A stretch of 64,000 bases of DNA from Aquimarina sp. AU474 (lineage in GTDB: Bacteria; Bacteroidota; Bacteroidia; Flavobacteriales; Flavobacteriaceae): the NCBI RefSeq assembly GCF_900312815.1, contig NZ_OMPE01000009.1:1364001-1428000 (forward strand), read 5' to 3'. A model generated the notes under the pieces. That model did not search any database. It was not told where the DNA came from and saw nothing but the letters and a program-made list of their open reading frames with translations. Made by a program: the position numbers and the translations under genes. Shown in pieces: positions 1-64,000 of the stretch; position 1 is the stretch's first letter, and each line of letters starts with the position of its first letter.

Positions 1-2
1 AA

Positions 3-77
3 AGTAAGATTGTTGAGGAGTTGTTAAAGCCTGTAAATGTTAGGTATCTAACATATTTAGAGGGAGTGATTGCTTGA
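3..77 (+). CDS. Possible 3' end of a gene cut by the window edge
   Basis: The third frame is open from base 3 to a TGA at 75-77 and reads as a plausible protein tail (ending KPVNVRYLTYLEGVIA). Nothing in 24 residues identifies a family, and an open stretch of this length can occur by chance. It would be convergent with the lipoprotein gene at 202-1044. Confidence 0.25.
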   Translation, partial: SKIVEELLKPVNVRYLTYLEGVIA

Positions 78-141
78 ATTTGAGGTGTTCTGTTAGAGAT
101 TCTTATACGGTGAGTTTCTAGTATGAAGAACTATTATTGAG

Positions 142-178
142 AAAAAGAAAAGCACTCATTATTAAAAATGAGTGCTTT
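142..178 (-). terminator. Rho-independent terminator of the lipoprotein gene
   Basis: Perfect 11-bp stem AAAGCACTCAT (149-159) / ATGAGTGCTTT (168-178) with an 8-nt loop. On the minus strand it is followed by a T-rich tract (TTTCTTTTTC), and it lies 24 bp after the stop of the minus-strand gene. Confidence 0.8.
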
Positions 179-201
179 CCATCGTCAAGTTGAGTTGGTG
201 T

Positions 202-1044
202 TTAATAACCAAAATCAAAGAAACCTTCTGATACTTGAATACCGCTTCTTGTTTCAAATTCGAAACTTCCACGAATACATTGTGTATCTATATCGTGTTC
301 TGCTATTATTAATGTTCCTAAGGATGCAGAGGATTTGTCTTTATTTGCAGCATATGTTGCACTGTAATCACCCGAACCTGAAAGAGCATAAGTACCTGGT
401 GTTACTCCTGAAGGAAATACTACAGTGATTTCTCCTGATTCATTAGTGGCTTTAATAAGGATAGATGCATCGTTTACGCCAAAAAGATTAGCGTCATGAT
501 TATCAGTAATCATTTCGGCACCATCAATAAGTGCTGTTAAAGACGCGTTTAGGAGGCATGGATTAATTTCATCAACTTCTTCTTCCTCTTCGATTGAACC
601 GTTTACGATAGGTAATCTGTAGAACCAGCCATTGTTAAAGTCTAGAGTTTTACCATTACTATCGGTTAAATCTTTAAAAAAGAAATTACCAGAAATCTCA
701 TTATTAAATATTTCAGTAATTACAACTTCTCCTTGAGTTTCTCCATTTTTAGAAGTAAACTTCTTTTGGTTATTAAGGAAACTAACTTTACTTAAGGTCT
801 GTTGTTTGATCTTATAAGTTCCAACTTTGGTTGATGAAGTTGTAAAACTTATGGATTTTTCTCCCTCGCTTCCTGAAATGACTAACGTACCGTCGTCATA
901 AATAACTGCTTTTTTAATTGTAGATCTAAATGTCTCTCCATCGACTTTTGCCTGTAAGGCAGGGTCATTGATCTCGATATCAGTTGAGCAGGAAGTAATA
1001 GTAAGGCAGAAAACTGCTAAAATTATAGTAGTTATTCTAATCAT
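202..1044 (-). CDS. Predicted lipoprotein with two related beta-rich domains
   Basis: 280 aa from the chosen ATG at 1044. The N-terminus MIRITTIILAVFCLTITSC is a classic lipoprotein signal with the lipobox Cys at residue 19, so the product is probably anchored in a membrane facing the periplasm or cell surface. Two similar modules follow, about residues 25-130 and 170-280. Each starts with a hydrophilic 'G' strand (AKVDGETF, ALIDGAEM), has a GTY motif (VGTYKI, PGTYAL) and ends in a G(N/S)FxF strand plus GWFYRLP or GFFDFGY. An acidic linker (EEEEEVDE) joins them. The repeat looks like an internal domain duplication of the kind annotated as DUF6252 in Flavobacteriia; that family name is from memory. 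The open frame continues to 1158, but a good promoter at 1106-1136 lies inside that extension, so the longer start is rejected. An ATG at 1086 is possible. Function unknown. Confidence 0.75.
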   Translation of the reverse strand: MIRITTIILAVFCLTITSCSTDIEINDPALQAKVDGETFRSTIKKAVIYDDGTLVISGSEGEKSISFTTSSTKVGTYKIKQQTLSKVSFLNNQKKFTSKNGETQGEVVITEIFNNEISGNFFFKDLTDSNGKTLDFNNGWFYRLPIVNGSIEEEEEVDEINPCLLNASLTALIDGAEMITDNHDANLFGVNDASILIKATNESGEITVVFPSGVTPGTYALSGSGDYSATYAANKDKSSASLGTLIIAEHDIDTQCIRGSFEFETRSGIQVSEGFFDFGY

Positions 1045-1105
1045 AGGCTTGGGGCTTTTGCAATATTTGACTATGTTTTTAAGCATAGTTAAAATGTTTA
1101 CCTTA

Positions 1106-1136
1106 CAAACATATGAGGAAATTCCGAAGAAAACAA
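1106..1136 (-). promoter_or_regulatory. Bacteroidota-type promoter for the lipoprotein gene
   Basis: On the minus strand TTG (1136-1134), a 20-bp spacer and TATGTTTG (1113-1106) match the TTG-N19-21-TAnnTTTG consensus. It sits about 62 bp before the ATG at 1044 and rules out a translation start at 1158. Confidence 0.65.
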
Positions 1137-1336
1137 TTTTTTTATCGAAAAAAAGCACATAATATCGATGAAATACACAAAAACGATAATTTTTATAGTT
1201 TTAAACTTAATTTATGCGGATTTCGTCTTACAAAAATAACGACAAGAATTCCCTGGAATGGGATAAAAAAGGATAAAGCATTCGTTTAAAGAATGATAAA
1301 CTTTAAAATATGTGATTCTTTTCAATTAAAAATAAC

Positions 1337-1344
1337 TACATTTG
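1337..1344 (+). promoter_or_regulatory. -7 element (TACATTTG) of the rpsP operon
   Basis: Perfect TAnnTTTG 46 bp before the rpsP ATG. The -33 region (TGTG at 1311-1314) is only a weak TTG match. It should drive rpsP-rimM-trmN6. Confidence 0.7.
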
Positions 1345-1389
1345 CGCCCTCAATTATAAACCGGGTCGTGAACCCAAAAATTAATTTTT

Positions 1390-1911
1390 ATGCCTGTTAA
1401 AATCAGATTACAGAGACACGGTAAAAAAGGAAAACCTTTTTACTGGATCGTAGCAGCTGATGCTAGATCAAAAAGAGATGGTAGATTTCTTGAAAAATTA
1501 GGGACTTACAATCCAAACGTAAACCCAGCGGGTATCGACCTTAATGTTGATAATGCAGTAAAGTGGTTGCAGAATGGTGCACAACCAACTGATACAGCAA
1601 GAGCTATTTTATCTTATAAAGGAGTTATGCTTAAGAATCACCTTGCAGGTGGAGTAAGAAAAGGAGCTTTGACTGAAGAACAAGCTGAAGAAAAGTTTCA
1701 AGCTTGGGTATCAGAAAAAGAAGGATCTGTAGATGCTAAGAAAGATGCTCTTGCCAAAGCTGATGCAGCTGAGAAAGCAAAAGCTCTTGCAGCTGAGAAA
1801 GAAGTAAATGCGAAGCGTGAGGCTGAGGCTGCGCAAGCAAATGCAGAAGAAGTAGTAGAAGAAGCTCCAGAAGCTGAAACTGCTTCAGAAGCTAGCAACG
1901 AAGAAGAATAG
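1390..1911 (+). CDS. rpsP: 30S ribosomal protein S16
   Basis: 173 aa. Residues 1-85 are the S16 core ([40 protein letters not shown]), a small-subunit protein needed for 30S assembly. The core is followed by a charged tail (about residues 90-173) rich in Ala, Glu and Lys. Most bacterial S16 proteins are about 80-90 aa; the long low-complexity tail is typical of Bacteroidota. First gene of an operon with rimM 14 bp downstream. In many bacteria rpsP is followed by rimM-trmD-rplS; here trmN6 takes the place of trmD. Confidence 0.98.
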
Positions 1912-1925
1912 TTGCATTATTGACG

Positions 1926-2450
1926 ATGAAGAAAGAAGAATGCTTCTATCTAGGTAAAATCGTAAGTAAATTTAGCTTTAAGGGCGAGGTATTGATTAAA
2001 TTGGATACCGATGAACCCGCAAGTTATGTGAAAATGGAATCGGTATTTGTTGATTATAACAATAACCTGGTTCCATTTTTTATTGAAAAAAGTAGTCTTC
2101 ATAAGAGTGATTTGCTTAGAGTAAAATTTGAGGATGTTGATACAGAGGAGGATGCAGATGATCTTATGAAAGCTAAAATATATCTTCCCCTTACGTTGCT
2201 TCCTAAACTTGATGGGGATCAGTTCTATTTTCATGAAGTAATAGGATTTACCATAATTGATGCTAATTATGGAGAAGTAGGTGTAATCAAATCAATAAAT
2301 GATTCTACTGCCCAAGCATTATTTGAAATAGATCGCAACGGAACCGAGATCCTTATTCCTATGAATGATGAGTTTATAGAAAAGATAGATAGAAACGCAA
2401 AAGCCGTACATGTTACTACACCAGAAGGTCTTATAGATCTTTATCTCTAA
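1926..2450 (+). CDS. rimM: Ribosome maturation factor RimM
   Basis: 174 aa from the ATG at 1926; a TTG six bases upstream is in frame but unneeded. RimM binds S19 and helps 16S rRNA processing and maturation of the 30S head. The N-terminal beta-barrel is recognisable (CFYLGKIVSKFSFKGEVLIKLDTDEP, residues 6-31), as is the C-terminal PRC-barrel half (FYFHEVIGFTIID.. GEVGVIKSI.. IPMNDEFIEKID), ending in the usual TPEGLIDLYL. It lies directly after rpsP, the conserved partner, and 5 bp before trmN6, so the three are almost certainly cotranscribed. Confidence 0.96.
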   Translation: MKKEECFYLGKIVSKFSFKGEVLIKLDTDEPASYVKMESVFVDYNNNLVPFFIEKSSLHKSDLLRVKFEDVDTEEDADDLMKAKIYLPLTLLPKLDGDQFYFHEVIGFTIIDANYGEVGVIKSINDSTAQALFEIDRNGTEILIPMNDEFIEKIDRNAKAVHVTTPEGLIDLYL

Positions 2451-2455
2451 AACAA

Positions 2456-3169
2456 ATGTCTAAATCATTTAATTTTAAGCAATTTACTGTGCAACAGGAT
2501 CGATGTGCTATGAAAATTGGTACTGATGGTGTGCTTTTGGGTGCCTGGGTTCCTATCAAAGAATCGGTAAATTCGATTTTAGATATTGGAACGGGTACAG
2601 GAGTTATTGCATTAATGACTGCTCAACGATCTCATGCCGAAATAATAGATGCTATTGAAATTGATGCAGAAGCATATGAACAGTCGGTTGAGAATTTTGA
2701 AGCCTCACCTTGGGGAGATAGATTATTTTGTTATCACGCTTCTTTTCAAGAGTTTGTTGCAGAAATTGATGATCGTTATGACTTGTTAATCAGTAATCCA
2801 CCTTTTTATGCAGAGGATTACAAGACTGCAAATATACAACGTGATTTAGCAAGATTTCAGGATGCACTTCCTTTAGAACATTTGATGATAGGTGCCACTA
2901 AATTATTGACAGATCATGGGCAATTCGCAATTATCTTACCTTATAAAGAGGAGAAAAAAATTATTGATATAGGAGAGCAGATAAAGTTATATCCTCAAAA
3001 AATAACAAGGGTAAGAGGCACTGCAAAATCTGATGTTAAGAGATCGATGCTATTATTTGGTTTTGAAGAAAGAGGTGCTGAAACAGACGAAATTATCATC
3101 GAAAAATCCAGACATCAGTATACTGATACATATTGTAATCTTACTAAAGATTTTTATCTAAAAATGTAA
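2456..3169 (+). CDS. trmN6: tRNA1(Val) (adenine-37-N6)-methyltransferase (YfiC family)
   Basis: 237 aa. SAM-dependent Rossmann methyltransferase that methylates N6 of an adenine. Motif I LDIGTGTGVIALMTAQR is at residues 42-58; an acidic motif II follows (DAIEID), and the N6-adenine signature SNPPFY is near residue 112. The early KIGTDGVLLGAWV block is characteristic of the YfiC/TrmN6 subgroup. Length fits the family. Third gene of the rpsP operon and followed by a terminator at 3191-3221. Substrate is assigned by family only. Confidence 0.88.
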   Translation: MSKSFNFKQFTVQQDRCAMKIGTDGVLLGAWVPIKESVNSILDIGTGTGVIALMTAQRSHAEIIDAIEIDAEAYEQSVENFEASPWGDRLFCYHASFQEFVAEIDDRYDLLISNPPFYAEDYKTANIQRDLARFQDALPLEHLMIGATKLLTDHGQFAIILPYKEEKKIIDIGEQIKLYPQKITRVRGTAKSDVKRSMLLFGFEERGAETDEIIIEKSRHQYTDTYCNLTKDFYLKM

Positions 3170-3190
3170 TTGGGGTACTATAAAATATAG

Positions 3191-3221
3191 AAAAGGAAAG
3201 CCATATGCTAGCCTTCCTTTT
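3191..3221. terminator. Bidirectional terminator between trmN6 and the small secreted protein
   Basis: Stem AAAAGGAA-A-GC (3191-3201) / GC-C-TTCCTTTT (3211-3221) with one mismatch. A tracts and T tracts on both sides suit both convergent genes. Confidence 0.65.
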
Positions 3222-3285
3222 CAAAATTCAATCACTCTACAAGCTTAATTCATAAAGTTTTATAAATCGAAGCTTTTCTTTTTGA

Positions 3286-3600
3286 TTAGCCTTTAGTTAT
3301 CCAATTTCCGTCTGCATCACAAAAAACTTCCATTTCTTTTTCTCCTTGTTTCAGAACTAATTTGAATTCAGATGCATCTTCTTTGGCTCCTGCACTTTCG
3401 ATTGTAGCTCCCGCATAATCTTTGGCAACAGCATCAAGAACTTTTTGAGGCAAATTCTCTACAGCTAGATCTATATATTTATCCTGAACCGGAGTAACAA
3501 CTTCGGTGTTATCGTTAGAAGCTACCTCTTGTGCAGTGATACCTTGAGTTCCAATTAATAATCCAAACGCTAATACTGGCAATACAAATAATTTCTTCAT
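3286..3600 (-). CDS. Small secreted PepSY-like protein
   Basis: 104 aa. An N-terminal signal peptide (MKKLFVLPVLAFGLLIGTQGITAQ, cleavage near residue 23) is followed by a short acidic segment and an alpha/beta domain of about 65 residues (LPQKVLDAVAKDYAGATIES..FKLVLKQGEKEMEVFCDADGNWI). The pattern 'helix AVxKDYxGATI, then two beta strands, then D(x)DGNWI' resembles the PepSY-like/BLIP-like periplasmic domain common in Bacteroidota. No catalytic motif. Monocistronic: convergent with trmN6 and divergent from the acyl-CoA dehydrogenase. Role unknown. Confidence 0.75.
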   Translation of the reverse strand: MKKLFVLPVLAFGLLIGTQGITAQEVASNDNTEVVTPVQDKYIDLAVENLPQKVLDAVAKDYAGATIESAGAKEDASEFKLVLKQGEKEMEVFCDADGNWITKG

Positions 3601-3902
3601 TTTTAATTTCTTTAAAGGTTTTAAAATTTATTACACTTATACCATTAGAATTATTATGCCAGAGGATCGAAACTATAATAATTTTAATATAAAACATTGA
3701 TTAATAATTGGTTATGTGCTTTTTGTTTTTGAATTGTATTATGTTAAAAAATTCTTATTTGTGTAGAAATTAAGGAGATACTGCGGAATTTATACACGAA
3801 TTAGAGATGAAATGAGATGGATGCGTATTCTTTATAAATCAAATTAATTTTAAATATGTTATTCTCGGTTTTAAAATGATTTTTTTAAAAATGTCAAAAA
3901 AA

Positions 3903-3933
3903 TTGCCAGCTCCTTTTTCATTAATTACATTTG
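3903..3933 (+). promoter_or_regulatory. Consensus promoter of the acyl-CoA dehydrogenase
   Basis: TTG (3903-3905), a 20-bp spacer and TACATTTG (3926-3933), a full match to the Bacteroidota housekeeping promoter, 47 bp before the ATG. The rest of the 379-bp divergent spacer (3601-3979) is AT-rich with nothing else recognised. Confidence 0.75.
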
Positions 3934-3979
3934 TTTAGCACTTTACTTAGATAAAATTGAAAATACTTTAAAAATAAAT

Positions 3980-5158
3980 ATGAAACCTGATCTTTTTGAA
4001 GCTCCCGATTATTATAACATAGATGAATTATTAACAGATGAGCATAAATTGGTACGAGATGCGGCCCGTAGTTGGGTAAAACGAGAAGTCTCTCCTATTA
4101 TAGAAGAGTATGCTCAACGTGCAGAATTTCCTAATCAAATCATCAAAGGTCTTGCAGAGATAGGGGCATTTGGTCCGTATATCCCCGAAGAATATGGTGG
4201 TGCCGGATTGGATCAGATTAGCTATGGGTTGATTATGCAGGAGATAGAAAGAGGAGACTCTGGTGTTCGATCGACTTCATCTGTACAATCTTCGCTTGTA
4301 ATGTACCCTATATGGAAATACGGTAGTGAGGAGCAACGTAAAAAATATCTTCCCAAGTTGGCTTCAGGAGAATTTATGGGATGTTTTGGTCTTACAGAGC
4401 CTGATCATGGATCGAATCCAGGAGGAATGACTACTAATTTTAAAGATAAAGGAGATCACTATTTGCTTAATGGAGCAAAGCTTTGGATCTCTAATGCACC
4501 ATTTGCTGATATTGCTGTAGTTTGGGCAAAAGATGAGAATGGAAGAATTCATGGATTAGTTGTAGAGCGAGGAATGGAAGGTTTTTCTACTCCAGAAACT
4601 CATAACAAATGGTCATTGCGGGCATCAGCTACTGGAGAATTGATTTTTGATAATGTAAAAGTACCTAAAGAAAATTTGTTACCTGGTAAAAGTGGATTGG
4701 GCGCACCTTTAGGATGTCTTGATTCTGCTCGTTTTGGAATCGCTTGGGGTGCTATAGGAGCGGCTATGGATTGTTATGATACCGCACTTAGATATGCCAA
4801 GGAGCGAATACAGTTCGATAAACCTATTGCTGCTACACAATTGCAGCAAAAGAAATTGGCAGAAATGATTACTGAAATTACTAAAGCTCAGTTATTGGCA
4901 TGGCGATTAGGAGTTTTGCGAAATGAAGGTAAAGCTACTTCGGCTCAAATTTCTATGGCAAAACGAAATAATGTTGATATGGCTATAAAAATTGCTAGAG
5001 AAGCTAGACAGGTTCTTGGAGGAATGGGAATTACCGGAGAGTACAGCATCATGAGGCATATGATGAATCTTGAAAGTGTTATTACTTATGAAGGAACTCA
5101 TGATATTCATTTGCTCATCACCGGGATGGATATAACTGGCTTAGCTGCTTTTAAATAA
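3980..5158 (+). CDS. Acyl-CoA dehydrogenase, glutaryl-CoA dehydrogenase type
   Basis: 392 aa, normal length. FAD flavoenzyme that oxidises an acyl-CoA at C2-C3; the GCDH subgroup also decarboxylates glutaryl-CoA to crotonyl-CoA in lysine/tryptophan breakdown. The ACAD signature blocks are CFGLTEPDHGSNPGGM (about 134-149), LWISNAPFADIAVVWAK, RERIQF-like KERIQFDKPI, and ARQVLGGMGITGEY. The catalytic base is Glu371 in TYEGTHDIH near the C-terminus, the GCDH/short-chain position. The IERGDSGVRSTSSVQSSLVM segment is strongly GCDH-like. Single-gene unit with its own promoter and terminator. Substrate assignment is by similarity recalled from the family. Confidence 0.88.
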   Translation: MKPDLFEAPDYYNIDELLTDEHKLVRDAARSWVKREVSPIIEEYAQRAEFPNQIIKGLAEIGAFGPYIPEEYGGAGLDQISYGLIMQEIERGDSGVRSTSSVQSSLVMYPIWKYGSEEQRKKYLPKLASGEFMGCFGLTEPDHGSNPGGMTTNFKDKGDHYLLNGAKLWISNAPFADIAVVWAKDENGRIHGLVVERGMEGFSTPETHNKWSLRASATGELIFDNVKVPKENLLPGKSGLGAPLGCLDSARFGIAWGAIGAAMDCYDTALRYAKERIQFDKPIAATQLQQKKLAEMITEITKAQLLAWRLGVLRNEGKATSAQISMAKRNNVDMAIKIAREARQVLGGMGITGEYSIMRHMMNLESVITYEGTHDIHLLITGMDITGLAAFK

Positions 5159-5168
5159 AAAACAAGTA

Positions 5169-5199
5169 AAATTCTCCTATACCAAGTATAGGAGAATTT
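5169..5199 (+). terminator. Terminator after the acyl-CoA dehydrogenase
   Basis: Perfect 14-bp stem AAATTCTCCTATAC (5169-5182) / GTATAGGAGAATTT (5186-5199) with a 3-nt loop, 10 bp after the stop codon. The downstream T tract is weak. Confidence 0.6.
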
Positions 5200-5257
5200 A
5201 GGGAATTGCAAAAAATCAGCTAATTGCCGAAAAAATTATGGGGCAACTGTACTGCCT

Positions 5258-5443
5258 TTAAATCCAATGTCTCGTCCTACCCAGTTTGGATTTAGAGTTT
5301 ATTGATTCCCGTAGAAAAACAAACTGTTTTTGACAATTAAAGTCATTTCTTAAACCCCAGTTATTATCTACACTGCAATGATAAGGGTGTTGAGTTTCAT
5401 TTTTTGAAACTGAGATTTTATTTTTGAAATAAACTTTAGAGCA
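5258..5443 (-). other. Non-coding spacer with an ATG-less 61-codon open frame
   Basis: The 316-bp gap 5159-5474 holds the terminator at 5169-5199 and then a patch that is less AT-rich than other gaps here (GGGGCAACTGTACTGCC, CGTCCTACCCAG). On the minus strand one frame is free of stops from 5443 to a TAA at 5260-5258 and ends in KSKLGRTRHWI, but it has no ATG and no promoter. It may be a decayed gene fragment or chance. Confidence 0.3.
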
Positions 5444-5474
5444 TTAAAGTAAACCTTGAAAAAAATGTAAATGA

Positions 5475-6155
5475 ATGAAGATATTTGGACATCGAGGAGC
5501 AGCAGGATTAAAAGCGGAAAACACGATTGAATCTATATCAGAGGCTCTAAAGTTTGGAGTTAATGGGATAGAAGTTGATGTACATTGTTGTAAATCGGGC
5601 GAATTGATTGTGATTCATGATCAAACTCTAGATAGAACTACTAATATTGAGGGTGCAGTCTTGGATTATACATTGGTAGAATTGCAAAAGTTTACTACAA
5701 AAGAAGGTTTTTTAATCCCTACTCTTGATCAGGTTTTAAAACATATAGATGCAAAGTGTGAATTGAATGTAGAGTTAAAAGGAGAACGAACAGCTTTGGC
5801 TACAGTTAGATTACTTGAGAAATACATTAAAGATACAAACTGGCAGTATCAAGATTTTATAATTTCAAGTTTTGATCATCAACAGTTATATGATGTTAAG
5901 AAGATGAATCCAAAATTTAAAATTGGTGTTTTAACTGAAGAGAATATAGATGTGATTTTACCTATTGCCAAAGATTTAGATGCATTCTCTGTGCATCCAC
6001 CTATATCTTCATTAACTAAAAAAGAGGTTGATGTAGCTGTAAAACAAGGTTTTAAGGTTTTTGTATGGACAGTAAATGATATTTTTTTAATTCAACAATC
6101 AAAATCATGGAAAGTTGATGGTATCATCACTGATTTTCCGAATTTTGCAGAATGA
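5475..6155 (+). CDS. Glycerophosphodiester phosphodiesterase
   Basis: 226 aa, GDPD TIM-barrel that hydrolyses glycerophosphodiesters to glycerol-3-phosphate and an alcohol. Catalytic and metal residues are visible: FGHRG (His6, Arg7), AENT (Glu15), EVDVH, and VIHDQTLDRTT. The C-terminal VWTVNDIFLIQQSKSWKVDGIITDFP is standard. No signal peptide, so a cytoplasmic UgpQ-like form. The stop codon overlaps the next start (ATGA), so it is coupled to the flavoprotein gene. Confidence 0.92.
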   Translation: MKIFGHRGAAGLKAENTIESISEALKFGVNGIEVDVHCCKSGELIVIHDQTLDRTTNIEGAVLDYTLVELQKFTTKEGFLIPTLDQVLKHIDAKCELNVELKGERTALATVRLLEKYIKDTNWQYQDFIISSFDHQQLYDVKKMNPKFKIGVLTEENIDVILPIAKDLDAFSVHPPISSLTKKEVDVAVKQGFKVFVWTVNDIFLIQQSKSWKVDGIITDFPNFAE

Positions 6156-7360
6156 ACTATGATTTAATTATTGTTGGAGGCGGTGCGGCTGGTTTCTTTA
6201 CAGCGATTAATGTTGCAGAGAATAATCCAAAACTCAAAATAGCTATTCTTGAAAGAGGTAAAGATGTGTTGTCTAAAGTTCGAGTTTCTGGGGGTGGAAG
6301 ATGCAATGTTACCCATGCAGAGTTTATCCCAAATGAACTTAGTAAAAACTATCCCAGGGGAGAAAAAGAGTTAAAAGGACCTTTTAACACTTTTATGACT
6401 GGTGATACAATGGCTTGGTTTGATGAGCGAGGAGTATCTTTAAAGATAGAAAATGATGGAAGAATTTTTCCTGTTTCGGATTCTTCTCAAACTATAATTG
6501 ATTGCTTTTTATCCGAAGCAAGAAAATTTGGTGTTGAAATTTTAACGAACCACTCGGTAAAAAACTTTTGTTTCGAAAATGAAAATTGGAGCGTAAAAAG
6601 TAATCATGGTGATTTTATTACTGAAAAATTAATGATAGCTACAGGTAGTAACCCTAAAATATGGAAGTTGCTGCAAGAATTAAATCATGAAACGATAGAT
6701 CCAGTTCCTTCATTATTCACTTTTAATATTAAAGATTCAAGAATTAAAGATTTGCCAGGTGTCGTTACGGAAGCTAGGGTAAAGGTGAAAAATTCTAAAC
6801 TATCAAGCCAAGGCCCTTTGCTTATAACGCATTGGGGAATGAGCGGTCCTGCAGTATTAAAGCTTTCTGCTTGGGGAGCAATAGAATTAAACTCAAATCA
6901 ATATACTTTCGAAATTATTGTGAATTGGCTTAATAATTTGACTTTACATGAAGTTATAGAAGAATTCAAGTTTTTTAAAGCAAATAACCCTAGACAACAG
7001 GTGTTTAAAAACACGCAATTCGGAATTCCAAAAAGACTTTGGCAGAGCCTTGTATTGACTTCTGAAATAGATAGGAGTACCAGATGGGCAGATATAAGTA
7101 AAGTTCAGCTCCATAAGTTAGCAGAAGAGCTGACCAACGGGAAGTTTAAGGTACAGGGTAAAAGTACATTTAAAGAAGAGTTTGTTACCGCCGGAGGAAT
7201 AGATTTAAAAGAAATTAACTTTAAGACATTCGAGAGTAAGAAGCACAAGAATTTGTATTTTGCAGGAGAGGTGTTAAATATTGATGCTATCACAGGAGGG
7301 TTTAATTTTCAGAATGCTTGGACTGGAGCTTTTATTGCTGCGCAAGCCATAACTTCATAA
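6152..7360 (+). CDS. HI0933-like FAD-binding flavoprotein
   Basis: 402 aa. N-terminal dinucleotide-binding fold (IIVGGGAAGFFTAI, residues 6-19), then the family signature KVRVSGGGRCNVTH (residues 42-55), which marks the HI0933/YhiN class annotated as aminoacetone-oxidase-type flavoproteins. The C-terminal FAD segment LYFAGEVLNIDAITGGFNFQNAW is conserved. Cytoplasmic; substrate not established for this family. Overlaps the phosphodiesterase by 4 bp and is followed after 1 bp by the DUF1697 gene, indicating one operon. Confidence 0.88.
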   Translation: MNYDLIIVGGGAAGFFTAINVAENNPKLKIAILERGKDVLSKVRVSGGGRCNVTHAEFIPNELSKNYPRGEKELKGPFNTFMTGDTMAWFDERGVSLKIENDGRIFPVSDSSQTIIDCFLSEARKFGVEILTNHSVKNFCFENENWSVKSNHGDFITEKLMIATGSNPKIWKLLQELNHETIDPVPSLFTFNIKDSRIKDLPGVVTEARVKVKNSKLSSQGPLLITHWGMSGPAVLKLSAWGAIELNSNQYTFEIIVNWLNNLTLHEVIEEFKFFKANNPRQQVFKNTQFGIPKRLWQSLVLTSEIDRSTRWADISKVQLHKLAEELTNGKFKVQGKSTFKEEFVTAGGIDLKEINFKTFESKKHKNLYFAGEVLNIDAITGGFNFQNAWTGAFIAAQAITS

Positions 7361-7361
7361 T

Positions 7362-7916
7362 ATGCAAACATATATTGCTTTACTTAGAGGAATTAACGTT
7401 GGCGGTCATAATAAAATAAAAATGGCTGATTTAAAAGTAATGTTCGAAAAGTTGAACCTTACACAAGTAACCACTTATATACAAAGTGGTAATATTATTT
7501 TTCAAGGAAATCAAAAAAATACTGAAGAGCTATCTGAGTTAATCAAAAATGGGATTAAAAAGCGGTTTGATTTTAATGTGCCAGTTTTGGTGCTTACTCG
7601 AGAAGTTTTGAAATTGATATATGATAACAATCCTTTTTTAGAACAACTGTCTAAGGAAGAATTAGAGGATAAAAAAATGTTCTTCACATTACTATCGTCT
7701 GAGCCTGATTCTTTAGGGGTAGAAGAGTTAAATGCGAATACATATGGAGAAGAGCAGTTTTTGATTACCGATAAGGCAGTTTATCTTTATGCGGCAAATG
7801 GATGTAGAAACAGTAAGTTAAGCAACAATTTTTTTGAAAAAAAACTAAAAAGTACGGCAACTACAAGAAACCTTAAAACAATAATTAAATTATTGGAATT
7901 AAGTAAACTAACCTAG
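7362..7916 (+). CDS. DUF1697 family protein
   Basis: 184 aa. The opening YIALLRGINVGGHNKIKMADLK and the TTYIQSGNIIF block (residues 38-48) are the DUF1697 hallmarks, and length is typical (about 175-185). The TTRNLKTIIKLLEL ending is also conserved. No biochemical role is established for the family. Last gene of the 5475-7916 operon; no clear hairpin follows. Confidence 0.85.
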   Translation: MQTYIALLRGINVGGHNKIKMADLKVMFEKLNLTQVTTYIQSGNIIFQGNQKNTEELSELIKNGIKKRFDFNVPVLVLTREVLKLIYDNNPFLEQLSKEELEDKKMFFTLLSSEPDSLGVEELNANTYGEEQFLITDKAVYLYAANGCRNSKLSNNFFEKKLKSTATTRNLKTIIKLLELSKLT

Positions 7917-7971
7917 CTATTCTTCATAAAATTTCGTATATTAATAAGGTTTAACCAATACCTCGTTAACT

Positions 7972-8760
7972 ATGAAGAAAATTACATTATTATTTGTTTT
8001 CATTTTTTTATTTAATGGTTATTATCATGGACATGCGTTTAACGGGAAGGAACCCGTTAAGAAGCTGTTGATGGATTATATTAACAAAATGAATGCTTTA
8101 ACCCAGGGAACGCAGAAAGAAGATGTATTAAGCTTGTTTGATGAAAAATATAGCGGTAATACAGTTTATGTGAATTTATCAGGAGCTTTAGTGAGAAAAA
8201 ATTATGATAAAAAAGATATTTCTTCTCAATTAGATGATATTATAGGTGATGATAACTATAGATTTAGACTCATATTAGATAAAGTTGTTTTTCAAGCTCA
8301 AAAGGAAAGAGCAGGTACGATTTCGGCAGTGATTAATTTTGAATCGTTTATTGATAATAAATTGGCAGAGAAAGGAACTATGTTGATGGATGTTGTTGGA
8401 ATTCGAGTCAATGGTGGTTGGAAAATCGTTCAAAACAACATGGTCCGAGTTTCTGAAGCTAAAGATATTGGAGAATGTGTGTGTTATGTTTATGGAAAAG
8501 GTGATACAAAGTTTGTAACAGAGGTGTATTTCCCTTCGGGCTTAGAATATAGTCAAGAATTTGACGCTTTTCAAGTAACAACCAAAGAAAATAGACGCAT
8601 TATTAAATCTGATAATAATGAGTTTTATTGGAACAGAGACACTGGAAAAATTAGTTTTAAAGGAGAAGAAATAGGAAAGGCAGAAAACTCAAGAAAGGCC
8701 ATAGAATTTGTGCTAAAGAATTTATATAGAGATTCCTGTGTTAATATAGCGTTTAATTAA
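7972..8760 (+). CDS. Secreted protein, NTF2/SnoaL-like N-terminal domain
   Basis: 262 aa with an N-terminal signal peptide (about residues 1-22). Residues 25-155 (KLLMDYINKMNAL..VLSLFDEKY..FESFID..KGTMLMDVVGIRVNGGWKIVQNNMVRV) have the helix-then-sheet pattern and 'GGWKIVQ' ending typical of NTF2-like folds. The rest (about 165-262) is a second beta-rich region of unknown type. No catalytic motif was found. It has its own position after the DUF1697 operon (55-bp gap) and ends at a strong terminator. Confidence 0.6.
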   Translation: MKKITLLFVFIFLFNGYYHGHAFNGKEPVKKLLMDYINKMNALTQGTQKEDVLSLFDEKYSGNTVYVNLSGALVRKNYDKKDISSQLDDIIGDDNYRFRLILDKVVFQAQKERAGTISAVINFESFIDNKLAEKGTMLMDVVGIRVNGGWKIVQNNMVRVSEAKDIGECVCYVYGKGDTKFVTEVYFPSGLEYSQEFDAFQVTTKENRRIIKSDNNEFYWNRDTGKISFKGEEIGKAENSRKAIEFVLKNLYRDSCVNIAFN

Positions 8761-8775
8761 GATGTAATGAATTGT

Positions 8776-8827
8776 AAAAAAAACTAGAAGTTCTGATAAA
8801 GCTTTATCAGAACTTCTAGTTTTTTTT
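8776..8827. terminator. Perfect 52-nt palindromic bidirectional terminator
   Basis: A perfect palindrome centred at 8801/8802, A8-ACTAGAAG..CTTCTAGT-T8, with both flanking A and T runs included in the symmetry. It serves the plus gene ending at 8760 and the minus tetR gene ending at 8826. Confidence 0.85.
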
Positions 8828-9395
8828 ACATTACTGTAAGATCCTTTTGGAAACCTCTCCATGAGATTTCGATGGCCTGATTAATATGTTTTTCTTGAAG
8901 TTTTACTTGTTCGTTTTCGTGAATTTTTACAAGCGATACTACATTTCCAAAAAATAATTCCTCCATAACTAGAGTATTATATGTTTTAAAAACTTTTTGT
9001 TTGATACCGTTTTTAAAATATTCTTCAATTTCGCTGTAATACTGGCGAGCTTTATCTTTTAATGATTGCGGGATTTCAGGAGAACGGGCAATTTGTTCAG
9101 AGAAAATAAATGCAAGAGGGTTATTGACAAAGTAGTAAAACAAATTAAGCCACATCACTGTAAACTGTTTTTTTAGATCATCTTCTGGGATATTTCGCAT
9201 AACTACTGTACCAAAATCTTGCGTAAGCATTAGATATAGTTCGGTAATTATTTCTTCTTTATTTTTAAAATGATGGTATACTGTTCCATTCGCTACGCCA
9301 GATTCCTTAATTATCTGAGAAAGAGAAGTAGCGTTAATGCCTTGTTTTGTTATTAATTCTAGAGTAGTCTGTAAGACTATTGCTTTTTTACTCAT
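8826..9395 (-). CDS. TetR/AcrR family transcriptional regulator
   Basis: 189 aa. The N-terminal helix-turn-helix (residues 7-48: LQTTLELITKQGINATSLSQIIKESGVANGTVYHHFKNKEEI) is a textbook TetR DNA-binding domain; the C-terminal two-thirds is the helical ligand-binding/dimer region. It lies 25 bp downstream of tspO on the same strand, so it is probably cotranscribed with tspO and may control it. No obvious operator was identified in the tspO-mvaD spacer. The stop codon lies within the terminator. Confidence 0.88.
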   Translation of the reverse strand: MSKKAIVLQTTLELITKQGINATSLSQIIKESGVANGTVYHHFKNKEEIITELYLMLTQDFGTVVMRNIPEDDLKKQFTVMWLNLFYYFVNNPLAFIFSEQIARSPEIPQSLKDKARQYYSEIEEYFKNGIKQKVFKTYNTLVMEELFFGNVVSLVKIHENEQVKLQEKHINQAIEISWRGFQKDLTVM

Positions 9396-9420
9396 AAAAA
9401 TCTTATTCCTTATTCTTCAT

Positions 9421-9897
9421 TCAATTTAATTGCCATATGCCAAAATTCAATGCAGCTGCAAAAGCAACCCAAATAACATAAGGGATAAGTAGGTAAGCGG
9501 CTGTAGTATTTACTACTTTAAACCATTTGATCGTAAATAGCAATAGGATAAAAAGGGCTATAATATCCAATAATGCAATTAACGGGTTTTGTAATCCAAA
9601 GAAAAAAATGGACCACGCAGCATTGAGTAACAATTGAAACCCAAAATGATATAACGCAACTTTTACCCATTTATGATAAAAGCCTCTACTCCATACAATT
9701 CCTGCTGCGATACCCATCATAATATACAGAATTGTCCAGACTGGAGCAAAAATCCAATTTGGCGGAGTAAAAAAAGGTTTATTTAAAGTTTGATACCAAG
9801 TGTCAATTGATGTCTGGGTTGCAATACTACCCAAAAAACCAATCAAAATACATATCAATACCGCAATACTTATGCGAAATACCTTTTTTTTCATCAA
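9421..9897 (-). CDS. tspO: TspO/MBR family membrane protein
   Basis: 158 aa with five hydrophobic segments, the TspO fold. Diagnostic motifs are NKPFFTPPNWIFAPVWTILYIMMG (about 39-62), NAAWSIFFFG, and the final PYVIWVAFAAALNFGIWQLN. TspO proteins bind tetrapyrroles and sterol-like ligands and are tied to stress and porphyrin handling; the role here is not known. Two adjacent ATGs (9897 and 9894) could start it. First gene of a probable tspO-tetR operon, divergent from the mevalonate operon. Confidence 0.93.
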   Translation of the reverse strand: MMKKKVFRISIAVLICILIGFLGSIATQTSIDTWYQTLNKPFFTPPNWIFAPVWTILYIMMGIAAGIVWSRGFYHKWVKVALYHFGFQLLLNAAWSIFFFGLQNPLIALLDIIALFILLLFTIKWFKVVNTTAAYLLIPYVIWVAFAAALNFGIWQLN

Positions 9898-9967
9898 AAT
9901 GAGTTAGTGCAGTACTAAAATAGCAATTTATTTTAACTACTTATGGCTTTAAATATCTTGCAGCACT

Positions 9968-9975
9968 TATCTTTG
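9968..9975 (+). promoter_or_regulatory. -7 element (TATCTTTG) of the mevalonate operon
   Basis: Perfect TAnnTTTG 18 bp before the mvaD ATG, implying a very short leader. The matching -33 TTG is not clear. Confidence 0.55.
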
Positions 9976-9993
9976 TTTAAATTTTTTTAGAAT

Positions 9994-11079
9994 ATGAACG
10001 ATTATCCTCAGTTTACTTGGCCTATAATTTCTGAATTACCTGATGAAGGAGTTATAACTTGTTCTTCTCCAAGTAATATCGCCTTGGTTAAATATTGGGG
10101 TAAAAAACCTGTGCAACTTCCAGAGAATACCTCTATAAGTTTTACATTAGACGAATGTAAAACTACTACTAGTTTGGCATATAAAAAATTAGATAAAAGT
10201 TCTGATGATTTTGATTTCGAATTATTGTTTGAAGGAAAATCAAAGCCAGATTTCAAACCAAAAATAAAAACATTTTTCGCCAGAGTAGAACCTTATCTTC
10301 CTTTTTTAAAACAATATTCATTTGTTCTAGAAACAAGTAATACCTTTCCTCATAGTAGTGGGATTGCTTCTTCAGCAAGTGGTATGAGTGCTTTAGCTTA
10401 TTGCCTTATGCAATTGGAGAGAAAGTTAAACCCTGATATTTCTGATGCCGAATGCATCCAGAAAACTTCTTTTTTAGCTCGTTTGGGCTCTGGGAGTGCT
10501 TGTAGAAGTTTAGAGGGGCCAATTACAGTTTGGGGAGAACATAAGGATATAGAAGGTAGTAGTGATGTATTTGCAGTTGCATTTCCGTATAAAACTCATC
10601 AAAATTTTGAAGGATATAGAGATACAATTCTTTTGATCGATAAAGGCGAAAAGCAAGTAAGTAGTACTGTGGGGCATAATCTAATGCATAATCACCCATT
10701 TGCACTAAAAAGATTTGAACAAGCTTCTGAGAATATAACTAGGCTTAAAGAAATTTTAATTTCTGGTGATTTAGATGCTTTTATAGAAGTGGTAGAAAGC
10801 GAAGCTCTAACATTGCATGCGATGATGATGACTTCTCTACCGTATTTTATTCTTATGAAACCGAATACATTATCTGCAATTAATCTAGTCTGGGAGTATC
10901 GTAAAAAAATGAACTCAAAACTATGCTTTACCTTAGATGCAGGCGCAAATGTGCATCTGTTATATCCAGATTCTGAAAAAGATCAAGTTTTGGAGTTCAT
11001 TACTAATGAGTTAGTTGCGTATTGTCAGAATGGGCAGTATATTTGCGACAAAATAGGATGGGGAGCAAAAATATTGTAA
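9994..11079 (+). CDS. mvaD: Diphosphomevalonate decarboxylase
   Basis: 361 aa GHMP-family enzyme that phosphorylates and decarboxylates mevalonate-5-diphosphate to isopentenyl diphosphate. Visible motifs are SNIALVKYWGK (27-37), the phosphate loop SSGIASSASGMSALA (121-135), RLGSGSACRSLEG (substrate site), and the catalytic-Asp region CFTLDAGANVH near residue 315. Length is a little above the usual 320-340. First gene of the operon with mevalonate kinase and a UbiA prenyltransferase. This shows use of the mevalonate route, which is typical of Flavobacteriia. Confidence 0.93.
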   Translation: MNDYPQFTWPIISELPDEGVITCSSPSNIALVKYWGKKPVQLPENTSISFTLDECKTTTSLAYKKLDKSSDDFDFELLFEGKSKPDFKPKIKTFFARVEPYLPFLKQYSFVLETSNTFPHSSGIASSASGMSALAYCLMQLERKLNPDISDAECIQKTSFLARLGSGSACRSLEGPITVWGEHKDIEGSSDVFAVAFPYKTHQNFEGYRDTILLIDKGEKQVSSTVGHNLMHNHPFALKRFEQASENITRLKEILISGDLDAFIEVVESEALTLHAMMMTSLPYFILMKPNTLSAINLVWEYRKKMNSKLCFTLDAGANVHLLYPDSEKDQVLEFITNELVAYCQNGQYICDKIGWGAKIL

Positions 11080-11126
11080 CTTTATCCAAGTAAGGAATAC
11101 CTATTAGATAAACTACATCAGCAATA

Positions 11127-12062
11127 ATGAAGGGACCGTTATTTTATTCTAAAATACTTTTGTTTGGAGAATATGGAATTATTAAAGACTCTAAGGGTCT
11201 ATCGATTCCGTATAATTTTTTTAAAGGAGCACTAAAAGTTTCTGATAAACCTGATCAAGATTCTATAAAATCTAATACTAACCTTAGTAATTTTGCAAAA
11301 TACTTAGAAGAAATCCAAGATAAAGGAATCGTGCGTTTTGATCTTCAAAAGCTTAATGCAGATATTGATTCTGGAATGTATTTTGACAGTAGTATCCCTC
11401 AAGGATATGGTGTTGGAAGTAGTGGTGCTTTGGTAGCTGCTATTTATGACAAATATGCTGAAGAAAAAATCACGGTTTTAGAAAACCTTACTCGAGAAAA
11501 ACTATTAAAACTAAAGGAGATTTTTGGGTTAATGGAGTCCTTTTTTCATGGGAGTAGCTCAGGATTAGATCCCTTAAATAGTTATCTTAGTTTACCCATT
11601 TTAATTCATTCTAAAGATAATATAGAACCCGCAGGAATACCTTCTCAAAGTACAGAAAATAAAAAAGGAGCAGTTTTTTTATTAGATAGTGGTATTGTAG
11701 GAGAGACTGCACCCATGGTTAGTATTTTTATGGAAAGTATGAAACAAGAGGGTTTTAGAAATATGCTAAAGGATCAGTTTGTTAAATATACAGACGCATG
11801 TGTTGATGATTTTCTTAAAGGAGATGTGAAATCTTTATTTTCTAATATCAAAGAACTTTCTCACGTAGTCTTTGATAATTTTAAACCAATGATTCCTAAA
11901 CAATTTCACAGTTTATGGAAAAAAGGAATTGAAACCAATGATTATTATCTTAAGTTATGCGGCTCTGGAGGAGGAGGTTATATTTTAGGATTCACTCAAG
12001 ATTTTGATAAAGCTCAAGCATCGCTTAAAGATTATAAGCTCGAAGTAGTCTATAATTTTTAG
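11127..12062 (+). CDS. Mevalonate kinase-like GHMP kinase
   Basis: 311 aa. GHMP kinase pattern: N-terminal SKILLFGEYGII (residues 8-19), ATP loop PQGYGVGSSGALVAA (91-105), a second motif FHGSSSGLDPLNSY (about 139-152, with the probable catalytic Asp), and the C-terminal motif 3 LCGSGGGGYILGF. The FGEY.. and GLDP motifs fit mevalonate kinase better than phosphomevalonate kinase. 47 bp after mvaD and 6 bp before the prenyltransferase, so within the isoprenoid operon. It could instead act as the phosphomevalonate kinase. Confidence 0.85.
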   Translation: MKGPLFYSKILLFGEYGIIKDSKGLSIPYNFFKGALKVSDKPDQDSIKSNTNLSNFAKYLEEIQDKGIVRFDLQKLNADIDSGMYFDSSIPQGYGVGSSGALVAAIYDKYAEEKITVLENLTREKLLKLKEIFGLMESFFHGSSSGLDPLNSYLSLPILIHSKDNIEPAGIPSQSTENKKGAVFLLDSGIVGETAPMVSIFMESMKQEGFRNMLKDQFVKYTDACVDDFLKGDVKSLFSNIKELSHVVFDNFKPMIPKQFHSLWKKGIETNDYYLKLCGSGGGGYILGFTQDFDKAQASLKDYKLEVVYNF

Positions 12063-12068
12063 TAATAT

Positions 12069-12983
12069 ATGTTGCTATTTACAAGAAAAAATAAACTCTT
12101 TTTTCTTAAACTATTAAGTTTGTTTTCTGTAGTTAGGGGGTATAATATTCTTATTATTGTTCTTGCTCAGTATCTCACTTCTATTTTTATTTTAGCTCCA
12201 CACATTAAATTAAGAAATGTTCTTTTCGACCCTAATCTTTTTGTAATTGTGTTAGCCTCTGCAGGTGTTATTGCGGCAGGATATATTATTAATAATTTTT
12301 ATGATAAAGAAAAGGACTTAATCAATAGACCTCAGAAAACGATGTTAGATCGTTTGGTAAGTCAACAAACTAAACTCACGGGATATTTTATATTAAATTT
12401 CTTATCTGTGGTTTTGGCTAGTTATGTGTCGTTTAGAGCAGTAGCCTTTTTTTCTATTTATATTTTCGGTATTTGGTTCTATTCTCATAAGTTAAAGAAA
12501 TTCCCCATTGTGGGTAATACCGTAGCTTCAATATTGGCGATAACTCCTTTTTTTGCAGTATTCATTTATTATAAAAATTTCGATGAGGTGATTTTTGTTC
12601 ACGCTACTTTTTTATTTTTGATGTTAATCATGAGAGAGATGGTGAAAGATTTGGGTAATCTAAGAGGAGATATGGCTCAAAATTATAAAACGATACCTGT
12701 TGTTTATGGCGAGTTAATATCGAAAAGAATAATAAGTGCATTGATTTTTACATCGGGAGTACCAATTTATTTTTTACTTACTAGATATCCAATTGGATAT
12801 ATGTATTTGTATTTTTATTTATGTCTTATGCTTCTTGTGATATTTTTGATTGGGTTGTGGTGGGCAAAAGGTAGAAGTCATTATTTATCACTACATAATA
12901 TTTTAAAACTTATTATAGTTGCGGGAACTTTTAGCATTGTATTAATAGATGTTAATATGATTTTGGATAGAGTTCTTTGGTAA
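12069..12983 (+). CDS. UbiA-family prenyltransferase
   Basis: 304 aa polytopic membrane protein with about eight hydrophobic segments. The two Asp-rich prenyl-diphosphate motifs are present: NNFYDKEKDLIN (about 77-88) and KDLGNLRGDMAQNYKT (about 191-206). Such flavobacterial proteins are often annotated as geranylgeranylglycerol-phosphate geranylgeranyltransferase-like, but quinone or other lipid prenylation is equally possible. Placement 6 bp after mevalonate kinase ties it to isoprenoid supply. Confidence 0.85.
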   Translation: MLLFTRKNKLFFLKLLSLFSVVRGYNILIIVLAQYLTSIFILAPHIKLRNVLFDPNLFVIVLASAGVIAAGYIINNFYDKEKDLINRPQKTMLDRLVSQQTKLTGYFILNFLSVVLASYVSFRAVAFFSIYIFGIWFYSHKLKKFPIVGNTVASILAITPFFAVFIYYKNFDEVIFVHATFLFLMLIMREMVKDLGNLRGDMAQNYKTIPVVYGELISKRIISALIFTSGVPIYFLLTRYPIGYMYLYFYLCLMLLVIFLIGLWWAKGRSHYLSLHNILKLIIVAGTFSIVLIDVNMILDRVLW

Positions 12984-12987
12984 AAAA

Positions 12988-13016
12988 AAAGCAGCTGTAA
13001 AATATACAACTGCTTT
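12988..13016. terminator. Terminator after the mevalonate operon
   Basis: Stem AAAGCAG-C-TGTA (12988-12999) / TACA-A-CTGCTTT (13005-13016) with one mismatch, preceded by an A9 run. It could serve both the plus operon and the convergent minus gene at 13049. Confidence 0.65.
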
Positions 13017-13048
13017 ATAGTATTAACAGAAAGAGCTAATCTAATTAT

Positions 13049-13396
13049 TTACACTGCTGGTTTTCTAATTTTCAAAGTGATTTGAAATATTTTGTTTCCT
13101 TTTTTGGTAACTTCTGTTTTTACTTTTTTGTAGTTTAATCTAGCTTTAATATAATCTTCAATAATTTCTTTTTCAGAATCTACAGATAGCACTACGATTT
13201 CTCCTTTACCATTTAAAATAAATTGGATGTCGGCTACAACTTCGTTTTTTTCTACCTTGATTTCAGGTTTGTCAAGAAGTAAAGCGATTCTGTTTCTAAG
13301 TTCTTGTTCTGGACTTTTTGTTGGGTTGTCATTAGATGCAAATACTTGACCTAATCCTAGTACAACGACGAATAATAAAATTGTTGACTTTTTCAT
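13049..13396 (-). CDS. Small secreted protein, TonB-C-terminus-like
   Basis: 115 aa. Signal peptide at residues 1-20 (ending GQVFAS), then a predicted alpha/beta domain: EVVADIQFILNGKGEIVVLSVDSEKEIIEDYIKARLNYKKV..NKIFQITLKIRKP. The order 'beta, turn at NGKGE, beta, helix, beta' resembles the C-terminal domain of TonB-like energy transducers, without the membrane helix and proline linker. Function unknown. Promoter at 13453-13460. Confidence 0.65.
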   Translation of the reverse strand: MKKSTILLFVVVLGLGQVFASNDNPTKSPEQELRNRIALLLDKPEIKVEKNEVVADIQFILNGKGEIVVLSVDSEKEIIEDYIKARLNYKKVKTEVTKKGNKIFQITLKIRKPAV

Positions 13397-13452
13397 TTTT
13401 TTTGGGTTTTAAGATCTGGTTTTAAAATGTTTGTTGTTTTAATATTACAAGA

Positions 13453-13460
13453 CAAATGTA
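13453..13460 (-). promoter_or_regulatory. -7 element (TACATTTG) of the small secreted protein gene
   Basis: Minus-strand TACATTTG 57 bp before the ATG at 13396. The -33 side is weak. Confidence 0.55.
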
Positions 13461-13860
13461 GATCAGAGGTATCGATTTTTCCATTTTTTGATTTTACTAG
13501 AATGTATGATTTGCATTACGATTAAGTTAAAAAGAATAGGTTTTAACGTAAATTAAACTTTGAGTGATGCATACTTTTTATATGTTTACTTTTTAAGATT
13601 ATCATACTAGTGTTTTTTTGGTTATCGAATTCTCAGTGTATGTTTATTAATAATATGCATTTCTGGTTTTTAAGTAACTTCTAATGTTACCTTAAGGTTA
13701 TGAGAAAACTTTTTTGATTGATATTTTAAAGAATATAAACATCTGGTATTCAGTTTTATGTATTAATTATTTGTTAATCAAATGTTGGGATTTCCTCAAA
13801 AAAACAATAAAGTGATTGGTGAAATGCCGATCTTAACATATTAAAATAACTCAACTATTA
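13461..13860. other. AT-rich spacer, no gene recognised
   Basis: The 464-bp divergent gap 13397-13860 has frequent stops in all frames. Apart from the minus-strand promoter at 13453-13460 I see no hairpin, repeat or clear promoter for the nitrilase gene. Confidence 0.5.
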
Positions 13861-14817
13861 ATGAAAGATCAATTACTAAAAGTGGCTTTGGCTCAGATTT
13901 CTCCTGTTTGGTTAGATAAAACAGGAACCATAAAAAAAATAGAAAATTCTATACAAGAAGCTGCAGCTCAAAAAGTAGATTTAATCGTTTTCGGTGAATC
14001 CTTATTGCCAGGTTATCCTTTTTGGGTTTCTCTTACAGATGGAGCACAGTTTGATAGCACTGTCCAAAAAGAAATACATGCACATTATGCTCAAAATGCG
14101 ATAGTAATCGAAAAAGGTGATTTAGATACTGTTTGTGATCTTGCCAAGAAAAATAATATAGCTATCTATTTGGGGATTATCGAAAGACCATTGGATAGAG
14201 GAGGACATAGTTTGTATGCATCATTAGTATATATTAATGAGCAAGGAGAAATTAAATCTGTACATCGTAAACTTCAGCCTACTTATGAAGAGAGATTAAC
14301 ATGGTCTCCTGGTGATGGTAACGGGCTTCGAGTACATCCATTAAAAGCATTTACTGTTGGTGGATTAAACTGTTGGGAAAACTGGATGCCCTTGCCAAGA
14401 ACGGCTTTGTATGGTCAAGGAGAGAATTTACATATAGCAGTATGGCCGGGAAGCGATTATAATACTAAGGACATTACGCGTTTTATTGCAAGAGAATCTA
14501 GATCTTATGTTATTTCGGTGTCGAGTTTAATGAGAAAAGAAGATTTTCCTGCAACTACACCACATTTAGATCAAGTATTAAAAAATGCTCCAGACGTTTT
14601 GGGTAATGGAGGTTCTTGTATTGCTGGTCCTGATGGTGAATGGGTGATGGAACCTGTACTACATAAAGAAGGTCTATTGATCGAAACTATAGATTTTAAT
14701 AGGGTATTACAAGAAAGACAAAACTTTGACCCTGTGGGACATTATTCGAGACCTGATGTAACTCAATTGAGTGTGAATCGCGAACGACAAAGCACGGTTT
14801 GGTTTGGTGAAGAATAG
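13861..14817 (+). CDS. Nitrilase-branch carbon-nitrogen hydrolase
   Basis: 318 aa, typical nitrilase length. The Glu-Lys-Cys triad is visible: Glu46 (VFGESLLPGYPFW), Lys137 (HRKLQPTYEER) and Cys171 (GGLNCWENWMPL). The LPGYPFWV and CWENWMP contexts are those of true nitrilases (nitrile to carboxylate plus ammonia) rather than amidases. Cytoplasmic. The stop codon directly abuts the -33 element of the next gene, which has its own promoter. Natural substrate unknown. Confidence 0.88.
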   Translation: MKDQLLKVALAQISPVWLDKTGTIKKIENSIQEAAAQKVDLIVFGESLLPGYPFWVSLTDGAQFDSTVQKEIHAHYAQNAIVIEKGDLDTVCDLAKKNNIAIYLGIIERPLDRGGHSLYASLVYINEQGEIKSVHRKLQPTYEERLTWSPGDGNGLRVHPLKAFTVGGLNCWENWMPLPRTALYGQGENLHIAVWPGSDYNTKDITRFIARESRSYVISVSSLMRKEDFPATTPHLDQVLKNAPDVLGNGGSCIAGPDGEWVMEPVLHKEGLLIETIDFNRVLQERQNFDPVGHYSRPDVTQLSVNRERQSTVWFGEE

Positions 14818-14850
14818 TTGTTAAACCTAAGAAGGAAACAACTATCTTTG
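14818..14850 (+). promoter_or_regulatory. Promoter of the RluB-like gene
   Basis: TTG (14818-14820), a 22-bp spacer and TATCTTTG (14843-14850), 15 bp before the ATG at 14866. It places the start at 14866 and not at the in-frame TTG at 14818. Confidence 0.65.
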
Positions 14851-14865
14851 CACAAAATTTATGAT

Positions 14866-15693
14866 ATGAGTCGTGGAGATCATTCTCAAGGAGGAAAAAG
14901 AAGTGGAAAATCAAAAAAGAAATCTTTTGAACCAAGTCGTGCTCCAATTAAAAAGACCGTTAAACAACCAAAAAAGACTTCAAACTCAGATGAGATAAGG
15001 CTTAATAAATTTGTTGCTAACTCTGGAGTATGCTCTAGAAGAGAAGCTGATTTATATATTCAAACAGGTAGTGTGTGGGTAAATGGCAAACCTGTTACCG
15101 AAATGGGCTACAAGGTAAAACTTACAGACGAGGTAAAATTTGATGGTCGATTAATTACTCCCGAACAGAAAGAGTATATTCTTCTTAATAAACCAAAAGG
15201 TTTTGTAACTACTACAAGTCCAGAAAAGACTAAAACAGTTATGCACTTAGTAGCAAATGCTTCTAAAGCAAGATTGAAACCGGTAGGAAGATTAGAGCGT
15301 AATACTACCGGGTTATTGCTTTTTACGAATGATGTGGATCTTGAAAAGAAATTAACACATCATAAAAGTGAGGTTCGCAAAATTTTTCATGTAGAATTGA
15401 ATCGCAATTTGAAATTTGAAGATTTAGAAAAAATAAGTAAAGGTGTTAAACTAGAAATTGGTTTTATCCAGGTAGATGAAATATCTTATATCGATGGTGC
15501 CTCTAAGAGCGAAATAGGCGTGCAATTACAATCTTCAAAAAATAACGTTATTCATAAGCTTTTTGAACATTTTAATTATGATGTAATTAAACTAGATCGA
15601 GTAATTTTTGGAGGACTTACCAAAAAAGATTTACCTCGAAGTCATTGGCGTAAGCTTACAGAGCAAGAAGTTATTAACTTGAAGATGCTATAA
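14866..15693 (+). CDS. RluB/RsuA-family pseudouridine synthase homologue with altered active site
   Basis: 275 aa. A basic low-complexity N-terminus (residues 1-40) is followed by an S4 RNA-binding domain (IRLNKFVANSGVCSRREADLYI.., about 44-105) and a pseudouridine synthase domain. In this family the catalytic Asp lies in GRLD; here the sequence is GRLERNTTGLLLFTND, with Glu144 (GAG at 15295-15297) in its place. The second conserved block, usually like G-x-NRQVRRMFE, reads SKNNVIHKLFE and has lost its arginines. The C-terminus (KLDRVIFGGLTKKDLPRSHWRKLTEQEV) is otherwise normal. It may be an RNA-binding protein without catalysis. Its 3' end overlaps the convergent GT-C gene by 20 bp. Confidence 0.8.
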   Translation: MSRGDHSQGGKRSGKSKKKSFEPSRAPIKKTVKQPKKTSNSDEIRLNKFVANSGVCSRREADLYIQTGSVWVNGKPVTEMGYKVKLTDEVKFDGRLITPEQKEYILLNKPKGFVTTTSPEKTKTVMHLVANASKARLKPVGRLERNTTGLLLFTNDVDLEKKLTHHKSEVRKIFHVELNRNLKFEDLEKISKGVKLEIGFIQVDEISYIDGASKSEIGVQLQSSKNNVIHKLFEHFNYDVIKLDRVIFGGLTKKDLPRSHWRKLTEQEVINLKML

Positions 15694-17071
15694 GTGGTTG
15701 TTGCGAAGATTTGGTATTATGATAAATTTCCCAACCTAAAATCGCAAATACCGAAAGATATTCTAGTCCTACCATCCAAAGGTTTTCTTTGAAATCTGGA
15801 TGTATATATGCTGTATAACTTAAAATAACCACAAAAGACCATACTATAGGATATTTGTAATTGGTAAATATGCAAAGTGACAATGGCACTGCGATGTACC
15901 AGGGATGTACTGTTGTCGATAAGAAATAATACATGCAAATACCAAGTATCATTGCCGTAATTAGTTGAGGTATTGTATTATTTTTTCTAATAAAGGTTAA
16001 GCCTAGTAATATGACTATTACAATGATAGGTAAGATTTTACCGGCAGTTTCAATTACATTCCATCCAACAATTTGAAATCCGATCCAACGAATTACAAAA
16101 AAGATACTTGCATTAAATTCAAAATTCTGGAACCATAAACTAATTGTTTTACTGAAATTATTCAAGAATTCTCCAGAAAGAAAAGGTGCAAATGTTAGCA
16201 ATACGGTACCAATTACGATGCTGTAGAATCCTATTAATTTAAATAATCCCGAGGTAATGTTTTTTTTGTCAAATGCTTTTTCCTTGCCAAAAACGAAATT
16301 TTTAAAGAATAAAGGTAAAAACAAAAGTGGAATTAATTTTACTGAAACAGAAAGAGCTAACACAACAGCTGCCCAGTACCAGTAGCCTTTTTGAAGTAGA
16401 TATAATGACCAAATAATAAAAAAGACCATTACTGCTTCAAAATGAAGATTTCCGGCTAGTTCAATGATAATAAAAGGATTGAGGATATACCAAAAAATGC
16501 GATTTGGAGGAAGGTTAAAAGATTTTAATAATTTTCTTCCAAAGAAAAATGTACCAACATCTGCCAAAACAATGAGTATTCTAAATACTATAGCAGATCC
16601 AATAATGCTTTTACTGGCGAATAATGCGGCAATAAAATAACAAAACTGACTTACGGGAGGATAATTGGTATAATGATGGCCATTAAGTGTTCCCATGCCA
16701 TTATATAGCTCTTGGGCTTGCGCAATGGGAGCATTACCATCTGCGATCCAGATTTCGGGTAGTGATAGATAGGGATTAAAACCTTCTAATAACATTCGCC
16801 CATCCCATATAAATCGATAAAAATCTTGCGATAAGTTTGGGATTGCAAACAAAAACACAAGCCGAAATATCAATGCGGCAAAGGCAAGAAGTTTCCAGTT
16901 ATCTGAGTTTTGTTGTATGAGTTTATAAGAAATGAAAAATACGACAGACCACAGACTAATCAATTTAAAAAAATCAGTACGTTCTAACTGATACCCAAAA
17001 CTCCAATAAAAAAGAATACCAATAAGAATAAGGAGAATGGAAAATCTGTTATATTTCCATTGTTGTAACAT
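15674..17071 (-). CDS. Polytopic GT-C-type mannosyltransferase-like membrane protein
   Basis: 465 aa with about ten to twelve hydrophobic segments. The first loop contains LSQDFYRFIWDGRMLLEGFNPYLSLP (about 80-105), with the acidic residues and 'GxNPY' typical of GT-C enzymes that use polyprenyl-phosphate sugars, and a later HPWY motif. It belongs with a PIG-M/alpha-mannosyltransferase-like group; the sugar is not certain. Start codon overlaps the stop of the upstream GT2 gene (TAATG). Last gene of a four-gene operon. Confidence 0.75.
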   Translation of the reverse strand: MLQQWKYNRFSILLILIGILFYWSFGYQLERTDFFKLISLWSVVFFISYKLIQQNSDNWKLLAFAALIFRLVFLFAIPNLSQDFYRFIWDGRMLLEGFNPYLSLPEIWIADGNAPIAQAQELYNGMGTLNGHHYTNYPPVSQFCYFIAALFASKSIIGSAIVFRILIVLADVGTFFFGRKLLKSFNLPPNRIFWYILNPFIIIELAGNLHFEAVMVFFIIWSLYLLQKGYWYWAAVVLALSVSVKLIPLLFLPLFFKNFVFGKEKAFDKKNITSGLFKLIGFYSIVIGTVLLTFAPFLSGEFLNNFSKTISLWFQNFEFNASIFFVIRWIGFQIVGWNVIETAGKILPIIVIVILLGLTFIRKNNTIPQLITAMILGICMYYFLSTTVHPWYIAVPLSLCIFTNYKYPIVWSFVVILSYTAYIHPDFKENLWMVGLEYLSVFAILGWEIYHNTKSSQQPLIASSS

Positions 17072-18543
17072 TATAATTTAGAAGTTACGGATTTGAGAAA
17101 TACAAATCCAAAACCAAGAAATAACATAATGTGAAATAAGAATAAACCAAAATCTTGCAATTTAAATGCACTGTACAATGCAAATCCAAAATATGCCATT
17201 AATAAAGCTTCGATAATAGTATTGCCAGAAATATTCTTACTTACATATTTATTTCCTTTCCAGGAATCTTTTAGAGTATTGATATTAAATTTTGGTGTAC
17301 GTACAAATTCACTTTTCTTTCCAAAATGACCCTCAAGTACTGCCATAGAGTTATGTACAGAAAATCCCATAGCTATAGAGAAAAAGGTAAAAAACATTTT
17401 TATATACTCCATAAACTTCCAAAACCCTTTTCCATGAATTTTTTTAAAGGTATGCCAATAACAAAAGAAAAATATAACTGTGCTTAATGCAAAGAAGGCG
17501 ATTACATTAAAATACCAGCTAAATAAAGGATTGCTATTTTTGATGTACATTACAGGTACACTAAGTACTGCTACTAGCAATACTAATAAAAACATACTAC
17601 TGTTTAGTAAATGAAAGAAACTGTGAAATTTTGTTTTAAAAGGAACTGTTTTGTCTCTAAGGAGTTTCCAGTACAATTTTTGAAAGTTTTCGGCCGCACC
17701 TTTATTCCATCTAAATTGTTGAGAACGCGCTGCACTAATAACAACAGGCAATTCTGCAGGAGTTTCTACCTCTTCTAGATACTTAAATTTCCATTTTTTG
17801 AGTTGAGCACGATAACTTAAATCAAGATCTTCTGTTAGTGTATCACCTTGCCAATTTCCTGCATCTTCAATACATGTTTTTCTCCAAACACCAGCAGTAC
17901 CATTAAAATTAATAAAATGATCCTTATAGTTTCGACCTACTTGTTCCATTGTAAAATGAAAATCCAAAGCAAAAGCCTGAATTTTAGTAAGCATAGAATA
18001 ATCTCTATTGATATGACCCCATCGTGTTTGAACAACTCCTATATTTTGATCTTTAAAGTAGGGTATAGTTTGCAATAACCAATTTTTACCAGGAAGAAAA
18101 TCTGCATCAAAAATGGCAATATACTCTCCATGAGCAATTTTAAGTCCTTCTTTTAATGCCCCAGCTTTAAAACCAGTTCTATCTTCTCTACAAATGTGTT
18201 TAATGTTTAATCCAGTAGCCTGCAATTTTTCAATACGTGAAGCTGTAGTAATAACAGATTCATCTGTAGAATCATCTAATACTTGAATTTCCAGTTTGTC
18301 TTTTGGGTAATCAAGTTCTGCAATGTTATCCAGTAAACGATCCATTACGTATAATTCGTTAAATACTGGTAATTGAACAGTTACAAGGGGAATTTCTTCT
18401 TGTTTAGAAAAGTCAAAAGTTGGTGAGTTGTCAGGTTGCTTTCGGGCTTTTAGATAATTAACAAGTAGATTGAGCTGCGCCAAACTATACATAAATATAA
18501 TTAGTAGGGCCAATGTGTAGGTTATGATGATAGCAATATCCAT
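17071..18543 (-). CDS. Membrane glycosyltransferase family 2, cellulose-synthase-like
   Basis: 490 aa. One N-terminal membrane helix, a cytoplasmic GT-A domain (about 50-290), then four or more C-terminal helices. The processive/ceramide-glucosyltransferase type motifs are complete: VLDDSTD (about 89), FDADF, TEDLDLSYR and QQFRWNKG (QxxRW). Such enzymes transfer a sugar from a nucleotide sugar to a lipid or growing glycan at the inner membrane. Overlaps its neighbours by one base on both sides, so tightly coupled with a DPM-like GT2 and a GT-C enzyme. Confidence 0.88.
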   Translation of the reverse strand: MDIAIIITYTLALLIIFMYSLAQLNLLVNYLKARKQPDNSPTFDFSKQEEIPLVTVQLPVFNELYVMDRLLDNIAELDYPKDKLEIQVLDDSTDESVITTASRIEKLQATGLNIKHICREDRTGFKAGALKEGLKIAHGEYIAIFDADFLPGKNWLLQTIPYFKDQNIGVVQTRWGHINRDYSMLTKIQAFALDFHFTMEQVGRNYKDHFINFNGTAGVWRKTCIEDAGNWQGDTLTEDLDLSYRAQLKKWKFKYLEEVETPAELPVVISAARSQQFRWNKGAAENFQKLYWKLLRDKTVPFKTKFHSFFHLLNSSMFLLVLLVAVLSVPVMYIKNSNPLFSWYFNVIAFFALSTVIFFFCYWHTFKKIHGKGFWKFMEYIKMFFTFFSIAMGFSVHNSMAVLEGHFGKKSEFVRTPKFNINTLKDSWKGNKYVSKNISGNTIIEALLMAYFGFALYSAFKLQDFGLFLFHIMLFLGFGFVFLKSVTSKL

Positions 18544-19235
18544 TATGAAAAGCTATATTTAAAAATCCAACTTAAAATCTTAACGCCTGCAAATATAGCA
18601 CCTTTTATGGTTCCTGAAACTTTTGAGACACCAATTCTCTTTTTATAATGCACGGGTACTTCTTTATAACTGTAACGTTTCCTTAACACTTTTAACTGCA
18701 TTTCTACTGTCCAACCATAGGTTTTATCAACCATTTCTAAAGATAGAAGCTTATCATATTTGATAGCCCTAAAGGGACCAAGATCTGTAAATTTAGCCTT
18801 GAAAAAAAGTTTCATTAGGCTTGTAGCCAACCAATTTCCAAAGATTTGAGGGAATGTCATAGATCCAGCTTCTCTAAGTTCTTTTACTCTAGATCCAACG
18901 ACCATATCAATGTCATCATTGATTATTGGCTTTACAATATTTATAAGTTCTGCCGGATAATCACTATAATCTCCATCAAGAAATACGATGATTTCGGGTT
19001 TGGTTTCTTTTGTAGCGATATATTGCATACCTTTTAAACAGGCATACCCATACCCTTTTTGTTTTTCGATCAACACTGTTGCGCCGGCATTTTTTGCTAC
19101 ACTTTCTGTATTATCTGTAGAATTATTACTCACCACAATCACTTCAGAGACAATATCAGGAATCTCTTTGATCACATGAGCAATAGACTCTTCTTCATTA
19201 AAAGCGGGTATGATAACGTTTATAGTTGGAGGCAT
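18543..19235 (-). CDS. Dolichyl-phosphate-mannose-synthase-like glycosyltransferase (GT2)
   Basis: 230 aa GT-A domain: VIIPAFNEEESIAHVI (7-22), VVSNNSTDNT, IVFLDGDYSDYP (the DxD-type metal site, about 83-94), GSRVKE, and the late W-T-V-E-M-Q segment. DPM1-like enzymes make polyprenyl-phosphate sugar, which the GT-C enzyme at the end of this operon would use as donor. No transmembrane segment except a hydrophobic C-terminus. Confidence 0.85.
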   Translation of the reverse strand: MPPTINVIIPAFNEEESIAHVIKEIPDIVSEVIVVSNNSTDNTESVAKNAGATVLIEKQKGYGYACLKGMQYIATKETKPEIIVFLDGDYSDYPAELINIVKPIINDDIDMVVGSRVKELREAGSMTFPQIFGNWLATSLMKLFFKAKFTDLGPFRAIKYDKLLSLEMVDKTYGWTVEMQLKVLRKRYSYKEVPVHYKKRIGVSKVSGTIKGAIFAGVKILSWIFKYSFS

Positions 19236-19714
19236 TATAGAGCAGCGTTGGGATTGTCTCTTTTAAAGCTAAAAACATCGGTCCATTCACCAGTTTTTAT
19301 ATCATTGATATAACGTTCAGCTTTAAAAAGTTTATTGTTTTTATACAATAAGCAATATCCTTCTTTTTTATTGTTTTTATACTGATACTTTCGGGTTATT
19401 CCGGCTGCAATATCGTAAATAATCCACCATTTTTCGGCTTTATCACTAATAAAATGGCCTTCCTTAAGTAATTTGCTTTTTTCAGAATAATAATACCAGT
19501 ACCCATTTTTCTTATTATTTTTAAAATGCCCTTCATGAGATACCTTGCCATTTGCATGATAGAAATGCCAAAAATCTACTTTAGTTTCATCTAATTTCCA
19601 TCCTTCGGCCTTCACTGTACCATTTGGATAATACTCATAATGATAGTCTTTTTGAGAGAACAATTGATTTCCCGACAAAGAGTATATAAGAAGCAAAATA
19701 ATAAGCTTATCCAT
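19235..19714 (-). CDS. Secreted MORN-repeat (YwqK-like) protein
   Basis: 159 aa with a signal peptide (residues 1-20, before QKDYHYEYY). Four or five MORN-like repeats follow, each of the form 'Y.NG..xxEG.F.NN.K.GxW..Y' (YPNGTVKAEGW, HANGKVSHEGHFKNNKKNGYW, KLLKEGHFISDKAEKWW, YKNNKKEGYC). MORN/YwqK proteins are often surface or periplasmic and have no fixed role. Probable first gene of the glycan operon; a one-base overlap couples it to the DPM-like gene. Confidence 0.8.
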   Translation of the reverse strand: MDKLIILLLIYSLSGNQLFSQKDYHYEYYPNGTVKAEGWKLDETKVDFWHFYHANGKVSHEGHFKNNKKNGYWYYYSEKSKLLKEGHFISDKAEKWWIIYDIAAGITRKYQYKNNKKEGYCLLYKNNKLFKAERYINDIKTGEWTDVFSFKRDNPNAAL

Positions 19715-20048
19715 AATTAATTGTTAATTTATGTTTGCTTAGACGAAAATTATCTTCAACACCAACAAATAATTTAAAAAAAATCAGTGATATTTTGATC
19801 TTACGCATTGTTTTTATTGATTTTTAGTTAGATAACAATTTTTGTTTAGGCTTTTTCAATCATGAATATATGACTATTCTAATCTACAAATTATCACGTC
19901 GTACATAATAAATATCGATTAAATGCATTAAAGTATAGATAAAATGCACTTTTAGTTTGTTTATCCGTTAAACAATTGTTATATTGGTAGTGTATTACTT
20001 ACATTTTCACTGACTTGATTGGGCTTATCTATCAAAATTTAGAAGAGT
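19715..20048. other. Divergent AT-rich spacer
   Basis: 334 bp between the MORN gene and the histidine kinase. It must contain both promoters. A TACATTTT (20000-20007) resembles a -7 element for the kinase with one mismatch, but no -33 is correctly spaced. Nothing else recognised. Confidence 0.4.
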
Positions 20049-21326
20049 ATGAATTTTTTACCCCAGAAAACAGCAAGTCTTTTCAAATTTGACAAAGTAT
20101 TATTTACTACACTTTTTATAGTGCTTCCAGGAATCATCCTAGATGGTTTGGTAGAATACAATAATGGTGGTGTTAATTTATATTTTATACGTGGCCTTTT
20201 TACATTTTCTATTGTAACAGTTGGACTTTTGCTATATAGTAAATCTTTGATAAGAAAATCAAGTCTATTAGTACTTTCGGTGTATGCAGTGGTCATTTGT
20301 ATGATGACAACCTTAACTTGGGGTTATTATGATCCAAATTTTCAGTTTGAACCATTTTTTCTTAAAGTTGAAGTGATCATGTCGTTGCTATTTTTTGCGG
20401 TAGGGATGTTAGTTCATTTTAGACATATTATAATATTGTTAGCTCTTAATTTTATTTTTATAACAGTGTGTTTATTCTGCTATCCTCAATTTCCGATAGA
20501 GAAATTTGCCTTTTATGGGGTAATTGTAAGTGGTGGTGGATTAATGGCATATTTTTGTCAACGTACACTAGTTATATTATCTAGAAAGGTTAAGGAAGCG
20601 AACAGATTGATAAGCATAAAAAATGAAGAACTTAAGGAAATGAATCAATCAAAGGATGACCTTTTTAGAATAATTGGACATGATTTAAGAACACCATTTT
20701 ATCAATTAAGATCATTAATTGATTTGGTAGATGAAGTCGATGATGATCATGAGAAGACAAAAATTAAAGAAATGATAAGACAATCTGCCGATAAAGGAAA
20801 TCAGTTGTTAGAAGATTTATTAGAATGGGGAAATATTTATAAGAAACAATCTCAGGTTTTGCTTGAAACTAAAGAAATATCAAGTTTGGTTGATAAAGTA
20901 TTTGAGTTTACGGATATGAGACGAAGAAATAAACAAATTAGTTTGATAAATGAACTACCGCGGGATTTAAAAATCACTATTAATCCGGCAATGATGGAAA
21001 CTGTAATGAGAAACTTAATAGCAAACGCGATTAAATTTTCGCATAGAGGTTCTAATATAGTAGTTAGGTCCAAAATGGTAGGGGAGCATATAATAATTGC
21101 AATCGAAGATAAGGGAATAGGTATGTGTGAATACAGTCTTGGCAACCTATTTACTAAAGAAAAGAATAACTCTACTATAGGTACAGAAAATGAAAAAGGA
21201 ACAGGGTTTGGTTTAAGTATAGCCAAAAAGTTAGTAGAGAAGCAGAACGGAATTTTTGAAATAGAAAGCAAGCGTGAAGAAGGAACTACAATCAATATGT
21301 ATTTTCAACATAGTATGAGTGCTTGA
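20049..21326 (+). CDS. Membrane sensor histidine kinase (orphan)
   Basis: 425 aa. Six hydrophobic segments (about 15-172) form a compact membrane sensor without an extracellular domain, followed by a short coiled coil (178-205), a HisKA phosphoacceptor domain with His211 (IIGHDLRTPFYQL) and a HATPase domain with N-box (NLIANAIKFS), G1 (EDKGIGM) and G2 (KGTGFGLSIAKKLVEKQNG). No response regulator gene is adjacent. Ends at the strong terminator 21348-21375. Confidence 0.88.
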   Translation: MNFLPQKTASLFKFDKVLFTTLFIVLPGIILDGLVEYNNGGVNLYFIRGLFTFSIVTVGLLLYSKSLIRKSSLLVLSVYAVVICMMTTLTWGYYDPNFQFEPFFLKVEVIMSLLFFAVGMLVHFRHIIILLALNFIFITVCLFCYPQFPIEKFAFYGVIVSGGGLMAYFCQRTLVILSRKVKEANRLISIKNEELKEMNQSKDDLFRIIGHDLRTPFYQLRSLIDLVDEVDDDHEKTKIKEMIRQSADKGNQLLEDLLEWGNIYKKQSQVLLETKEISSLVDKVFEFTDMRRRNKQISLINELPRDLKITINPAMMETVMRNLIANAIKFSHRGSNIVVRSKMVGEHIIIAIEDKGIGMCEYSLGNLFTKEKNNSTIGTENEKGTGFGLSIAKKLVEKQNGIFEIESKREEGTTINMYFQHSMSA

Positions 21327-21347
21327 TTTATACTATATAATAGAATA

Positions 21348-21375
21348 AGAAAAGCCCCGAAACCGGGGCTTTTCT
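21348..21375. terminator. GC-rich bidirectional terminator
   Basis: Perfect 12-bp stem AGAAAAGCCCCG (21348-21359) / CGGGGCTTTTCT (21364-21375), with A/T tracts on both sides, between the convergent histidine kinase and polyferredoxin genes. Confidence 0.85.
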
Positions 21376-21395
21376 TTATTTATATTTTTAATAGA

Positions 21396-22994
21396 TTATT
21401 TTTTATTTACATAGTCCATTAAATCTACATCATTACCTAATAAAATTTCATTAGAACTGATGCGTCCATCTAATTTATCGTTTTCTAATTTTAAAACTCC
21501 TCTTGGGCAAACAGCAGAACAGATACCACAACCTACACAACTAGATCTCACTATATTTTCACCTTTTTGAGCATAAGACCTCACATCGATTCCCATTTCG
21601 CAATATGTAGAACAGTTTCCACAAGAGATACATTGCCCTCCATTAGTGGTAATTCTAAATTTTGAGAATAACCTTTGTTGAAATCCTAAGATAGCGGCCA
21701 TAGGGCAACCAAATCTACACCAAGCTCTGTTACCCAAAATAGGATAAAAACCGGTTCCGATAACACCAGAAAATATAGATCCGATTAAGAAACCGTAAGA
21801 AGATCGAAGTGTTTCTGCTTTCAAGAAAAATATTTTACCACCATCACCAAATACATGAATACCTATTAATAATATGATTACTGCAAAATATCCAATAGCT
21901 CCGTATTTGGCATCTTTTCCTAATTCTTTTCTTTTAAAAACCATAACACCAACAAAAACTAATGTTAGAAACCCAGCAACACTCATTAGAAAAACATCTT
22001 TAGTTAACCAATATTTATTGGGGTCATATCCCAAATACGTATATACGACTGCTGTTGTCATTACCACAGCAAATACCAATACAGTATGAATTAACCAACG
22101 TTCTAGTTTCCATGCGCTTAATTTTTTACTAGATAATTGTCTAAACGAGTCTCCAGCAGTTTCGGCTAATCCACCACATCCACAAACCCATGAACAATAC
22201 CATCTCTTACCAAATTTATAGGTAAGAATTGGAGTAATGATAAATATAGAAGCGATTCCAAAAATTAGTAATGCTAATCCAATATTACCAGCATTAATAA
22301 ACTCATCTATTCTATATTGTTCGAAGTTATAATAATTTAATGGCCATACATTTTTTAAGTCGTAATATGGTAATTTAAAAGTTTCTGAGTTTAATCTAGC
22401 CATGAACTCTGGAATCAGAAATGCAAATCCTAATTGAAAAAACATTACAGAAACGGTTCGGATTTGCTGATATCTGTTATGTCTATATTTTAGAATAAAT
22501 TTATAACCAAAAGCGATTATAGCAATCGTATATAATGTACCATAAACAAACCATTGACTTGCCGGATTACCACTTAATATTCGGCTTAAAGGGTCGAATA
22601 AAGCTACTAGCCCGGTATTAGCTTCACCATTTGTTCCTAGGCCTAATAAGTCTGCGTAAAAATATAGTACTACATAAAAGGCTGTTAATCCAACACCAGT
22701 TAACCAACCTAATACTCCGCGAGAGGAAATAGATTTAAACCAAACCCCATCATTTTTAATTCCTTCTAATTTAGTTAAATAGGCGTCATTTGCGAAAAGG
22801 ACAGTTCCTACGGTAATTAATCCGAGAGATATTGCTAAGAAAACTCCTTGATTTGGAAAATTGGTATTAAAAAGTGCGAGTGCCAAGACAAAAAGCCCAA
22901 CTAACCCTATAGCCAATGCTATTTTTTGTTTAGACGAAACCCCTTTGACATTGGGACTCGCAAGAGACATACTGTGATCTATTTTATTGCTCAT
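21396..22994 (-). CDS. NapH/NosR/CcoG-like membrane polyferredoxin
   Basis: 532 aa with about nine to ten membrane segments. Cys clusters: CSWVCGCGG (near 245) and CRFGCPMAA (near 425), the CxxxC(P) motifs of NapH/NosR-type proteins, then two C-terminal [4Fe-4S] ferredoxin motifs, CISCGNCSTYCEMG and CVGCGICSAVCPRG. Such proteins move electrons across the inner membrane between quinol and cytoplasmic or periplasmic partners. It lies 48 bp after the FAD oxidoreductase on the same strand, a likely electron donor or acceptor. No nap or nos structural genes are near, so the terminal partner is unknown. Confidence 0.85.
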   Translation of the reverse strand: MSNKIDHSMSLASPNVKGVSSKQKIALAIGLVGLFVLALALFNTNFPNQGVFLAISLGLITVGTVLFANDAYLTKLEGIKNDGVWFKSISSRGVLGWLTGVGLTAFYVVLYFYADLLGLGTNGEANTGLVALFDPLSRILSGNPASQWFVYGTLYTIAIIAFGYKFILKYRHNRYQQIRTVSVMFFQLGFAFLIPEFMARLNSETFKLPYYDLKNVWPLNYYNFEQYRIDEFINAGNIGLALLIFGIASIFIITPILTYKFGKRWYCSWVCGCGGLAETAGDSFRQLSSKKLSAWKLERWLIHTVLVFAVVMTTAVVYTYLGYDPNKYWLTKDVFLMSVAGFLTLVFVGVMVFKRKELGKDAKYGAIGYFAVIILLIGIHVFGDGGKIFFLKAETLRSSYGFLIGSIFSGVIGTGFYPILGNRAWCRFGCPMAAILGFQQRLFSKFRITTNGGQCISCGNCSTYCEMGIDVRSYAQKGENIVRSSCVGCGICSAVCPRGVLKLENDKLDGRISSNEILLGNDVDLMDYVNKK

Positions 22995-23042
22995 TTTTTT
23001 AATATTTTTGATGGATCATAGAATCTACGATCCTTTTATTTT

Positions 23043-24344
23043 TTATGCTGTTTGTAGTTGTGATGATTTATAAGCCGAAAGGATTGCTGCCTCATGGGTT
23101 TTATAAAATTCTGGATCAAAATTGGCCAGTGGTAGATTTTGCATTACAAAATCAACATCTCTTTTTTCGGTAAGCCAAAGGTCAAAAACTTCATGGCGCA
23201 TCCTAATGCCAAATGTATTTATACCCAAAAACTCTTTGGTTTCTTTATGATATGATACTGTAATACATTTGGTGTCATCTTCATGTATCCAATGAAATTG
23301 CTGTTCATATTCCTTAGGTTTTCCAAATACCCAACCATAGGTTTGATATTCTATATCTAAAAATTTGGCGCTATTAAACCAATGTCCAGGTTTATATTCG
23401 AGTTTATTTCCACATATGGTCTGTGCAACAGTTTCACCCATCATTCTACCTGTATACCAAACTGCTTCTATAGGTCTGCGGTTACCAATGGCTTCGTGTT
23501 GTTCTGCACAATCTCCTATAGCATATATATTAGGGATATTTGTTTCTAAATATCTATTAACTTTCACTCCTCGTCCTAGTTCTATACCAGAATCTTTTAA
23601 GAAATCTACATTGGGTGATACGCCCGGAGTTAACCCTACAACATTACAATCAATTACTTCTCCAGTTTCCTGTATAACAGCTCCCTTAACTTTGCCATTT
23701 TCATCGGCAATGATTTCTTTAAGATTCATCCCCAAGCGCAGATCAATATGATGATTAAGGATATGTCTATTAATCATTCCACTTTCACCTGGGGGTAGTA
23801 CTGCATTCCAAAAACTATCTTCTCTTACCAAAAATGTAACCGGAATACCTCTAGAATGTAACATTTCGGCTAATTCTATCCCGATTAATCCACCACCTAC
23901 AATTACTGCGCGCTTACAAACTTTATTATTGGGGGCGTATTTTTCGAGATTTTCGAGATCTTGTTTGTGATACATACCCATGACTCCATCAAGATCTTGA
24001 CCTGGCCATCCAAATTTATTTGGTTTAGAACCTACTGCAATAATCAATTTATCATAACCTAGAGTTTCACCATTAGTAAATACCAGTTCATTTGATTCAT
24101 GATTTATTTTAGATACAAAACCATTCTTGAGTTCAAGGTTGTTTTTTTTCCAAAACCAGTTTTCGTAGGGTTGTGTATGCTCAAACTTCATATGCCCCAT
24201 GTATATGTACATTAGTGCCGTACGGGAAAAGAAATAATCAGTTTCACCAGAAACTATGGTAATTTTCTTGTCAGACATTTTACGGATATGTCTTGCAGCG
24301 GTAACCCCTGAAATTCCATTTCCGATAATCACGATGTGTTCCAT
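23043..24344 (-). CDS. FAD/NAD(P)-dependent oxidoreductase, nitrite-reductase-like two-Rossmann type
   Basis: 433 aa. FAD site IVIIGNGISGVTAARHI (4-20), second Rossmann AVIVGGGLIGIELAEML (about 145-161), and FAD-closing IYAIGDCAEQ (about 279-288). No CxxxxC redox disulphide, so not a lipoamide-type enzyme; it resembles NirB-N or ferredoxin/rubredoxin reductases. A C-terminal extension (about 330-433) has many aromatic residues (GHWFNSAKFLDIEYQTYGWVF). Coupled with the polyferredoxin gene. No signal peptide. Confidence 0.85.
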   Translation of the reverse strand: MEHIVIIGNGISGVTAARHIRKMSDKKITIVSGETDYFFSRTALMYIYMGHMKFEHTQPYENWFWKKNNLELKNGFVSKINHESNELVFTNGETLGYDKLIIAVGSKPNKFGWPGQDLDGVMGMYHKQDLENLEKYAPNNKVCKRAVIVGGGLIGIELAEMLHSRGIPVTFLVREDSFWNAVLPPGESGMINRHILNHHIDLRLGMNLKEIIADENGKVKGAVIQETGEVIDCNVVGLTPGVSPNVDFLKDSGIELGRGVKVNRYLETNIPNIYAIGDCAEQHEAIGNRRPIEAVWYTGRMMGETVAQTICGNKLEYKPGHWFNSAKFLDIEYQTYGWVFGKPKEYEQQFHWIHEDDTKCITVSYHKETKEFLGINTFGIRMRHEVFDLWLTEKRDVDFVMQNLPLANFDPEFYKTHEAAILSAYKSSQLQTA

Positions 24345-24506
24345 AAAAGATAGTTGTTGATTGTGTCAATGTTTACTTAGAAGTGAATACTTCCCAAAGT
24401 AAGTCGCACATAAATATAAGAACTTAAGTCGTTCAATTAATTTAGAATCAGTCTAAAAACGAATACACTTGTAAGGCAATATGCAGTTTATCGTACATGA
24501 ATTTCT

Positions 24507-24520
24507 TTGATTGATATCAT
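24507..24520. promoter_or_regulatory. Possible Crp/Fnr-type site
   Basis: TTGATTGATATCAT matches the TTGATnnnnATCAA pattern with one mismatch. It lies in the 322-bp divergent spacer 24345-24666 between the FAD oxidoreductase and the DUF547 gene; a redox regulator would suit the neighbours. It may be chance. A short GAAGT/ACTTC inverted repeat is also present near 24392-24405. Confidence 0.3.
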
Positions 24521-24666
24521 AAAAAGAAATTAGAGAAATTCTGATTTTGTTTGTAAGTAGCTGATTTTCGGTTCGACTGAATGCCCGTTGCCAAGGTAAA
24601 TTTTAACATTTAAAAAAATATAGTATAAATTCAGTTTTAAAATAAACTGTTTAAAATAGAATACTC

Positions 24667-25377
24667 ATGAAAAGGATAGCAATCATTTTAATTATATTTT
24701 CGGTGCAGTTGGGTTTTTCACAAAGTACAACCGATTTTTTTGCTAAGGCAGATACCTTTTTTAAGACTTATGTGTCTAATGGAAGAGTAAAGTATAATGC
24801 CATAAAGAAAGACCCTACTTCTTTGGATGAATTATTAGCAATAGCTGCCAAAATACAAGTAACAAAAGGTAAGCCCAAAACGTTTCAGGCGTTCTACATT
24901 AATGCCTATAATTTATCTGTAATCAAAGGTGTTGTAAATAAATATCCTGTAAAATCGCCAACAAGTATTAAAGGTTTTTTTGACAAAACTAAGTATACAA
25001 TAGCAGGTAAAGGCACTACTCTAAACGATTTAGAAAATAAAATTCTTAGAAAGAATTTCCCTGCAGAAGCTAGATTTCATTTTGCATTGGTATGTGCTGG
25101 TCTAGGATGTCCTCCTATAATTGCATCTGCATACAAACCCTCTAGCTTAGAACAACAATTACAGAAACAAGCAGTCAAAGCACTTAACAACCCTAGTTTT
25201 ATTAAGGTAAAAGGGAAAAGAGTTCAACTATCTCAAATTTTTGAATGGTATAAGGTAGATTTTACTAGAGACGGAACTGAAATTGACTATGTAAACAAAT
25301 TTAGAAAAGAGAAAATCCCATCTAATGCCAAGGTATCTTATTACCCATATGACTGGACTTTAAACGCAATCAAATAA
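24667..25377 (+). CDS. Secreted DUF547 family protein
   Basis: 236 aa. Signal peptide residues 1-19 (ending GFSQ). DUF547 core: FQAFYINAYNLSVIKGVVNKYPV (about 76-98), TLNDLENKILRK, FHFALVCAGLGCPPI with both conserved Cys, FEWYKVDF. The fold resembles transglutaminase/peptidase-like domains, but activity is unproven. Three further DUF547 genes lie at 34-37 kb. This copy is the most divergent (LVCAGLGCP instead of INCAS-x-SCP) and sits beside a redox pair and a porin-like gene. Confidence 0.88.
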   Translation: MKRIAIILIIFSVQLGFSQSTTDFFAKADTFFKTYVSNGRVKYNAIKKDPTSLDELLAIAAKIQVTKGKPKTFQAFYINAYNLSVIKGVVNKYPVKSPTSIKGFFDKTKYTIAGKGTTLNDLENKILRKNFPAEARFHFALVCAGLGCPPIIASAYKPSSLEQQLQKQAVKALNNPSFIKVKGKRVQLSQIFEWYKVDFTRDGTEIDYVNKFRKEKIPSNAKVSYYPYDWTLNAIK

Positions 25378-25463
25378 TCAAAATAATTAACATCAATATC
25401 ATTAAAAAATAGGGTTAATAACGATCTAAGTGTTTTAATGATACATAAACTAATATGTAAATA

Positions 25464-26375
25464 ATGAAATTAGCTAAGAACATTACCACGGTATTTTTCC
25501 TTTTGATAACAGTAACTTTTGGATTCGCACAAGAACAAGATGATGATGACCAAGGGTCAGTGATCCAAACGTTGACGCCTTCAAAATTAATAGGAAAAGG
25601 GCAATTTGATATCAAATGGTTTAATAATCTATATACTCAAACAGAAAGTACTTTTTCTGATGGGACAGAACCAAGACAAACTTTTTTTACATCTACCGTA
25701 GAGGCCTATACAGGAGTAGGGAATAATAAGAGATGGAATGTAGGTGTTATTTTAGAATTTAGATCAAATGTTGTGGCGGATCGTGATGCTCTTGATGTAT
25801 TTAAATTTGATGGAGAAAGAGGAACAGCACGATCAGGATTTACATCGATTGCTCCATCGGTAAAATTTGTACCTTTTAAAAATGTAAATAATTTCTCGAT
25901 ACAAAGTTCATTCTTTATACCGCTAGCAGGTAGTGAAACAGAACAAGGAGTATTTTTGGATCAGGATGGTTTTACTTGGCAAAATAGATTCTTTTATGAT
26001 TATACGTTTCCAGGAAATAAATTTCAAATTTTTGGAGAGTTAAATTCTGAATTAAACTTTGGAGAAGATGCAGTTTTTGATGCTAATTTTGATACGGTAG
26101 AAGGAAGTTTTGCTAATAACAGTCTTAGATTAACACCAGGAATATTTTTTAGTTATTTCCCTAGCTCGAAATTTACAGTATTAGCACTAGCTCAACATGC
26201 ACAACTTATTGATTTAGGTAATGATTTTGATCAAGATTTTACAGCAGTTGGTGGAGGAGCTAAGTATCAATTAACTAAAGAACTTAATATCGAAACATTG
26301 TATACCAATTTTGTACGTGGTAACAATACTGGATTAGGAGAAACATTTAATATAGGTTTAAGAGCTGTATTCTAA
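25464..26375 (+). CDS. Outer-membrane beta-barrel protein
   Basis: 303 aa. Signal peptide (residues 1-22, ending FGFAQ), an acidic start (EQDDDDQG), then alternating amphipathic strands (FDIKWFNNLYTQTES, RWNVGVILEFRSNV, FSIQSSFFIPLAG, FQIFGELNSELNFGE) and a C-terminal Phe (NIGLRAVF), all typical of a 10-14-stranded outer-membrane barrel. No specific family recognised. Spacing to the DUF547 gene (86 bp) and to the GH113-like gene (32 bp) suggests one transcriptional series. Confidence 0.7.
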   Translation: MKLAKNITTVFFLLITVTFGFAQEQDDDDQGSVIQTLTPSKLIGKGQFDIKWFNNLYTQTESTFSDGTEPRQTFFTSTVEAYTGVGNNKRWNVGVILEFRSNVVADRDALDVFKFDGERGTARSGFTSIAPSVKFVPFKNVNNFSIQSSFFIPLAGSETEQGVFLDQDGFTWQNRFFYDYTFPGNKFQIFGELNSELNFGEDAVFDANFDTVEGSFANNSLRLTPGIFFSYFPSSKFTVLALAQHAQLIDLGNDFDQDFTAVGGGAKYQLTKELNIETLYTNFVRGNNTGLGETFNIGLRAVF

Positions 26376-26407
26376 TAAAATTGTATTTTCAGCGGTAAAA
26401 AGCGATT

Positions 26408-27406
26408 ATGAAAAAGGTCTTTTTACTGCTGTTTATTATTATTTTTTCGGGATGTTCTGCGCAAGAACCAAAAATAAATGGAGTAAGTTTTGTTGGCTCT
26501 CCTAAAGAGATTACTGCAAAAGCAATACAGCCAGTCGTAGCAGTACATGCCAATTGGGCAGCTGTAATGCCTTTTGGGTTTTTAAAAAATCTAGAAACGC
26601 CTACAGTGACTTTTAATATAGAAAGACAATGGTGGGGTGAGCGTAGAGATGGTGCCAAAAGAACTATCGAGTTACTCAACGAGAAAGGAATTAAGGTAAT
26701 GTTGAAACCTCAAATATGGGTGTGGAGAGGTGAGTTTACCGGAAATATAAAGATGAATTCTGAAGAGAACTGGCAGGTTTTTGAGAAATCGTATGAAGAA
26801 TTTATCATGTTGTATGCAAAGTTGGCTCAAGAGATGAATGTGCCCGTGCTATGTATAGGTACAGAATTGCACACATTTGCTCAAACAAGACCTAAGTTTT
26901 GGAGTGAAGTTATCCAAAAAATAAGATTAATTTATAACGGAAAATTGACGTATGCAGAGAACTGGGATCAGTTTGATAATGTTCCTTTTTGGGATCAATT
27001 GGATTATATAGGTATTGATGCATATTTCCCGGTATCTCAAAGTCAAACACCTAGTGTAGAAGAGTTTAAATTGGGTTGGCAAAAGCATAAAAGCGAAATT
27101 ATTGCGCTAAAAGATAAAATAGAAAAACCTGTTTTGTTTACCGAATATGGATATAGAAGCATTCATTATACGGGTAAAGAACCTTGGGACTCCAGTAGAT
27201 CAGAAGGAAAAGTAAACCTAAAAGCACAAAATAATGCGTTAACGGCATTGTATCAAGAATTTTGGAATGAATCATGGTTTGCTGGTGGATTTTTATGGAA
27301 ATGGTATCACAATCATGAGGAAGTAGGTGGAGAAAAGAATAATCGCTTCACCATTCAAAATAAACCTGCAGAAAATGTGGTGCGAACAATTTATAAAGAT
27401 GAGTAA
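26408..27406 (+). CDS. Lipoprotein glycoside hydrolase, GH113-like
   Basis: 332 aa. Lipobox IIFSGCSAQ (Cys16). A TIM-barrel follows: KVMLKPQIWVWRGEFTG (about 97-113), the acid/base Glu in LCIGTELHTF (about 154-163), LDYIGIDAYFP, and the nucleophile Glu in VLFTEYGYRS (about 240-249). This is the pattern of GH113 (endo-beta-1,4-mannanase) and the related GTA-like barrel in flavobacteria. Surface or periplasmic anchoring is likely. No SusC/D pair is adjacent. It overlaps the next gene by 8 bp. Substrate is not certain. Confidence 0.78.
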   Translation: MKKVFLLLFIIIFSGCSAQEPKINGVSFVGSPKEITAKAIQPVVAVHANWAAVMPFGFLKNLETPTVTFNIERQWWGERRDGAKRTIELLNEKGIKVMLKPQIWVWRGEFTGNIKMNSEENWQVFEKSYEEFIMLYAKLAQEMNVPVLCIGTELHTFAQTRPKFWSEVIQKIRLIYNGKLTYAENWDQFDNVPFWDQLDYIGIDAYFPVSQSQTPSVEEFKLGWQKHKSEIIALKDKIEKPVLFTEYGYRSIHYTGKEPWDSSRSEGKVNLKAQNNALTALYQEFWNESWFAGGFLWKWYHNHEEVGGEKNNRFTIQNKPAENVVRTIYKDE

Positions 27407-28142
27407 AACTAATTACATAGTGTTTTTTTTTGTTGCGTGGGGTATCTTTTCTTGTGGTACTGATAATGAAAATAATGTACAATTAGATACTTCATTGGCA
27501 TTTCTGGTTAATGCAAATACTATTGAAATAGATAATGTGATTGCTTGTGCTTCGGGATCCGAAAATGATGAAAATGCAATAATTGCATATGTTTATCCTA
27601 GACCAGGATCGACAAATATAAGATATTATGAAACATCGAGTATTGATGATGATAAGAATAATTATCAAAACTATACTCAGGTAGATCTTACTCCAACCGA
27701 TTTTTTTAATGGTTATTTAAAAAAAATGGAACGTACGAATACTGATGAAAAATGGGTGATTATTACTTTTTTTGAAAACGATAAGTTGCATTTGTCTAAT
27801 CCTATTCGATTAAAACATCGTACCAAACCCACAGAGTTCCTAAATGAGGTAATGATAGATGATATGACATCTGGAATGCCAATTTTTAGTTGGGAAGACG
27901 GTATCGTAGCAGAGAACAAAATTTATTTCCAGGTAGTATCCGATATAAATGATGAATTACTTTCGGGAACTTATACTTTTGAAAAACAATTTCAATACTA
28001 CAAACTAGATAATGTAGTTTTAAACATAACACAAGAAATACCACCGCAATTAACCTTAATGGATATGTATAATTTCACCTTAATGGGTGTTAGTGAAGAT
28101 AATTGGGTTAATTTATTTATAGAAAAAAGCTTTGAACCATAG
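27399..28142 (+). CDS. Lipoprotein of unknown function
   Basis: 247 aa from the ATG at 27399 (MSKTNYIVFFFVAWGIFSC, lipobox Cys19); an upstream in-frame ATG at 27327 would put a non-signal sequence in front and overlap the hydrolase by 80 bp. Mature part is beta-rich and aromatic (AYVYPRPGSTNIRYYE, GTYTFEKQFQYYKLDNVVLNI). No family recognised. It overlaps the GH113-like gene by 8 bp and is 4 bp before the Omp85-like gene, so the three are translationally coupled. Confidence 0.7.
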   Translation: MSKTNYIVFFFVAWGIFSCGTDNENNVQLDTSLAFLVNANTIEIDNVIACASGSENDENAIIAYVYPRPGSTNIRYYETSSIDDDKNNYQNYTQVDLTPTDFFNGYLKKMERTNTDEKWVIITFFENDKLHLSNPIRLKHRTKPTEFLNEVMIDDMTSGMPIFSWEDGIVAENKIYFQVVSDINDELLSGTYTFEKQFQYYKLDNVVLNITQEIPPQLTLMDMYNFTLMGVSEDNWVNLFIEKSFEP

Positions 28143-28146
28143 GATT

Positions 28147-29403
28147 ATGAAGAATTTGATAGTTTGTATTCTATCTCTTTTTTGTTTCGTTTGTACTGCG
28201 CAAAAGTCTAAAATTGTAGACATTAAGATACAAGGAAATAAGAAAACAAAAACATCTGCACTTATCAAACTTACCAATATCCGGCAAGGAAACACTTTAG
28301 ATTCTTTACAAATAGAAGAAGATATAAAGAGACTCAAAAGATTACCTTCTATAGCCCACGCATATTACCAAGTATTTGAGAAAGAGGATGGTTTCGAAGT
28401 TATTTATGGTGTTGAAGAAAATTTTACCATTATCCCATCGGCTAACATATACACTACTAATGATGATGAATTTGCTTTTCGATTAGGGTTGTATGAGTTT
28501 AACTTTTTAGGCCAAAATATAACGTTAGGAGGGTTGTATCAAAATGATATATATAGTTCTTTTGGAATAAATCTAAGAGCACCATTTTTATTTGGTAAGC
28601 GATTGGGGTTAGCTCTTAATTATAGTAATCTTACTACTGAAGAACCTGTGTTTTTGGATAACGGTACAGCAGATTATAAATATAATAATACCTCTTATGA
28701 AATTTTGGGGTTATATCAATTTAATCTTCAAAACCGTATAGAAACAGGAGTTAATTATTTTAATGAAGATTATGTGTATAAGAGTGGGGCTACTGCCGCT
28801 AATATCCCTCAAGATTTTGATGTTAATAAGTTGCTTTTTAAACTGATTTATGAGTACGATAATTTGGATTATGATTATCAATATGTGTCAGGATTTAAGA
28901 GCACATTTAATATGCAATATGTAATTAGTACAGAAAATGTACTCCCCGATTTTGTAATTGCATGGAATGATTTTTTCTATTATCATAAAGTTGGAAAAAG
29001 AGGAAATTGGGCTTCTAGATTACGATTAGGATTGGCCACCAATGACGATTCGCCATTTGCGCCATTTGCCGTAGACAATAATTTAAATATTCGAGGAGTG
29101 GGTAATACCATTGATAGAGGAACAGGTGTTATTGTTTTAAATACAGAGTATAGACATACCATTTATGAGAAAGATTGGTTTGTATTACAGAGTAATGTAT
29201 TTGTAGATGGAGGTAGCTGGCGTAACCCTGGAGGTGATTTTGGTGATTTTGGTGATTCTCAAAACTATAGAATTTATCCAGGTGCAGGTTTACGTTTTAC
29301 GCATAAAAAAATCTTTAATGCTATTTTTAGAATTGATTATGGGTATGGTATTACTGAGGATGCGACCAATGGATTTGTTTTTGGGATCGGGCAATACTTT
29401 TAA
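28147..29403 (+). CDS. Omp85/BamA-family outer-membrane protein with a single POTRA
   Basis: 418 aa from the ATG at 28147. Signal peptide (about 1-18, ending CTAQ), one POTRA domain (about 20-95: KIVDIKIQGNKKTKTSALIKLTNIRQG..RLKRLPSIAHAYYQVFEKEDGFEVIYGVEE), then a barrel to the C-terminal Phe (VFGIGQYF). BamA proteins have five POTRAs and are about 800 aa; this is a minimal member. It resembles small Omp85 proteins that assemble or export a dedicated partner, and the lipoprotein and hydrolase immediately upstream are natural candidates. Confidence 0.82.
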   Translation: MKNLIVCILSLFCFVCTAQKSKIVDIKIQGNKKTKTSALIKLTNIRQGNTLDSLQIEEDIKRLKRLPSIAHAYYQVFEKEDGFEVIYGVEENFTIIPSANIYTTNDDEFAFRLGLYEFNFLGQNITLGGLYQNDIYSSFGINLRAPFLFGKRLGLALNYSNLTTEEPVFLDNGTADYKYNNTSYEILGLYQFNLQNRIETGVNYFNEDYVYKSGATAANIPQDFDVNKLLFKLIYEYDNLDYDYQYVSGFKSTFNMQYVISTENVLPDFVIAWNDFFYYHKVGKRGNWASRLRLGLATNDDSPFAPFAVDNNLNIRGVGNTIDRGTGVIVLNTEYRHTIYEKDWFVLQSNVFVDGGSWRNPGGDFGDFGDSQNYRIYPGAGLRFTHKKIFNAIFRIDYGYGITEDATNGFVFGIGQYF

Positions 29404-29444
29404 AGGGATGTAAATTTATATTAGTTAAAATTAAGTTAAGTAAT

Positions 29445-29460
29445 TACCGAACGTTTGGTA
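29445..29460. promoter_or_regulatory. TetR operator copy 1 (TACCGAACGTTTGGTA)
   Basis: Near-perfect 16-bp palindrome that overlaps the -33 TTG (29455-29457) of the tetR promoter. A second, perfect copy lies at 30075-30090 downstream of the same gene. Confidence 0.75.
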
Positions 29461-29484
29461 AAAAACTATTTATTCGTACATTTG
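29455..29484 (+). promoter_or_regulatory. Promoter of the second tetR gene
   Basis: TTG (29455-29457), a 19-bp spacer and TACATTTG (29477-29484), a full consensus match. The ATG is at 29492, only 7 bp after the -7 element, so the mRNA is probably leaderless or nearly so. Confidence 0.75.
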
Positions 29485-29491
29485 AACCATT

Positions 29492-30052
29492 ATGAGACCC
29501 GTTAAAGTAGAAAATAAACAATTAATCGAAGGCCTATTTAAGGTTTTTAGAGAAAAGGGATATGAAGGAGCTAGCCTTAATGAGCTGGCAGAGAAGGCAG
29601 GTCTAAAAAAAGCTAGCTTATATCATAGATTTCCTGAAGGGAAAAAGCAGATTGGTATGGCGGTTTTATTACATTCTTCAGAGTGGTTACATACAAATTT
29701 GTATCAATTGTTAGCGGATAAAAATATTGCAGCAACGGAACGCTTAGAGATGGCATTATCCAGAATTAGCGAATTGTATAATCAAGGAAAAGAAACTTGT
29801 ATTCTTAGATCATTATCTATGGAATCTGGAATGCAGATTTTTGGAGAGGAAATCAAGGGCGAGATGAATCGATGGATTAAATATTTTGCACAATTAGGTT
29901 TAGATTTTGGCTTTACCGAAGAAGAAGCACTAAAGAAAGGAAAAGAATCTCTAGTAAAAGTACAAGGAAGTTTGATAGTTGCTAATGCGATGTCTGATAC
30001 AGATATTTTTGTATCCTCCTTGGCCGAAATACGAGAACTATTTGATAAATAG
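29492..30052 (+). CDS. TetR/AcrR family transcriptional regulator
   Basis: 186 aa. HTH at about 10-52 (IEGLFKVFREKGYEGASLNELAEKAGLKKASLYHRFPEGKKQIG) and a helical C-terminal effector domain of the LmrA/YxaF/QacR-like kind. Flanked by two copies of a 16-bp palindrome, at 29445-29460 in its own promoter and 30075-30090 before the hydrolase gene, so it likely represses itself and the downstream gene. Confidence 0.92.
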   Translation: MRPVKVENKQLIEGLFKVFREKGYEGASLNELAEKAGLKKASLYHRFPEGKKQIGMAVLLHSSEWLHTNLYQLLADKNIAATERLEMALSRISELYNQGKETCILRSLSMESGMQIFGEEIKGEMNRWIKYFAQLGLDFGFTEEEALKKGKESLVKVQGSLIVANAMSDTDIFVSSLAEIRELFDK

Positions 30053-30074
30053 CTATTTTTTTGAATATGAATTA

Positions 30075-30090
30075 TACCGAACGTTCGGTA
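30075..30090. promoter_or_regulatory. TetR operator copy 2 (TACCGAACGTTCGGTA)
   Basis: Perfect 16-bp palindrome 30 bp before the alpha/beta hydrolase ATG; differs from copy 1 by a single base. No good TAnnTTTG is visible beside it. Confidence 0.75.
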
Positions 30091-30119
30091 ATAAATAAAA
30101 TAACTAAAAATTTAAAATA

Positions 30120-31097
30120 ATGAAAACACTAAAAATCACATTAAGTACTGCTGTATTAGCAATGATGACATTAACGACCTACGCATTTGTTGAAACAAAT
30201 AAAAATGAAATCCCAACAACAGAACTATCAGCTAACTCTATAACTTATAATACGGTTGAGGTTGATGGATTAGATATATTTTATAGAGAAGGAGGATCCA
30301 AAAACAAGCCAACTATTCTTTTACTACATGGCTACCCCACTTCATCACATATGTTTCGTAATTTGATAGTAGATTTAGCCAAAGATTATCATGTATTGGC
30401 GCCGGATTATCCAGGGTACGGAAGATCAGAACAACCACCTATGGCAGAATTCGATTATACATTCGATAACATGGCCAAAATTATTGAAGGTTTTTTAACC
30501 AAGCTTGCAGTAGATAAATTTAGTATATATCTTATGGATTATGGAGCGCCAGTTGGATATAGAATTGCTACAAAACATCCAGAACGCATACAATCCTTGA
30601 TTGTTCAAAACGGAAATGCATATAATGAAGGAATTACAGAATTCTGGAACCCTCTAAAGAAATACTGGAATAATCCTTCTGTCGAAAATGGAAAACCTTT
30701 AGAAGAATTTCACAAAATTGGTGGATTGAAATGGCAATACACACATGGTGTCGGAGATGTAAGTAAGATTAGTCCCGATAATTGGGAAATTGATTTGCAA
30801 CACATAACACGCAAAGAAAATAATGAGATTCAGTTAGCGATGTTTTACGATTATAGAACTAATATATCTCTATATCCTAAATGGCAAAAATACCTGAGAG
30901 ATTATCAACCACCAACGTTAATAGTTTGGGGTAAAAATGATCAGATTTTCCCTGCAGAAGGAGCATACCCATATAAAAAAGACCTTAAAAATATTGAATT
31001 TCATTTATTAGATACGGGTCATTTTGCACTTGAAGAAAAGGGAGATGAAATTGCCAACTACATTCTTAATTTCTTGAAAAAGAATAATATTAAGTAA
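30120..31097 (+). CDS. Exported alpha/beta hydrolase with Asp nucleophile
   Basis: 325 aa. Signal peptide (about 1-22, ending TTYAFVE). Core motifs: oxyanion ILLLHGYPTSSHMF (about 62-75), VLAPDYPGYGRSEQP, nucleophile elbow IYLMDYGAPVGYR (Asp in place of Ser), acid LIVWGKNDQIFP and base TGHFALEE. An Asp nucleophile groups it with epoxide hydrolases and haloalkane/haloacetate dehalogenases. Probably regulated by the adjacent TetR. Export of such an enzyme suggests detoxification of an external compound. Substrate unknown. Confidence 0.85.
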   Translation: MKTLKITLSTAVLAMMTLTTYAFVETNKNEIPTTELSANSITYNTVEVDGLDIFYREGGSKNKPTILLLHGYPTSSHMFRNLIVDLAKDYHVLAPDYPGYGRSEQPPMAEFDYTFDNMAKIIEGFLTKLAVDKFSIYLMDYGAPVGYRIATKHPERIQSLIVQNGNAYNEGITEFWNPLKKYWNNPSVENGKPLEEFHKIGGLKWQYTHGVGDVSKISPDNWEIDLQHITRKENNEIQLAMFYDYRTNISLYPKWQKYLRDYQPPTLIVWGKNDQIFPAEGAYPYKKDLKNIEFHLLDTGHFALEEKGDEIANYILNFLKKNNIK

Positions 31098-31115
31098 CCA
31101 CCATTGTATTTTATT

Positions 31116-31155
31116 AAAAAAGAGTCCGTAGCATTTTGCTATGGACTCTTTTTTT
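31116..31155. terminator. Bidirectional terminator between the hydrolase and azoR
   Basis: Stem AAAAAAGAGTCC-G-TAGC (31116-31132) / GCTA-T-GGACTCTTTTTT (31138-31154) with one G-T pair and T tracts in both directions. Confidence 0.85.
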
Positions 31156-31759
31156 AAATAGATTGTATTGTTTTCAAAACTTTCATTTTTGTTTTTTCGT
31201 ATGTATTGACATCCATAGTTGTTCCTTGTAAAGGAAGAAAAGTAATATCAGTAATTTCTATCAATCCCAAAACACTTTGCAAGTAAGGTGTAAGAAAATC
31301 CAAAGCCTTCATTTCGTTTGATGTATATACAGCCCCAGCGCTAGTAATTATATACGCTTTTACATGTTCTACCATTCCATAAAAAGCCCCATCTTGATGA
31401 ACTCCAAAGGTGTTATTAATTCTTACAATATGATCGATCCATGCTTTTAAGGCAGACGGTATTCCAAAATTATACATTGGTGTACTGATCAGTAAAACGT
31501 TAACTTCTTTCAATTCGGCAATAAGTTGGTCAGATAATTGGGTAACCTCCCGTAATGGAGAGGTAAAATTTTCTTTAGGAGTATAAAACCCTTCGATTGT
31601 TTGTTGAGAAATATGAGGTATGCCAGTACTAATGATATCCCTAACAAAAACTTCTCCATTTGGATGTGTAGTTTGCCATTGTTGTTGAAATTGATTTGCC
31701 ATATTTCGACTATCTGATCCATTAATTCTGGAACTTGCATCTATTCTTAATAGTTTCAT
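31154..31759 (-). CDS. azoR: FMN-dependent NADH-azoreductase
   Basis: 201 aa flavodoxin-fold protein. LLRIDASSRINGSDSRNMANQF (3-24) forms the phosphate-binding loop; LLISTPMYNFGIPSALKAWIDHIVR (about 88-112) is the AzoR signature. AzoR reduces quinones and azo compounds using NADH, with roles in thiol/electrophile stress. 3 bp after the HIBADH-like gene, so same transcript, apparently under the AraC regulator's control (see repeats at 32706 and 33651). Confidence 0.9.
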   Translation of the reverse strand: MKLLRIDASSRINGSDSRNMANQFQQQWQTTHPNGEVFVRDIISTGIPHISQQTIEGFYTPKENFTSPLREVTQLSDQLIAELKEVNVLLISTPMYNFGIPSALKAWIDHIVRINNTFGVHQDGAFYGMVEHVKAYIITSAGAVYTSNEMKALDFLTPYLQSVLGLIEITDITFLPLQGTTMDVNTYEKTKMKVLKTIQSI

Positions 31760-31762
31760 GTA

Positions 31763-32632
31763 TTACTTTTTAAGGTTTATATATTTATACACAGCAGTAA
31801 AATCTTGATCTCCAAAACCATATTGTTTGGCTTGAGCAAAAATCTCTTTGGTGGTATTCAAACTAGGAGTAGCAATACCGTACTCATAAGCCGATATGGC
31901 TGAGAGATGAAGATCTTTTTGAATCCATTTTAAAGGAAAATTAGCTTCATAATCCTCATTTTCAATTTTTGGCCGTATCGCAGTTACAATTGGTGCTACC
32001 ACTGGAGTATTTAACAAGACATTGAATAATATTTCTTTTTCTAGTCCCATAGCTTCACCCATAACCAAGGTTTCAGCAAAAGCCGCCATGGATTGCGCTA
32101 GTAACTGATTAATTAACATTTTCATCGTGGCTCCTTTACCTATCCCTCCAAGATGTAAGGTTTTTTTACCTAATATTTCGAAAAGAGGAGTAGCTTCTTT
32201 TACGTTTTCGAGATCACCCCCGATTAGAAATACTAACTCACCTTTTTCGGCGGGGCCTTTGGTTCCGGCAACAGGAGCATCCAGATATCGTATCTGATAG
32301 CTTTTTGCAACGGTTTCCATTTCTTTGGTAAAAGATGGGTTTACAGTACTAGAGTTAATCCACAATGAGTTTTTTTTCATTCCGTGTAATAACCCGTTTT
32401 CTCCAGTAGCTACTTCCTTAACAGCTTGAGGAGTTGATAGCATGGTAATTACAGTATCTGCCTGTTCTCCTATTTCTTTTGGGGTGTTAACCCATGTAGC
32501 CCCATTACTAATTAAATCTTGAGCTTTTTCTTTGGTTCTATTGTAAATGAGTAGTGGGTAGCCTGCTTTTTGAAGATTGAGAGCCATACGACTGCCCATA
32601 ATACCAAGGCCTATACATCCTATTTTTTTCAT
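31763..32632 (-). CDS. 3-hydroxyisobutyrate dehydrogenase-like NAD(P)-dependent oxidoreductase
   Basis: 289 aa, family length. NAD(P) fold IGCIGLGIMGSRMALNLQKAGY (3-24), substrate motif DAPVAGTKGPAEKGELVFLIGG (about 116-137) and catalytic Lys in GIGKGATMKMLINQLL (about 163-178). The beta-hydroxyacid dehydrogenase family includes glyoxylate/succinic-semialdehyde reductases; substrate cannot be read from sequence. Pairs with azoR downstream. An 18-bp sequence 74 bp before its start is repeated in the AraC promoter. Confidence 0.88.
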   Translation of the reverse strand: MKKIGCIGLGIMGSRMALNLQKAGYPLLIYNRTKEKAQDLISNGATWVNTPKEIGEQADTVITMLSTPQAVKEVATGENGLLHGMKKNSLWINSSTVNPSFTKEMETVAKSYQIRYLDAPVAGTKGPAEKGELVFLIGGDLENVKEATPLFEILGKKTLHLGGIGKGATMKMLINQLLAQSMAAFAETLVMGEAMGLEKEILFNVLLNTPVVAPIVTAIRPKIENEDYEANFPLKWIQKDLHLSAISAYEYGIATPSLNTTKEIFAQAKQYGFGDQDFTAVYKYINLKK

Positions 32633-32705
32633 TTATACATTTTTAATGTTCGTTTACAAATGTCAATGAAAAAGAGAGTGCTAAATTTTGCAAAAAATCA
32701 AAAAC

Positions 32706-32723
32706 TGTGATTTTCGGTCAAAA
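32706..32723. repeat. Direct-repeat copy 1 (TGTGATTTTCGGTCAAAA), putative AraC site
   Basis: An 18-bp sequence identical to 33651-33668. It lies 74 bp before the HIBADH-like start, just after the AraC stop codon. An exact 18-mer repeated upstream of both genes points to a shared regulator. Confidence 0.65.
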
Positions 32724-32726
32724 AAC

Positions 32727-33596
32727 TTATATGTGGATATTTTTGCGATGTTTAATTTGGAATTGCTTTGGAGAAATTCCTGCTTTTTTATGAAAAGTTT
32801 TAATAAAATGAGAGGTGTTTTCATATCCAACTAATGTAGAGATATGAGTAATGGAGTCGTTGGTTTCTTTTAATAAACGAATTGCTTTTTCAAACCGTTT
32901 TTCGATGAGCCATTTTTTGGGAGAAATCCCAAATTTAGATTTAAAATCTCTTCCAAATGTAGAAATACTTCTTCCTGTGAGATAGGCATAATCTTCTATC
33001 CCTAGAGGCTTGTCGTAATTTTTTGTCATAAATACAGTAAGATTTTTTCTGTCGCGGTTTTTTAAAGTTTGTAATCGATGAACAAACTTATTTCCCTCTG
33101 CAGAAATACTGATCAGATATAACAATTCGAGTAATTTAGGTTTAGTAAATTGATATTGATGTTTACCTCGATACAAAGCAATTAGTGCATCTACAAACAG
33201 CCTTAAATTTTGATTATAATTTATGACCAGTGAAGTGTTGGTTTGTTGTACTGATGTCGTGATTTCAAAAGTAGTCAGAAACTCATCTGTAATTTCTTCA
33301 TCGAAGAAAAAAACAATAGCTTCGAATGACTCATTTTCAGGAATGATATCAGAAATTATATATAATCCTTTTGGTAAAAGGATCATATGGTTTTTATGAA
33401 CAACGGTTACTTCTCCATCATGAGTTTCTACCTTTAGAGAACCATTAATTATTAGAGTTAGTGCATGTGCAGAAAGGTAACGTTCGTTTTGTACATCTGC
33501 CTCTTGTACGCACTTAATGATAATGCAAGAAAGACCGTCAACCAATACTTTTTCGATATTGGGATGTTTGTAAAATACTTGCGGCACGACTTTCAT
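32727..33596 (-). CDS. AraC family transcriptional regulator
   Basis: 289 aa. N-terminal cupin-like sensor region (about 1-120: LSAHALTLIINGSLKVETHDGEVTVVHKNHMILLPKGLY) and C-terminal double HTH (about 190-285: FMTKNYDKPLGIEDYAYLTGRSISTFGRDFKSKFGISPKKWLIEKR.. ISTLVGYENTSHFIKTFHKKAGISPKQF). Upstream of, and on the same strand as, the HIBADH/azoR pair. Identical 18-bp repeats precede both units, suggesting auto-regulation and control of the pair. Confidence 0.92.
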   Translation of the reverse strand: MKVVPQVFYKHPNIEKVLVDGLSCIIIKCVQEADVQNERYLSAHALTLIINGSLKVETHDGEVTVVHKNHMILLPKGLYIISDIIPENESFEAIVFFFDEEITDEFLTTFEITTSVQQTNTSLVINYNQNLRLFVDALIALYRGKHQYQFTKPKLLELLYLISISAEGNKFVHRLQTLKNRDRKNLTVFMTKNYDKPLGIEDYAYLTGRSISTFGRDFKSKFGISPKKWLIEKRFEKAIRLLKETNDSITHISTLVGYENTSHFIKTFHKKAGISPKQFQIKHRKNIHI

Positions 33597-33650
33597 AATT
33601 GCAAAAATCTAAAGAAAAGTTTGATTTAAATATCGCTTTTTGTTAAAAGT

Positions 33651-33668
33651 TGTGATTTTCGGTCAAAA
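33651..33668. repeat. Direct-repeat copy 2 (TGTGATTTTCGGTCAAAA), putative AraC site
   Basis: Exact second copy of 32706-32723, 55 bp before the AraC start and directly abutting the stop codon of the TIGR04283-like glycosyltransferase. Confidence 0.65.
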
Positions 33669-34379
33669 TTAAGATATGACCTTTTCTTTGTAGTATTGAT
33701 ATAAATCTTCAGATGAGGCTCCCATCCATCTTCTCATATGGATATTTAGAAAATGATATTGCAAACGCCATACACCAATCTCTCTATATCGTCTAGCCGA
33801 AGTAATGACATATTTTGGTATGATAACGAACTCATCGATATCAAAAAGTCGATCTACCAAATCGTTATCTTCGTAAACTATATAGGATTCATCATATCCA
33901 TTTATTTCTTCAAACAACTGTTTAGTAATAAACTGACTTTGATCCCCGCCACGACATCGTTTACTTTGAAATTGAGTAAGCCAACCCAAAAACAACAACC
34001 ATGGATGTTTTGAATCGAATTTCATTCTAAAACACCCGGCAATGTTTTCTTTTTCTATTTCTTTTAAAATATCTTGATCATATCCCTTGGGAGGGTAGGA
34101 ATCTGCATGAAGAAAATACAATACTTCACCTTTTGCAGCTTTTGCTCCTGCATTAAGTTGTTTTGCTCTTCCTTTATCCGAACAAATTAATTTAATACTA
34201 GGGTTTTGTTGAACAGATAATTGACGTACAACCTCTTGAGATTGGTCTACACTGCCACCATCTACAACAATAACTTCTAGAATATTTTCTGTATTTTCTG
34301 TATTGTTAATTAAGTGAGAAAGCAGCGTACGAATAGTAGCTGCTTCATTGAGTATAGGAATTACAATAGATATTTTCAA
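33669..34379 (-). CDS. TIGR04283-type arsenosugar biosynthesis glycosyltransferase (GT2)
   Basis: 236 aa GT-A domain without membrane helices. ISIVIPILNEAATIRTLL (3-20), VVDGGSVDQS (38-47), the 'SDKGRAKQLNAGAKAAKGEVLYFLHADSYPP' block with the DxD-type HADS (about 68-98), and GGDQSQFITKQLFEEINGYDE, which mark the TIGR04283 subfamily that co-occurs with ArsM/ArsS. It likely transfers an activated sugar, perhaps the arsenic-bearing ribose, to an acceptor. Transcribed toward the AraC gene; 72 bp downstream of DUF547 copy 1 and possibly cotranscribed with it. Confidence 0.82.
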   Translation of the reverse strand: MKISIVIPILNEAATIRTLLSHLINNTENTENILEVIVVDGGSVDQSQEVVRQLSVQQNPSIKLICSDKGRAKQLNAGAKAAKGEVLYFLHADSYPPKGYDQDILKEIEKENIAGCFRMKFDSKHPWLLFLGWLTQFQSKRCRGGDQSQFITKQLFEEINGYDESYIVYEDNDLVDRLFDIDEFVIIPKYVITSARRYREIGVWRLQYHFLNIHMRRWMGASSEDLYQYYKEKVIS

Positions 34380-34451
34380 TGTTGGGGTGTTATAATTTAG
34401 GCTATAAATTTACACATTTATGTTTCCTATTAATTTTTCTAAATACTTTTT

Positions 34452-35198
34452 TTAATCTACAACATAAGCAGGGCTAACCGTTTTGCCTTCATTTAGACCC
34501 CAGTCATAAGTTTTATATCCTTTTTCGGACTGATTTGAAATTTTCACAGCTGCATATCGATTAATAAAATCTTTTACATCACCACCATTTACTTTAAAAT
34601 CTTTTTTATACCAAGAAAATATTTTAGATACATTTACTTCAGTTTCGGTAATTGTATTTCTTGTAGGGTCGTTGATGAATTTTTCGGTTTGCTCATCTAA
34701 AGCAACATGAAGATTTTCAGCCGTATATGCCCGGTTCCATACCACTGGACAAGAAATAGAAGCACAATTTATAGCAAAATGAATTCTTGGGTCTCCATAT
34801 TTTCTTAAAATTTTATGTTCTAATTCTCCTAAGCTATGCCAAGCACCATCAATTTTAAAGAATTTTTTGCCCCAAGGATCTTGAAGATCTTTAATACTTT
34901 TTAAAGGATAACTATCGATAACAAGTTTTATGGTATACGCGTTATATGCATTTATCCAGTATGCTAATTTTTCTTCTCTACTCCAGTTTTCTTTTGGGGG
35001 ATTATCTGAAAGTTGTTTGAAATATGTGTATAATTGAGAGCTATCTCTCATAAATCCATCATAATCTACTTTTCCATCTTCGGATACGTTCAATAATAGA
35101 GCTTGGTCCCAAACGCTATGATCAAAAGTGTTTTGTGCATTGGTTTGATTAAAAAATAAAACCATCAATAGCGTCAGTATAGTTTTTAGAGCTTTCAT
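34452..35198 (-). CDS. Secreted DUF547 protein, arsenosugar-island copy 1
   Basis: 248 aa. Signal peptide residues 1-21 (ending NQTNAQ). DUF547 core: REEKLAYWINAYNAYTIKLVIDSYPLKSIKDLQDPWGKKFF, LGELEHKILRKYGDPRIHFAINCASISCPVVWNRAYTA, FINDPTRN, KIFSWYKKDF. Both conserved Cys are present (CASISCP). DUF547 proteins are frequent companions of TIGR04283/ArsS loci, but their role is unknown. Upstream spacer 35199-35559 (361 bp) holds only the terminator of copy 2. Confidence 0.88.
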   Translation of the reverse strand: MKALKTILTLLMVLFFNQTNAQNTFDHSVWDQALLLNVSEDGKVDYDGFMRDSSQLYTYFKQLSDNPPKENWSREEKLAYWINAYNAYTIKLVIDSYPLKSIKDLQDPWGKKFFKIDGAWHSLGELEHKILRKYGDPRIHFAINCASISCPVVWNRAYTAENLHVALDEQTEKFINDPTRNTITETEVNVSKIFSWYKKDFKVNGGDVKDFINRYAAVKISNQSEKGYKTYDWGLNEGKTVSPAYVVD

Positions 35199-35376
35199 AT
35201 GTTAAGTTTTTTTTCACTTCATCAGTCGTATTTTATTTACGAACTCATTTAGTATTGATATGGGGTTTTAGTAGGAAAACGGGAAATTACCTTACAAAAT
35301 CAACGTGCTATTTGACAATTATAGTGCTGATTTATGTTGTAGTAGTTAAAAATATTGGAGGCTAATGAAAGGAATA

Positions 35377-35419
35377 AAAAACACTCAATATGTTGATAAT
35401 CAACATATTGAGTGTTTTT
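35377..35419 (-). terminator. Strong terminator of DUF547 copy 2
   Basis: Perfect 20-bp stem (35377-35396 / 35400-35419) with a 3-nt loop, arms bounded by A5 and T5 runs. It separates the transcription units of DUF547 copies 2 and 1. The rest of the 361-bp gap shows nothing recognised. Confidence 0.85.
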
Positions 35420-35559
35420 GCATTTTGATGAAATATAGCGGTTTAGGAATTTATACGTTTAAAAAGGTTTATAAGAATTTTAACTTTTAGAAACGGTATA
35501 AATAATTAGTTTTTTAAGTGATCATATTTTAAAAAATAAAAGAATGGTAGTAAAATATC

Positions 35560-36486
35560 TTATTCGTTTAAGGCCCAATTGTATTTTTTATAGGTCTTTT
35601 TAGCGTTGGTTTTTATTTTTATTTTAGAATACTTATTTAAAAACTTTATTAACGAACCTTGTTTTTTGAAATCTTTAGCAAACCATAAAAATATTTTAGA
35701 TAAAACAATATTGTTTGCGCTAATCGTATTTCTTTTAGGATCATTTATAAACGCAATAGCTAATTTATCAAGTTCCTGGTTTACATTTTTTGCGGTAAAG
35801 GCTTTGTTTAGAAGTGGCGGACATGAATATGAAGCGCAATTAATACCAAAATGAATTCTTGGATCGTTCATTTTTCTTAAGATTCGATGTTCAACGTCGT
35901 TAAGTGTATACCACTTATTCCCTAATTTAAAAAATCTTAAATCCCAAGGCTCCTTAATATCTTTAATACTTTTTATTGGATAATTATCAATAATTAACTT
36001 TACTGTAAAAGCATTATATACATTTAACCAATAGGCTAGTTTGTCTTGTTTGCTCCAGTTTTCTTTTGGAGTGTTTTTTCCTAATGCATTGAGATAAGCT
36101 CTAAAAGCTGTTCTATTTTGTTTAAAAGCTTTATAATTTATGGTTCCATCTTTTTGTACATTTTTGGATAGTAAAATATCCCATGGTTTATGATCAAATA
36201 CCGCAATATTAGGAGCAACCTTTTCGTTGTTTTTTATTTTAGATTCTTTTTGTGTGCTATCAATTACTTGTTCTTTTTCTGTATTCTCTTGTTTTAGAAC
36301 TAGCTGTTCGGTAGGAGTTTCAGGCGCTTTTTCTTCAATCGGAATATTAGGTTTTATAGAATCTATTTTTTTTGAAGAATCTTTTTGCTCCATAATCATA
36401 GAGTCTTGAGAAGTTTGAACCGCAGCTTTACTTCCGCTACATGCAAAAGATGACCAAATAAATAGAATAACAAGTACTTTGTTCAT
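35560..36486 (-). CDS. DUF547 lipoprotein, arsenosugar-island copy 2
   Basis: 308 aa. Lipobox SSFACSG (Cys16). A hydrophilic low-complexity linker (about 20-95, rich in E, K, Q, S) puts the DUF547 domain at a distance from the membrane. Core: KLAYWLNVYNAFTVKLIIDNYPIKSIKDIKEPWDLRFF, DPRIHFGINCASYSCPPLLNKAFTA, FINDPKRN, KIFLWFAKDF, with both Cys intact. Own promoter region and terminator. Only this copy is a lipoprotein; copies 1 and 3 have ordinary signal peptides. Confidence 0.88.
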   Translation of the reverse strand: MNKVLVILFIWSSFACSGSKAAVQTSQDSMIMEQKDSSKKIDSIKPNIPIEEKAPETPTEQLVLKQENTEKEQVIDSTQKESKIKNNEKVAPNIAVFDHKPWDILLSKNVQKDGTINYKAFKQNRTAFRAYLNALGKNTPKENWSKQDKLAYWLNVYNAFTVKLIIDNYPIKSIKDIKEPWDLRFFKLGNKWYTLNDVEHRILRKMNDPRIHFGINCASYSCPPLLNKAFTAKNVNQELDKLAIAFINDPKRNTISANNIVLSKIFLWFAKDFKKQGSLIKFLNKYSKIKIKTNAKKTYKKYNWALNE

Positions 36487-36767
36487 ATTAAAGTTATTTT
36501 TTAATTAAATGAAGGCATTCTGTATTCGCGAAATTTTTAGAGAAAATTGAAATATTCTCCTAACTTAGGTTCGGGTAATTTTTAATTTGTTGAAATCAAT
36601 AGGCTTTTACTAAATAACCCTTTTTGAGTAGTATAAAACCAAAATTCGGGCCATACTTGATAATATGAATTATTTTAATAGCCTATATACCCTTTAATGT
36701 TTTCCAATTTTTCTACAATCTCATAATAAAGATGGATTGGTCGAGGATATTTTTATAACCTATCAAA

Positions 36768-37478
36768 TCATTGTTCATTTAGGCTCCAGTTGTAGGCCAT
36801 ATAACTATTTTTCGGTAATTTTTCTATTTTCACCTCAGAATATTGGTTAATAAATTCAACAACATCTCCATTATTAAAATCATCTTTATACCATTCAAAT
36901 ATTTGAGAGATACTAATTTTATTTTCGGTGATAATATTCCTGTTAGGATCATTGATAAACTCCATGGTACATTTCTCCATAGCTTCTTCAACGTTTTCAG
37001 AAGTATAGGCTCTATTCATTAATTTTGGAGAAGAAAATGAAGCACAATTAATCAAGAAATGAATTCTAGGCTCATTAAATTTTCTCAAGATTTTATGTTC
37101 TATATCGTCTAGGCTTAATCGTTCATCGTTAATTCTAAAAAACTTTTGATTCCATGGATCATGTAATTCATTAATATCTTTAACCGGATAATTATCAATT
37201 ATCATTTTTACCGCAATAGAATTATAAGCGTTAATCCAGTAGGCAAGCTTTTCTTCTCTAGTCCATTGATCCGTAGGAGGGTTGTCTGATAAGGATCTAA
37301 AATATTTATAAAATAAAGGACTATCTTTCATTACACCTTCATAGTTAACTTTCCCGTCTTCGGTGACGTTAAGGATAAGAATTTGATCCCATACAGAATG
37401 ATCGATCCCGTGTTGAGCTTTTGCTGGGGAGCAAAGCAATACAAGAAAGATTGCACATAATAAGTAGTTATTTTTCAT
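36768..37478 (-). CDS. Secreted DUF547 protein, copy 3, with one conserved Cys lost
   Basis: 236 aa. Signal peptide residues 1-21 (ending SPAKAQ). Very close to copy 1 at the start (HGIDHSVWDQILILNVTEDGKVNYEGVMKDS). The core motif reads EPRIHFLINCASFSSPKLMNRAYTS: the second Cys of the CAS-x-SCP motif is Ser. The remaining blocks (FINDPNRN, IFEWYKDDF) are intact. It may be catalytically altered if the Cys is functional. Flanked by a 281-bp spacer (36487-36767) with nothing recognised and a divergent spacer toward the OYE gene. Confidence 0.85.
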   Translation of the reverse strand: MKNNYLLCAIFLVLLCSPAKAQHGIDHSVWDQILILNVTEDGKVNYEGVMKDSPLFYKYFRSLSDNPPTDQWTREEKLAYWINAYNSIAVKMIIDNYPVKDINELHDPWNQKFFRINDERLSLDDIEHKILRKFNEPRIHFLINCASFSSPKLMNRAYTSENVEEAMEKCTMEFINDPNRNIITENKISISQIFEWYKDDFNNGDVVEFINQYSEVKIEKLPKNSYMAYNWSLNEQ

Positions 37479-37589
37479 TACACTTAGGTTTTATAGTATT
37501 CTTTAAATTATTCATAATAAGCTATTTGCCCTAGATTCGGGAGATAAAAATAACAAAAAATATCGATAAAATGCAAATTTTATGGTTAA

Positions 37590-37608
37590 AACGTAATATT
37601 TTTACGTT
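37590..37608. promoter_or_regulatory. Inverted repeat in the DUF547-OYE divergent spacer
   Basis: AACGTAA (37590-37596) and TTACGTT (37602-37608) form a 7-bp inverted repeat with a 5-bp spacer, about 100 bp from both divergent starts. A possible operator; no known regulator is adjacent. Confidence 0.35.
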
Positions 37609-37705
37609 ATGAGTCAAAAAAAAGCTGATTTTATTTAAATGTCCTACAATTTTAAATTGCAAGATAATATAGGATTATGTATTATTGTAATCGAACTATT
37701 TTGCT

Positions 37706-38926
37706 ATGATTAGTACAGAAATAAGACTCCCTTGTGGAGCGATAATTAAGAATAGATTGGTTAAATCGGCCATGACAGAACGAATAAGTAATAGAAGATT
37801 TGAACCCATAAAAGGTCATGGAGTATTATATGAAAATTGGTCGAATACAGGAGCAGGGTTATTGATCACAGGTAATGTAGTTGTAGATAGAAAACACCTT
37901 GAATCTGCAGGAAATGTTTGTTTTGATGATGAAAAAATGCTTCCTAAAATAGAACCTTGGGCACAGGCGGCAAAATCAAATGGGAACCATGTATGGGTGC
38001 AGATTTCTCATTCGGGAAGACAAACCAATAAATTTAGTACCACACGACCTTTAGCTCCCTCTGAAATTCAGCTACGCAAAATGGGTTTGTTTGGTAAGCC
38101 CAAAGCTATGACCGAAGCTCAGATACAAGATGTAATCAAATCTTTTGTGAAAGCCGCTAGGATTTCTAAAAAGGCAGGCTTTACAGGACTTCAAATTCAT
38201 GCTGCGCATGGGTATTTGTTAAGTCAGTTTTTATCTCCTACTACAAACATCAGAACCGATCAATGGGGAGGAAGTATTGAAAACAGAAGCAGATTACTAA
38301 TCTCTATTCTTAGAGAGGTACGCAAAGAAGTGGGAGCGGATTTTCCGATCTCGGTAAAACTAAATTCTGCAGATTTTCAAAAAGGAGGATTTACGGAAGA
38401 AGAGTCGTTGGAAGTTGTAAAAATGCTAGATAAGGAAAAAATAGATGTGTTAGAAATCTCAGGAGGAACCTATGAAAAATTAGCTTTCTTTTTGATGAAT
38501 GAAGAAGGAGTCGAAATTAGAGAAAGTACTAAAAAGAGAGAGGCTTATTTTATTGATTTTGCCAGAAAAGTAAGAGAAGTCAGTAATTTACCGTTGATGA
38601 TTACAGGTGGGTTTAGGTCGTATGATTTTTGTAATGAAGTACTAGAAAATGGAGAAGTTGATCTTATTGGTATGGCACGCCCTTTTATTACTAATATGGA
38701 AGATATTTCTGGTTTTTTACAAGGAGAGGTTTCATTACTTAAAAACTTTGTGCTAAGAACAGGAATAAAACAATTTGAAGATGCGGCTGAAGGTGGCTTT
38801 TATGCAAGACAATTGATTCGTTTTTCTAAAGGGAAAAAACTAAAACCAAATATGAATCCATTGTGGTGCTCTATGTTTTTGATCTTTTATGAATTTAGAA
38901 AGTCAATGGTTAAAAAAATCTCCTAA
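37706..38926 (+). CDS. NADH:flavin oxidoreductase, Old Yellow Enzyme family
   Basis: 406 aa single-domain FMN barrel. N-terminal LPCGAIIKNRLVKSAMTER (8-26), GLLITGNVVVD (51-61), substrate His pair IHAAHGYLLSQFLSPTTN (His165, His168), the DQWGGSIENRSRLL block, FMN/Arg region VKLNSADFQKGGF, and LMITGGFRS..VDLIGMARPFI. No iron-sulphur domain, so a classical OYE-like ene-reductase. It is the only plus-strand gene in the arsenosugar island, so its link to that pathway is uncertain. Confidence 0.9.
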   Translation: MISTEIRLPCGAIIKNRLVKSAMTERISNRRFEPIKGHGVLYENWSNTGAGLLITGNVVVDRKHLESAGNVCFDDEKMLPKIEPWAQAAKSNGNHVWVQISHSGRQTNKFSTTRPLAPSEIQLRKMGLFGKPKAMTEAQIQDVIKSFVKAARISKKAGFTGLQIHAAHGYLLSQFLSPTTNIRTDQWGGSIENRSRLLISILREVRKEVGADFPISVKLNSADFQKGGFTEEESLEVVKMLDKEKIDVLEISGGTYEKLAFFLMNEEGVEIRESTKKREAYFIDFARKVREVSNLPLMITGGFRSYDFCNEVLENGEVDLIGMARPFITNMEDISGFLQGEVSLLKNFVLRTGIKQFEDAAEGGFYARQLIRFSKGKKLKPNMNPLWCSMFLIFYEFRKSMVKKIS

Positions 38927-39019
38927 AACAAAGTTTTGAAAAAGAACTTTGTAAGCTACTAATCAATAAGAGTATATAAAGATTCGCTACTTTTTTGAAA
39001 AAAGGATTCTAAACAAAAA

Positions 39020-39053
39020 GAAAGCCGAAAACAATTAATTGTTTCCGACTTTC
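39020..39053. terminator. Terminator closing the arsenosugar operon
   Basis: Imperfect 17-bp stem (39020-39036 / 39037-39053, two mismatches). On the minus strand a T-rich tract (CTTTTTGTTT) follows, 27 bp after the arsM stop. It can also serve the convergent OYE gene. Confidence 0.65.
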
Positions 39054-39079
39054 AGGTTATAGTTAATTAGCCTTAAGTT

Positions 39080-40048
39080 TTAGCAGCATCCCCCACCATC
39101 ATAATGATAGGTCGATTCGCTGATAAAAATATCATCTCTTTTTAAATTTGCCAAATCTCCAGCTGTTTTATCACATACGGCGATAGGTTGATTTTTTAGT
39201 AAAACATGGCCCTTCTTGTCATCAAAATAATCATCATCTCCATAATAAATAGCTGCTTTACCGGTAAAAATACAAGGCCCATCTTCTGGCATAGGATCTT
39301 TTATGGCAGCGACCTCAATAGATTCGATATATATCAATTCATCGGTATCATAGTTTTTAGGATCCAAGATACGATAAGGCTTGCGAGCTCTAATTTCTAT
39401 AGTTCCAAAACCAACATCTGTTAATGCTTTCACATACTCTACAATAGGTAAGCTCCCGCTTAAGCATAATGCTCTTAAGCGTTCATCATTTCTAAGATTA
39501 TCATTCATTGGTTGTTCACATGTTGGATCACTCATTACTAATCTGCCATGTGGCTTTAATACTCTATACATTTCTTGTATAGCTTTTTTAAGATCTTCAG
39601 CTTTAAAAATGTTGAATAAACAGTTTTGAGCAGCAACATCAATACTATTATCCTCTACAGGTAGATTAAGTGCATCCCCATAACGAAGATCTACAAAATC
39701 ACTTTTAAACCAATCATTTTGAGCTTCAGCTTCTTTAAAGTTTTTACGAGAAGCTTCGAGCATTTCGTCTACGACATCTACTCCTATAACCCCATTTTTT
39801 TGACGAGAAAAATAAGAGAATTGCAATAATTCCATTCCTCCACCTACACCTACATAAAGTGTTTTAGGACTATTGGTTAAATCACGCGCATTTACAGTGC
39901 TTCCACACCCATAATTCATTTCTTGCATGATCTTTGGGATTTTTAACCCAGGTAATTCCCAGATAGGGTTTGTTGTACAACATAAACCTATATCGGGGGT
40001 TATTGCTGCTTCTTTGTACACATCATGTGTCGTTTCTAAATAGCTCAT
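39080..40048 (-). CDS. arsM: Arsenosugar-type arsenite methyltransferase ArsM
   Basis: 322 aa. SAM methyltransferase (motif I TLYVGVGGGMELLQF, about 63-77; GVIGVDVVDEML) that methylates arsenite toward dimethylarsenic. Arsenic-binding Cys candidates: Cys23-Cys24 (GLCCTTNPIWELPG), Cys48 (MNYGCGS), NCLFNIF, and RALCLSGSLP. The C-terminal domain with DGPCIFTGKAAIYYG, PIAVCDKTA and the final YHYDGGGCC is particular to the ArsM form associated with ArsS, longer and different from the detoxification ArsM. Last gene of the operon, 20 bp after PNP. Confidence 0.92.
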   Translation of the reverse strand: MSYLETTHDVYKEAAITPDIGLCCTTNPIWELPGLKIPKIMQEMNYGCGSTVNARDLTNSPKTLYVGVGGGMELLQFSYFSRQKNGVIGVDVVDEMLEASRKNFKEAEAQNDWFKSDFVDLRYGDALNLPVEDNSIDVAAQNCLFNIFKAEDLKKAIQEMYRVLKPHGRLVMSDPTCEQPMNDNLRNDERLRALCLSGSLPIVEYVKALTDVGFGTIEIRARKPYRILDPKNYDTDELIYIESIEVAAIKDPMPEDGPCIFTGKAAIYYGDDDYFDDKKGHVLLKNQPIAVCDKTAGDLANLKRDDIFISESTYHYDGGGCC

Positions 40049-40068
40049 ATTTCTCTTTCTTTTTTTGT

Positions 40069-40881
40069 TTAAATAGACTTAATTAATTCTTTAAATAAAA
40101 GAATCATTTCAGGCTCGGCCTTTCCGGCCATTTGTATAATTTCTTCGATGTTAACAGGTTTAAGATTATCCGGATCACACTCATCTGTTAATACAGATAC
40201 TGCAGCAACCGGAAGATCTAAATGATTAGCAACGATTACTTCTGGAACAGTACTCATTCCTACTGCATCCGCGCCAATAATTTTCAAGTATTTATATTCT
40301 GCCCGAGTTTCTAATTGAGGTCCCACGACAGATGCATAAACACCCTTGTGAAGGTTAATGTTATTCGTCTTAGCAATAGTTTCTAATTTAGAATTTATAG
40401 CAAGGTCGTAAGGAGCGCTCATATCTGTAAATCGCGTCCCCAATTGTTCTACACCCTTAAAAGCTAAAGGAGAACCTCCTTGTAAATTAATATGATCATC
40501 AATAAGCATTAATTCTCCTTTTTTAAAGTTTAAATTAATAGCTCCAGAGGCATTAGATACTAATAATGTTTTAATGCCTAATTGGTGCATGATTCGCACT
40601 GGGTACGTAACATCCTGAAGTGAATATCCCTCATATAGATGAAACCGCCCTTGCATAACGATTACTGTTTTGCCTTCTAGTTTTCCGTAAATTAGCTTTC
40701 CTTTATGAAACTCGACTGTTGCAGTAGGAAAATTAGGGATATGATTGTAACTTACTTCTTTGATAATTTCTATCTCATCTAGTAATTGTCCTAATCCTGT
40801 TCCTAGTATAATACCTATTTCAGGATTGATAAATCCTTTATCTTTTAGATAATCTGTGGTTTCTTCGATGTATTTTGTCAT
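40069..40881 (-). CDS. Purine nucleoside phosphorylase (trimeric type)
   Basis: 270 aa, normal length. Phosphate site GIILGTGLGQL (23-33), GRFHLYEGYSLQDVTYPVRIM (about 79-99), NASGAIN, GPQLETRAEYK, and VGMSTVPEVIVA. Releases a purine base and ribose-1-phosphate from nucleosides. It lies 6 bp after a nucleotidyltransferase-like gene and 20 bp before arsM. Because ArsS makes a 5'-deoxyadenosyl-arsenic compound, this enzyme is well placed to cut off adenine and leave the arsenic-bearing sugar-1-phosphate; that role is inference. It could also be the cell's general PNP. Confidence 0.9.
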   Translation of the reverse strand: MTKYIEETTDYLKDKGFINPEIGIILGTGLGQLLDEIEIIKEVSYNHIPNFPTATVEFHKGKLIYGKLEGKTVIVMQGRFHLYEGYSLQDVTYPVRIMHQLGIKTLLVSNASGAINLNFKKGELMLIDDHINLQGGSPLAFKGVEQLGTRFTDMSAPYDLAINSKLETIAKTNNINLHKGVYASVVGPQLETRAEYKYLKIIGADAVGMSTVPEVIVANHLDLPVAAVSVLTDECDPDNLKPVNIEEIIQMAGKAEPEMILLFKELIKSI

Positions 40882-40887
40882 TCTTTG

Positions 40888-41493
40888 TTAGGTTAAAAAT
40901 TCTTGAAAAGCCGATATGTCTTTAATATCTTCATAGTAATCCACATCGTTTCGTGTTTTTAATAATGTATAGTTGTGTTTTTGTAAATCGTCTAGAGTGT
41001 CTTTTAGTACAGTATTAGTTCCCCAAACCTTATTTTCAAAAATTGTAGGATGTAGGTCTTTCATCCCTAATAAATAGTATCCTCCGTCTTCTGCAGGTCC
41101 TACAACATGGTCATGAGTTTCTAGTTGATTAAAAGCAGATTCTATATCTTGTTGACTAAGATCATACATGTCACTACCGATGATGATGATGTTTTTATAA
41201 CCTTGCTCAAAACCTTTGGTAAATGCATGTTTCATTCTTTGCCCCAAATCATCTCCATATTGCTGTTTTTTGGTATAAAAATCCGCATCCCAAATATCAT
41301 TTTCTCTAATCTTTACCGAATAGTGAACTTGCTTCGTATAAGGGAGGTTTTTCGTAATTGTAACCGTATGATTAAGTAACATTTTATATACACCCAAGGC
41401 GGCTTCATCTCCTATTGTAGCAGCTAATCGAGTTTTGCACTTACCAAGCTCAGGGTTACGTGTAAAAATTAATAATAAGTTTTCCGTATTCAC
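40888..41493 (-). CDS. TIGR04282/DUF2064 nucleotidyltransferase-like protein
   Basis: 201 aa, GTG start at 41493 overlapping the rhodanese stop by one base. The conserved family opening LLLIFTRNPELGKCKTRLAATIGDEAAL (5-32) fits this start. Also GDDLGQRMKHAF, NIIIIGSDMYDLSQQDI, VVGPAEDGGYYLLGM, and DVDYYEDI. The fold is GT-A-like, close to CofC/MobA-type sugar or cofactor nucleotidyltransferases, and the subfamily is named for co-occurrence with arsenosugar genes. The intact RNPELGKCKTRLA loop suggests it is active. Confidence 0.85.
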   Translation of the reverse strand: MNTENLLLIFTRNPELGKCKTRLAATIGDEAALGVYKMLLNHTVTITKNLPYTKQVHYSVKIRENDIWDADFYTKKQQYGDDLGQRMKHAFTKGFEQGYKNIIIIGSDMYDLSQQDIESAFNQLETHDHVVGPAEDGGYYLLGMKDLHPTIFENKVWGTNTVLKDTLDDLQKHNYTLLKTRNDVDYYEDIKDISAFQEFLT

Positions 41494-41993
41494 TATTTGT
41501 ATATTTTTTTTCCTTTATGCAACCATTTTTCCCATTGTTTGGAGCAAGGATGTACATTATCTGTAACTTCTCCTTTACTATTAATTACAGGATGATCATT
41601 ATTCTTCCATTCAAAAATACCACCATATAAATTGTATACATTGGTATAACCTGCTTGCATAAGTTTTTCAGAAATATCTTCAGATCGTATACCAAGACTG
41701 CAATAGACAATTATTTTGGTGTCTTTATCTATCTGCGGTTGGTTTATTATTTTTTTAATATCAAAATGAGTATACCCTATATGCATTGCACTTTTTAAAT
41801 GACTAATATTATATTCCTCTAGTTCTCTTGCATCTAAAAGTATGGCTTCCCCTTGTTCACCTGTTAATTCATCAACAGATATATACGGAATGCTTTCATT
41901 GTTATATTGATCTAATAGTTCGGCTAGCGAATCCTGACCAAATGCAAGTATCGAAAACATACTATAAATTAATACTGTGATTATTTGTTTCAT
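41493..41993 (-). CDS. Secreted single-domain rhodanese
   Basis: 166 aa. Signal peptide (1-19, ending LAFGQ), then one rhodanese domain (about 36-135) with active-site Cys98 in VYCSLGIRSEDIS. Conserved LLDARELEEYNISHLKSAMHIGY precedes it. A second Cys sits in a C-terminal tail (VHPCSKQWEKWLHKGKK). It is exported, unlike the other enzymes of the operon, so it may handle sulphur or thioarsenic species in the periplasm. Overlaps the next gene by one base. Confidence 0.88.
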   Translation of the reverse strand: MKQIITVLIYSMFSILAFGQDSLAELLDQYNNESIPYISVDELTGEQGEAILLDARELEEYNISHLKSAMHIGYTHFDIKKIINQPQIDKDTKIIVYCSLGIRSEDISEKLMQAGYTNVYNLYGGIFEWKNNDHPVINSKGEVTDNVHPCSKQWEKWLHKGKKIYK

Positions 41994-42083
41994 AAGAATA
42001 AAGAGCTATTCTTTTTGATTTTAGGCATTATATATTATGCCTGTTATGATAAATTGAAAATGAAATTGATAGAGATAACGCAA

Positions 42084-42767
42084 TTAATGCATTATCAAAC
42101 GAGGAGAACCTTTATTGTATGAAATAAATGTATACGTAGTATAGCTTTCAAGTGTATTAGAAGTATTTATTGTATTAGAATACTGAAATATTAATTGAAT
42201 AATCTTTAGCAAAGATTTAGATAATACTTTGCCAAACGTTTTAATGATCTTAAGATCTTCTATACTATCAATATCATACAAAACCTGAAGTTTTGCTACT
42301 TCGATAGCATTATTCTTAAGAAGAGCCGTTATACTTTTTGCTAATTTCTTAGATCTCCAAGGAAGTTTTAGAAAAGCTAACGGATCAAATTGAGATTTAT
42401 GTAATCCCATTAAATAGAAACCTCCATCTACAGAGGGGCCAATAACAAATTTATTTTTTTCTAGAAGTTTAGCACTATCTAATAAATGTTTTTTGGTTAA
42501 AAAAGGTGTGTCGTTACCAATAGTGATCACATTTTCAAATCCTTTTTCATAAATACCTTGAACTGCATTTACAAAACGCTCACCAAAATCACGCCCTTGC
42601 TGCTGTACTTCGGTAACGATATAGTATGGTAGTTTTGTACTAACAACTACGGATTCTATAGTACTATTAAGTTCAGTAAATAATTGTTGACCACCAGAAA
42701 TTGGCTTACGCAATGCTTCTTCCTGAGCGGAATTGGCAAAAACTAAAATAGCGGTCTTCGAATTCAT
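42084..42767 (-). CDS. Divergent second DUF2064-like protein
   Basis: 227 aa. It shares the GRDFGERFVNAVQGIYEKGFENVITIGNDTPFLTKKHLL and VIGPSVDGGFYLMGL blocks with the protein at 40888-41493. The N-terminal loop that should read like RNPELGKCKTRLA is ANSAQEEALRKPI here, and an extra 50-residue C-terminal tail (about 178-227) is present. Probably a duplicated copy with altered or lost nucleotide binding. 10 bp after arsS; followed by a 90-bp gap before the rhodanese. Confidence 0.75.
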   Translation of the reverse strand: MNSKTAILVFANSAQEEALRKPISGGQQLFTELNSTIESVVVSTKLPYYIVTEVQQQGRDFGERFVNAVQGIYEKGFENVITIGNDTPFLTKKHLLDSAKLLEKNKFVIGPSVDGGFYLMGLHKSQFDPLAFLKLPWRSKKLAKSITALLKNNAIEVAKLQVLYDIDSIEDLKIIKTFGKVLSKSLLKIIQLIFQYSNTINTSNTLESYTTYTFISYNKGSPRLIMH

Positions 42768-42777
42768 TCTCTTTTTA

Positions 42778-43833
42778 TTAAGCTACAGTACCTTGACAAC
42801 TACTTCCTGCACCTGCAGTACATCCATAGCAATGTTGTGAAATTACAATATTCCTGTCATTTAACAAATCTTCATTGTATTCACTGATATGTTTTACTTT
42901 ACTAGCAACTTTAAGGTCTAGCATTTGATTAAAGTCACAATCATATAACCAACCATCCCAACTTATAGAAATAGTATTGGTGCACATAACGCTCTCTACA
43001 GCAGTAGAATTGTATGCTTCTACAAGAGCGTACATATAATCTTCATAATTTTCTGAGGCAATAAGATAATCTAAAAATCTACTTATTGGTAGATTAGTAA
43101 TTGCAAATAAATTATGAAACTGGATTCCGAAATCCTCTAATAATGCTTTTTTAAAATCTTTTTCCATAGATGCTTGATCTCCCGGTAAAAAAGCTCCCGA
43201 AGGATTGTATACCAAATCTAATCTAAGAGAACTACCTGGCATACCATAGCCACGTTCATTTAGTTCTTGTAAAGCTTTAATAGATTTATCAAAAACCCCG
43301 TCTCCTCTTTGTTTATCAGTTTTTCCTCTTGTCCAATGTGGCATAGAAGAAACTACATGCACATTATGTTTTTTGAAAAAATCCGGTAAATCATAATATT
43401 TTTTATTAGCTCTTATAATAGTAAGATTACTTCTTACGATGAAATCTTTGATACCAGCTTTACTCGCTTCTTCTACAAACCACCTAAAGTTAGGGTTCAT
43501 CTCTGGTGCGCCGCCTGTAAGGTCTAATGTATGAGCTCCAGTCTTTTTTATAACGTCCAAGCATTGTTGCATGGTTTCTCGAGTCATAATTTCTTTGCGA
43601 TCAGGACCAGCATCTACGTGGCAGTGTTCACAAACCTGATTGCACATATATCCTACATTTATTTGTAAGATTTCTAATTTTTTTGGCCTTAAAGGTTTAT
43701 GACCTGTTTCTGCAATTTTATCTGCAAATTTGGGTAATTCTCCATTTGCAAAGATACCATTACTAAGAATTTGCAGTTGTCTATTAGAATCTGCTAATTC
43801 GTCATTTCTTTTGTGTAAGGACTTTGTAGCCAT
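42778..43833 (-). CDS. arsS: Arsenosugar biosynthesis radical SAM protein ArsS
   Basis: 351 aa. Radical SAM motif CNQVCEHC (Cys64, Cys68, Cys71) in QINVGYMCNQVCEHCHVDAGP, then LDLTGGAPEMNPNFRWFV, and a C-terminal Cys-rich section (MCTNTISISWDGWLYDCDFNQML.. SQHCYGCTAGAGSSCQG) that matches the ArsS family. ArsS joins the 5'-deoxyadenosyl group of SAM to dimethylarsenite, giving the arsenoadenosine precursor of oxo-arsenosugars. Second gene of the operon, 65 bp after the AhpD-like gene. Confidence 0.94.
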   Translation of the reverse strand: MATKSLHKRNDELADSNRQLQILSNGIFANGELPKFADKIAETGHKPLRPKKLEILQINVGYMCNQVCEHCHVDAGPDRKEIMTRETMQQCLDVIKKTGAHTLDLTGGAPEMNPNFRWFVEEASKAGIKDFIVRSNLTIIRANKKYYDLPDFFKKHNVHVVSSMPHWTRGKTDKQRGDGVFDKSIKALQELNERGYGMPGSSLRLDLVYNPSGAFLPGDQASMEKDFKKALLEDFGIQFHNLFAITNLPISRFLDYLIASENYEDYMYALVEAYNSTAVESVMCTNTISISWDGWLYDCDFNQMLDLKVASKVKHISEYNEDLLNDRNIVISQHCYGCTAGAGSSCQGTVA

Positions 43834-43898
43834 AAAAGGTTTTTAGTCTAAATTGTTTTGTATTCTATGCTTATTTTATGTGAAACTATAGTTTTCTA

Positions 43899-44234
43899 TT
43901 ACATAGAAAGTTTTTCGTATTTATTCATCATTTGTACGCCATGTACTAAGGTTGCGCCACTTTCTATAGCTGCTCCTGTATGAACAGCCTCCATCATCTC
44001 TTCTTTTGTAATTCCTTTTTGTAATCCATCTTTTGTATATGCATCTATACAATATGGACATTTTACTACATGAGACACAGCTAAGGCAATCAAAGATTTT
44101 TCACGAGCACTTAAAGCGCCCTCTTCAAATACTTTTCCATAGTAATCAAAGAATTTATTTCCTAACTCTTCACTCCATTCAGTGATTTTTCCAAATTTTC
44201 TTAAATCTGCGGGATCATAATATGTTTTTGACAT
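43899..44234 (-). CDS. AhpD/carboxymuconolactone-decarboxylase-like protein of the arsenosugar operon
   Basis: 111 aa single CMD/AhpD domain. Redox motif CPYC (Cys59, Cys62) in SHVVKCPYCIDAYTKDGLQKG, with MEAVHTGAAIESGATLVHG after it. Such proteins are thiol peroxidase-like reductants; a subgroup is consistently encoded beside arsS. It could reduce pentavalent arsenic intermediates or protect the radical SAM enzyme. First gene of the seven-gene operon. An inverted repeat lies 18-38 bp before its start. Confidence 0.85.
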   Translation of the reverse strand: MSKTYYDPADLRKFGKITEWSEELGNKFFDYYGKVFEEGALSAREKSLIALAVSHVVKCPYCIDAYTKDGLQKGITKEEMMEAVHTGAAIESGATLVHGVQMMNKYEKLSM

Positions 44235-44251
44235 GCTGTATTATTTTTGTT

Positions 44252-44272
44252 ACAGATATAAGTTATATCTGT
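44252..44272. promoter_or_regulatory. Perfect inverted repeat before the arsenosugar operon
   Basis: Ten-bp arms ACAGATATAA (44252-44261) and TTATATCTGT (44263-44272) around a single G, immediately upstream of the first operon gene. Position and symmetry suggest an operator. No ArsR gene is in the window. The rest of the 270-bp spacer to the lacI gene is AT-rich. Confidence 0.5.
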
Positions 44273-44409
44273 CGTTAATTATATACCAATACTTACAATA
44301 AACTACAAAATAGTTGTAAATAGTGTTTAAGGTTTTAAAAGTTAGTAAGATAAAAAACCTGTGTTAATAACCTAATAATTTTTTTTATTGAAAATGTACG
44401 AATAAGGAT

Positions 44410-44424
44410 ACAAAGTAACTTTGT
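44410..44424 (+). promoter_or_regulatory. -7 element inside a small palindrome before lacI copy 1
   Basis: TAACTTTG (44416-44423) fits TAnnTTTG and is part of ACAAAG-TAA-CTTTGT (44410-44424), a 6-bp inverted repeat. It may be an autoregulatory operator over the -7 element. The -33 element is not clear. Confidence 0.4.
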
Positions 44425-44504
44425 AATTAATACTACATTAAGAAAAAAGCTTAATTTAGACTCAAAATTCTTGTTCAGGCAAGAAATACGTCAAAATTGA
44501 GGTC

Positions 44505-45542
44505 ATGAGGAAAAAAGTAACACTAAAACAACTTGCCAGAGAACTAAATCTTTCAATTTCAACAGTTTCGAAATCGTTAAAAAATGATCCAGAAATTAGC
44601 GAAAAAACAATCAATAGAGTTCATGAGTTGGCGGCTTTTTATAATTATAAGCCCAATGCTTTGGCAGTAAGTCTAAAAAGTAATAAAACCAAAACCATTG
44701 GTATTATATTGCCTGAAATCCTGAACCACTTTTTTGCCAAAGCTCTTTTTGGGATAGAACAAGAAGCATCTAAAAATGGTTATAAGATAGTTACTTGTAT
44801 TACAAATGAATCGTATCAAAAAGAGGTTGAATATGTAGAGATGCTTAATTATAGTAGCGTCGATGGATTTATCGTTGCGTTGAGCCAAGAAACACAGGTG
44901 ATTAATGAATTTGATCATTTTAAAGTGTTGAAAAGAGATAACGTACCCGTAGTTATGTTTGATCGAGTAAGTGATGAAATAGAATGTGATAAAGTGGTAG
45001 TAGATGACAAGGAAGCATCTAAGAATGCAATCCAATATCTTGTAGACAGGGGGTGTAAAAAAATCGCCGTAATTACTACAATTAGTGAGTTGAGTGTTGC
45101 CAAATTAAGATTAGCAGGCGCTCAAGAGGTTGTAGATGAAAATGAAAATGTTTCTTTAATTGAATTAGCCGTAAAGGATGGGATACACGAAGTATCAACA
45201 GAAGATTCAAATAATGTTGAAACCGAAATAGAAGACTTTCTTAAAAATAATGATATTGATGCAGTTCTTGGATTGGATGAAACTGCGGCCGCAATAACAA
45301 TAAATATGTCTCATAAATTAGGGTATAAAATCCCTGAAGATATTTCGGTAATTGGTTTTACAGATGGTTTATTATCAAAACATTCCTACCCTAAGTTAAC
45401 GACTGTTTCTCAACATGCAGAGGATCTAGGTTCGAAAGCAGCAGAAATCTTACTAAATCAACTAGACAATTTTACCGAAAATTATAAAACCAAAACAGAG
45501 ATAGTTAAAACATCTTTGATTGTAAGAGATTCTACAGTATAG
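44505..45542 (+). CDS. LacI family transcriptional regulator, copy 1
   Basis: 345 aa. N-terminal LacI HTH (VTLKQLARELNLSISTVSKSLKNDPEISEKTINRVHELAAFYNYKPNALA, about 4-53) and a periplasmic-binding-like effector domain (TIGIILPEILNHFFAKALFGIEQEA.. DISVIGFTDGLLSKHSYPKLTTVSQ). Convergent with a second LacI gene, 4 bp between their stops. Probable role in sugar-dependent control of the nearby GH13 and SusCD genes; control of the divergent arsenosugar operon is possible but less likely. Confidence 0.92.
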   Translation: MRKKVTLKQLARELNLSISTVSKSLKNDPEISEKTINRVHELAAFYNYKPNALAVSLKSNKTKTIGIILPEILNHFFAKALFGIEQEASKNGYKIVTCITNESYQKEVEYVEMLNYSSVDGFIVALSQETQVINEFDHFKVLKRDNVPVVMFDRVSDEIECDKVVVDDKEASKNAIQYLVDRGCKKIAVITTISELSVAKLRLAGAQEVVDENENVSLIELAVKDGIHEVSTEDSNNVETEIEDFLKNNDIDAVLGLDETAAAITINMSHKLGYKIPEDISVIGFTDGLLSKHSYPKLTTVSQHAEDLGSKAAEILLNQLDNFTENYKTKTEIVKTSLIVRDSTV

Positions 45543-45546
45543 AGGG

Positions 45547-46578
45547 TCACGTACTCTCTCTTAAAATTAATTCAGTTTTTAGTTTGACCACCTTTTTACG
45601 ATGGTTAACATCATTGGGCTCATTAAATTGATCAATGAGTAATTCTGCTACTTTTTGCCCCATTTCAAAACTTGGTTGGGTAATACATGTCATAGAGGGT
45701 ACAAATACTTCGCCTAAGCCTAAATCACCAAATCCAATCACACTAACATCTTCAGGGATTTTATAACCAGCTTTAAGAAGAGTCTTCATGGTCAATAAAC
45801 CATAGTTATCTGTGCAAGTAAATATGGCATCAGGGGTAATTGAAATCCCATTAAAAAATTCTCGTATTTCGGCATCCTCAAATTCTCGATCTAATGAATC
45901 ACAATGTAAAATTAATTCATCATAAACAGGGATATTGTATTTTTTCATAGCATCTAAGTATCCCTTATAACGATCTTGAAAAACTTTCTTTTCTTTAATC
46001 CCCCCAATAAAAGCAATACGCTTTTTGTCTTTTTTAATTAGAAACTCCACCGCAGTAAATGATGCTTTATCATCTTCAATCAAAACATGATCGGCGCCAG
46101 ATACTTCTTCCCTTATATTGTCAAATAAAACAACAGGAATCCCTTTTTTGATAATACTTTTGATATGAGTAAAGGTCTCTGTTTCGTGAGTTGGAGAAAG
46201 AATAATACCATCTACTAAACCTCTTTCGAAAGATATGAGATTTTCACGCTCAAATTCGAAAGAATTTCTAGATGAGCTAATTAATATTTTGTAATTATGT
46301 TGGCGTGCATAACGATCGATACCTCTACAGACTTCAATAAAAAAAGGCTCATCATATCTTGGTATAATAACTCCAATGATATTAGTTTTTCCAGAACTTA
46401 AACTTTTGGCGATTTGATTGGGCATATACCCCATAGACTTTGCCTCCTTGAAAACTTTTTCGCGAGTACTTAATTTAACTCTAGGGTTTTTGTCCAATGC
46501 TCTTGAAACTGTTGCAATAGAAATGTTTAATTTTCTAGCAATATCCTCAAGTTTTACCCTTTTTTTCTTCAAAGTCAT
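45547..46578 (-). CDS. LacI family transcriptional regulator, copy 2
   Basis: 343 aa. HTH at residues 6-55 (VKLEDIARKLNISIATVSRALDKNPRVKLSTREKVFKEAKSMGYMPNQIAKSL) and effector domain (NIIGVIIPRYDEPFFIEVCRGIDRYA.. DVSVIGFGDLGLGEVFVPSMTCITQPSFEMG). Divergent from the GH13 gene; a LacI-type palindrome CAAACGTTTG sits 60 bp before its start in the shared spacer, so it likely controls itself and the alpha-glucosidase. Confidence 0.92.
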   Translation of the reverse strand: MTLKKKRVKLEDIARKLNISIATVSRALDKNPRVKLSTREKVFKEAKSMGYMPNQIAKSLSSGKTNIIGVIIPRYDEPFFIEVCRGIDRYARQHNYKILISSSRNSFEFERENLISFERGLVDGIILSPTHETETFTHIKSIIKKGIPVVLFDNIREEVSGADHVLIEDDKASFTAVEFLIKKDKKRIAFIGGIKEKKVFQDRYKGYLDAMKKYNIPVYDELILHCDSLDREFEDAEIREFFNGISITPDAIFTCTDNYGLLTMKTLLKAGYKIPEDVSVIGFGDLGLGEVFVPSMTCITQPSFEMGQKVAELLIDQFNEPNDVNHRKKVVKLKTELILREST

Positions 46579-46637
46579 TTATAATTCCGTTAAAAAATTA
46601 TTATTAAAACATCAATTTTACTAAAAATACAATAATA

Positions 46638-46647
46638 CAAACGTTTG
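46638..46647. promoter_or_regulatory. LacI/GalR-type operator (CAAACGTTTG)
   Basis: A 10-bp palindrome with the central CG typical of LacI-family operators (context ACAAACGTTTGCA), in the 345-bp lacI-GH13 divergent spacer. It overlaps a degenerate -7 element (AACGTTTG) on the minus strand. Confidence 0.6.
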
Positions 46648-46827
46648 CATTTTTTTAAATTACAGGAATGCTTTTTCATTCGCGTAATAGTTTAGTAATT
46701 TGTAATAGTCATAAAGGATTTTTGAACATTTATTGATTATACCTACTTGAAAACAATATTCTTACAATGAAAGTCTCCCCAAGACATACCTCGTTCAAGA
46801 TATAATGTGACTATGCTAATTTAGGAT

Positions 46828-46859
46828 AAATAATGCTTAATCGAAATTAAACATTATTT
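46828..46859 (+). promoter_or_regulatory. Leader hairpin before the GH13 gene
   Basis: AAATAATG-C-TTAAT (46828-46841) pairs with ATTAA-A-CATTATTT (46846-46859), one mismatch, 64 bp before the start codon. It lacks a T run, so it is more likely a leader structure than a terminator. It may be chance in AT-rich DNA. Confidence 0.3.
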
Positions 46860-46923
46860 AAAATGCAGTGAGGAGATTAAATATTTTCAAACCAATCATT
46901 TTTAAATTTTAAAACCTAATTGC

Positions 46924-48594
46924 ATGGAGCTTTCATGGTTCAAGAAAGGAACTATATATCAAATTTACCCTCGAAGTTTTAATGATACTAATAATGATGG
47001 TATAGGAGATTTAAGGGGTATAATCGAAAAATTAGATTACCTAAAAAGTTTATATGTTGATATTTTATGGCTGAGTCCAATTTTTAGCTCACCAAATGAT
47101 GATAATGGTTATGATATAAGTGACTATTGCGCGATAATGCCCGAGTTTGGAACAATGGAGGATTTTGATGAATTATTACGTGAAACTCATAAAAGAGGGA
47201 TGAAACTTGTGTTAGATCTTGTTGCGAATCACTGTTCTGACGAGCATGTATGGTTTGAAGAGGCAAAGAAATCAAAAAAGAACCCATATCGAGATTATTT
47301 TCATTGGAGAAAACCGGCACCCGACGGTGGTCCTCCAAATAACTGGAAATCTTTTTTTGGAGGAAGTGCTTGGGAATATGATAAGCCATCTGGAGAATAT
47401 TATCTACATCTTTTTACAAAAAAACAACCAGATCTTAATTGGGAAAACCAAAAGGTACGACAAGAGATATATAGCGCTATGAGGTTTTGGTTAGATAAAG
47501 GTGTAGATGGGTTTAGAATGGATGTGATTCCGTTAATATCCAAGAGAGAAGAGTATCCTGATGCACCAAATGTGGGGTTTAGACAAATTATTGAAGATGT
47601 ATATGCTAACGGACCTAAAGTACATGATTATTTAAAAGAAATGAATAAAGAGGTGATTGATCATTATGATGCTTTTTCTCTAGCTGAAGGTGTAGGAATC
47701 AATGATAAGAATGCTGGGTTGTATATTAATCATGATCGCAAGGAATTAGATATGTTGTATCATTTTGATATTCTTGAATGTACTATAGTGAATGGAAAAT
47801 TTGAGGAAGCCACGATTTTTGATTTAACAAATATGAAAAGTATTTTTAAGAAATGGAGAGATGCTGTTCATGAAAAAGGATGGTTGGCCAATGCTTTAGG
47901 GAATCATGATTTTGCACGAATGATCTCTAGATTTGGTGATGATGATAAGTATTGGTCAGAATCGGCAAAAATGTTGTTTATGATGCAAGCTACTCAAAAT
48001 GGAACATTAAATATTTATCAAGGTGATGAAATAGGGATGACCAATATAGTACTGGATTCTATCGAAGAGGTTAGAGATGTACAATCGCTTAATTTTTATA
48101 ATGAGAACCTACAAAGTCAAAAATATTCTATTGGGTATGCATTAGAAAGAATAAACAAAGAAGGTCGGGATAACGCAAGAACTCCTGTGCAATGGAGCGA
48201 CGAAATAAATGGAGGTTTTTCAACACATAAACCGTGGCTTAAAATTAATTCTAATTATAACAAGATTAATGTTAAGAATCAAGATCAGGATAAAAATTCA
48301 ATATTAAACTTTTACCGAAGATTGTTAAAGACAAGAAAACAATATGATGTTTTTGTATATGGTGATTTTGAAGAGTTAGAATTTGATAACCCCAATGTAT
48401 ATATCTATAAAAAAACATATGGTGATGAAAAGATTTTAGTAGCATTAAATTTTAGTACTCATGATACTGCCTTCGCACATTTTAATGCGATTTCTGAGAT
48501 AGAAGTATTATTAAATAATTACCAAGAATTATTACTTAATGATGGTGAGGCGATTTTAAAACCATATCAAGGAATAATTCTAAAAATAGATTGA
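46924..48594 (+). CDS. Cytoplasmic GH13 alpha-glucosidase, oligo-1,6-glucosidase-like
   Basis: 556 aa, normal length for GH13 oligo-1,6-glucosidase. YQIYPRSFNDTNNDGIGDLRGI (13-34), LDLVANHCSDEH (about 97-108), nucleophile Asp in VDGFRMDVIP (about 193-202), acid Glu in FSLAEGVG (about 252-259) and the third Asp in ALGNHDFARM (about 323-332). The residue after the nucleophile is Val, which in GH13_31 enzymes goes with alpha-1,6 activity. No signal peptide: it cleaves imported oligosaccharides. Divergent from lacI copy 2. Confidence 0.9.
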   Translation: MELSWFKKGTIYQIYPRSFNDTNNDGIGDLRGIIEKLDYLKSLYVDILWLSPIFSSPNDDNGYDISDYCAIMPEFGTMEDFDELLRETHKRGMKLVLDLVANHCSDEHVWFEEAKKSKKNPYRDYFHWRKPAPDGGPPNNWKSFFGGSAWEYDKPSGEYYLHLFTKKQPDLNWENQKVRQEIYSAMRFWLDKGVDGFRMDVIPLISKREEYPDAPNVGFRQIIEDVYANGPKVHDYLKEMNKEVIDHYDAFSLAEGVGINDKNAGLYINHDRKELDMLYHFDILECTIVNGKFEEATIFDLTNMKSIFKKWRDAVHEKGWLANALGNHDFARMISRFGDDDKYWSESAKMLFMMQATQNGTLNIYQGDEIGMTNIVLDSIEEVRDVQSLNFYNENLQSQKYSIGYALERINKEGRDNARTPVQWSDEINGGFSTHKPWLKINSNYNKINVKNQDQDKNSILNFYRRLLKTRKQYDVFVYGDFEELEFDNPNVYIYKKTYGDEKILVALNFSTHDTAFAHFNAISEIEVLLNNYQELLLNDGEAILKPYQGIILKID

Positions 48595-48882
48595 AAACAA
48601 CAAACATGTAAATATCTATATGGATACAGTAGAAAGTGAAAATAGTTTTTGTTTGTTAGCGGAGAAACTCCTGTGATCAGGACTTCTCAAAAGGTGTAAC
48701 AACGGGACATCCAATTTTTTGTAACTGTTTTAATATTAATAGAGTTACAAGAATGGTCATAATATGGTAAGAGACCAGGGTGTTCCCATTGTTACTAACA
48801 TTCTAGGAAAAGATATTAGTAAAATAACACATGAATAATTTTAAAATTAAGGAACAATCAAATTTAAATCAAACTCTATATT

Positions 48883-51800
48883 ATGAAAAGTATGATACTT
48901 AAAAAACTCATATTCCTCCTCGTATTTTTATTGGGAAATATGATGTTTTCGCAAATCACAGTTTCGGGGGTGATTTCGGATGCAGGGGGACCAATCCCCG
49001 GCGTAAATGTTCTTATAAGAGGAACATCTAATGGGGCAGTTTCTGATTTTGACGGAAACTATACAATTGATAATGTAGCCGAAGATGGCATTTTGGTCTT
49101 TAGCTATGTTGGATTTAAATCCCAAGAAATTCCGGTGAACGGTCAAGCGACAATAAATGTTACAATGCAAGAAGACGCAGCAGAACTGGAACAAGTAGTA
49201 GTAGTAGGATACGGAACCGTTAGAAAGAAAGATTTAACGGGATCGGTTGCAACGGTAAAACCTGAAGATTTTAACCAAGGGGTGCAAACATCACCAGATC
49301 AGTTGATACAAGGTAGAGTGGCCGGAGTTAATATCACACAATCAAGTGGTGAGCCAGGAGCTGGTTCCTCTATTCGAATTCGGGGTGCTTCTTCTATTCG
49401 AGCCGGTAACAGCCCATTAATCGTGGTAGATGGTGTACCGCTTACTGATTCTGATGTGAGCCCAGGAAGTGATACGGGAATAGGTTCGAGTTCGGCTAGA
49501 AATCCTTTAAATTTCATTAACCCTAACGATATCGCAAGTATTGATGTATTAAAGGATGCATCGGCAACTGCCATTTATGGTTCTCGTGGAGCAAATGGTG
49601 TAATTATTATAACTACCAAAAAAGGGAAATCTGGAAAACCTCAAATGAATTTCAGTGTTTCAACATCGGTTGGATCGATTGCCAATGAATATGATTTGTT
49701 AAGTGGTGATGCTTTTGTACAAGCAGCTAATGCAGCAGGTAATCCAGGAGCAGATCTAGGAGGTAATGTAGATCCCTTTGATGAAATTTTAAGGAGCGCA
49801 GTGATACAGAGTTATGATTTTTCTTATGGGGGAGGAAGTGAAACCGGAAATTATCGTTTGTCTTTGGGGCTATTGGATCAAGAGGGTATAATACAAGGAA
49901 CGGGACAACAAAAATATAACGCTACAGTAAATTTATCAGAGAAATTTTTTAATAATAGATTAAAAATTGATGCTAGAGTATTAACATCCTTTATACAAGA
50001 TGATGCAGAAGCAATTTCGGATAATGTTGGAGCAGAAGGTGATTTGGTGAGCTCTGCTTTAAAATGGAATCCAACGAGAAATTTTAGATCACCAGATGGA
50101 TCTTTTGATCAACCAAGTGATAATCAAAGAAACCCTTTGGCTCTATTAGAGTATTATGATGATAGAACAGAGACTTCTCGTATTTTTGGAAATATTTCGG
50201 GAACTTATGAAATATTTGAAGGCTTAAATTATAAATTTAACTTTGGAGTAGATCGATCAGAAGCTACTCGGGGTATTGAGCAATCTCGTTTGTTAAACAC
50301 TAATAATACTATAGACCGTGGTCGAGCAGATATTCTTACTATTAAAACATTCAATAAGTTATTTGAACATACATTATCGTATAACAAGGATTTAACAGAT
50401 GATATCAGATTAGATGCCGTTTTAGGATATTCTTTTCAACAATTTGAACGCAAAGGTACCAGTACGACCGCTTTTGATTTTGCATCTGATGATCAATCTC
50501 GTTATATAGATAATTTAAACTCTGCAGCAACATTCCCTACCGGGATTCAAAATGAAGCACTTAATGTCTTTTTTAATAGTTCTTTCTTCGATCCAACATC
50601 AGAGTTACAATCCTTTTTTGGACGGGCAAATTTGAACTTCTTTGATAAATATTTGGTAACGGCAACACTAAGAGCTGATGGATCTAGTAGGTTTGGTTCG
50701 GGGAATGAGTATGGGTATTTTCCTTCGGCCGCTTTTGCCTGGAAAATTATAAATGAAGATTTTGCACCAGATCTATTTTCAGATTTAAAACTGCGAGTAG
50801 GATGGGGTATAACAGGTAATCAGGCTTTTCCTGCAGGTTCTGCTCAAGAACAATTTGGTTTTATAAGAACAACAGACCCTGTTACCTTAGAAACGATTTC
50901 AATTGTAGCACAAATTAATGCAGCTAATCCTGATTTACAATGGGAGAGTACAAGCACTATTAATGCAGGGATCGATTTTGGATTTTTTGATAATAGGTTA
51001 TCAGGTTCAATCGATTATTTTAATAAAGTGACCAAAGATGTTCTATTTAGATTTCCAACAGTACAACCAGCGGTTCCGAATTCTTTTTTCTGGAGAAATC
51101 TTGATAATACCGAAATTATAAACACAGGTGTAGAATTAGGAATTAATGCTGTAGTTGTTCAAAGTGATGACCTAACTGTAGATGTTGGTTTAAATTTAAG
51201 TTTTTTAGATAATAAAATCGAAAATGTAACTCAAGACAATTTCATAAATGGTATTATAACAGGAAGTATTTCGGGTCAAGGATTATCGGGTCAAAACGCG
51301 CAATTATTGTTTGATGACCAGGCATTATTTGCGTTTTATTTGCCTATCTTTGAGGGGTTTGACAGTGCTGGAGCTCCTATTTTTAGAGATGTTAATGGTG
51401 ATGGAGTTATAAACACCGATTTTGGTACTCCAGGACAAACAGATAGAGCTTTTGTAGGTGATCCAAACCCTGACATTTTAGTGGGAATTAGAGCAGCAGT
51501 TTCGTATAAAGATTTTGATGCTAGTGTATATTTAAATGGAGCTTATGGTCATGAAATTTATGATAATACAGCAAATGCATTATTCACATCCGCAGCATTG
51601 CGAAGAGGTGAAAATGTTACAGAAGATATTGTTGGCAATGGTGAAGATCCAGGTGCGCCAAATACAGTTTCGACCAGATTCTTGCAATCAGGAGATTTTT
51701 TAAGACTTACCAATTTAACTTTAGGATATACCATAAAAGGATCTGATGATAATAACCTAACAAGTTGGTTTAATTCTCTAAGAGTATCCGTTACTGGGCA

Positions 51801-51948
51801 AAATTTATTTGTTATCACTCCTTATAATGGTTTTGACCCAGAAGTAAATACAAATAAGCAAGTGGCTGGTGTTCCTTCTTTTGGTATAGATTATACGGCC
51901 TTCCCAAGATCAAGACAGTTTACTTTAGGAGTTAATATGAATTTTTAA
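48883..51948 (+). CDS. SusC/RagA-type TonB-dependent outer-membrane transporter
   Basis: 1021 aa. Signal peptide (1-23), a carboxypeptidase-regulatory-like beta domain (about 24-100: [23 protein letters not shown]), a TonB-plug domain (about 110-250: [20 protein letters not shown].. [28 protein letters not shown]) and a 22-strand barrel ending in FTLGVNMNF. Imports a ligand captured by the SusD lipoprotein. The 288-bp gap before it (48595-48882) shows no clear operator. SusD follows after 10 bp. Confidence 0.96.
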   Translation: [1021 protein letters not shown]

Positions 51949-51958
51949 AAAAAAAGCG

Positions 51959-53491
51959 ATGAAAAAAATTGGTTTATATACGCTTAGTGCGTTGTTATCC
52001 ATATCAGTGTTTTATAGTTGTACTGATCTGGAAGAAGAATTGAATCAGAACCTTACTGCAGAAGAAGCAGCTATCGCTGGATCAGCATCTGATGCTTTAA
52101 ATGCGGCTTATGATCGATTAAAAGATTTCCAGCATACAGATTTTATGTTTGTGCTTATGGAACATCCTTCAGACGAAATTGCTGGCCCAACACGAGGTGC
52201 AGACTGGGATGATGGCGGTGCATGGAGAGCATTGCATTTACATACATGGAACTCTTCTCATCCAAGAGTAGTTGGTTCATGGGGATCCGCATTATCCGGA
52301 TTGTTTAGAGCAACCGAAGTTTTGGGTTTTGTACCTACTGATAGTGAAAGAGCTCAGGCTACATTTCTTAGATCATTATTTATTTACACAGCGACAGATT
52401 TATTTGGTACAGTTCCTATTCGAGAACCAGGTGAAGATTTAGCGCAATTACCATCAATTACTGCGAGTAGAACCGAAGCAATTGATATCGGTATAACCGA
52501 ACTAGAAGATCAATTAGCAAATCTACCTGCTACTACTAATCCTGCTGTTGCAAATATTTATGCGGGGCATGCCTTATTGGCCAAAATGTATTTAAATAGA
52601 GCTGTATACAAAGCCACAGATGCAGATGGCACTCCACAATCTGGTCCTTTTACTTTTGAAACTGCCGATATGAATAGAGTCGTAGAACTTTGCGATGCAA
52701 TCATTAACTCAGGTAATTATTCCCTAGAGGATGATTATTTTTCAAGCTTTTCTCCAGTAAATAGTGAAACATCTTCTGAAATTATATTTGTTTCTCAAAA
52801 TACCAATGATTTTGGAGGAGAGATTAGAAGGTTTAATTTTATGACACTTCATTATAATCAAAATCCAGGGAGTTGGAATGGCTTCGTAACTTTATCTGAT
52901 TTCTACGACAGTTTTGAAGATGATGATGTAAGAAAAAGCTCTGAAATTCCTAATTTAAGCGAAAACTCTGGTTTAACAGGTGGGTTTCTCATAGGTCAAC
53001 AATTTGATGTAAATGGAGCCCCTTTAGAAGATAGATTAGGAAATCCTTTAGCATTTACTCCTGATTTTAATCTGGCTAACTCAGATGAGGTTCGAGGTAT
53101 TAGAGTAGTAAAATATCAGCCTGATTATACTAATATCAATATACCTAATCAAGATTTTGTGTTTTACAGATATGCTGATGTTTTATTGATGAAAGCAGAA
53201 GCTCTATTTAGAACAGGTGATGTTGCCGGAGCTTTGACAATTGTGAATACTATTCGTAGTATGCGTAATGCTTCAGCATTAGCTGCCTTAACAGAGGCGG
53301 ATCTATTGGCAGAGAGAGGACGTGAGTTGTATTGGGAAGGTCATAGAAGAAATGATCAGATTCGTTTTGGAACATTATTAAACCCTGTTCAAGAAAGATC
53401 TACAACATCTGATAGAACAAAGCTAGTGTTTCCTATACCTGCAGATGCTCTAGCAACTAATCCTAATTTAATACAAAACCCAGGCTATTAA
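51959..53491 (+). CDS. SusD/RagB-family nutrient-binding lipoprotein
   Basis: 510 aa. Lipobox ISVFYSCTD (Cys21). SusD-like TPR N-terminal part (SASDALNAAYDRLKDFQHTDFMFVLMEHPSDEIAGPTRGAD) and C-terminal RagB part (FVFYRYADVLLMKAEALFRTGDVAGALTIVNTIRSMR.. LLAERGRELYWEGHRRNDQIRFG). Caps the SusC barrel at the cell surface. Ligand class not readable from sequence. A terminator follows at 53519-53556. Confidence 0.95.
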   Translation: MKKIGLYTLSALLSISVFYSCTDLEEELNQNLTAEEAAIAGSASDALNAAYDRLKDFQHTDFMFVLMEHPSDEIAGPTRGADWDDGGAWRALHLHTWNSSHPRVVGSWGSALSGLFRATEVLGFVPTDSERAQATFLRSLFIYTATDLFGTVPIREPGEDLAQLPSITASRTEAIDIGITELEDQLANLPATTNPAVANIYAGHALLAKMYLNRAVYKATDADGTPQSGPFTFETADMNRVVELCDAIINSGNYSLEDDYFSSFSPVNSETSSEIIFVSQNTNDFGGEIRRFNFMTLHYNQNPGSWNGFVTLSDFYDSFEDDDVRKSSEIPNLSENSGLTGGFLIGQQFDVNGAPLEDRLGNPLAFTPDFNLANSDEVRGIRVVKYQPDYTNINIPNQDFVFYRYADVLLMKAEALFRTGDVAGALTIVNTIRSMRNASALAALTEADLLAERGRELYWEGHRRNDQIRFGTLLNPVQERSTTSDRTKLVFPIPADALATNPNLIQNPGY

Positions 53492-53518
53492 TGATTTAAG
53501 TGTTAAGATTCTAATTTC

Positions 53519-53556
53519 ACAAAGTCCTTCTTCTTTTCGAAGGGCTTTGTTATTTT
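53519..53556 (+). terminator. Terminator after susD
   Basis: ACAAAGTCCTTC (53519-53530) pairs with GAAGGGCTTTGT (53539-53550), one G-U pair, followed by TATTTTTA. It lies inside the cluster, so the FG-GAP genes would be expressed by read-through or from their own promoter. Confidence 0.75.
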
Positions 53557-53585
53557 TATGTGCTTCTGCAGCTAATTAAACCGAT

Positions 53586-56500
53586 ATGATGTATAAAGTA
53601 TTTTTTTCTTTATTGTTAGTATTGTTTTTCTTTTCCTGTCATCAGGAAAAAGAACAATCGACAAATCTATTACCAACAAAAACGTTATTTACAAAAATGA
53701 CTTCTGATAGTACAGGGATCAGTTTTGTAAATAAAGTAACCAACCAAAAAGACTTCAATATTTTTAAATATCGAAATTTTTATAATGGAGGGGGGGTAGC
53801 TATCGGAGATATTAATAATGATGGTTTAGCAGACATATATCTTACCTCCAATATGGAGAAAAATAAACTATACCTCAATCAAGGTAATTTTAAATTTAAA
53901 GAAATCACAGGTATTTCAGGAACATCAGGTAATAAATCCTGGTCAACAGGAGTAGTTATGGTGGATATAAATGCAGATGGTTTCTTGGATATCTACGTAT
54001 GTAATGCTGGTAATATAAAGGGTGATGATCAAAAGAATGAATTATTTATTAATAATGGAGATCTAACTTTTACTGAAAAAGCTTCATCTTATAATCTTGC
54101 CGATAGTGGGTTTACTACTCATACTGCTTTTTTTGATTACGATCTTGATGGGGATCTTGATGCCTACATTCTTAATAATAGTTTTATTCCTGTAAATAGT
54201 TTGGGATATTCTAATAAAAGAGAACTTAGAAGCCAAGATTGGGGTTTGCCTGAGATGTTTAAAGGGGGAGGAGATAAGTTATTGCGCAATGATAATGGGA
54301 AATTTATTGATGTAAGTGAAGAAGCAGGAATTTATGGAAGCTTAATAGGTTTTGGTCTTGGTGTAACAGTAGGAGATATTAACGAGGATTTATTACCCGA
54401 TATATATGTCTCTAACGATTTTTATGAAAGAGATTATTTATATGTTAATCAAGGTGATGGTACTTTTAGAGAAGATATAAAAAATAAAATACCTCATTTA
54501 AGTTTGGCTTCTATGGGAGCAGATATGGCAGATCTTAATAATGATGGTAAACCTGAAATATTTGTTACCGATATGCTTCCGGAACAAAATGAGAGACTTA
54601 AAAAAACTAGCGATTTTGAACGTTTTGATGTATATCAATTAAAACAGCGAAAAGATTTTTATCATCAATACATGCAAAATACATTGCAGCTTAATAATGG
54701 AGATAACACTTTTTCTGAAATAGCTTTTTATAGTGGTGTGGGTAATACAGATTGGTCATGGGGAGCATTGTTATTTGATATGGATAATGATGGATATCGC
54801 GATATTTATGTGTGTAATGGGATTTATCATGATTTAACGAATCAAGATTTTATGGATTTTTTTGCTGCAGAGATCTATCAAAAAATGGCAATTTCAGGAA
54901 TCAAAACTTCTCAAGATTCTATTATTAAGAAAATGCCTAGTGTTCCTGTAGTTAATTATGCTTTTAAGAACAATCATGATCTTACTTTTTCGAATAGTAC
55001 AGAAGATTTTGGATTTACCGAGCCAAGTTTTTCTAATGGGGCGGCATATGGCGATTTGGATAATGATGGTGATTTAGACCTTGTAGTCAACAATGTAAAT
55101 ATGCCTTTGTTTGTATATAAAAACAATGCCAAAAATAATTATTTAAAAATACAACTAAAAGGAACTGATAAAAACACATTTGCTATAGGTGGTATTGTTG
55201 AGGTGTATAAGGATACAGAGATATTTAGGCAAGAATTGGTTCCTTCTAGAGGTTTCCAGTCCTCGATTGATTATGGATTAATCTTTGGTTTACGAAAGAT
55301 TAAAAAAGTAGATTCAATACGAGTTTTTTGGCCTAATAAGAAAACCGAAAAAATAGGAGAAACTGAAGTAAATCAGTTATTAACCCTCGATATCGCTAAT
55401 GCATCTCAAGAGTATGAAAAAATATCTAGAGTTTCTAAGCAATATTTTACCGAGATCCAAAATAAACTCGAAGAACACAAAGAGGATCCTTATATAGATT
55501 TTGATTACGAAGGTTTAATATCCAAAATGTCGTCAAAAGAAGGTCCAACTATTGCCGTTGAAGATATTAATCAAGACGGAAATGATGATGTGTATATTGG
55601 GGGAGCCAAAAATCAACCGGGTGTTTTATATATCCAAAATGCTAAGGGAAAATTATCTTTAGTGGGAAATGAAATATTTATAGAGGATCAATTTTATGAG
55701 GATACAAATGCGCAATTTGTAGATGTAGATGGAGATAATGATTTTGATTTGGTGATATCCTCTGGTGGAAATTTTGCCAGAGCAAAACCTACACAATTTG
55801 CCATACGAATATATCTAGGGGACGGAAAAGGCAATTTTAGTAAAGGCCAAACTATTCCTAACGAGAATAATACTTCTGTAATTGCACCATGTGATTTTGA
55901 TAAGGATGGTGATATTGATCTTTTTGTGGGTAACTTAAGCGTTCCTGGCATATATGGGATCAATCCAAAAAATCAATTACTCGAAAATGATGGACAAGGT
56001 AATTTTAAAAATAATATAGGATCAAAAGCTTTCAAGGCTCAGGATGTTGGAATGGTAACCAACGCTGAATGGAAAGATATTGATGGTGATACAAAACCTG
56101 ATTTAATTATTGTGGGAGAGTGGATGTCGCCCAAAATTTTCAAGAATAATGGGAGAAGATTAACGCCTTTGCAAACAAATCTCGATGATATTTCAGGGTG
56201 GTTTAATACTGTACATGCAAAAGATATTGACAAGGATGGTGATATTGATTTAATTTTAGGGAATCGAGGTTTAAATGCGGCTTATAAAGCCGGTAAGAAT
56301 ACACCGGCCAAAATGTTTGTAAATGATTTTGATAATAATGGTACGATAGAGCAGATTTTTACTCAAAAAATACAGGGAAAGGATATACCAATACATTTAA
56401 AAAAAGAAATAACTGGTCAGATTAACTCGTTGAAAAAACAAAATTTAAAATTTTCTGAATATGCGACAAAATCTATTAATGAGTTATTTCCTAAAGAGGT

Positions 56501-56900
56501 GTTGCAAAATACTATTGTAAAAGTTACGAATACCTTCAAAAGCTTAATTGCATATAATGATGGAAAAGGTAATTTTGAAATTGTGGAATTACCAAAAGAA
56601 GCTCAGTTATCATGTATTTATGAAATTGAAACCTGTGATCTTAATAAAGATGGTATTCTTGATATAATTTTAGGGGGAAATAATTATAATTTCAAACCTC
56701 AATTTTCTAGATTAGATGCAAGTAGAGGTGTAGTATTGTTGAGCAACAAAAACAAAGATTACGAGATTAAAAAATCTTCGGGTTTTTTTGTTGAAGGAGA
56801 AGTGAGAGCATTGCAATGGATTCAGAATACATCCGGAGAAAAATATTTAATTACTGGAATTAATAATAAGGCACCTAAGATTTTTAAACTAAAAAAATAA
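53586..56900 (+). CDS. Giant FG-GAP/ASPIC-UnbV repeat lipoprotein, copy 1
   Basis: 1104 aa. Lipobox LFFFSCHQE (Cys19). About fourteen Ca-binding DxDxDG-type FG-GAP/VCBS motifs are spread through the protein (DINNDGLAD, DINADGFLD, DYDLDGDLD, DLDNDGDLD, DFDKDGDID, DIDKDGDID, DLNKDGILD), in two propeller-like blocks around a central ASPIC/UnbV domain (about 515-610: YLKIQLKGTDKNTFAIGGIVEVY.. LVPSRGFQSSIDYGLIFGL). A surface-exposed beta-propeller scaffold, possibly ligand binding. 43 bp before a paralogue of equal design. Confidence 0.9.
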   Translation: MMYKVFFSLLLVLFFFSCHQEKEQSTNLLPTKTLFTKMTSDSTGISFVNKVTNQKDFNIFKYRNFYNGGGVAIGDINNDGLADIYLTSNMEKNKLYLNQGNFKFKEITGISGTSGNKSWSTGVVMVDINADGFLDIYVCNAGNIKGDDQKNELFINNGDLTFTEKASSYNLADSGFTTHTAFFDYDLDGDLDAYILNNSFIPVNSLGYSNKRELRSQDWGLPEMFKGGGDKLLRNDNGKFIDVSEEAGIYGSLIGFGLGVTVGDINEDLLPDIYVSNDFYERDYLYVNQGDGTFREDIKNKIPHLSLASMGADMADLNNDGKPEIFVTDMLPEQNERLKKTSDFERFDVYQLKQRKDFYHQYMQNTLQLNNGDNTFSEIAFYSGVGNTDWSWGALLFDMDNDGYRDIYVCNGIYHDLTNQDFMDFFAAEIYQKMAISGIKTSQDSIIKKMPSVPVVNYAFKNNHDLTFSNSTEDFGFTEPSFSNGAAYGDLDNDGDLDLVVNNVNMPLFVYKNNAKNNYLKIQLKGTDKNTFAIGGIVEVYKDTEIFRQELVPSRGFQSSIDYGLIFGLRKIKKVDSIRVFWPNKKTEKIGETEVNQLLTLDIANASQEYEKISRVSKQYFTEIQNKLEEHKEDPYIDFDYEGLISKMSSKEGPTIAVEDINQDGNDDVYIGGAKNQPGVLYIQNAKGKLSLVGNEIFIEDQFYEDTNAQFVDVDGDNDFDLVISSGGNFARAKPTQFAIRIYLGDGKGNFSKGQTIPNENNTSVIAPCDFDKDGDIDLFVGNLSVPGIYGINPKNQLLENDGQGNFKNNIGSKAFKAQDVGMVTNAEWKDIDGDTKPDLIIVGEWMSPKIFKNNGRRLTPLQTNLDDISGWFNTVHAKDIDKDGDIDLILGNRGLNAAYKAGKNTPAKMFVNDFDNNGTIEQIFTQKIQGKDIPIHLKKEITGQINSLKKQNLKFSEYATKSINELFPKEVLQNTIVKVTNTFKSLIAYNDGKGNFEIVELPKEAQLSCIYEIETCDLNKDGILDIILGGNNYNFKPQFSRLDASRGVVLLSNKNKDYEIKKSSGFFVEGEVRALQWIQNTSGEKYLITGINNKAPKIFKLKK

Positions 56901-56943
56901 TTAAATTCTTGGTTAATAGTGGTCTTTTCATCTTTATGGTTTA

Positions 56944-59900
56944 ATGGGTAAAATAGTTTTAATAGTATTTGTTGTAATAAGTTTGTTTTCTTGCTCAGGG
57001 AATCAAGAAAAGGGGAGTTTGTTTGACAGTGTAAAGCCCGAAATTACCAAAGTTACTTTTCAAAATAAGGTAGAATCAACAGAAGATTTAAATATCCTGG
57101 ATTATTTGTATTTCTATAATGGCGCTGGAGTTGCTGTAGGGGATATTAATAATGATGATTTGGTCGATGTTTTTTTTACTTCTAATCTTCAAAAAAACAA
57201 ACTTTATCTTAATAAGGGAAATTTTGAGTTTGAAGATATAACAAATAAAGCGGGTGTTGCAGGAAACTCTGATTGGAACACTGGTACTTCAATGGCAGAT
57301 ATAAATGGAGATGGGTTTTTGGATATTTATGTTTGTGCGGTAGTAGGGATTCAAGGACTTGAAGGGGTAAATGAATTGTTTATTAATAATGGGGATGGAA
57401 CGTTTACCGAAAAAGCTTCGCAATATGGGTTAGATTTTGATAACTATTCTTCTGCAGCGGCTTTCTTTGATTATGATAATGACGGGGATTTGGATATGTA
57501 TTTACTTAATCATGCTATTCATACTCAAAAATCTTTTGGGAAGGCCAATATTAGGAATAATCGAAATTATGAAAGCGGTGATAAATTGCTACGCAATGAT
57601 GGTGATAAGTTTGTAGATGTAAGTGAACAAGCCGGTATTTATGGAGGAGTAAATGGATATGGTTTAGGAGTAGCAACAGCAGATTTTAATAATGATGGCT
57701 ACACAGACCTTTATATAAGTAATGATTTTCATGAAGACGATTATTATTATTTGAATAATGCTGATGGTACTTTTAAAGAGGTGTTAAAGGAAAACTTTGG
57801 ACATACAAGTCGTTTCTCGATGGGGAGTGATGTGGCAGATATCAATCACGATGGTTTTATGGATATTATGACTTTAGACATGACGCCAGAAGATGAAAAA
57901 ACTCTTAAGGCTTCTGTAGGAGATGAAACGGTAGATATGTTAGAAATGCGTGTTAAACGATTAGGCTATCATTATCAATATGCACGTAATATGCTTCAAA
58001 TTAATCAAGGAGGTAAGTTCTTTTCAGAAACAGCTTTACTTAGTGGTGTTGCAGAAAGTGACTGGAGTTGGTCGGTTTTGTTTGCTGATTATGACAATGA
58101 TGGCGAGCAAGATATCTTTATTTCAAATGGGATTCCTAAAAGACCAAATGACCTAGATTATATTAAATATATTTCTAACGATAAGATTAAAGATAAGCTT
58201 ACCAAAACTAAACTGGTTGATAATGCAGCTCTGGATATTATGCCATCGGGGGCAGTTCAAAATTATATATTTCAAGGATCTAGTACTATTAAATTTAAAA
58301 ACCAATCGGTCAATTGGTTGCCACAAGATTCTATTATATCAACGGGTAGCGCTTATGCCGATTTTGATAATGATGGAGATATAGATTTGGTAACTAATAA
58401 TATAAACAAGCCGGCTACTTTTTATAGAAACAAAACTAATCAGGCATCGAATTATCTAAAACTAAAATTTAAATATAAAAAATCTAATGTATTTGGAGTG
58501 GGTACCAAAGTAATATCGTATCACCAAGGAATACCTCAGTACAAACAATTGTTTATGACCAAGGGATTTCAGTCTTCATCTGAGGCTATAATTCATTTTG
58601 GATACGGAAAAGTCGAAAAGGTAGATTCTCTTAAAGTTATATGGCCTGATCATACCATACAAATGGCCGAAAATATCAAGACAAATCAAACTTTAACGAT
58701 TAAAGTATTGAATAAAAGAAAATCTGTAAATTATAATCAGTTATTTCCTAGGCAAAAGAAATGGTTTACAAAAATAGATAGTATTCCGGGGTTGTGTTAT
58801 GAACACAAAGAGAATAACTATGTTGATTTTAATCGCCAGAAATTGATTCCATATATGATCTCTAATCGAGGACCTGCAACCGCAATAGGGGATCTAAATA
58901 ATGATGGTAAAGAAGATATTTTCTTTGGAAGTTCAAAAAATGAACCTTCCCAGATTTTTTTCCAAACTCCCATTGGATTCGAACGTCAAATCAATGATTT
59001 TTTAGAAGTTGACAAACGAAAAGAAGATGTAGACGCTGTAATAGAAGATTTTAATAATGATGGACAAAAAGATCTTTTGATAGCTTCTTCTGGAGGAGAA
59101 TTTTTTGGTCAATCAAAAGAACTCATAGATAGATTGTACTTAAGTTCTAATTCGAGATTGATAAAAGCTCGGTTCCCAGAACTTTATGAGCATGAATCTA
59201 TAATTAAACCTAATGATCTAGATGGCGATGGAGATCTAGATGTTTTTATTGGGGCTCATGCTGTCTCTAATGATTTTGGAGCTATCCCTAACTCCCATAT
59301 TTTAATAAACGATCAAGGTAATTTTACCGTAAAGGAAAATAAAGAATTGCAACAAATTGGTATGGTTACTGATGCCATTTGGACTGATTTTGATAATGAT
59401 AATATTAAAGATTTAATTATTGTTGGAGAATGGATGCGCCCTTCTTTTTTTAAAAATAAAAACGGGACATTATTGAATGTTACAGATCAAGTAACTAACA
59501 ACGAATTTAATAATGGATTATGGCAATCAATTGAAGAATTTGATATAGATAATGATGGAGATCGGGACTATGTATTGGGAAATTTTGGATTAAATACAAA
59601 GTTTAAAGCGTCAACCAATTTTCCTCTAAAGATGTTTTATGGTGATTTTGATAATAATAATAAATCCGAGACTATAATTACCATTCCTAAAAACAAAAAA
59701 TATTATACTATTTTGGGCCTGGATGATTTATCTAATCAATTAAACTTTTTAAGAAAAAAATTCACTACCTATGCATCGTTTGCAGGTAAAACGGTAGACG
59801 AAGTTTTTAACAAAGAACTATTGGATAAATCAGTTTTGTTAGAAGTTCATCAATTAGCGTCGGGATATTTAAAAAACGAAGAAGGTAAGTTTACTTTTGT

Positions 59901-60207
59901 TGCTTTTGAAGATGAATTACAAACAGCACCTATTACGACAATGTTAAAGAATGATTTTAATCACGATGGAGAGGAAGAAGTATTCATGGCCGGAAATTAT
60001 TTTGGAGTGACCCCATATCATGGAAGATTCGATGGTTTTGCGGGAGCCGTAGTGAGTAAAAATAATGCATATGTTTTGGGAGATCGCTTAGGGATTAATT
60101 TATCAAAAAAGGCTGTTACAGGGGCAAATGTTATTAATTTTGCAAATAAAAAATATTTGATTGTTACCATAAATAATGGAAAAATGGAGATGTATGAAAT
60201 GTATTAG
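56944..60207 (+). CDS. Giant FG-GAP/ASPIC-UnbV repeat lipoprotein, copy 2
   Basis: 1087 aa. Lipobox ISLFSCSGN (Cys17). Same layout as copy 1: about fourteen DxDxDG-type motifs (DINGDGFLD, DYDNDGDLD, DFNNDGYTD, DFDNDGDID, DLDGDGDLD, DIDNDGDRD, DFNHDGEEE) around a UnbV-like middle (YLKLKFKYKKSNVFGVGTKVISYHQG.. MTKGFQSSSEAIIHFGY). A tandem duplication followed by divergence is the simplest explanation. The haloperoxidase start lies inside its last codons. Confidence 0.9.
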   Translation: MGKIVLIVFVVISLFSCSGNQEKGSLFDSVKPEITKVTFQNKVESTEDLNILDYLYFYNGAGVAVGDINNDDLVDVFFTSNLQKNKLYLNKGNFEFEDITNKAGVAGNSDWNTGTSMADINGDGFLDIYVCAVVGIQGLEGVNELFINNGDGTFTEKASQYGLDFDNYSSAAAFFDYDNDGDLDMYLLNHAIHTQKSFGKANIRNNRNYESGDKLLRNDGDKFVDVSEQAGIYGGVNGYGLGVATADFNNDGYTDLYISNDFHEDDYYYLNNADGTFKEVLKENFGHTSRFSMGSDVADINHDGFMDIMTLDMTPEDEKTLKASVGDETVDMLEMRVKRLGYHYQYARNMLQINQGGKFFSETALLSGVAESDWSWSVLFADYDNDGEQDIFISNGIPKRPNDLDYIKYISNDKIKDKLTKTKLVDNAALDIMPSGAVQNYIFQGSSTIKFKNQSVNWLPQDSIISTGSAYADFDNDGDIDLVTNNINKPATFYRNKTNQASNYLKLKFKYKKSNVFGVGTKVISYHQGIPQYKQLFMTKGFQSSSEAIIHFGYGKVEKVDSLKVIWPDHTIQMAENIKTNQTLTIKVLNKRKSVNYNQLFPRQKKWFTKIDSIPGLCYEHKENNYVDFNRQKLIPYMISNRGPATAIGDLNNDGKEDIFFGSSKNEPSQIFFQTPIGFERQINDFLEVDKRKEDVDAVIEDFNNDGQKDLLIASSGGEFFGQSKELIDRLYLSSNSRLIKARFPELYEHESIIKPNDLDGDGDLDVFIGAHAVSNDFGAIPNSHILINDQGNFTVKENKELQQIGMVTDAIWTDFDNDNIKDLIIVGEWMRPSFFKNKNGTLLNVTDQVTNNEFNNGLWQSIEEFDIDNDGDRDYVLGNFGLNTKFKASTNFPLKMFYGDFDNNNKSETIITIPKNKKYYTILGLDDLSNQLNFLRKKFTTYASFAGKTVDEVFNKELLDKSVLLEVHQLASGYLKNEEGKFTFVAFEDELQTAPITTMLKNDFNHDGEEEVFMAGNYFGVTPYHGRFDGFAGAVVSKNNAYVLGDRLGINLSKKAVTGANVINFANKKYLIVTINNGKMEMYEMY

Positions 60208-61540
60208 TAAACTGTACAAATTAATACTTGTTTTAGGTGTTGTTTTTTGTTTTTCTTCATGTAAAAAGGAAAGAGAACAAATTGTAATAACTGCGGATGA
60301 TTATCATAACGTAATAGATAAACTTACAGAGGTAATGGTTCATGATATATTTTCGCCTCCTGTAGCAAGTAGAATATATAATTATCCAAATATTGCGGCA
60401 TATGAAGTAATTGCGCAAGGCGATAATACATACAAAACTTTAGCCGCTCGGTTAAATGGCCTTGAACCAGTTCCTGTAGTAGATACAACAAAACATGTCA
60501 ACTATAATCTAGCGGCTCTAGTGGCATATTTAGAAATAGGGAAACAACTTGTTTTTTCTGAAGATAAAGTAGAAATTTATAGAGATAGTTTATACAATTC
60601 ATGGAAATCTATTAATGAAGATAGTTATACTAATTCCAAAAACTATGGATTAGAAGTTGCCGAGCATATTAAAAAATGGATGGCAACAGATAACTATGCA
60701 CAAACACGTACGATGCCTAAGTTTTCTGTAAATACCGAAGACCCTTCAAGATGGCAACCTACACCTCCCGATTACATGGATGGTATTGAGCCACATTGGC
60801 AAAAAATCAGGCCATCTGTGATTGATTCTTCGTCTCAATTTACACCATCAAAGCATCCTGGTTTTTCTTTAGAAAAAGAATCTCCTTTTTATAAAGAACT
60901 TATGGAGACATACTCTGTTGGCGTTACAATTAAGGAAGAAGGAGAAACTTCAGAAAAACTCGAAATCGCTCAATTCTGGGATTGCAATCCGTATGTCTCG
61001 ACACATAAAGGACATTTAATGTTTGCAACTAAGAAGATAACTCCAGGGGCGCATTGGATAGGGATTTGTAAGATTGCCTGTAAAAAGGAAAGCTTAGATT
61101 TTCAGAAAACAGTATATGCTTATACGCATACCTCAATTGCTATTGCCGATGCGTTTATTAGCTGCTGGGATGAAAAATATAGAAGTAATCTTATTAGACC
61201 CGAAACATTGATCAATCAGCATATAGATGAAAATTGGGAACCGGTGTTACAAACTCCGCCATTTCCAGAATATACTAGTGGTCATTCTGTAGTGTCAGGA
61301 GCGGCATCTAAAGTGCTTACCCAAATTTTTGGAGATAATTTTGAGTTTAACGATAATACCGAAGTAAAATATGGACTTCCAATTCGTTCTTTTGTTTCAT
61401 TTAATAAAGCAGCAGAAGAGGCAGCGATAAGTAGACTGTATGGAGGTATTCATTATCGAGCAGCGATTGATTTAGGTTTGGAACAAGGAAGAGAATTAGG
61501 TAGTTTTGTAATAGGAAAACTTAGAATAAAAAAGAATTAA
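60194..61540 (+). CDS. Vanadium-haloperoxidase-like PAP2 lipoprotein
   Basis: 448 aa from the ATG at 60194 (MKCISKLYKLILVLGVVFCFSSC, lipobox Cys23); the in-frame ATG at 60176 only adds six residues. It overlaps the FG-GAP gene by 14 bp. Helical PAP2/VCPO fold with the vanadate/phosphate-binding residues: KYRSNLIRPET (Lys, Arg), PEYTSGHSVVSGAAS (Ser-Gly-His) and SRLYGGIHYRAAIDLG (Arg, catalytic His). Could be a haloperoxidase or an acid phosphatase; sequence alone does not decide. Likely surface or periplasmic. Confidence 0.85.
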   Translation: MKCISKLYKLILVLGVVFCFSSCKKEREQIVITADDYHNVIDKLTEVMVHDIFSPPVASRIYNYPNIAAYEVIAQGDNTYKTLAARLNGLEPVPVVDTTKHVNYNLAALVAYLEIGKQLVFSEDKVEIYRDSLYNSWKSINEDSYTNSKNYGLEVAEHIKKWMATDNYAQTRTMPKFSVNTEDPSRWQPTPPDYMDGIEPHWQKIRPSVIDSSSQFTPSKHPGFSLEKESPFYKELMETYSVGVTIKEEGETSEKLEIAQFWDCNPYVSTHKGHLMFATKKITPGAHWIGICKIACKKESLDFQKTVYAYTHTSIAIADAFISCWDEKYRSNLIRPETLINQHIDENWEPVLQTPPFPEYTSGHSVVSGAASKVLTQIFGDNFEFNDNTEVKYGLPIRSFVSFNKAAEEAAISRLYGGIHYRAAIDLGLEQGRELGSFVIGKLRIKKN

Positions 61541-61553
61541 AGTAAAGTATTTA

Positions 61554-62462
61554 ATGAAAAAAATTATAGTTATTGTCTTGGTTGCATGTTTGGGACTTGC
61601 AACATGGTATTTGTTGATTAAAAAACATGATTATGTAATCACCTTTAATTCAAATACATCGCCTCAAAGTGTTTACAATTATGTAAAAAGTAAAAAGTTT
61701 ATAGATACAACCTCTATGCAATGGAATGCTATAATTAAGGATAGTGTGGTTTCGAAATCTATGGTACAGGAAATAACTTTGGAAGATGAAAAGATACTAT
61801 TAGACTGGACTTTTAATAGTATTGCAGATACTATAACAAAAATAGATGTAGGGATTGTTTCTGAAAATCATTCGGTAAAAAATCGAATACAAGCATTAAC
61901 AGGAAGTTCTAATTCGGTAAAACGTGTTAAAAGTGAATTAATTCGTTTACGACAAGAATTCTTAAAATATACCAATACTTTTAAGGTGATTGTTGATGGA
62001 GAAAGTGAAACCCCTGATATGCATATTATTTCAACACAAACAGAAGGGCAAAGAGATCTTAAAGCCAAAATGATGATGAATGCAAATGCATACTTATATC
62101 CAAAATTAGATGAGAATAAAATAACCCAAGATGGATCTCCTTTTGTGAAAATTAGAGACTGGGATAAGAAAAATAATAAGATTAAATTTGATTTTGGAGT
62201 GCCTATTGTTAGAAAAGATACAGTGCCAGATACTATCCCTAATATTAAGTTTAATAATATTAAATCTAGAAAAGCCTTAAAAGCAACATTCTATGGTAAT
62301 TATAGTATTAGTGACGAGGCTTGGTTGGTTTTATTAGAGTATGCTGATAAAAATAATATTTCTGTAGAGCATAAACCACTTGAAATTTTCTATAATAACC
62401 CTATGGCTGGAGGAAATCAAATAGAATGGAAGGCAGAAGTGTTTCTTCCAATTAAAGAGTAG
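61554..62462 (+). CDS. Membrane-anchored protein with a GyrI-like effector-binding domain
   Basis: 302 aa. One N-terminal membrane helix (about 3-22), then a region with possible SRPBCC-like pattern (about 25-150: YVITFNSNTSPQSVYNYVKSKKFIDTTSMQWN.. LDWTFNSIADT), and a C-terminal GyrI-like/AraC-effector-binding domain (about 160-302), ending ATFYGNYSISDEAWLVLLEYADKNN.. PLEIFYNNPMAG..WKAEVFLPI. Stand-alone GyrI-like domains bind or hydrolyse small electrophilic or cyclic molecules. 13 bp after the haloperoxidase gene; probably the last gene of this operon. The 208-bp gap to glpK shows no clear terminator. Confidence 0.7.
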   Translation: MKKIIVIVLVACLGLATWYLLIKKHDYVITFNSNTSPQSVYNYVKSKKFIDTTSMQWNAIIKDSVVSKSMVQEITLEDEKILLDWTFNSIADTITKIDVGIVSENHSVKNRIQALTGSSNSVKRVKSELIRLRQEFLKYTNTFKVIVDGESETPDMHIISTQTEGQRDLKAKMMMNANAYLYPKLDENKITQDGSPFVKIRDWDKKNNKIKFDFGVPIVRKDTVPDTIPNIKFNNIKSRKALKATFYGNYSISDEAWLVLLEYADKNNISVEHKPLEIFYNNPMAGGNQIEWKAEVFLPIKE

Positions 62463-62670
62463 TTAAATAGAGTATTTGTCACTGGTTTATAGAGAATAAC
62501 ATTAATTAGTAGCATAGAATAGCATATAAAATACATTTTTGCTTGGAGATTAACACAATAGTTCTGATATTTGTGTGAAATAGAGCCTTTTATTAACCAA
62601 TTAAGTATACTGTTCTTAAGTTTTTTATAATATCTCGCCTCGAATAGGACAGTTTATAAATACTCAAAAT

Positions 62671-64000
62671 ATGGCCAAGAATTATATTATTGCATTCGAT
62701 CAAGGTACAACTAGTACTAGAGCAATTGTTTTTGATAATTTAGGAGTAATTTGTGGGATCGCACAAAAAGAACTCACCCAATATTATCCGGAATCAGGAT
62801 GGGTAGAACATGACCCTATAGAGATATTTAAACATCAAGAAGAAGTATTTAAAGAGGTTATTAAAAAATCTAAAATATCTGCCCAAGAAGTTGCAGCAAT
62901 TGGTATTACCAATCAACGGGAAACCACAGTAGTTTGGGATAAAAATACAGGAGAACCTATTTACAATGCCATAGTCTGGTTAGATAAACGTACCACCAAA
63001 ATTTGCGAAAATCTTAAACAGAGTGGACTAAGTGATTATGTTTCAAAAAATACTGGACTAGTAATAGACTCCTATTTTTCTGGGACTAAATTGAAATGGA
63101 TTTTAGACAATGTAGAGGGAGCACGAGAAAAAGCATCTAATGGAGATTTGCTATTTGGAACTATAGATACTTGGTTGATTTGGAAATTTACAAATGGGAC
63201 ACACCATGTTACAGATCATTCTAATGCTTCAAGAACAATGCTATACAATATTCTAAGTCTAGAGTGGGATGATACATTGTTAAAAGCTATGGATATTCCT
63301 AAATCAATATTACCTACTGTACAATATTCTTCATCAGATTTTGGAGCAATTAACTATAATGGTAAAGATATTCCGATATATGGAGTAGCCGGGGATCAAC
63401 AAGCCTCATTATTTGGTCAAGGAGGATATAAATCAGGAATAGCTAAAAACACCTATGGTACAGGGTGTTTTATGTTACTTAATACTGGTAAAAAGCCCTA
63501 CGAGTCTCAAAACGGCTTGTTAACTACTTTATGTTGTAGTTTGCCCGATGATAATGTAAAGTATGCTTTAGAAGGAAGTATTTTTGTAGGTGGAGCCTCG
63601 ATACAATGGTTAAGAGATAAACTTCAGGTAATTAATAAGGCTAGTGAAACAGAGGAAATATGTAAATCTACCAATACTACTGATGATTTATATGTTGTGC
63701 CTGCTTTTGCAGGTTTAGGTGCTCCTTATTGGGATATGGAAGCCAAAGGTGCAATATATGGGCTAACTCTAGATTCAGGAAAAAATGAGATTATTAAAGC
63801 TACAGTAGAAGCACTTGCATATCAAACAAGAGATGTTCTGGAAGCAATGGTTGAAGACAGCGGTAAACAAATGAAAGAACTCAAAGTAGATGGAGGAGCA
63901 TCTGCTAATAATTATTTGATGCAATTTCAAGCTGATATTCTCAATGTATCTGTCGATCGTCCCAGAATGCTGGAAATTACGGCTTTGGGAGCAGCTTTTT
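62671..64000 (+). CDS. glpK: Glycerol kinase, truncated by the window end
   Basis: 443 codons are present with no stop; the family is about 495-500 aa, so some 55 residues lie beyond the window. ATP:glycerol 3-phosphotransferase of the FGGY family: [18 protein letters not shown] (5-22), [30 protein letters not shown] (about 79-108), catalytic [15 protein letters not shown] (about 243-257), and [19 protein letters not shown]. Cytoplasmic. With the glycerophosphodiesterase at 5475 it would feed glycerol into lipid or central metabolism. Transporter and dehydrogenase genes may follow outside. Confidence 0.96.

Follow-up and report, generated by a model that had tools for sequence, protein, structure and literature searches.

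A type A purine nucleoside phosphorylase and a gene cassette beside arsS as candidates for later steps of arsenosugar biosynthesis in Flavobacteriaceae-type bacteria

Introduction

Which enzymes act after ArsS in the making of an arsenosugar, and what do the genes kept beside arsS say about them? Organic arsenic in algae and seafood is commonly present as arsenosugars. Methylation of arsenite by ArsM yields a dimethyl form, to which ArsS attaches a 5′-deoxyadenosyl group, giving 5′-deoxy-5′-dimethylarsinoyl-adenosine. This ArsM–ArsS arsenosugar pathway, with a radical SAM ArsS, was reportedly set out by Cheng and co-workers in Angew Chem in 2021. PMC12159101 cites Cheng et al. 2021 Angew Chem (its reference 61). 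Steps beyond ArsS were not found described in the accessible parts of the literature searched. A preliminary description of the locus presented below had proposed a downstream pathway, to its author's knowledge not biochemically described. The link between genes and pathway already exists in annotation: NCBIfam names five of the eight families present here "arsenosugar biosynthesis" (TIGR04167, NF038099, TIGR04169, TIGR04282, and TIGR04283), and for the last three the arsenosugar association is therefore known at that level.

Organization of the locus

The window (the whole stretch of DNA analyzed) covers 64,000 nucleotides of Aquimarina sp. AU474 (NZ_OMPE01000009.1). Family membership is taken as an NCBIfam profile score above the curated cut-off or, for DUF547, above the Pfam cut-off. 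The genes of the preliminary description all occur in the window, at the coordinates below, and their families are confirmed except for the second TIGR04282-like protein.

43899..44234, minus: AhpD-like protein, TIGR04169, at the head of the operon (198 bits, cut-off 120)
42778..43833, minus: ArsS, radical SAM enzyme, TIGR04167 (438 bits, cut-off 300)
42084..42767, minus: divergent TIGR04282 paralogue (T4282B), without the GxxKTRL loop (102 bits, under the cut-off of 134)
41493..41993, minus: rhodanese, NF045521, N-terminus signal-like by eye (201 bits, cut-off 145)
40888..41493, minus: TIGR04282 protein, predicted CofC/FbiD-like nucleotidyltransferase fold (219 bits, cut-off 134)
40069..40881, minus: type A purine nucleoside phosphorylase (PNP), NF006054, candidate phosphorylase of the ArsS product (339 bits, cut-off 218)
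39080..40048, minus: arsenosugar-type ArsM, NF038099 (576 bits, cut-off 400)
39020..39053, minus: terminator-like hairpin 3′ of ArsM (the region scanned has 9 sites of this kind vs. 4.5 expected from shuffles)
37706..38926, plus: old-yellow-enzyme gene, between the ArsM hairpin and the DUF547 genes
36768..37478, minus: DUF547 protein c, N-terminus signal-like by eye (99.8 bits, Pfam cut-off 27)
35560..36486, minus: DUF547 protein b, N-terminus lipoprotein-like by eye (94.4 bits, Pfam cut-off 27)
34452..35198, minus: DUF547 protein a, N-terminus signal-like by eye (99.1 bits, Pfam cut-off 27)
33669..34379, minus: TIGR04283 family GT2 glycosyltransferase (230 bits, cut-off 182)

The seven genes from the AhpD-like protein to ArsM form a tight minus-strand operon (44234–39080) with intergenic gaps of −1 to 90 bp. 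The operon does not extend over the whole span, the run being broken by the hairpin and by the plus-strand gene, beyond which the gaps are 72–361 bp; the three DUF547 genes and then the TIGR04283 GT2 lie on this far side. As noted earlier, ArsS has the CxxxCxxC cysteines C64, C68, and C71, which are invariant in an alignment of 13 sequences, and ArsM ends in GGGCC.

Two DUF2064/TIGR04282 proteins had been proposed, and one of them holds. The protein at 40888–41493 is a member, whereas on that at 42084–42767 the profile aligns over positions 70–189 only and the GxxKTRL loop is not conserved in its subfamily; from these features, the latter is described as a divergent paralogue, not as a member. 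The AF2 model of the former (pLDDT 96) matches the CofC/FbiD guanylyltransferases well above the lower-ranked rows, with a sequence identity of 14–18% to CofC, FbiD (Rv2983), and 3-phosphoglycerate guanylyltransferase, and the protein is thus predicted to fold like a CofC/FbiD-type nucleotidyltransferase. Against the CofC profile itself (TIGR03552), it scores 38 bits for a cut-off of 105 and is not a CofC member by score.

Conservation around arsS

The phylum sample holds neighborhoods from 99 of 156 ArsS-positive genomes (100 loci), with the remote family f18 thinned to 14 and the other omissions being unlisted loci and loci whose contigs are short; the family sample adds 20 neighborhoods, the best-scoring among the 111 ArsS-positive genomes of the window's family. 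In the 38 loci of that family, the AhpD-like TIGR04169 is always present (38/38), and the rhodanese and DUF547 occur in 26 each. Over the phylum sample, DUF547 is found in 19/101 loci and PNP lies near arsS in 14/101, all 14 from the window's family. Among the 80 named loci (the best-ranked out of at least 592), five outside or at the edge of the family (L341, L342, and L344–L346) also have PNP near arsS. In f18, ArsS, TIGR04282, and TIGR04283 are adjacent on the same strand in all 14 loci inspected. In split islands, PNP remains with TIGR04282 where ArsS is far away; this is seen in the one genome inspected (G134) out of 18 in the family with PNP far from arsS, and in three cases of the phylum sample.

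The preliminary description had offered a lack of conservation near arsS as an argument against itself; that argument does not hold, since relatives in different genera keep the extra genes next to arsS. Its exported, DUF547-dependent stage is a suggestion drawn from gene neighborhood. DUF547 is a conserved neighbor, and a fold search with the AF2 model of DUF547 protein a gave no clear match. We lean, by a narrow balance, toward an arsenosugar biosynthesis island of Flavobacteriaceae-type bacteria in which PNP is a pathway enzyme.

Co-occurrence with ArsS and persistence without it

Each of the 111 ArsS-positive genera sampled from the window's family has PNP. In a genus of 199 species, ArsS and a type A PNP occur in exactly the same 13 species (13/13 vs. 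0/186), and ten of these 13 have a second PNP elsewhere. TIGR04282 occurs in 13/13 and TIGR04283 in 12/13 of the ArsS-positive species, and both are kept in 3/67 ArsS-negative ones. PNP, ArsM, TIGR04282, and TIGR04283 co-vary with ArsS in this genus, as the pathway proposed at the outset led one to expect. The result singles out one enzyme, the type A PNP, whose presence and absence follow those of ArsS and ArsM, and points to the next step to assay; arriving and vanishing with the arsenic genes, PNP is a strong candidate for a step after ArsS.

Thirteen ArsS-negative genomes of the window's family also carry a type A PNP. In five, the order rhodanese–TIGR04282–PNP–TIGR04283 is retained with neither ArsS nor ArsM at the locus; in the other eight, PNP stands alone among unrelated genes. 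An ArsS-negative genome of the same class has DUF547–rhodanese–TIGR04282–PNP at locus L233. Twelve of the 13 PNPs were placed in a tree (built without repeats, among them the top-30 family hits, and without rows of <200 residues), and all 12 nest inside the ArsS-positive clade; the enzyme therefore has another use. The downstream arsenic pathway first envisaged is upheld as far as the genes are conserved and track ArsS, but, with the cassette persisting in 5/13 of these genomes, they are not exclusively arsenic genes. We infer a front end (ArsM, ArsS, AhpD) that connects to a cassette also able to stand alone (rhodanese, TIGR04282, PNP, TIGR04283, often DUF547).

Residues of the phosphorylase

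The window PNP also passes the TIGR01700 cut-off, by 0.35 bits. Scored as a methylthioadenosine phosphorylase (MTAP, TIGR01694), it reaches 96 bits for a cut-off of 275; by score, it is a PNP and not an MTAP. At human PNP positions 200, 243, and 257, the type A protein of the window has Leu, Asp, and Ile. These positions were read in selected sequences rather than in all 111 genomes or in the second copies of the ten species. Position 257, in ordinary PNP the 5′-hydroxyl-binding His, is His in 8/8 and 17/17 type B (ordinary His257-type) sequences and Ile or Val in 30/30 linked family PNPs; the window PNP is not of the His257 type, and type A has lost this His. The residue is Leu in G439, which belongs to the 13 ArsS-negative genomes with a type A PNP. 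A hydrophobic residue at 257 is not diagnostic, because ArsS-negative members of the window's class and the solved PNPs 4lna and 4m1e have one too.

Possible steps after ArsS

Gene content, conservation, co-occurrence, residues, and predicted fold are results of the analysis. The reactions past ArsS, the nucleotide, the acceptor, and any roles of the rhodanese, AhpD-like, and DUF547 proteins are what we infer. The type A PNP would split adenine off the ArsS product with phosphate, leaving 5-deoxy-5-dimethylarsinoyl-ribose 1-phosphate. The CofC/FbiD-like TIGR04282 would couple this to a nucleotide (NDP-arsenoribose), and the TIGR04283 GT2 would move the arsenical ribose onto an acceptor, for example glycerol or a lipid head group. 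We propose tentatively, at somewhat under an even chance, that the missing part of arsenosugar synthesis is this phosphorylase and nucleotide-sugar route and that the cassette also works by itself as a nucleoside-to-riboside pathway, to which the arsenic genes add a front end.

The type A PNP could instead salvage 5′-deoxyadenosine or methylthioadenosine, clearing an adenosine by-product that ArsS, like other radical SAM enzymes, releases, and building no sugar. Asp243 with a hydrophobic 257, a pair presumably like that of MTAP, fits a ligand whose base is adenine and whose 5′ group is not a hydroxyl. A PF01048 search of the organism's own genome gave no obvious nucleosidase or MTAP, and the one other protein found looks uridine-phosphorylase-like by eye, so that a general salvage role is plausible; the PNPs kept among unrelated genes in eight ArsS-negative genomes fit as well. 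Salvage with no part in building the sugar is nevertheless unlikely: PNP tracks ArsS exactly in the 199-species genus, where, to our knowledge, other radical SAM enzymes are to be expected in every species, and it keeps TIGR04282 as a neighbor where ArsS is distant and, in five ArsS-negative genomes, TIGR04283 too, a linkage not accounted for by a by-product scavenger. Those same five genomes, together with L233 and the three ArsS-negative species of the genus that hold TIGR04282 and TIGR04283, speak for an arsenic-independent route of rhodanese–TIGR04282–PNP–TIGR04283(–DUF547), which would take nucleosides through ribose 1-phosphate and NDP-ribose to a ribosylated product of the surface or lipid kind, the arsenic genes being only co-located with it or supplying it now and then. 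The skew of both families toward ArsS-positive species and the unbroken adjacency with ArsS in f18 argue against it, and we hold it to be quite improbable.

The proposed nucleotide-sugar route also depends on what TIGR04282 does. According to its NCBI name, it would be a glycosyltransferase acting directly on the arsenical riboside, and no NDP-sugar would form; the predicted fold is guanylyltransferase-like instead, and we find the glycosyltransferase activity more doubtful again. PNP might also aid arsenate reduction by arsenolysis and so supply arsenite to ArsM. It reduces arsenate in vitro according to a review (PMC12608789), but the second PNP in 10/13 ArsS-positive species of the genus would serve equally, and both the residue change and the linkage to TIGR04282 and TIGR04283 are left unexplained, which makes this role very improbable.

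Comparison with known systems

The island shares ArsS and the arsenosugar-type ArsM with the ArsM–ArsS pathway and adds PNP, TIGR04282, rhodanese, DUF547, and TIGR04283, the order of the genes being conserved. All five families of the NCBIfam arsenosugar set are represented, whereas PNP, rhodanese, and DUF547 have no arsenosugar name. The label "arsenosugar biosynthesis glycosyltransferase" sits on TIGR04282, with its nucleotidyltransferase-like predicted fold and its presence in some ArsS-negative genomes. CofC, FbiD, and 3-phosphoglycerate guanylyltransferase act on phospholactate, PEP, or phosphoglycerate, whereas the substrate of TIGR04282 would be a sugar 1-phosphate. The likeness to known PNPs (NF006054, TIGR01700; PDB 4lna and 4m1e) lies in scores over both cut-offs and in the TDxCxPDxL stretch, which 4lna and 4m1e have as well. 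Ordinary PNP has His257, whereas the type A enzyme of the window has a hydrophobic residue there and tracks ArsS within one genus.

Composition of the island

The gene content that the preliminary description had given for the island is sound, with the core genes, the DUF547 trio and the TIGR04283 glycosyltransferase (GT2) all present. The core consists of seven minus-strand genes (intergenic distances of -1 to 90 bp): an AhpD-like protein (TIGR04169), the radical SAM protein ArsS (TIGR04167), a divergent TIGR04282 paralogue, a rhodanese (NF045521), TIGR04282, a purine nucleoside phosphorylase (PNP) and the arsenosugar-type ArsM (NF038099). Six of the seven proteins exceed the curated profile cut-offs, the divergent TIGR04282 paralogue being the exception. 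A terminator-like hairpin lies 3' of ArsM; past ArsM come an old-yellow-enzyme (OYE) gene on the plus strand and then the three DUF547 genes and TIGR04283. The best matches of ArsS, among the matches listed (very near records are possibly missing), are in Aquimarina and other Flavobacteriaceae, at 91-92%.

Between the DUF547 genes at 35560-36486 and 34452-35198 lies an inverted repeat (35377-35419) whose 20-bp arms pair perfectly around a loop of 3 bases; it is terminator-like on both strands. By eye, 21396-29403 holds a GH113-like protein, an FAD oxidoreductase, a 4Fe-4S membrane protein and a fourth DUF547 gene; the first three are found 3' of TIGR04283 in relatives and 4-12 kb off in the window.

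Neighbors of arsS

Across the phylum, 156 of the 395 genomes carry TIGR04167. Neighborhoods were compared in a phylum sample (100 fetched loci and the window), in 38 loci of the window's family and in 64 named loci, those with at least 9 kb downstream among 80 that are the best of at least 592 arsS loci.

Genes beside arsS: phylum (n = 101); family (n = 38); named loci, strong matches (n = 64)
AhpD-like: 86; 38; -
TIGR04282: 58; 31; 49
TIGR04283: 45; 23; 23 (24 with weak matches)
ArsM: 24 (18 strong); 28; 35 (36 with weak matches)
DUF547: 19; 26; 31
PNP: 14; 31; 50
Rhodanese: 14 (12 strong); 26; 35 (37 with weak matches)
OYE: -; 1; -

From the phylum counts, TIGR04282 and TIGR04283 are wide partners of arsS, and a PNP beside arsS is a feature of the window's family and its near kin. 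The most frequent full order in the family loci is AhpD-ArsS-rhodanese-TIGR04282-PNP-ArsM-(fatty acid hydroxylase)-DUF547-TIGR04283. In a remote family (f18, L122-L135), ArsS, TIGR04282 and TIGR04283 lie next to one another in all 14 loci examined, with no AhpD-like, PNP or ArsM match in the fetched stretch.

The fatty acid hydroxylase family protein (PF04116; 5480-6373 of locus L184, and relatives) has ArsM on one side and DUF547 on the other in 10 of the 38 family loci, where it is cluster c10, and in 21 of the 64 named loci; this position hints at a lipid product. It is absent from the window's island. The loop-less TIGR04282 paralogue (42084-42767) has 21 matches in the 80 named loci, the best of at least 592 (for example, L272, L274, L278, L290, L305, L322 and L325), 14 of them with an ORF of more than 950 aa within 600 bp downstream. 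In L290, that ORF encodes a SusC-type receptor; a SusD-like lipoprotein comes next, then a protein that matches no Pfam family, then a metallophosphoesterase. Some species may have a transport module coupled to the pathway; the window is without this SusC-type module.

Partnership of PNP and ArsS

In the family sample (149 genomes, one per genus), all 111 ArsS-positive genomes have a PNP, within 5 kb of arsS in 79, within 15 kb in 14 and farther away or on another contig in 18. Where such a far-off PNP was followed (G134 of the family sample; G234, G130 and G304 of the phylum sample), it adjoins rhodanese and TIGR04282 in four of four genomes, and ArsM as well in three, so that the island is split there. 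Among the 38 ArsS-negative genomes, 22 have a PNP match, at 60% identity or more in 13.

A sharper test is the comparison within a single genus (g2, 199 species). ArsS occurs in 13 species and the island-type PNP (type A) in exactly the same 13 (59-75% identity); in the other 186, the best PNP match is at 53% and is, by its residues, the ordinary type B. Both genes are on one contig, about 9 kb apart at most, in 12 of the 13. In the thirteenth (G680), the arsS match is below cut-off with internal stops, and ArsM and TIGR04283 were not found in an assembly of about 450 contigs, 76% complete. A second PNP match (46-51%) is present in 10 of the 13. The Fisher value is 1e-20, shared ancestry being ignored. 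In the PNP tree, the type A sequences of the genus form two separate groups; more than one gain is therefore possible, and independent events are still few.

At the positions that correspond to 200, 243 and 257 of human PNP, all 30 linked family PNPs of type A have Leu, Asp and Ile/Val, and all 13 type A sequences of the genus have Leu, Asp and Ile; type B has Phe, Asp and His (8/8 family and 17/17 genus sequences read). His257 binds the ribose 5'-hydroxyl, and its loss in type A thus fits a 5'-substituted nucleoside. The loss is not diagnostic, since a hydrophobic residue 257 is also found in ArsS-negative members of the class and in PDB 4lna and 4m1e. A PF01048 search of the window's own genome finds only the island PNP and one uridine-phosphorylase-like protein, with no obvious MTA nucleosidase or MTAP.

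A cassette without ArsS

Type A PNP also occurs in 13 ArsS-negative family genomes (12 by residues, G439 by separate reading). Five of these (G411, G517, G182, G429 and G495) retain rhodanese-TIGR04282-PNP-TIGR04283, three with DUF547 too; ArsS is absent from the five genomes and ArsM from the locus. In the remaining eight, the PNP lies amid unrelated genes in the fetched stretch. In the genus, three ArsS-negative species (G554, G574 and G581) have TIGR04282 and TIGR04283 with neither ArsM nor type A PNP. Because the five genomes keep its genes and these three species keep two of them, the cassette has a coherence of its own, which shows that it is not arsenic-only. The same pattern supports a biochemical coupling of PNP, TIGR04282 and TIGR04283.

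The simplest reading of the three is that they would act in that order, as phosphorylase, nucleotidyltransferase and glycosyltransferase; the predicted fold of TIGR04282 is nucleotidyltransferase-like. The earlier proposal, that the genes beyond ArsM and ArsS form a downstream pathway to a glycosylated arsenosugar or arsenolipid, is partly supported and is now more specific: the extra genes are conserved beside arsS and PNP tracks ArsS, but the cassette also exists without ArsS.

Relation to known systems

The link of these genes to arsenosugars is already known to annotators: NCBIfam names TIGR04167, NF038099, TIGR04169, TIGR04282 and TIGR04283 arsenosugar biosynthesis proteins. In the available portions of two papers, a 2025 review mentions radical SAM adenosylation of arsenic without any later step (PMC12159101), and a 2026 paper lists a glycosyltransferase annotation (PMC13077682). 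The literature found that joins arsenosugars and purine nucleoside phosphorylase concerns, by its titles and the starts of its abstracts, only human arsenic metabolism or exposure; none was found joining arsenosugars and methylthioadenosine. New here are the strict PNP-ArsS partnership within one genus, the nucleotidyltransferase-like fold predicted for TIGR04282 and the stand-alone cassette.
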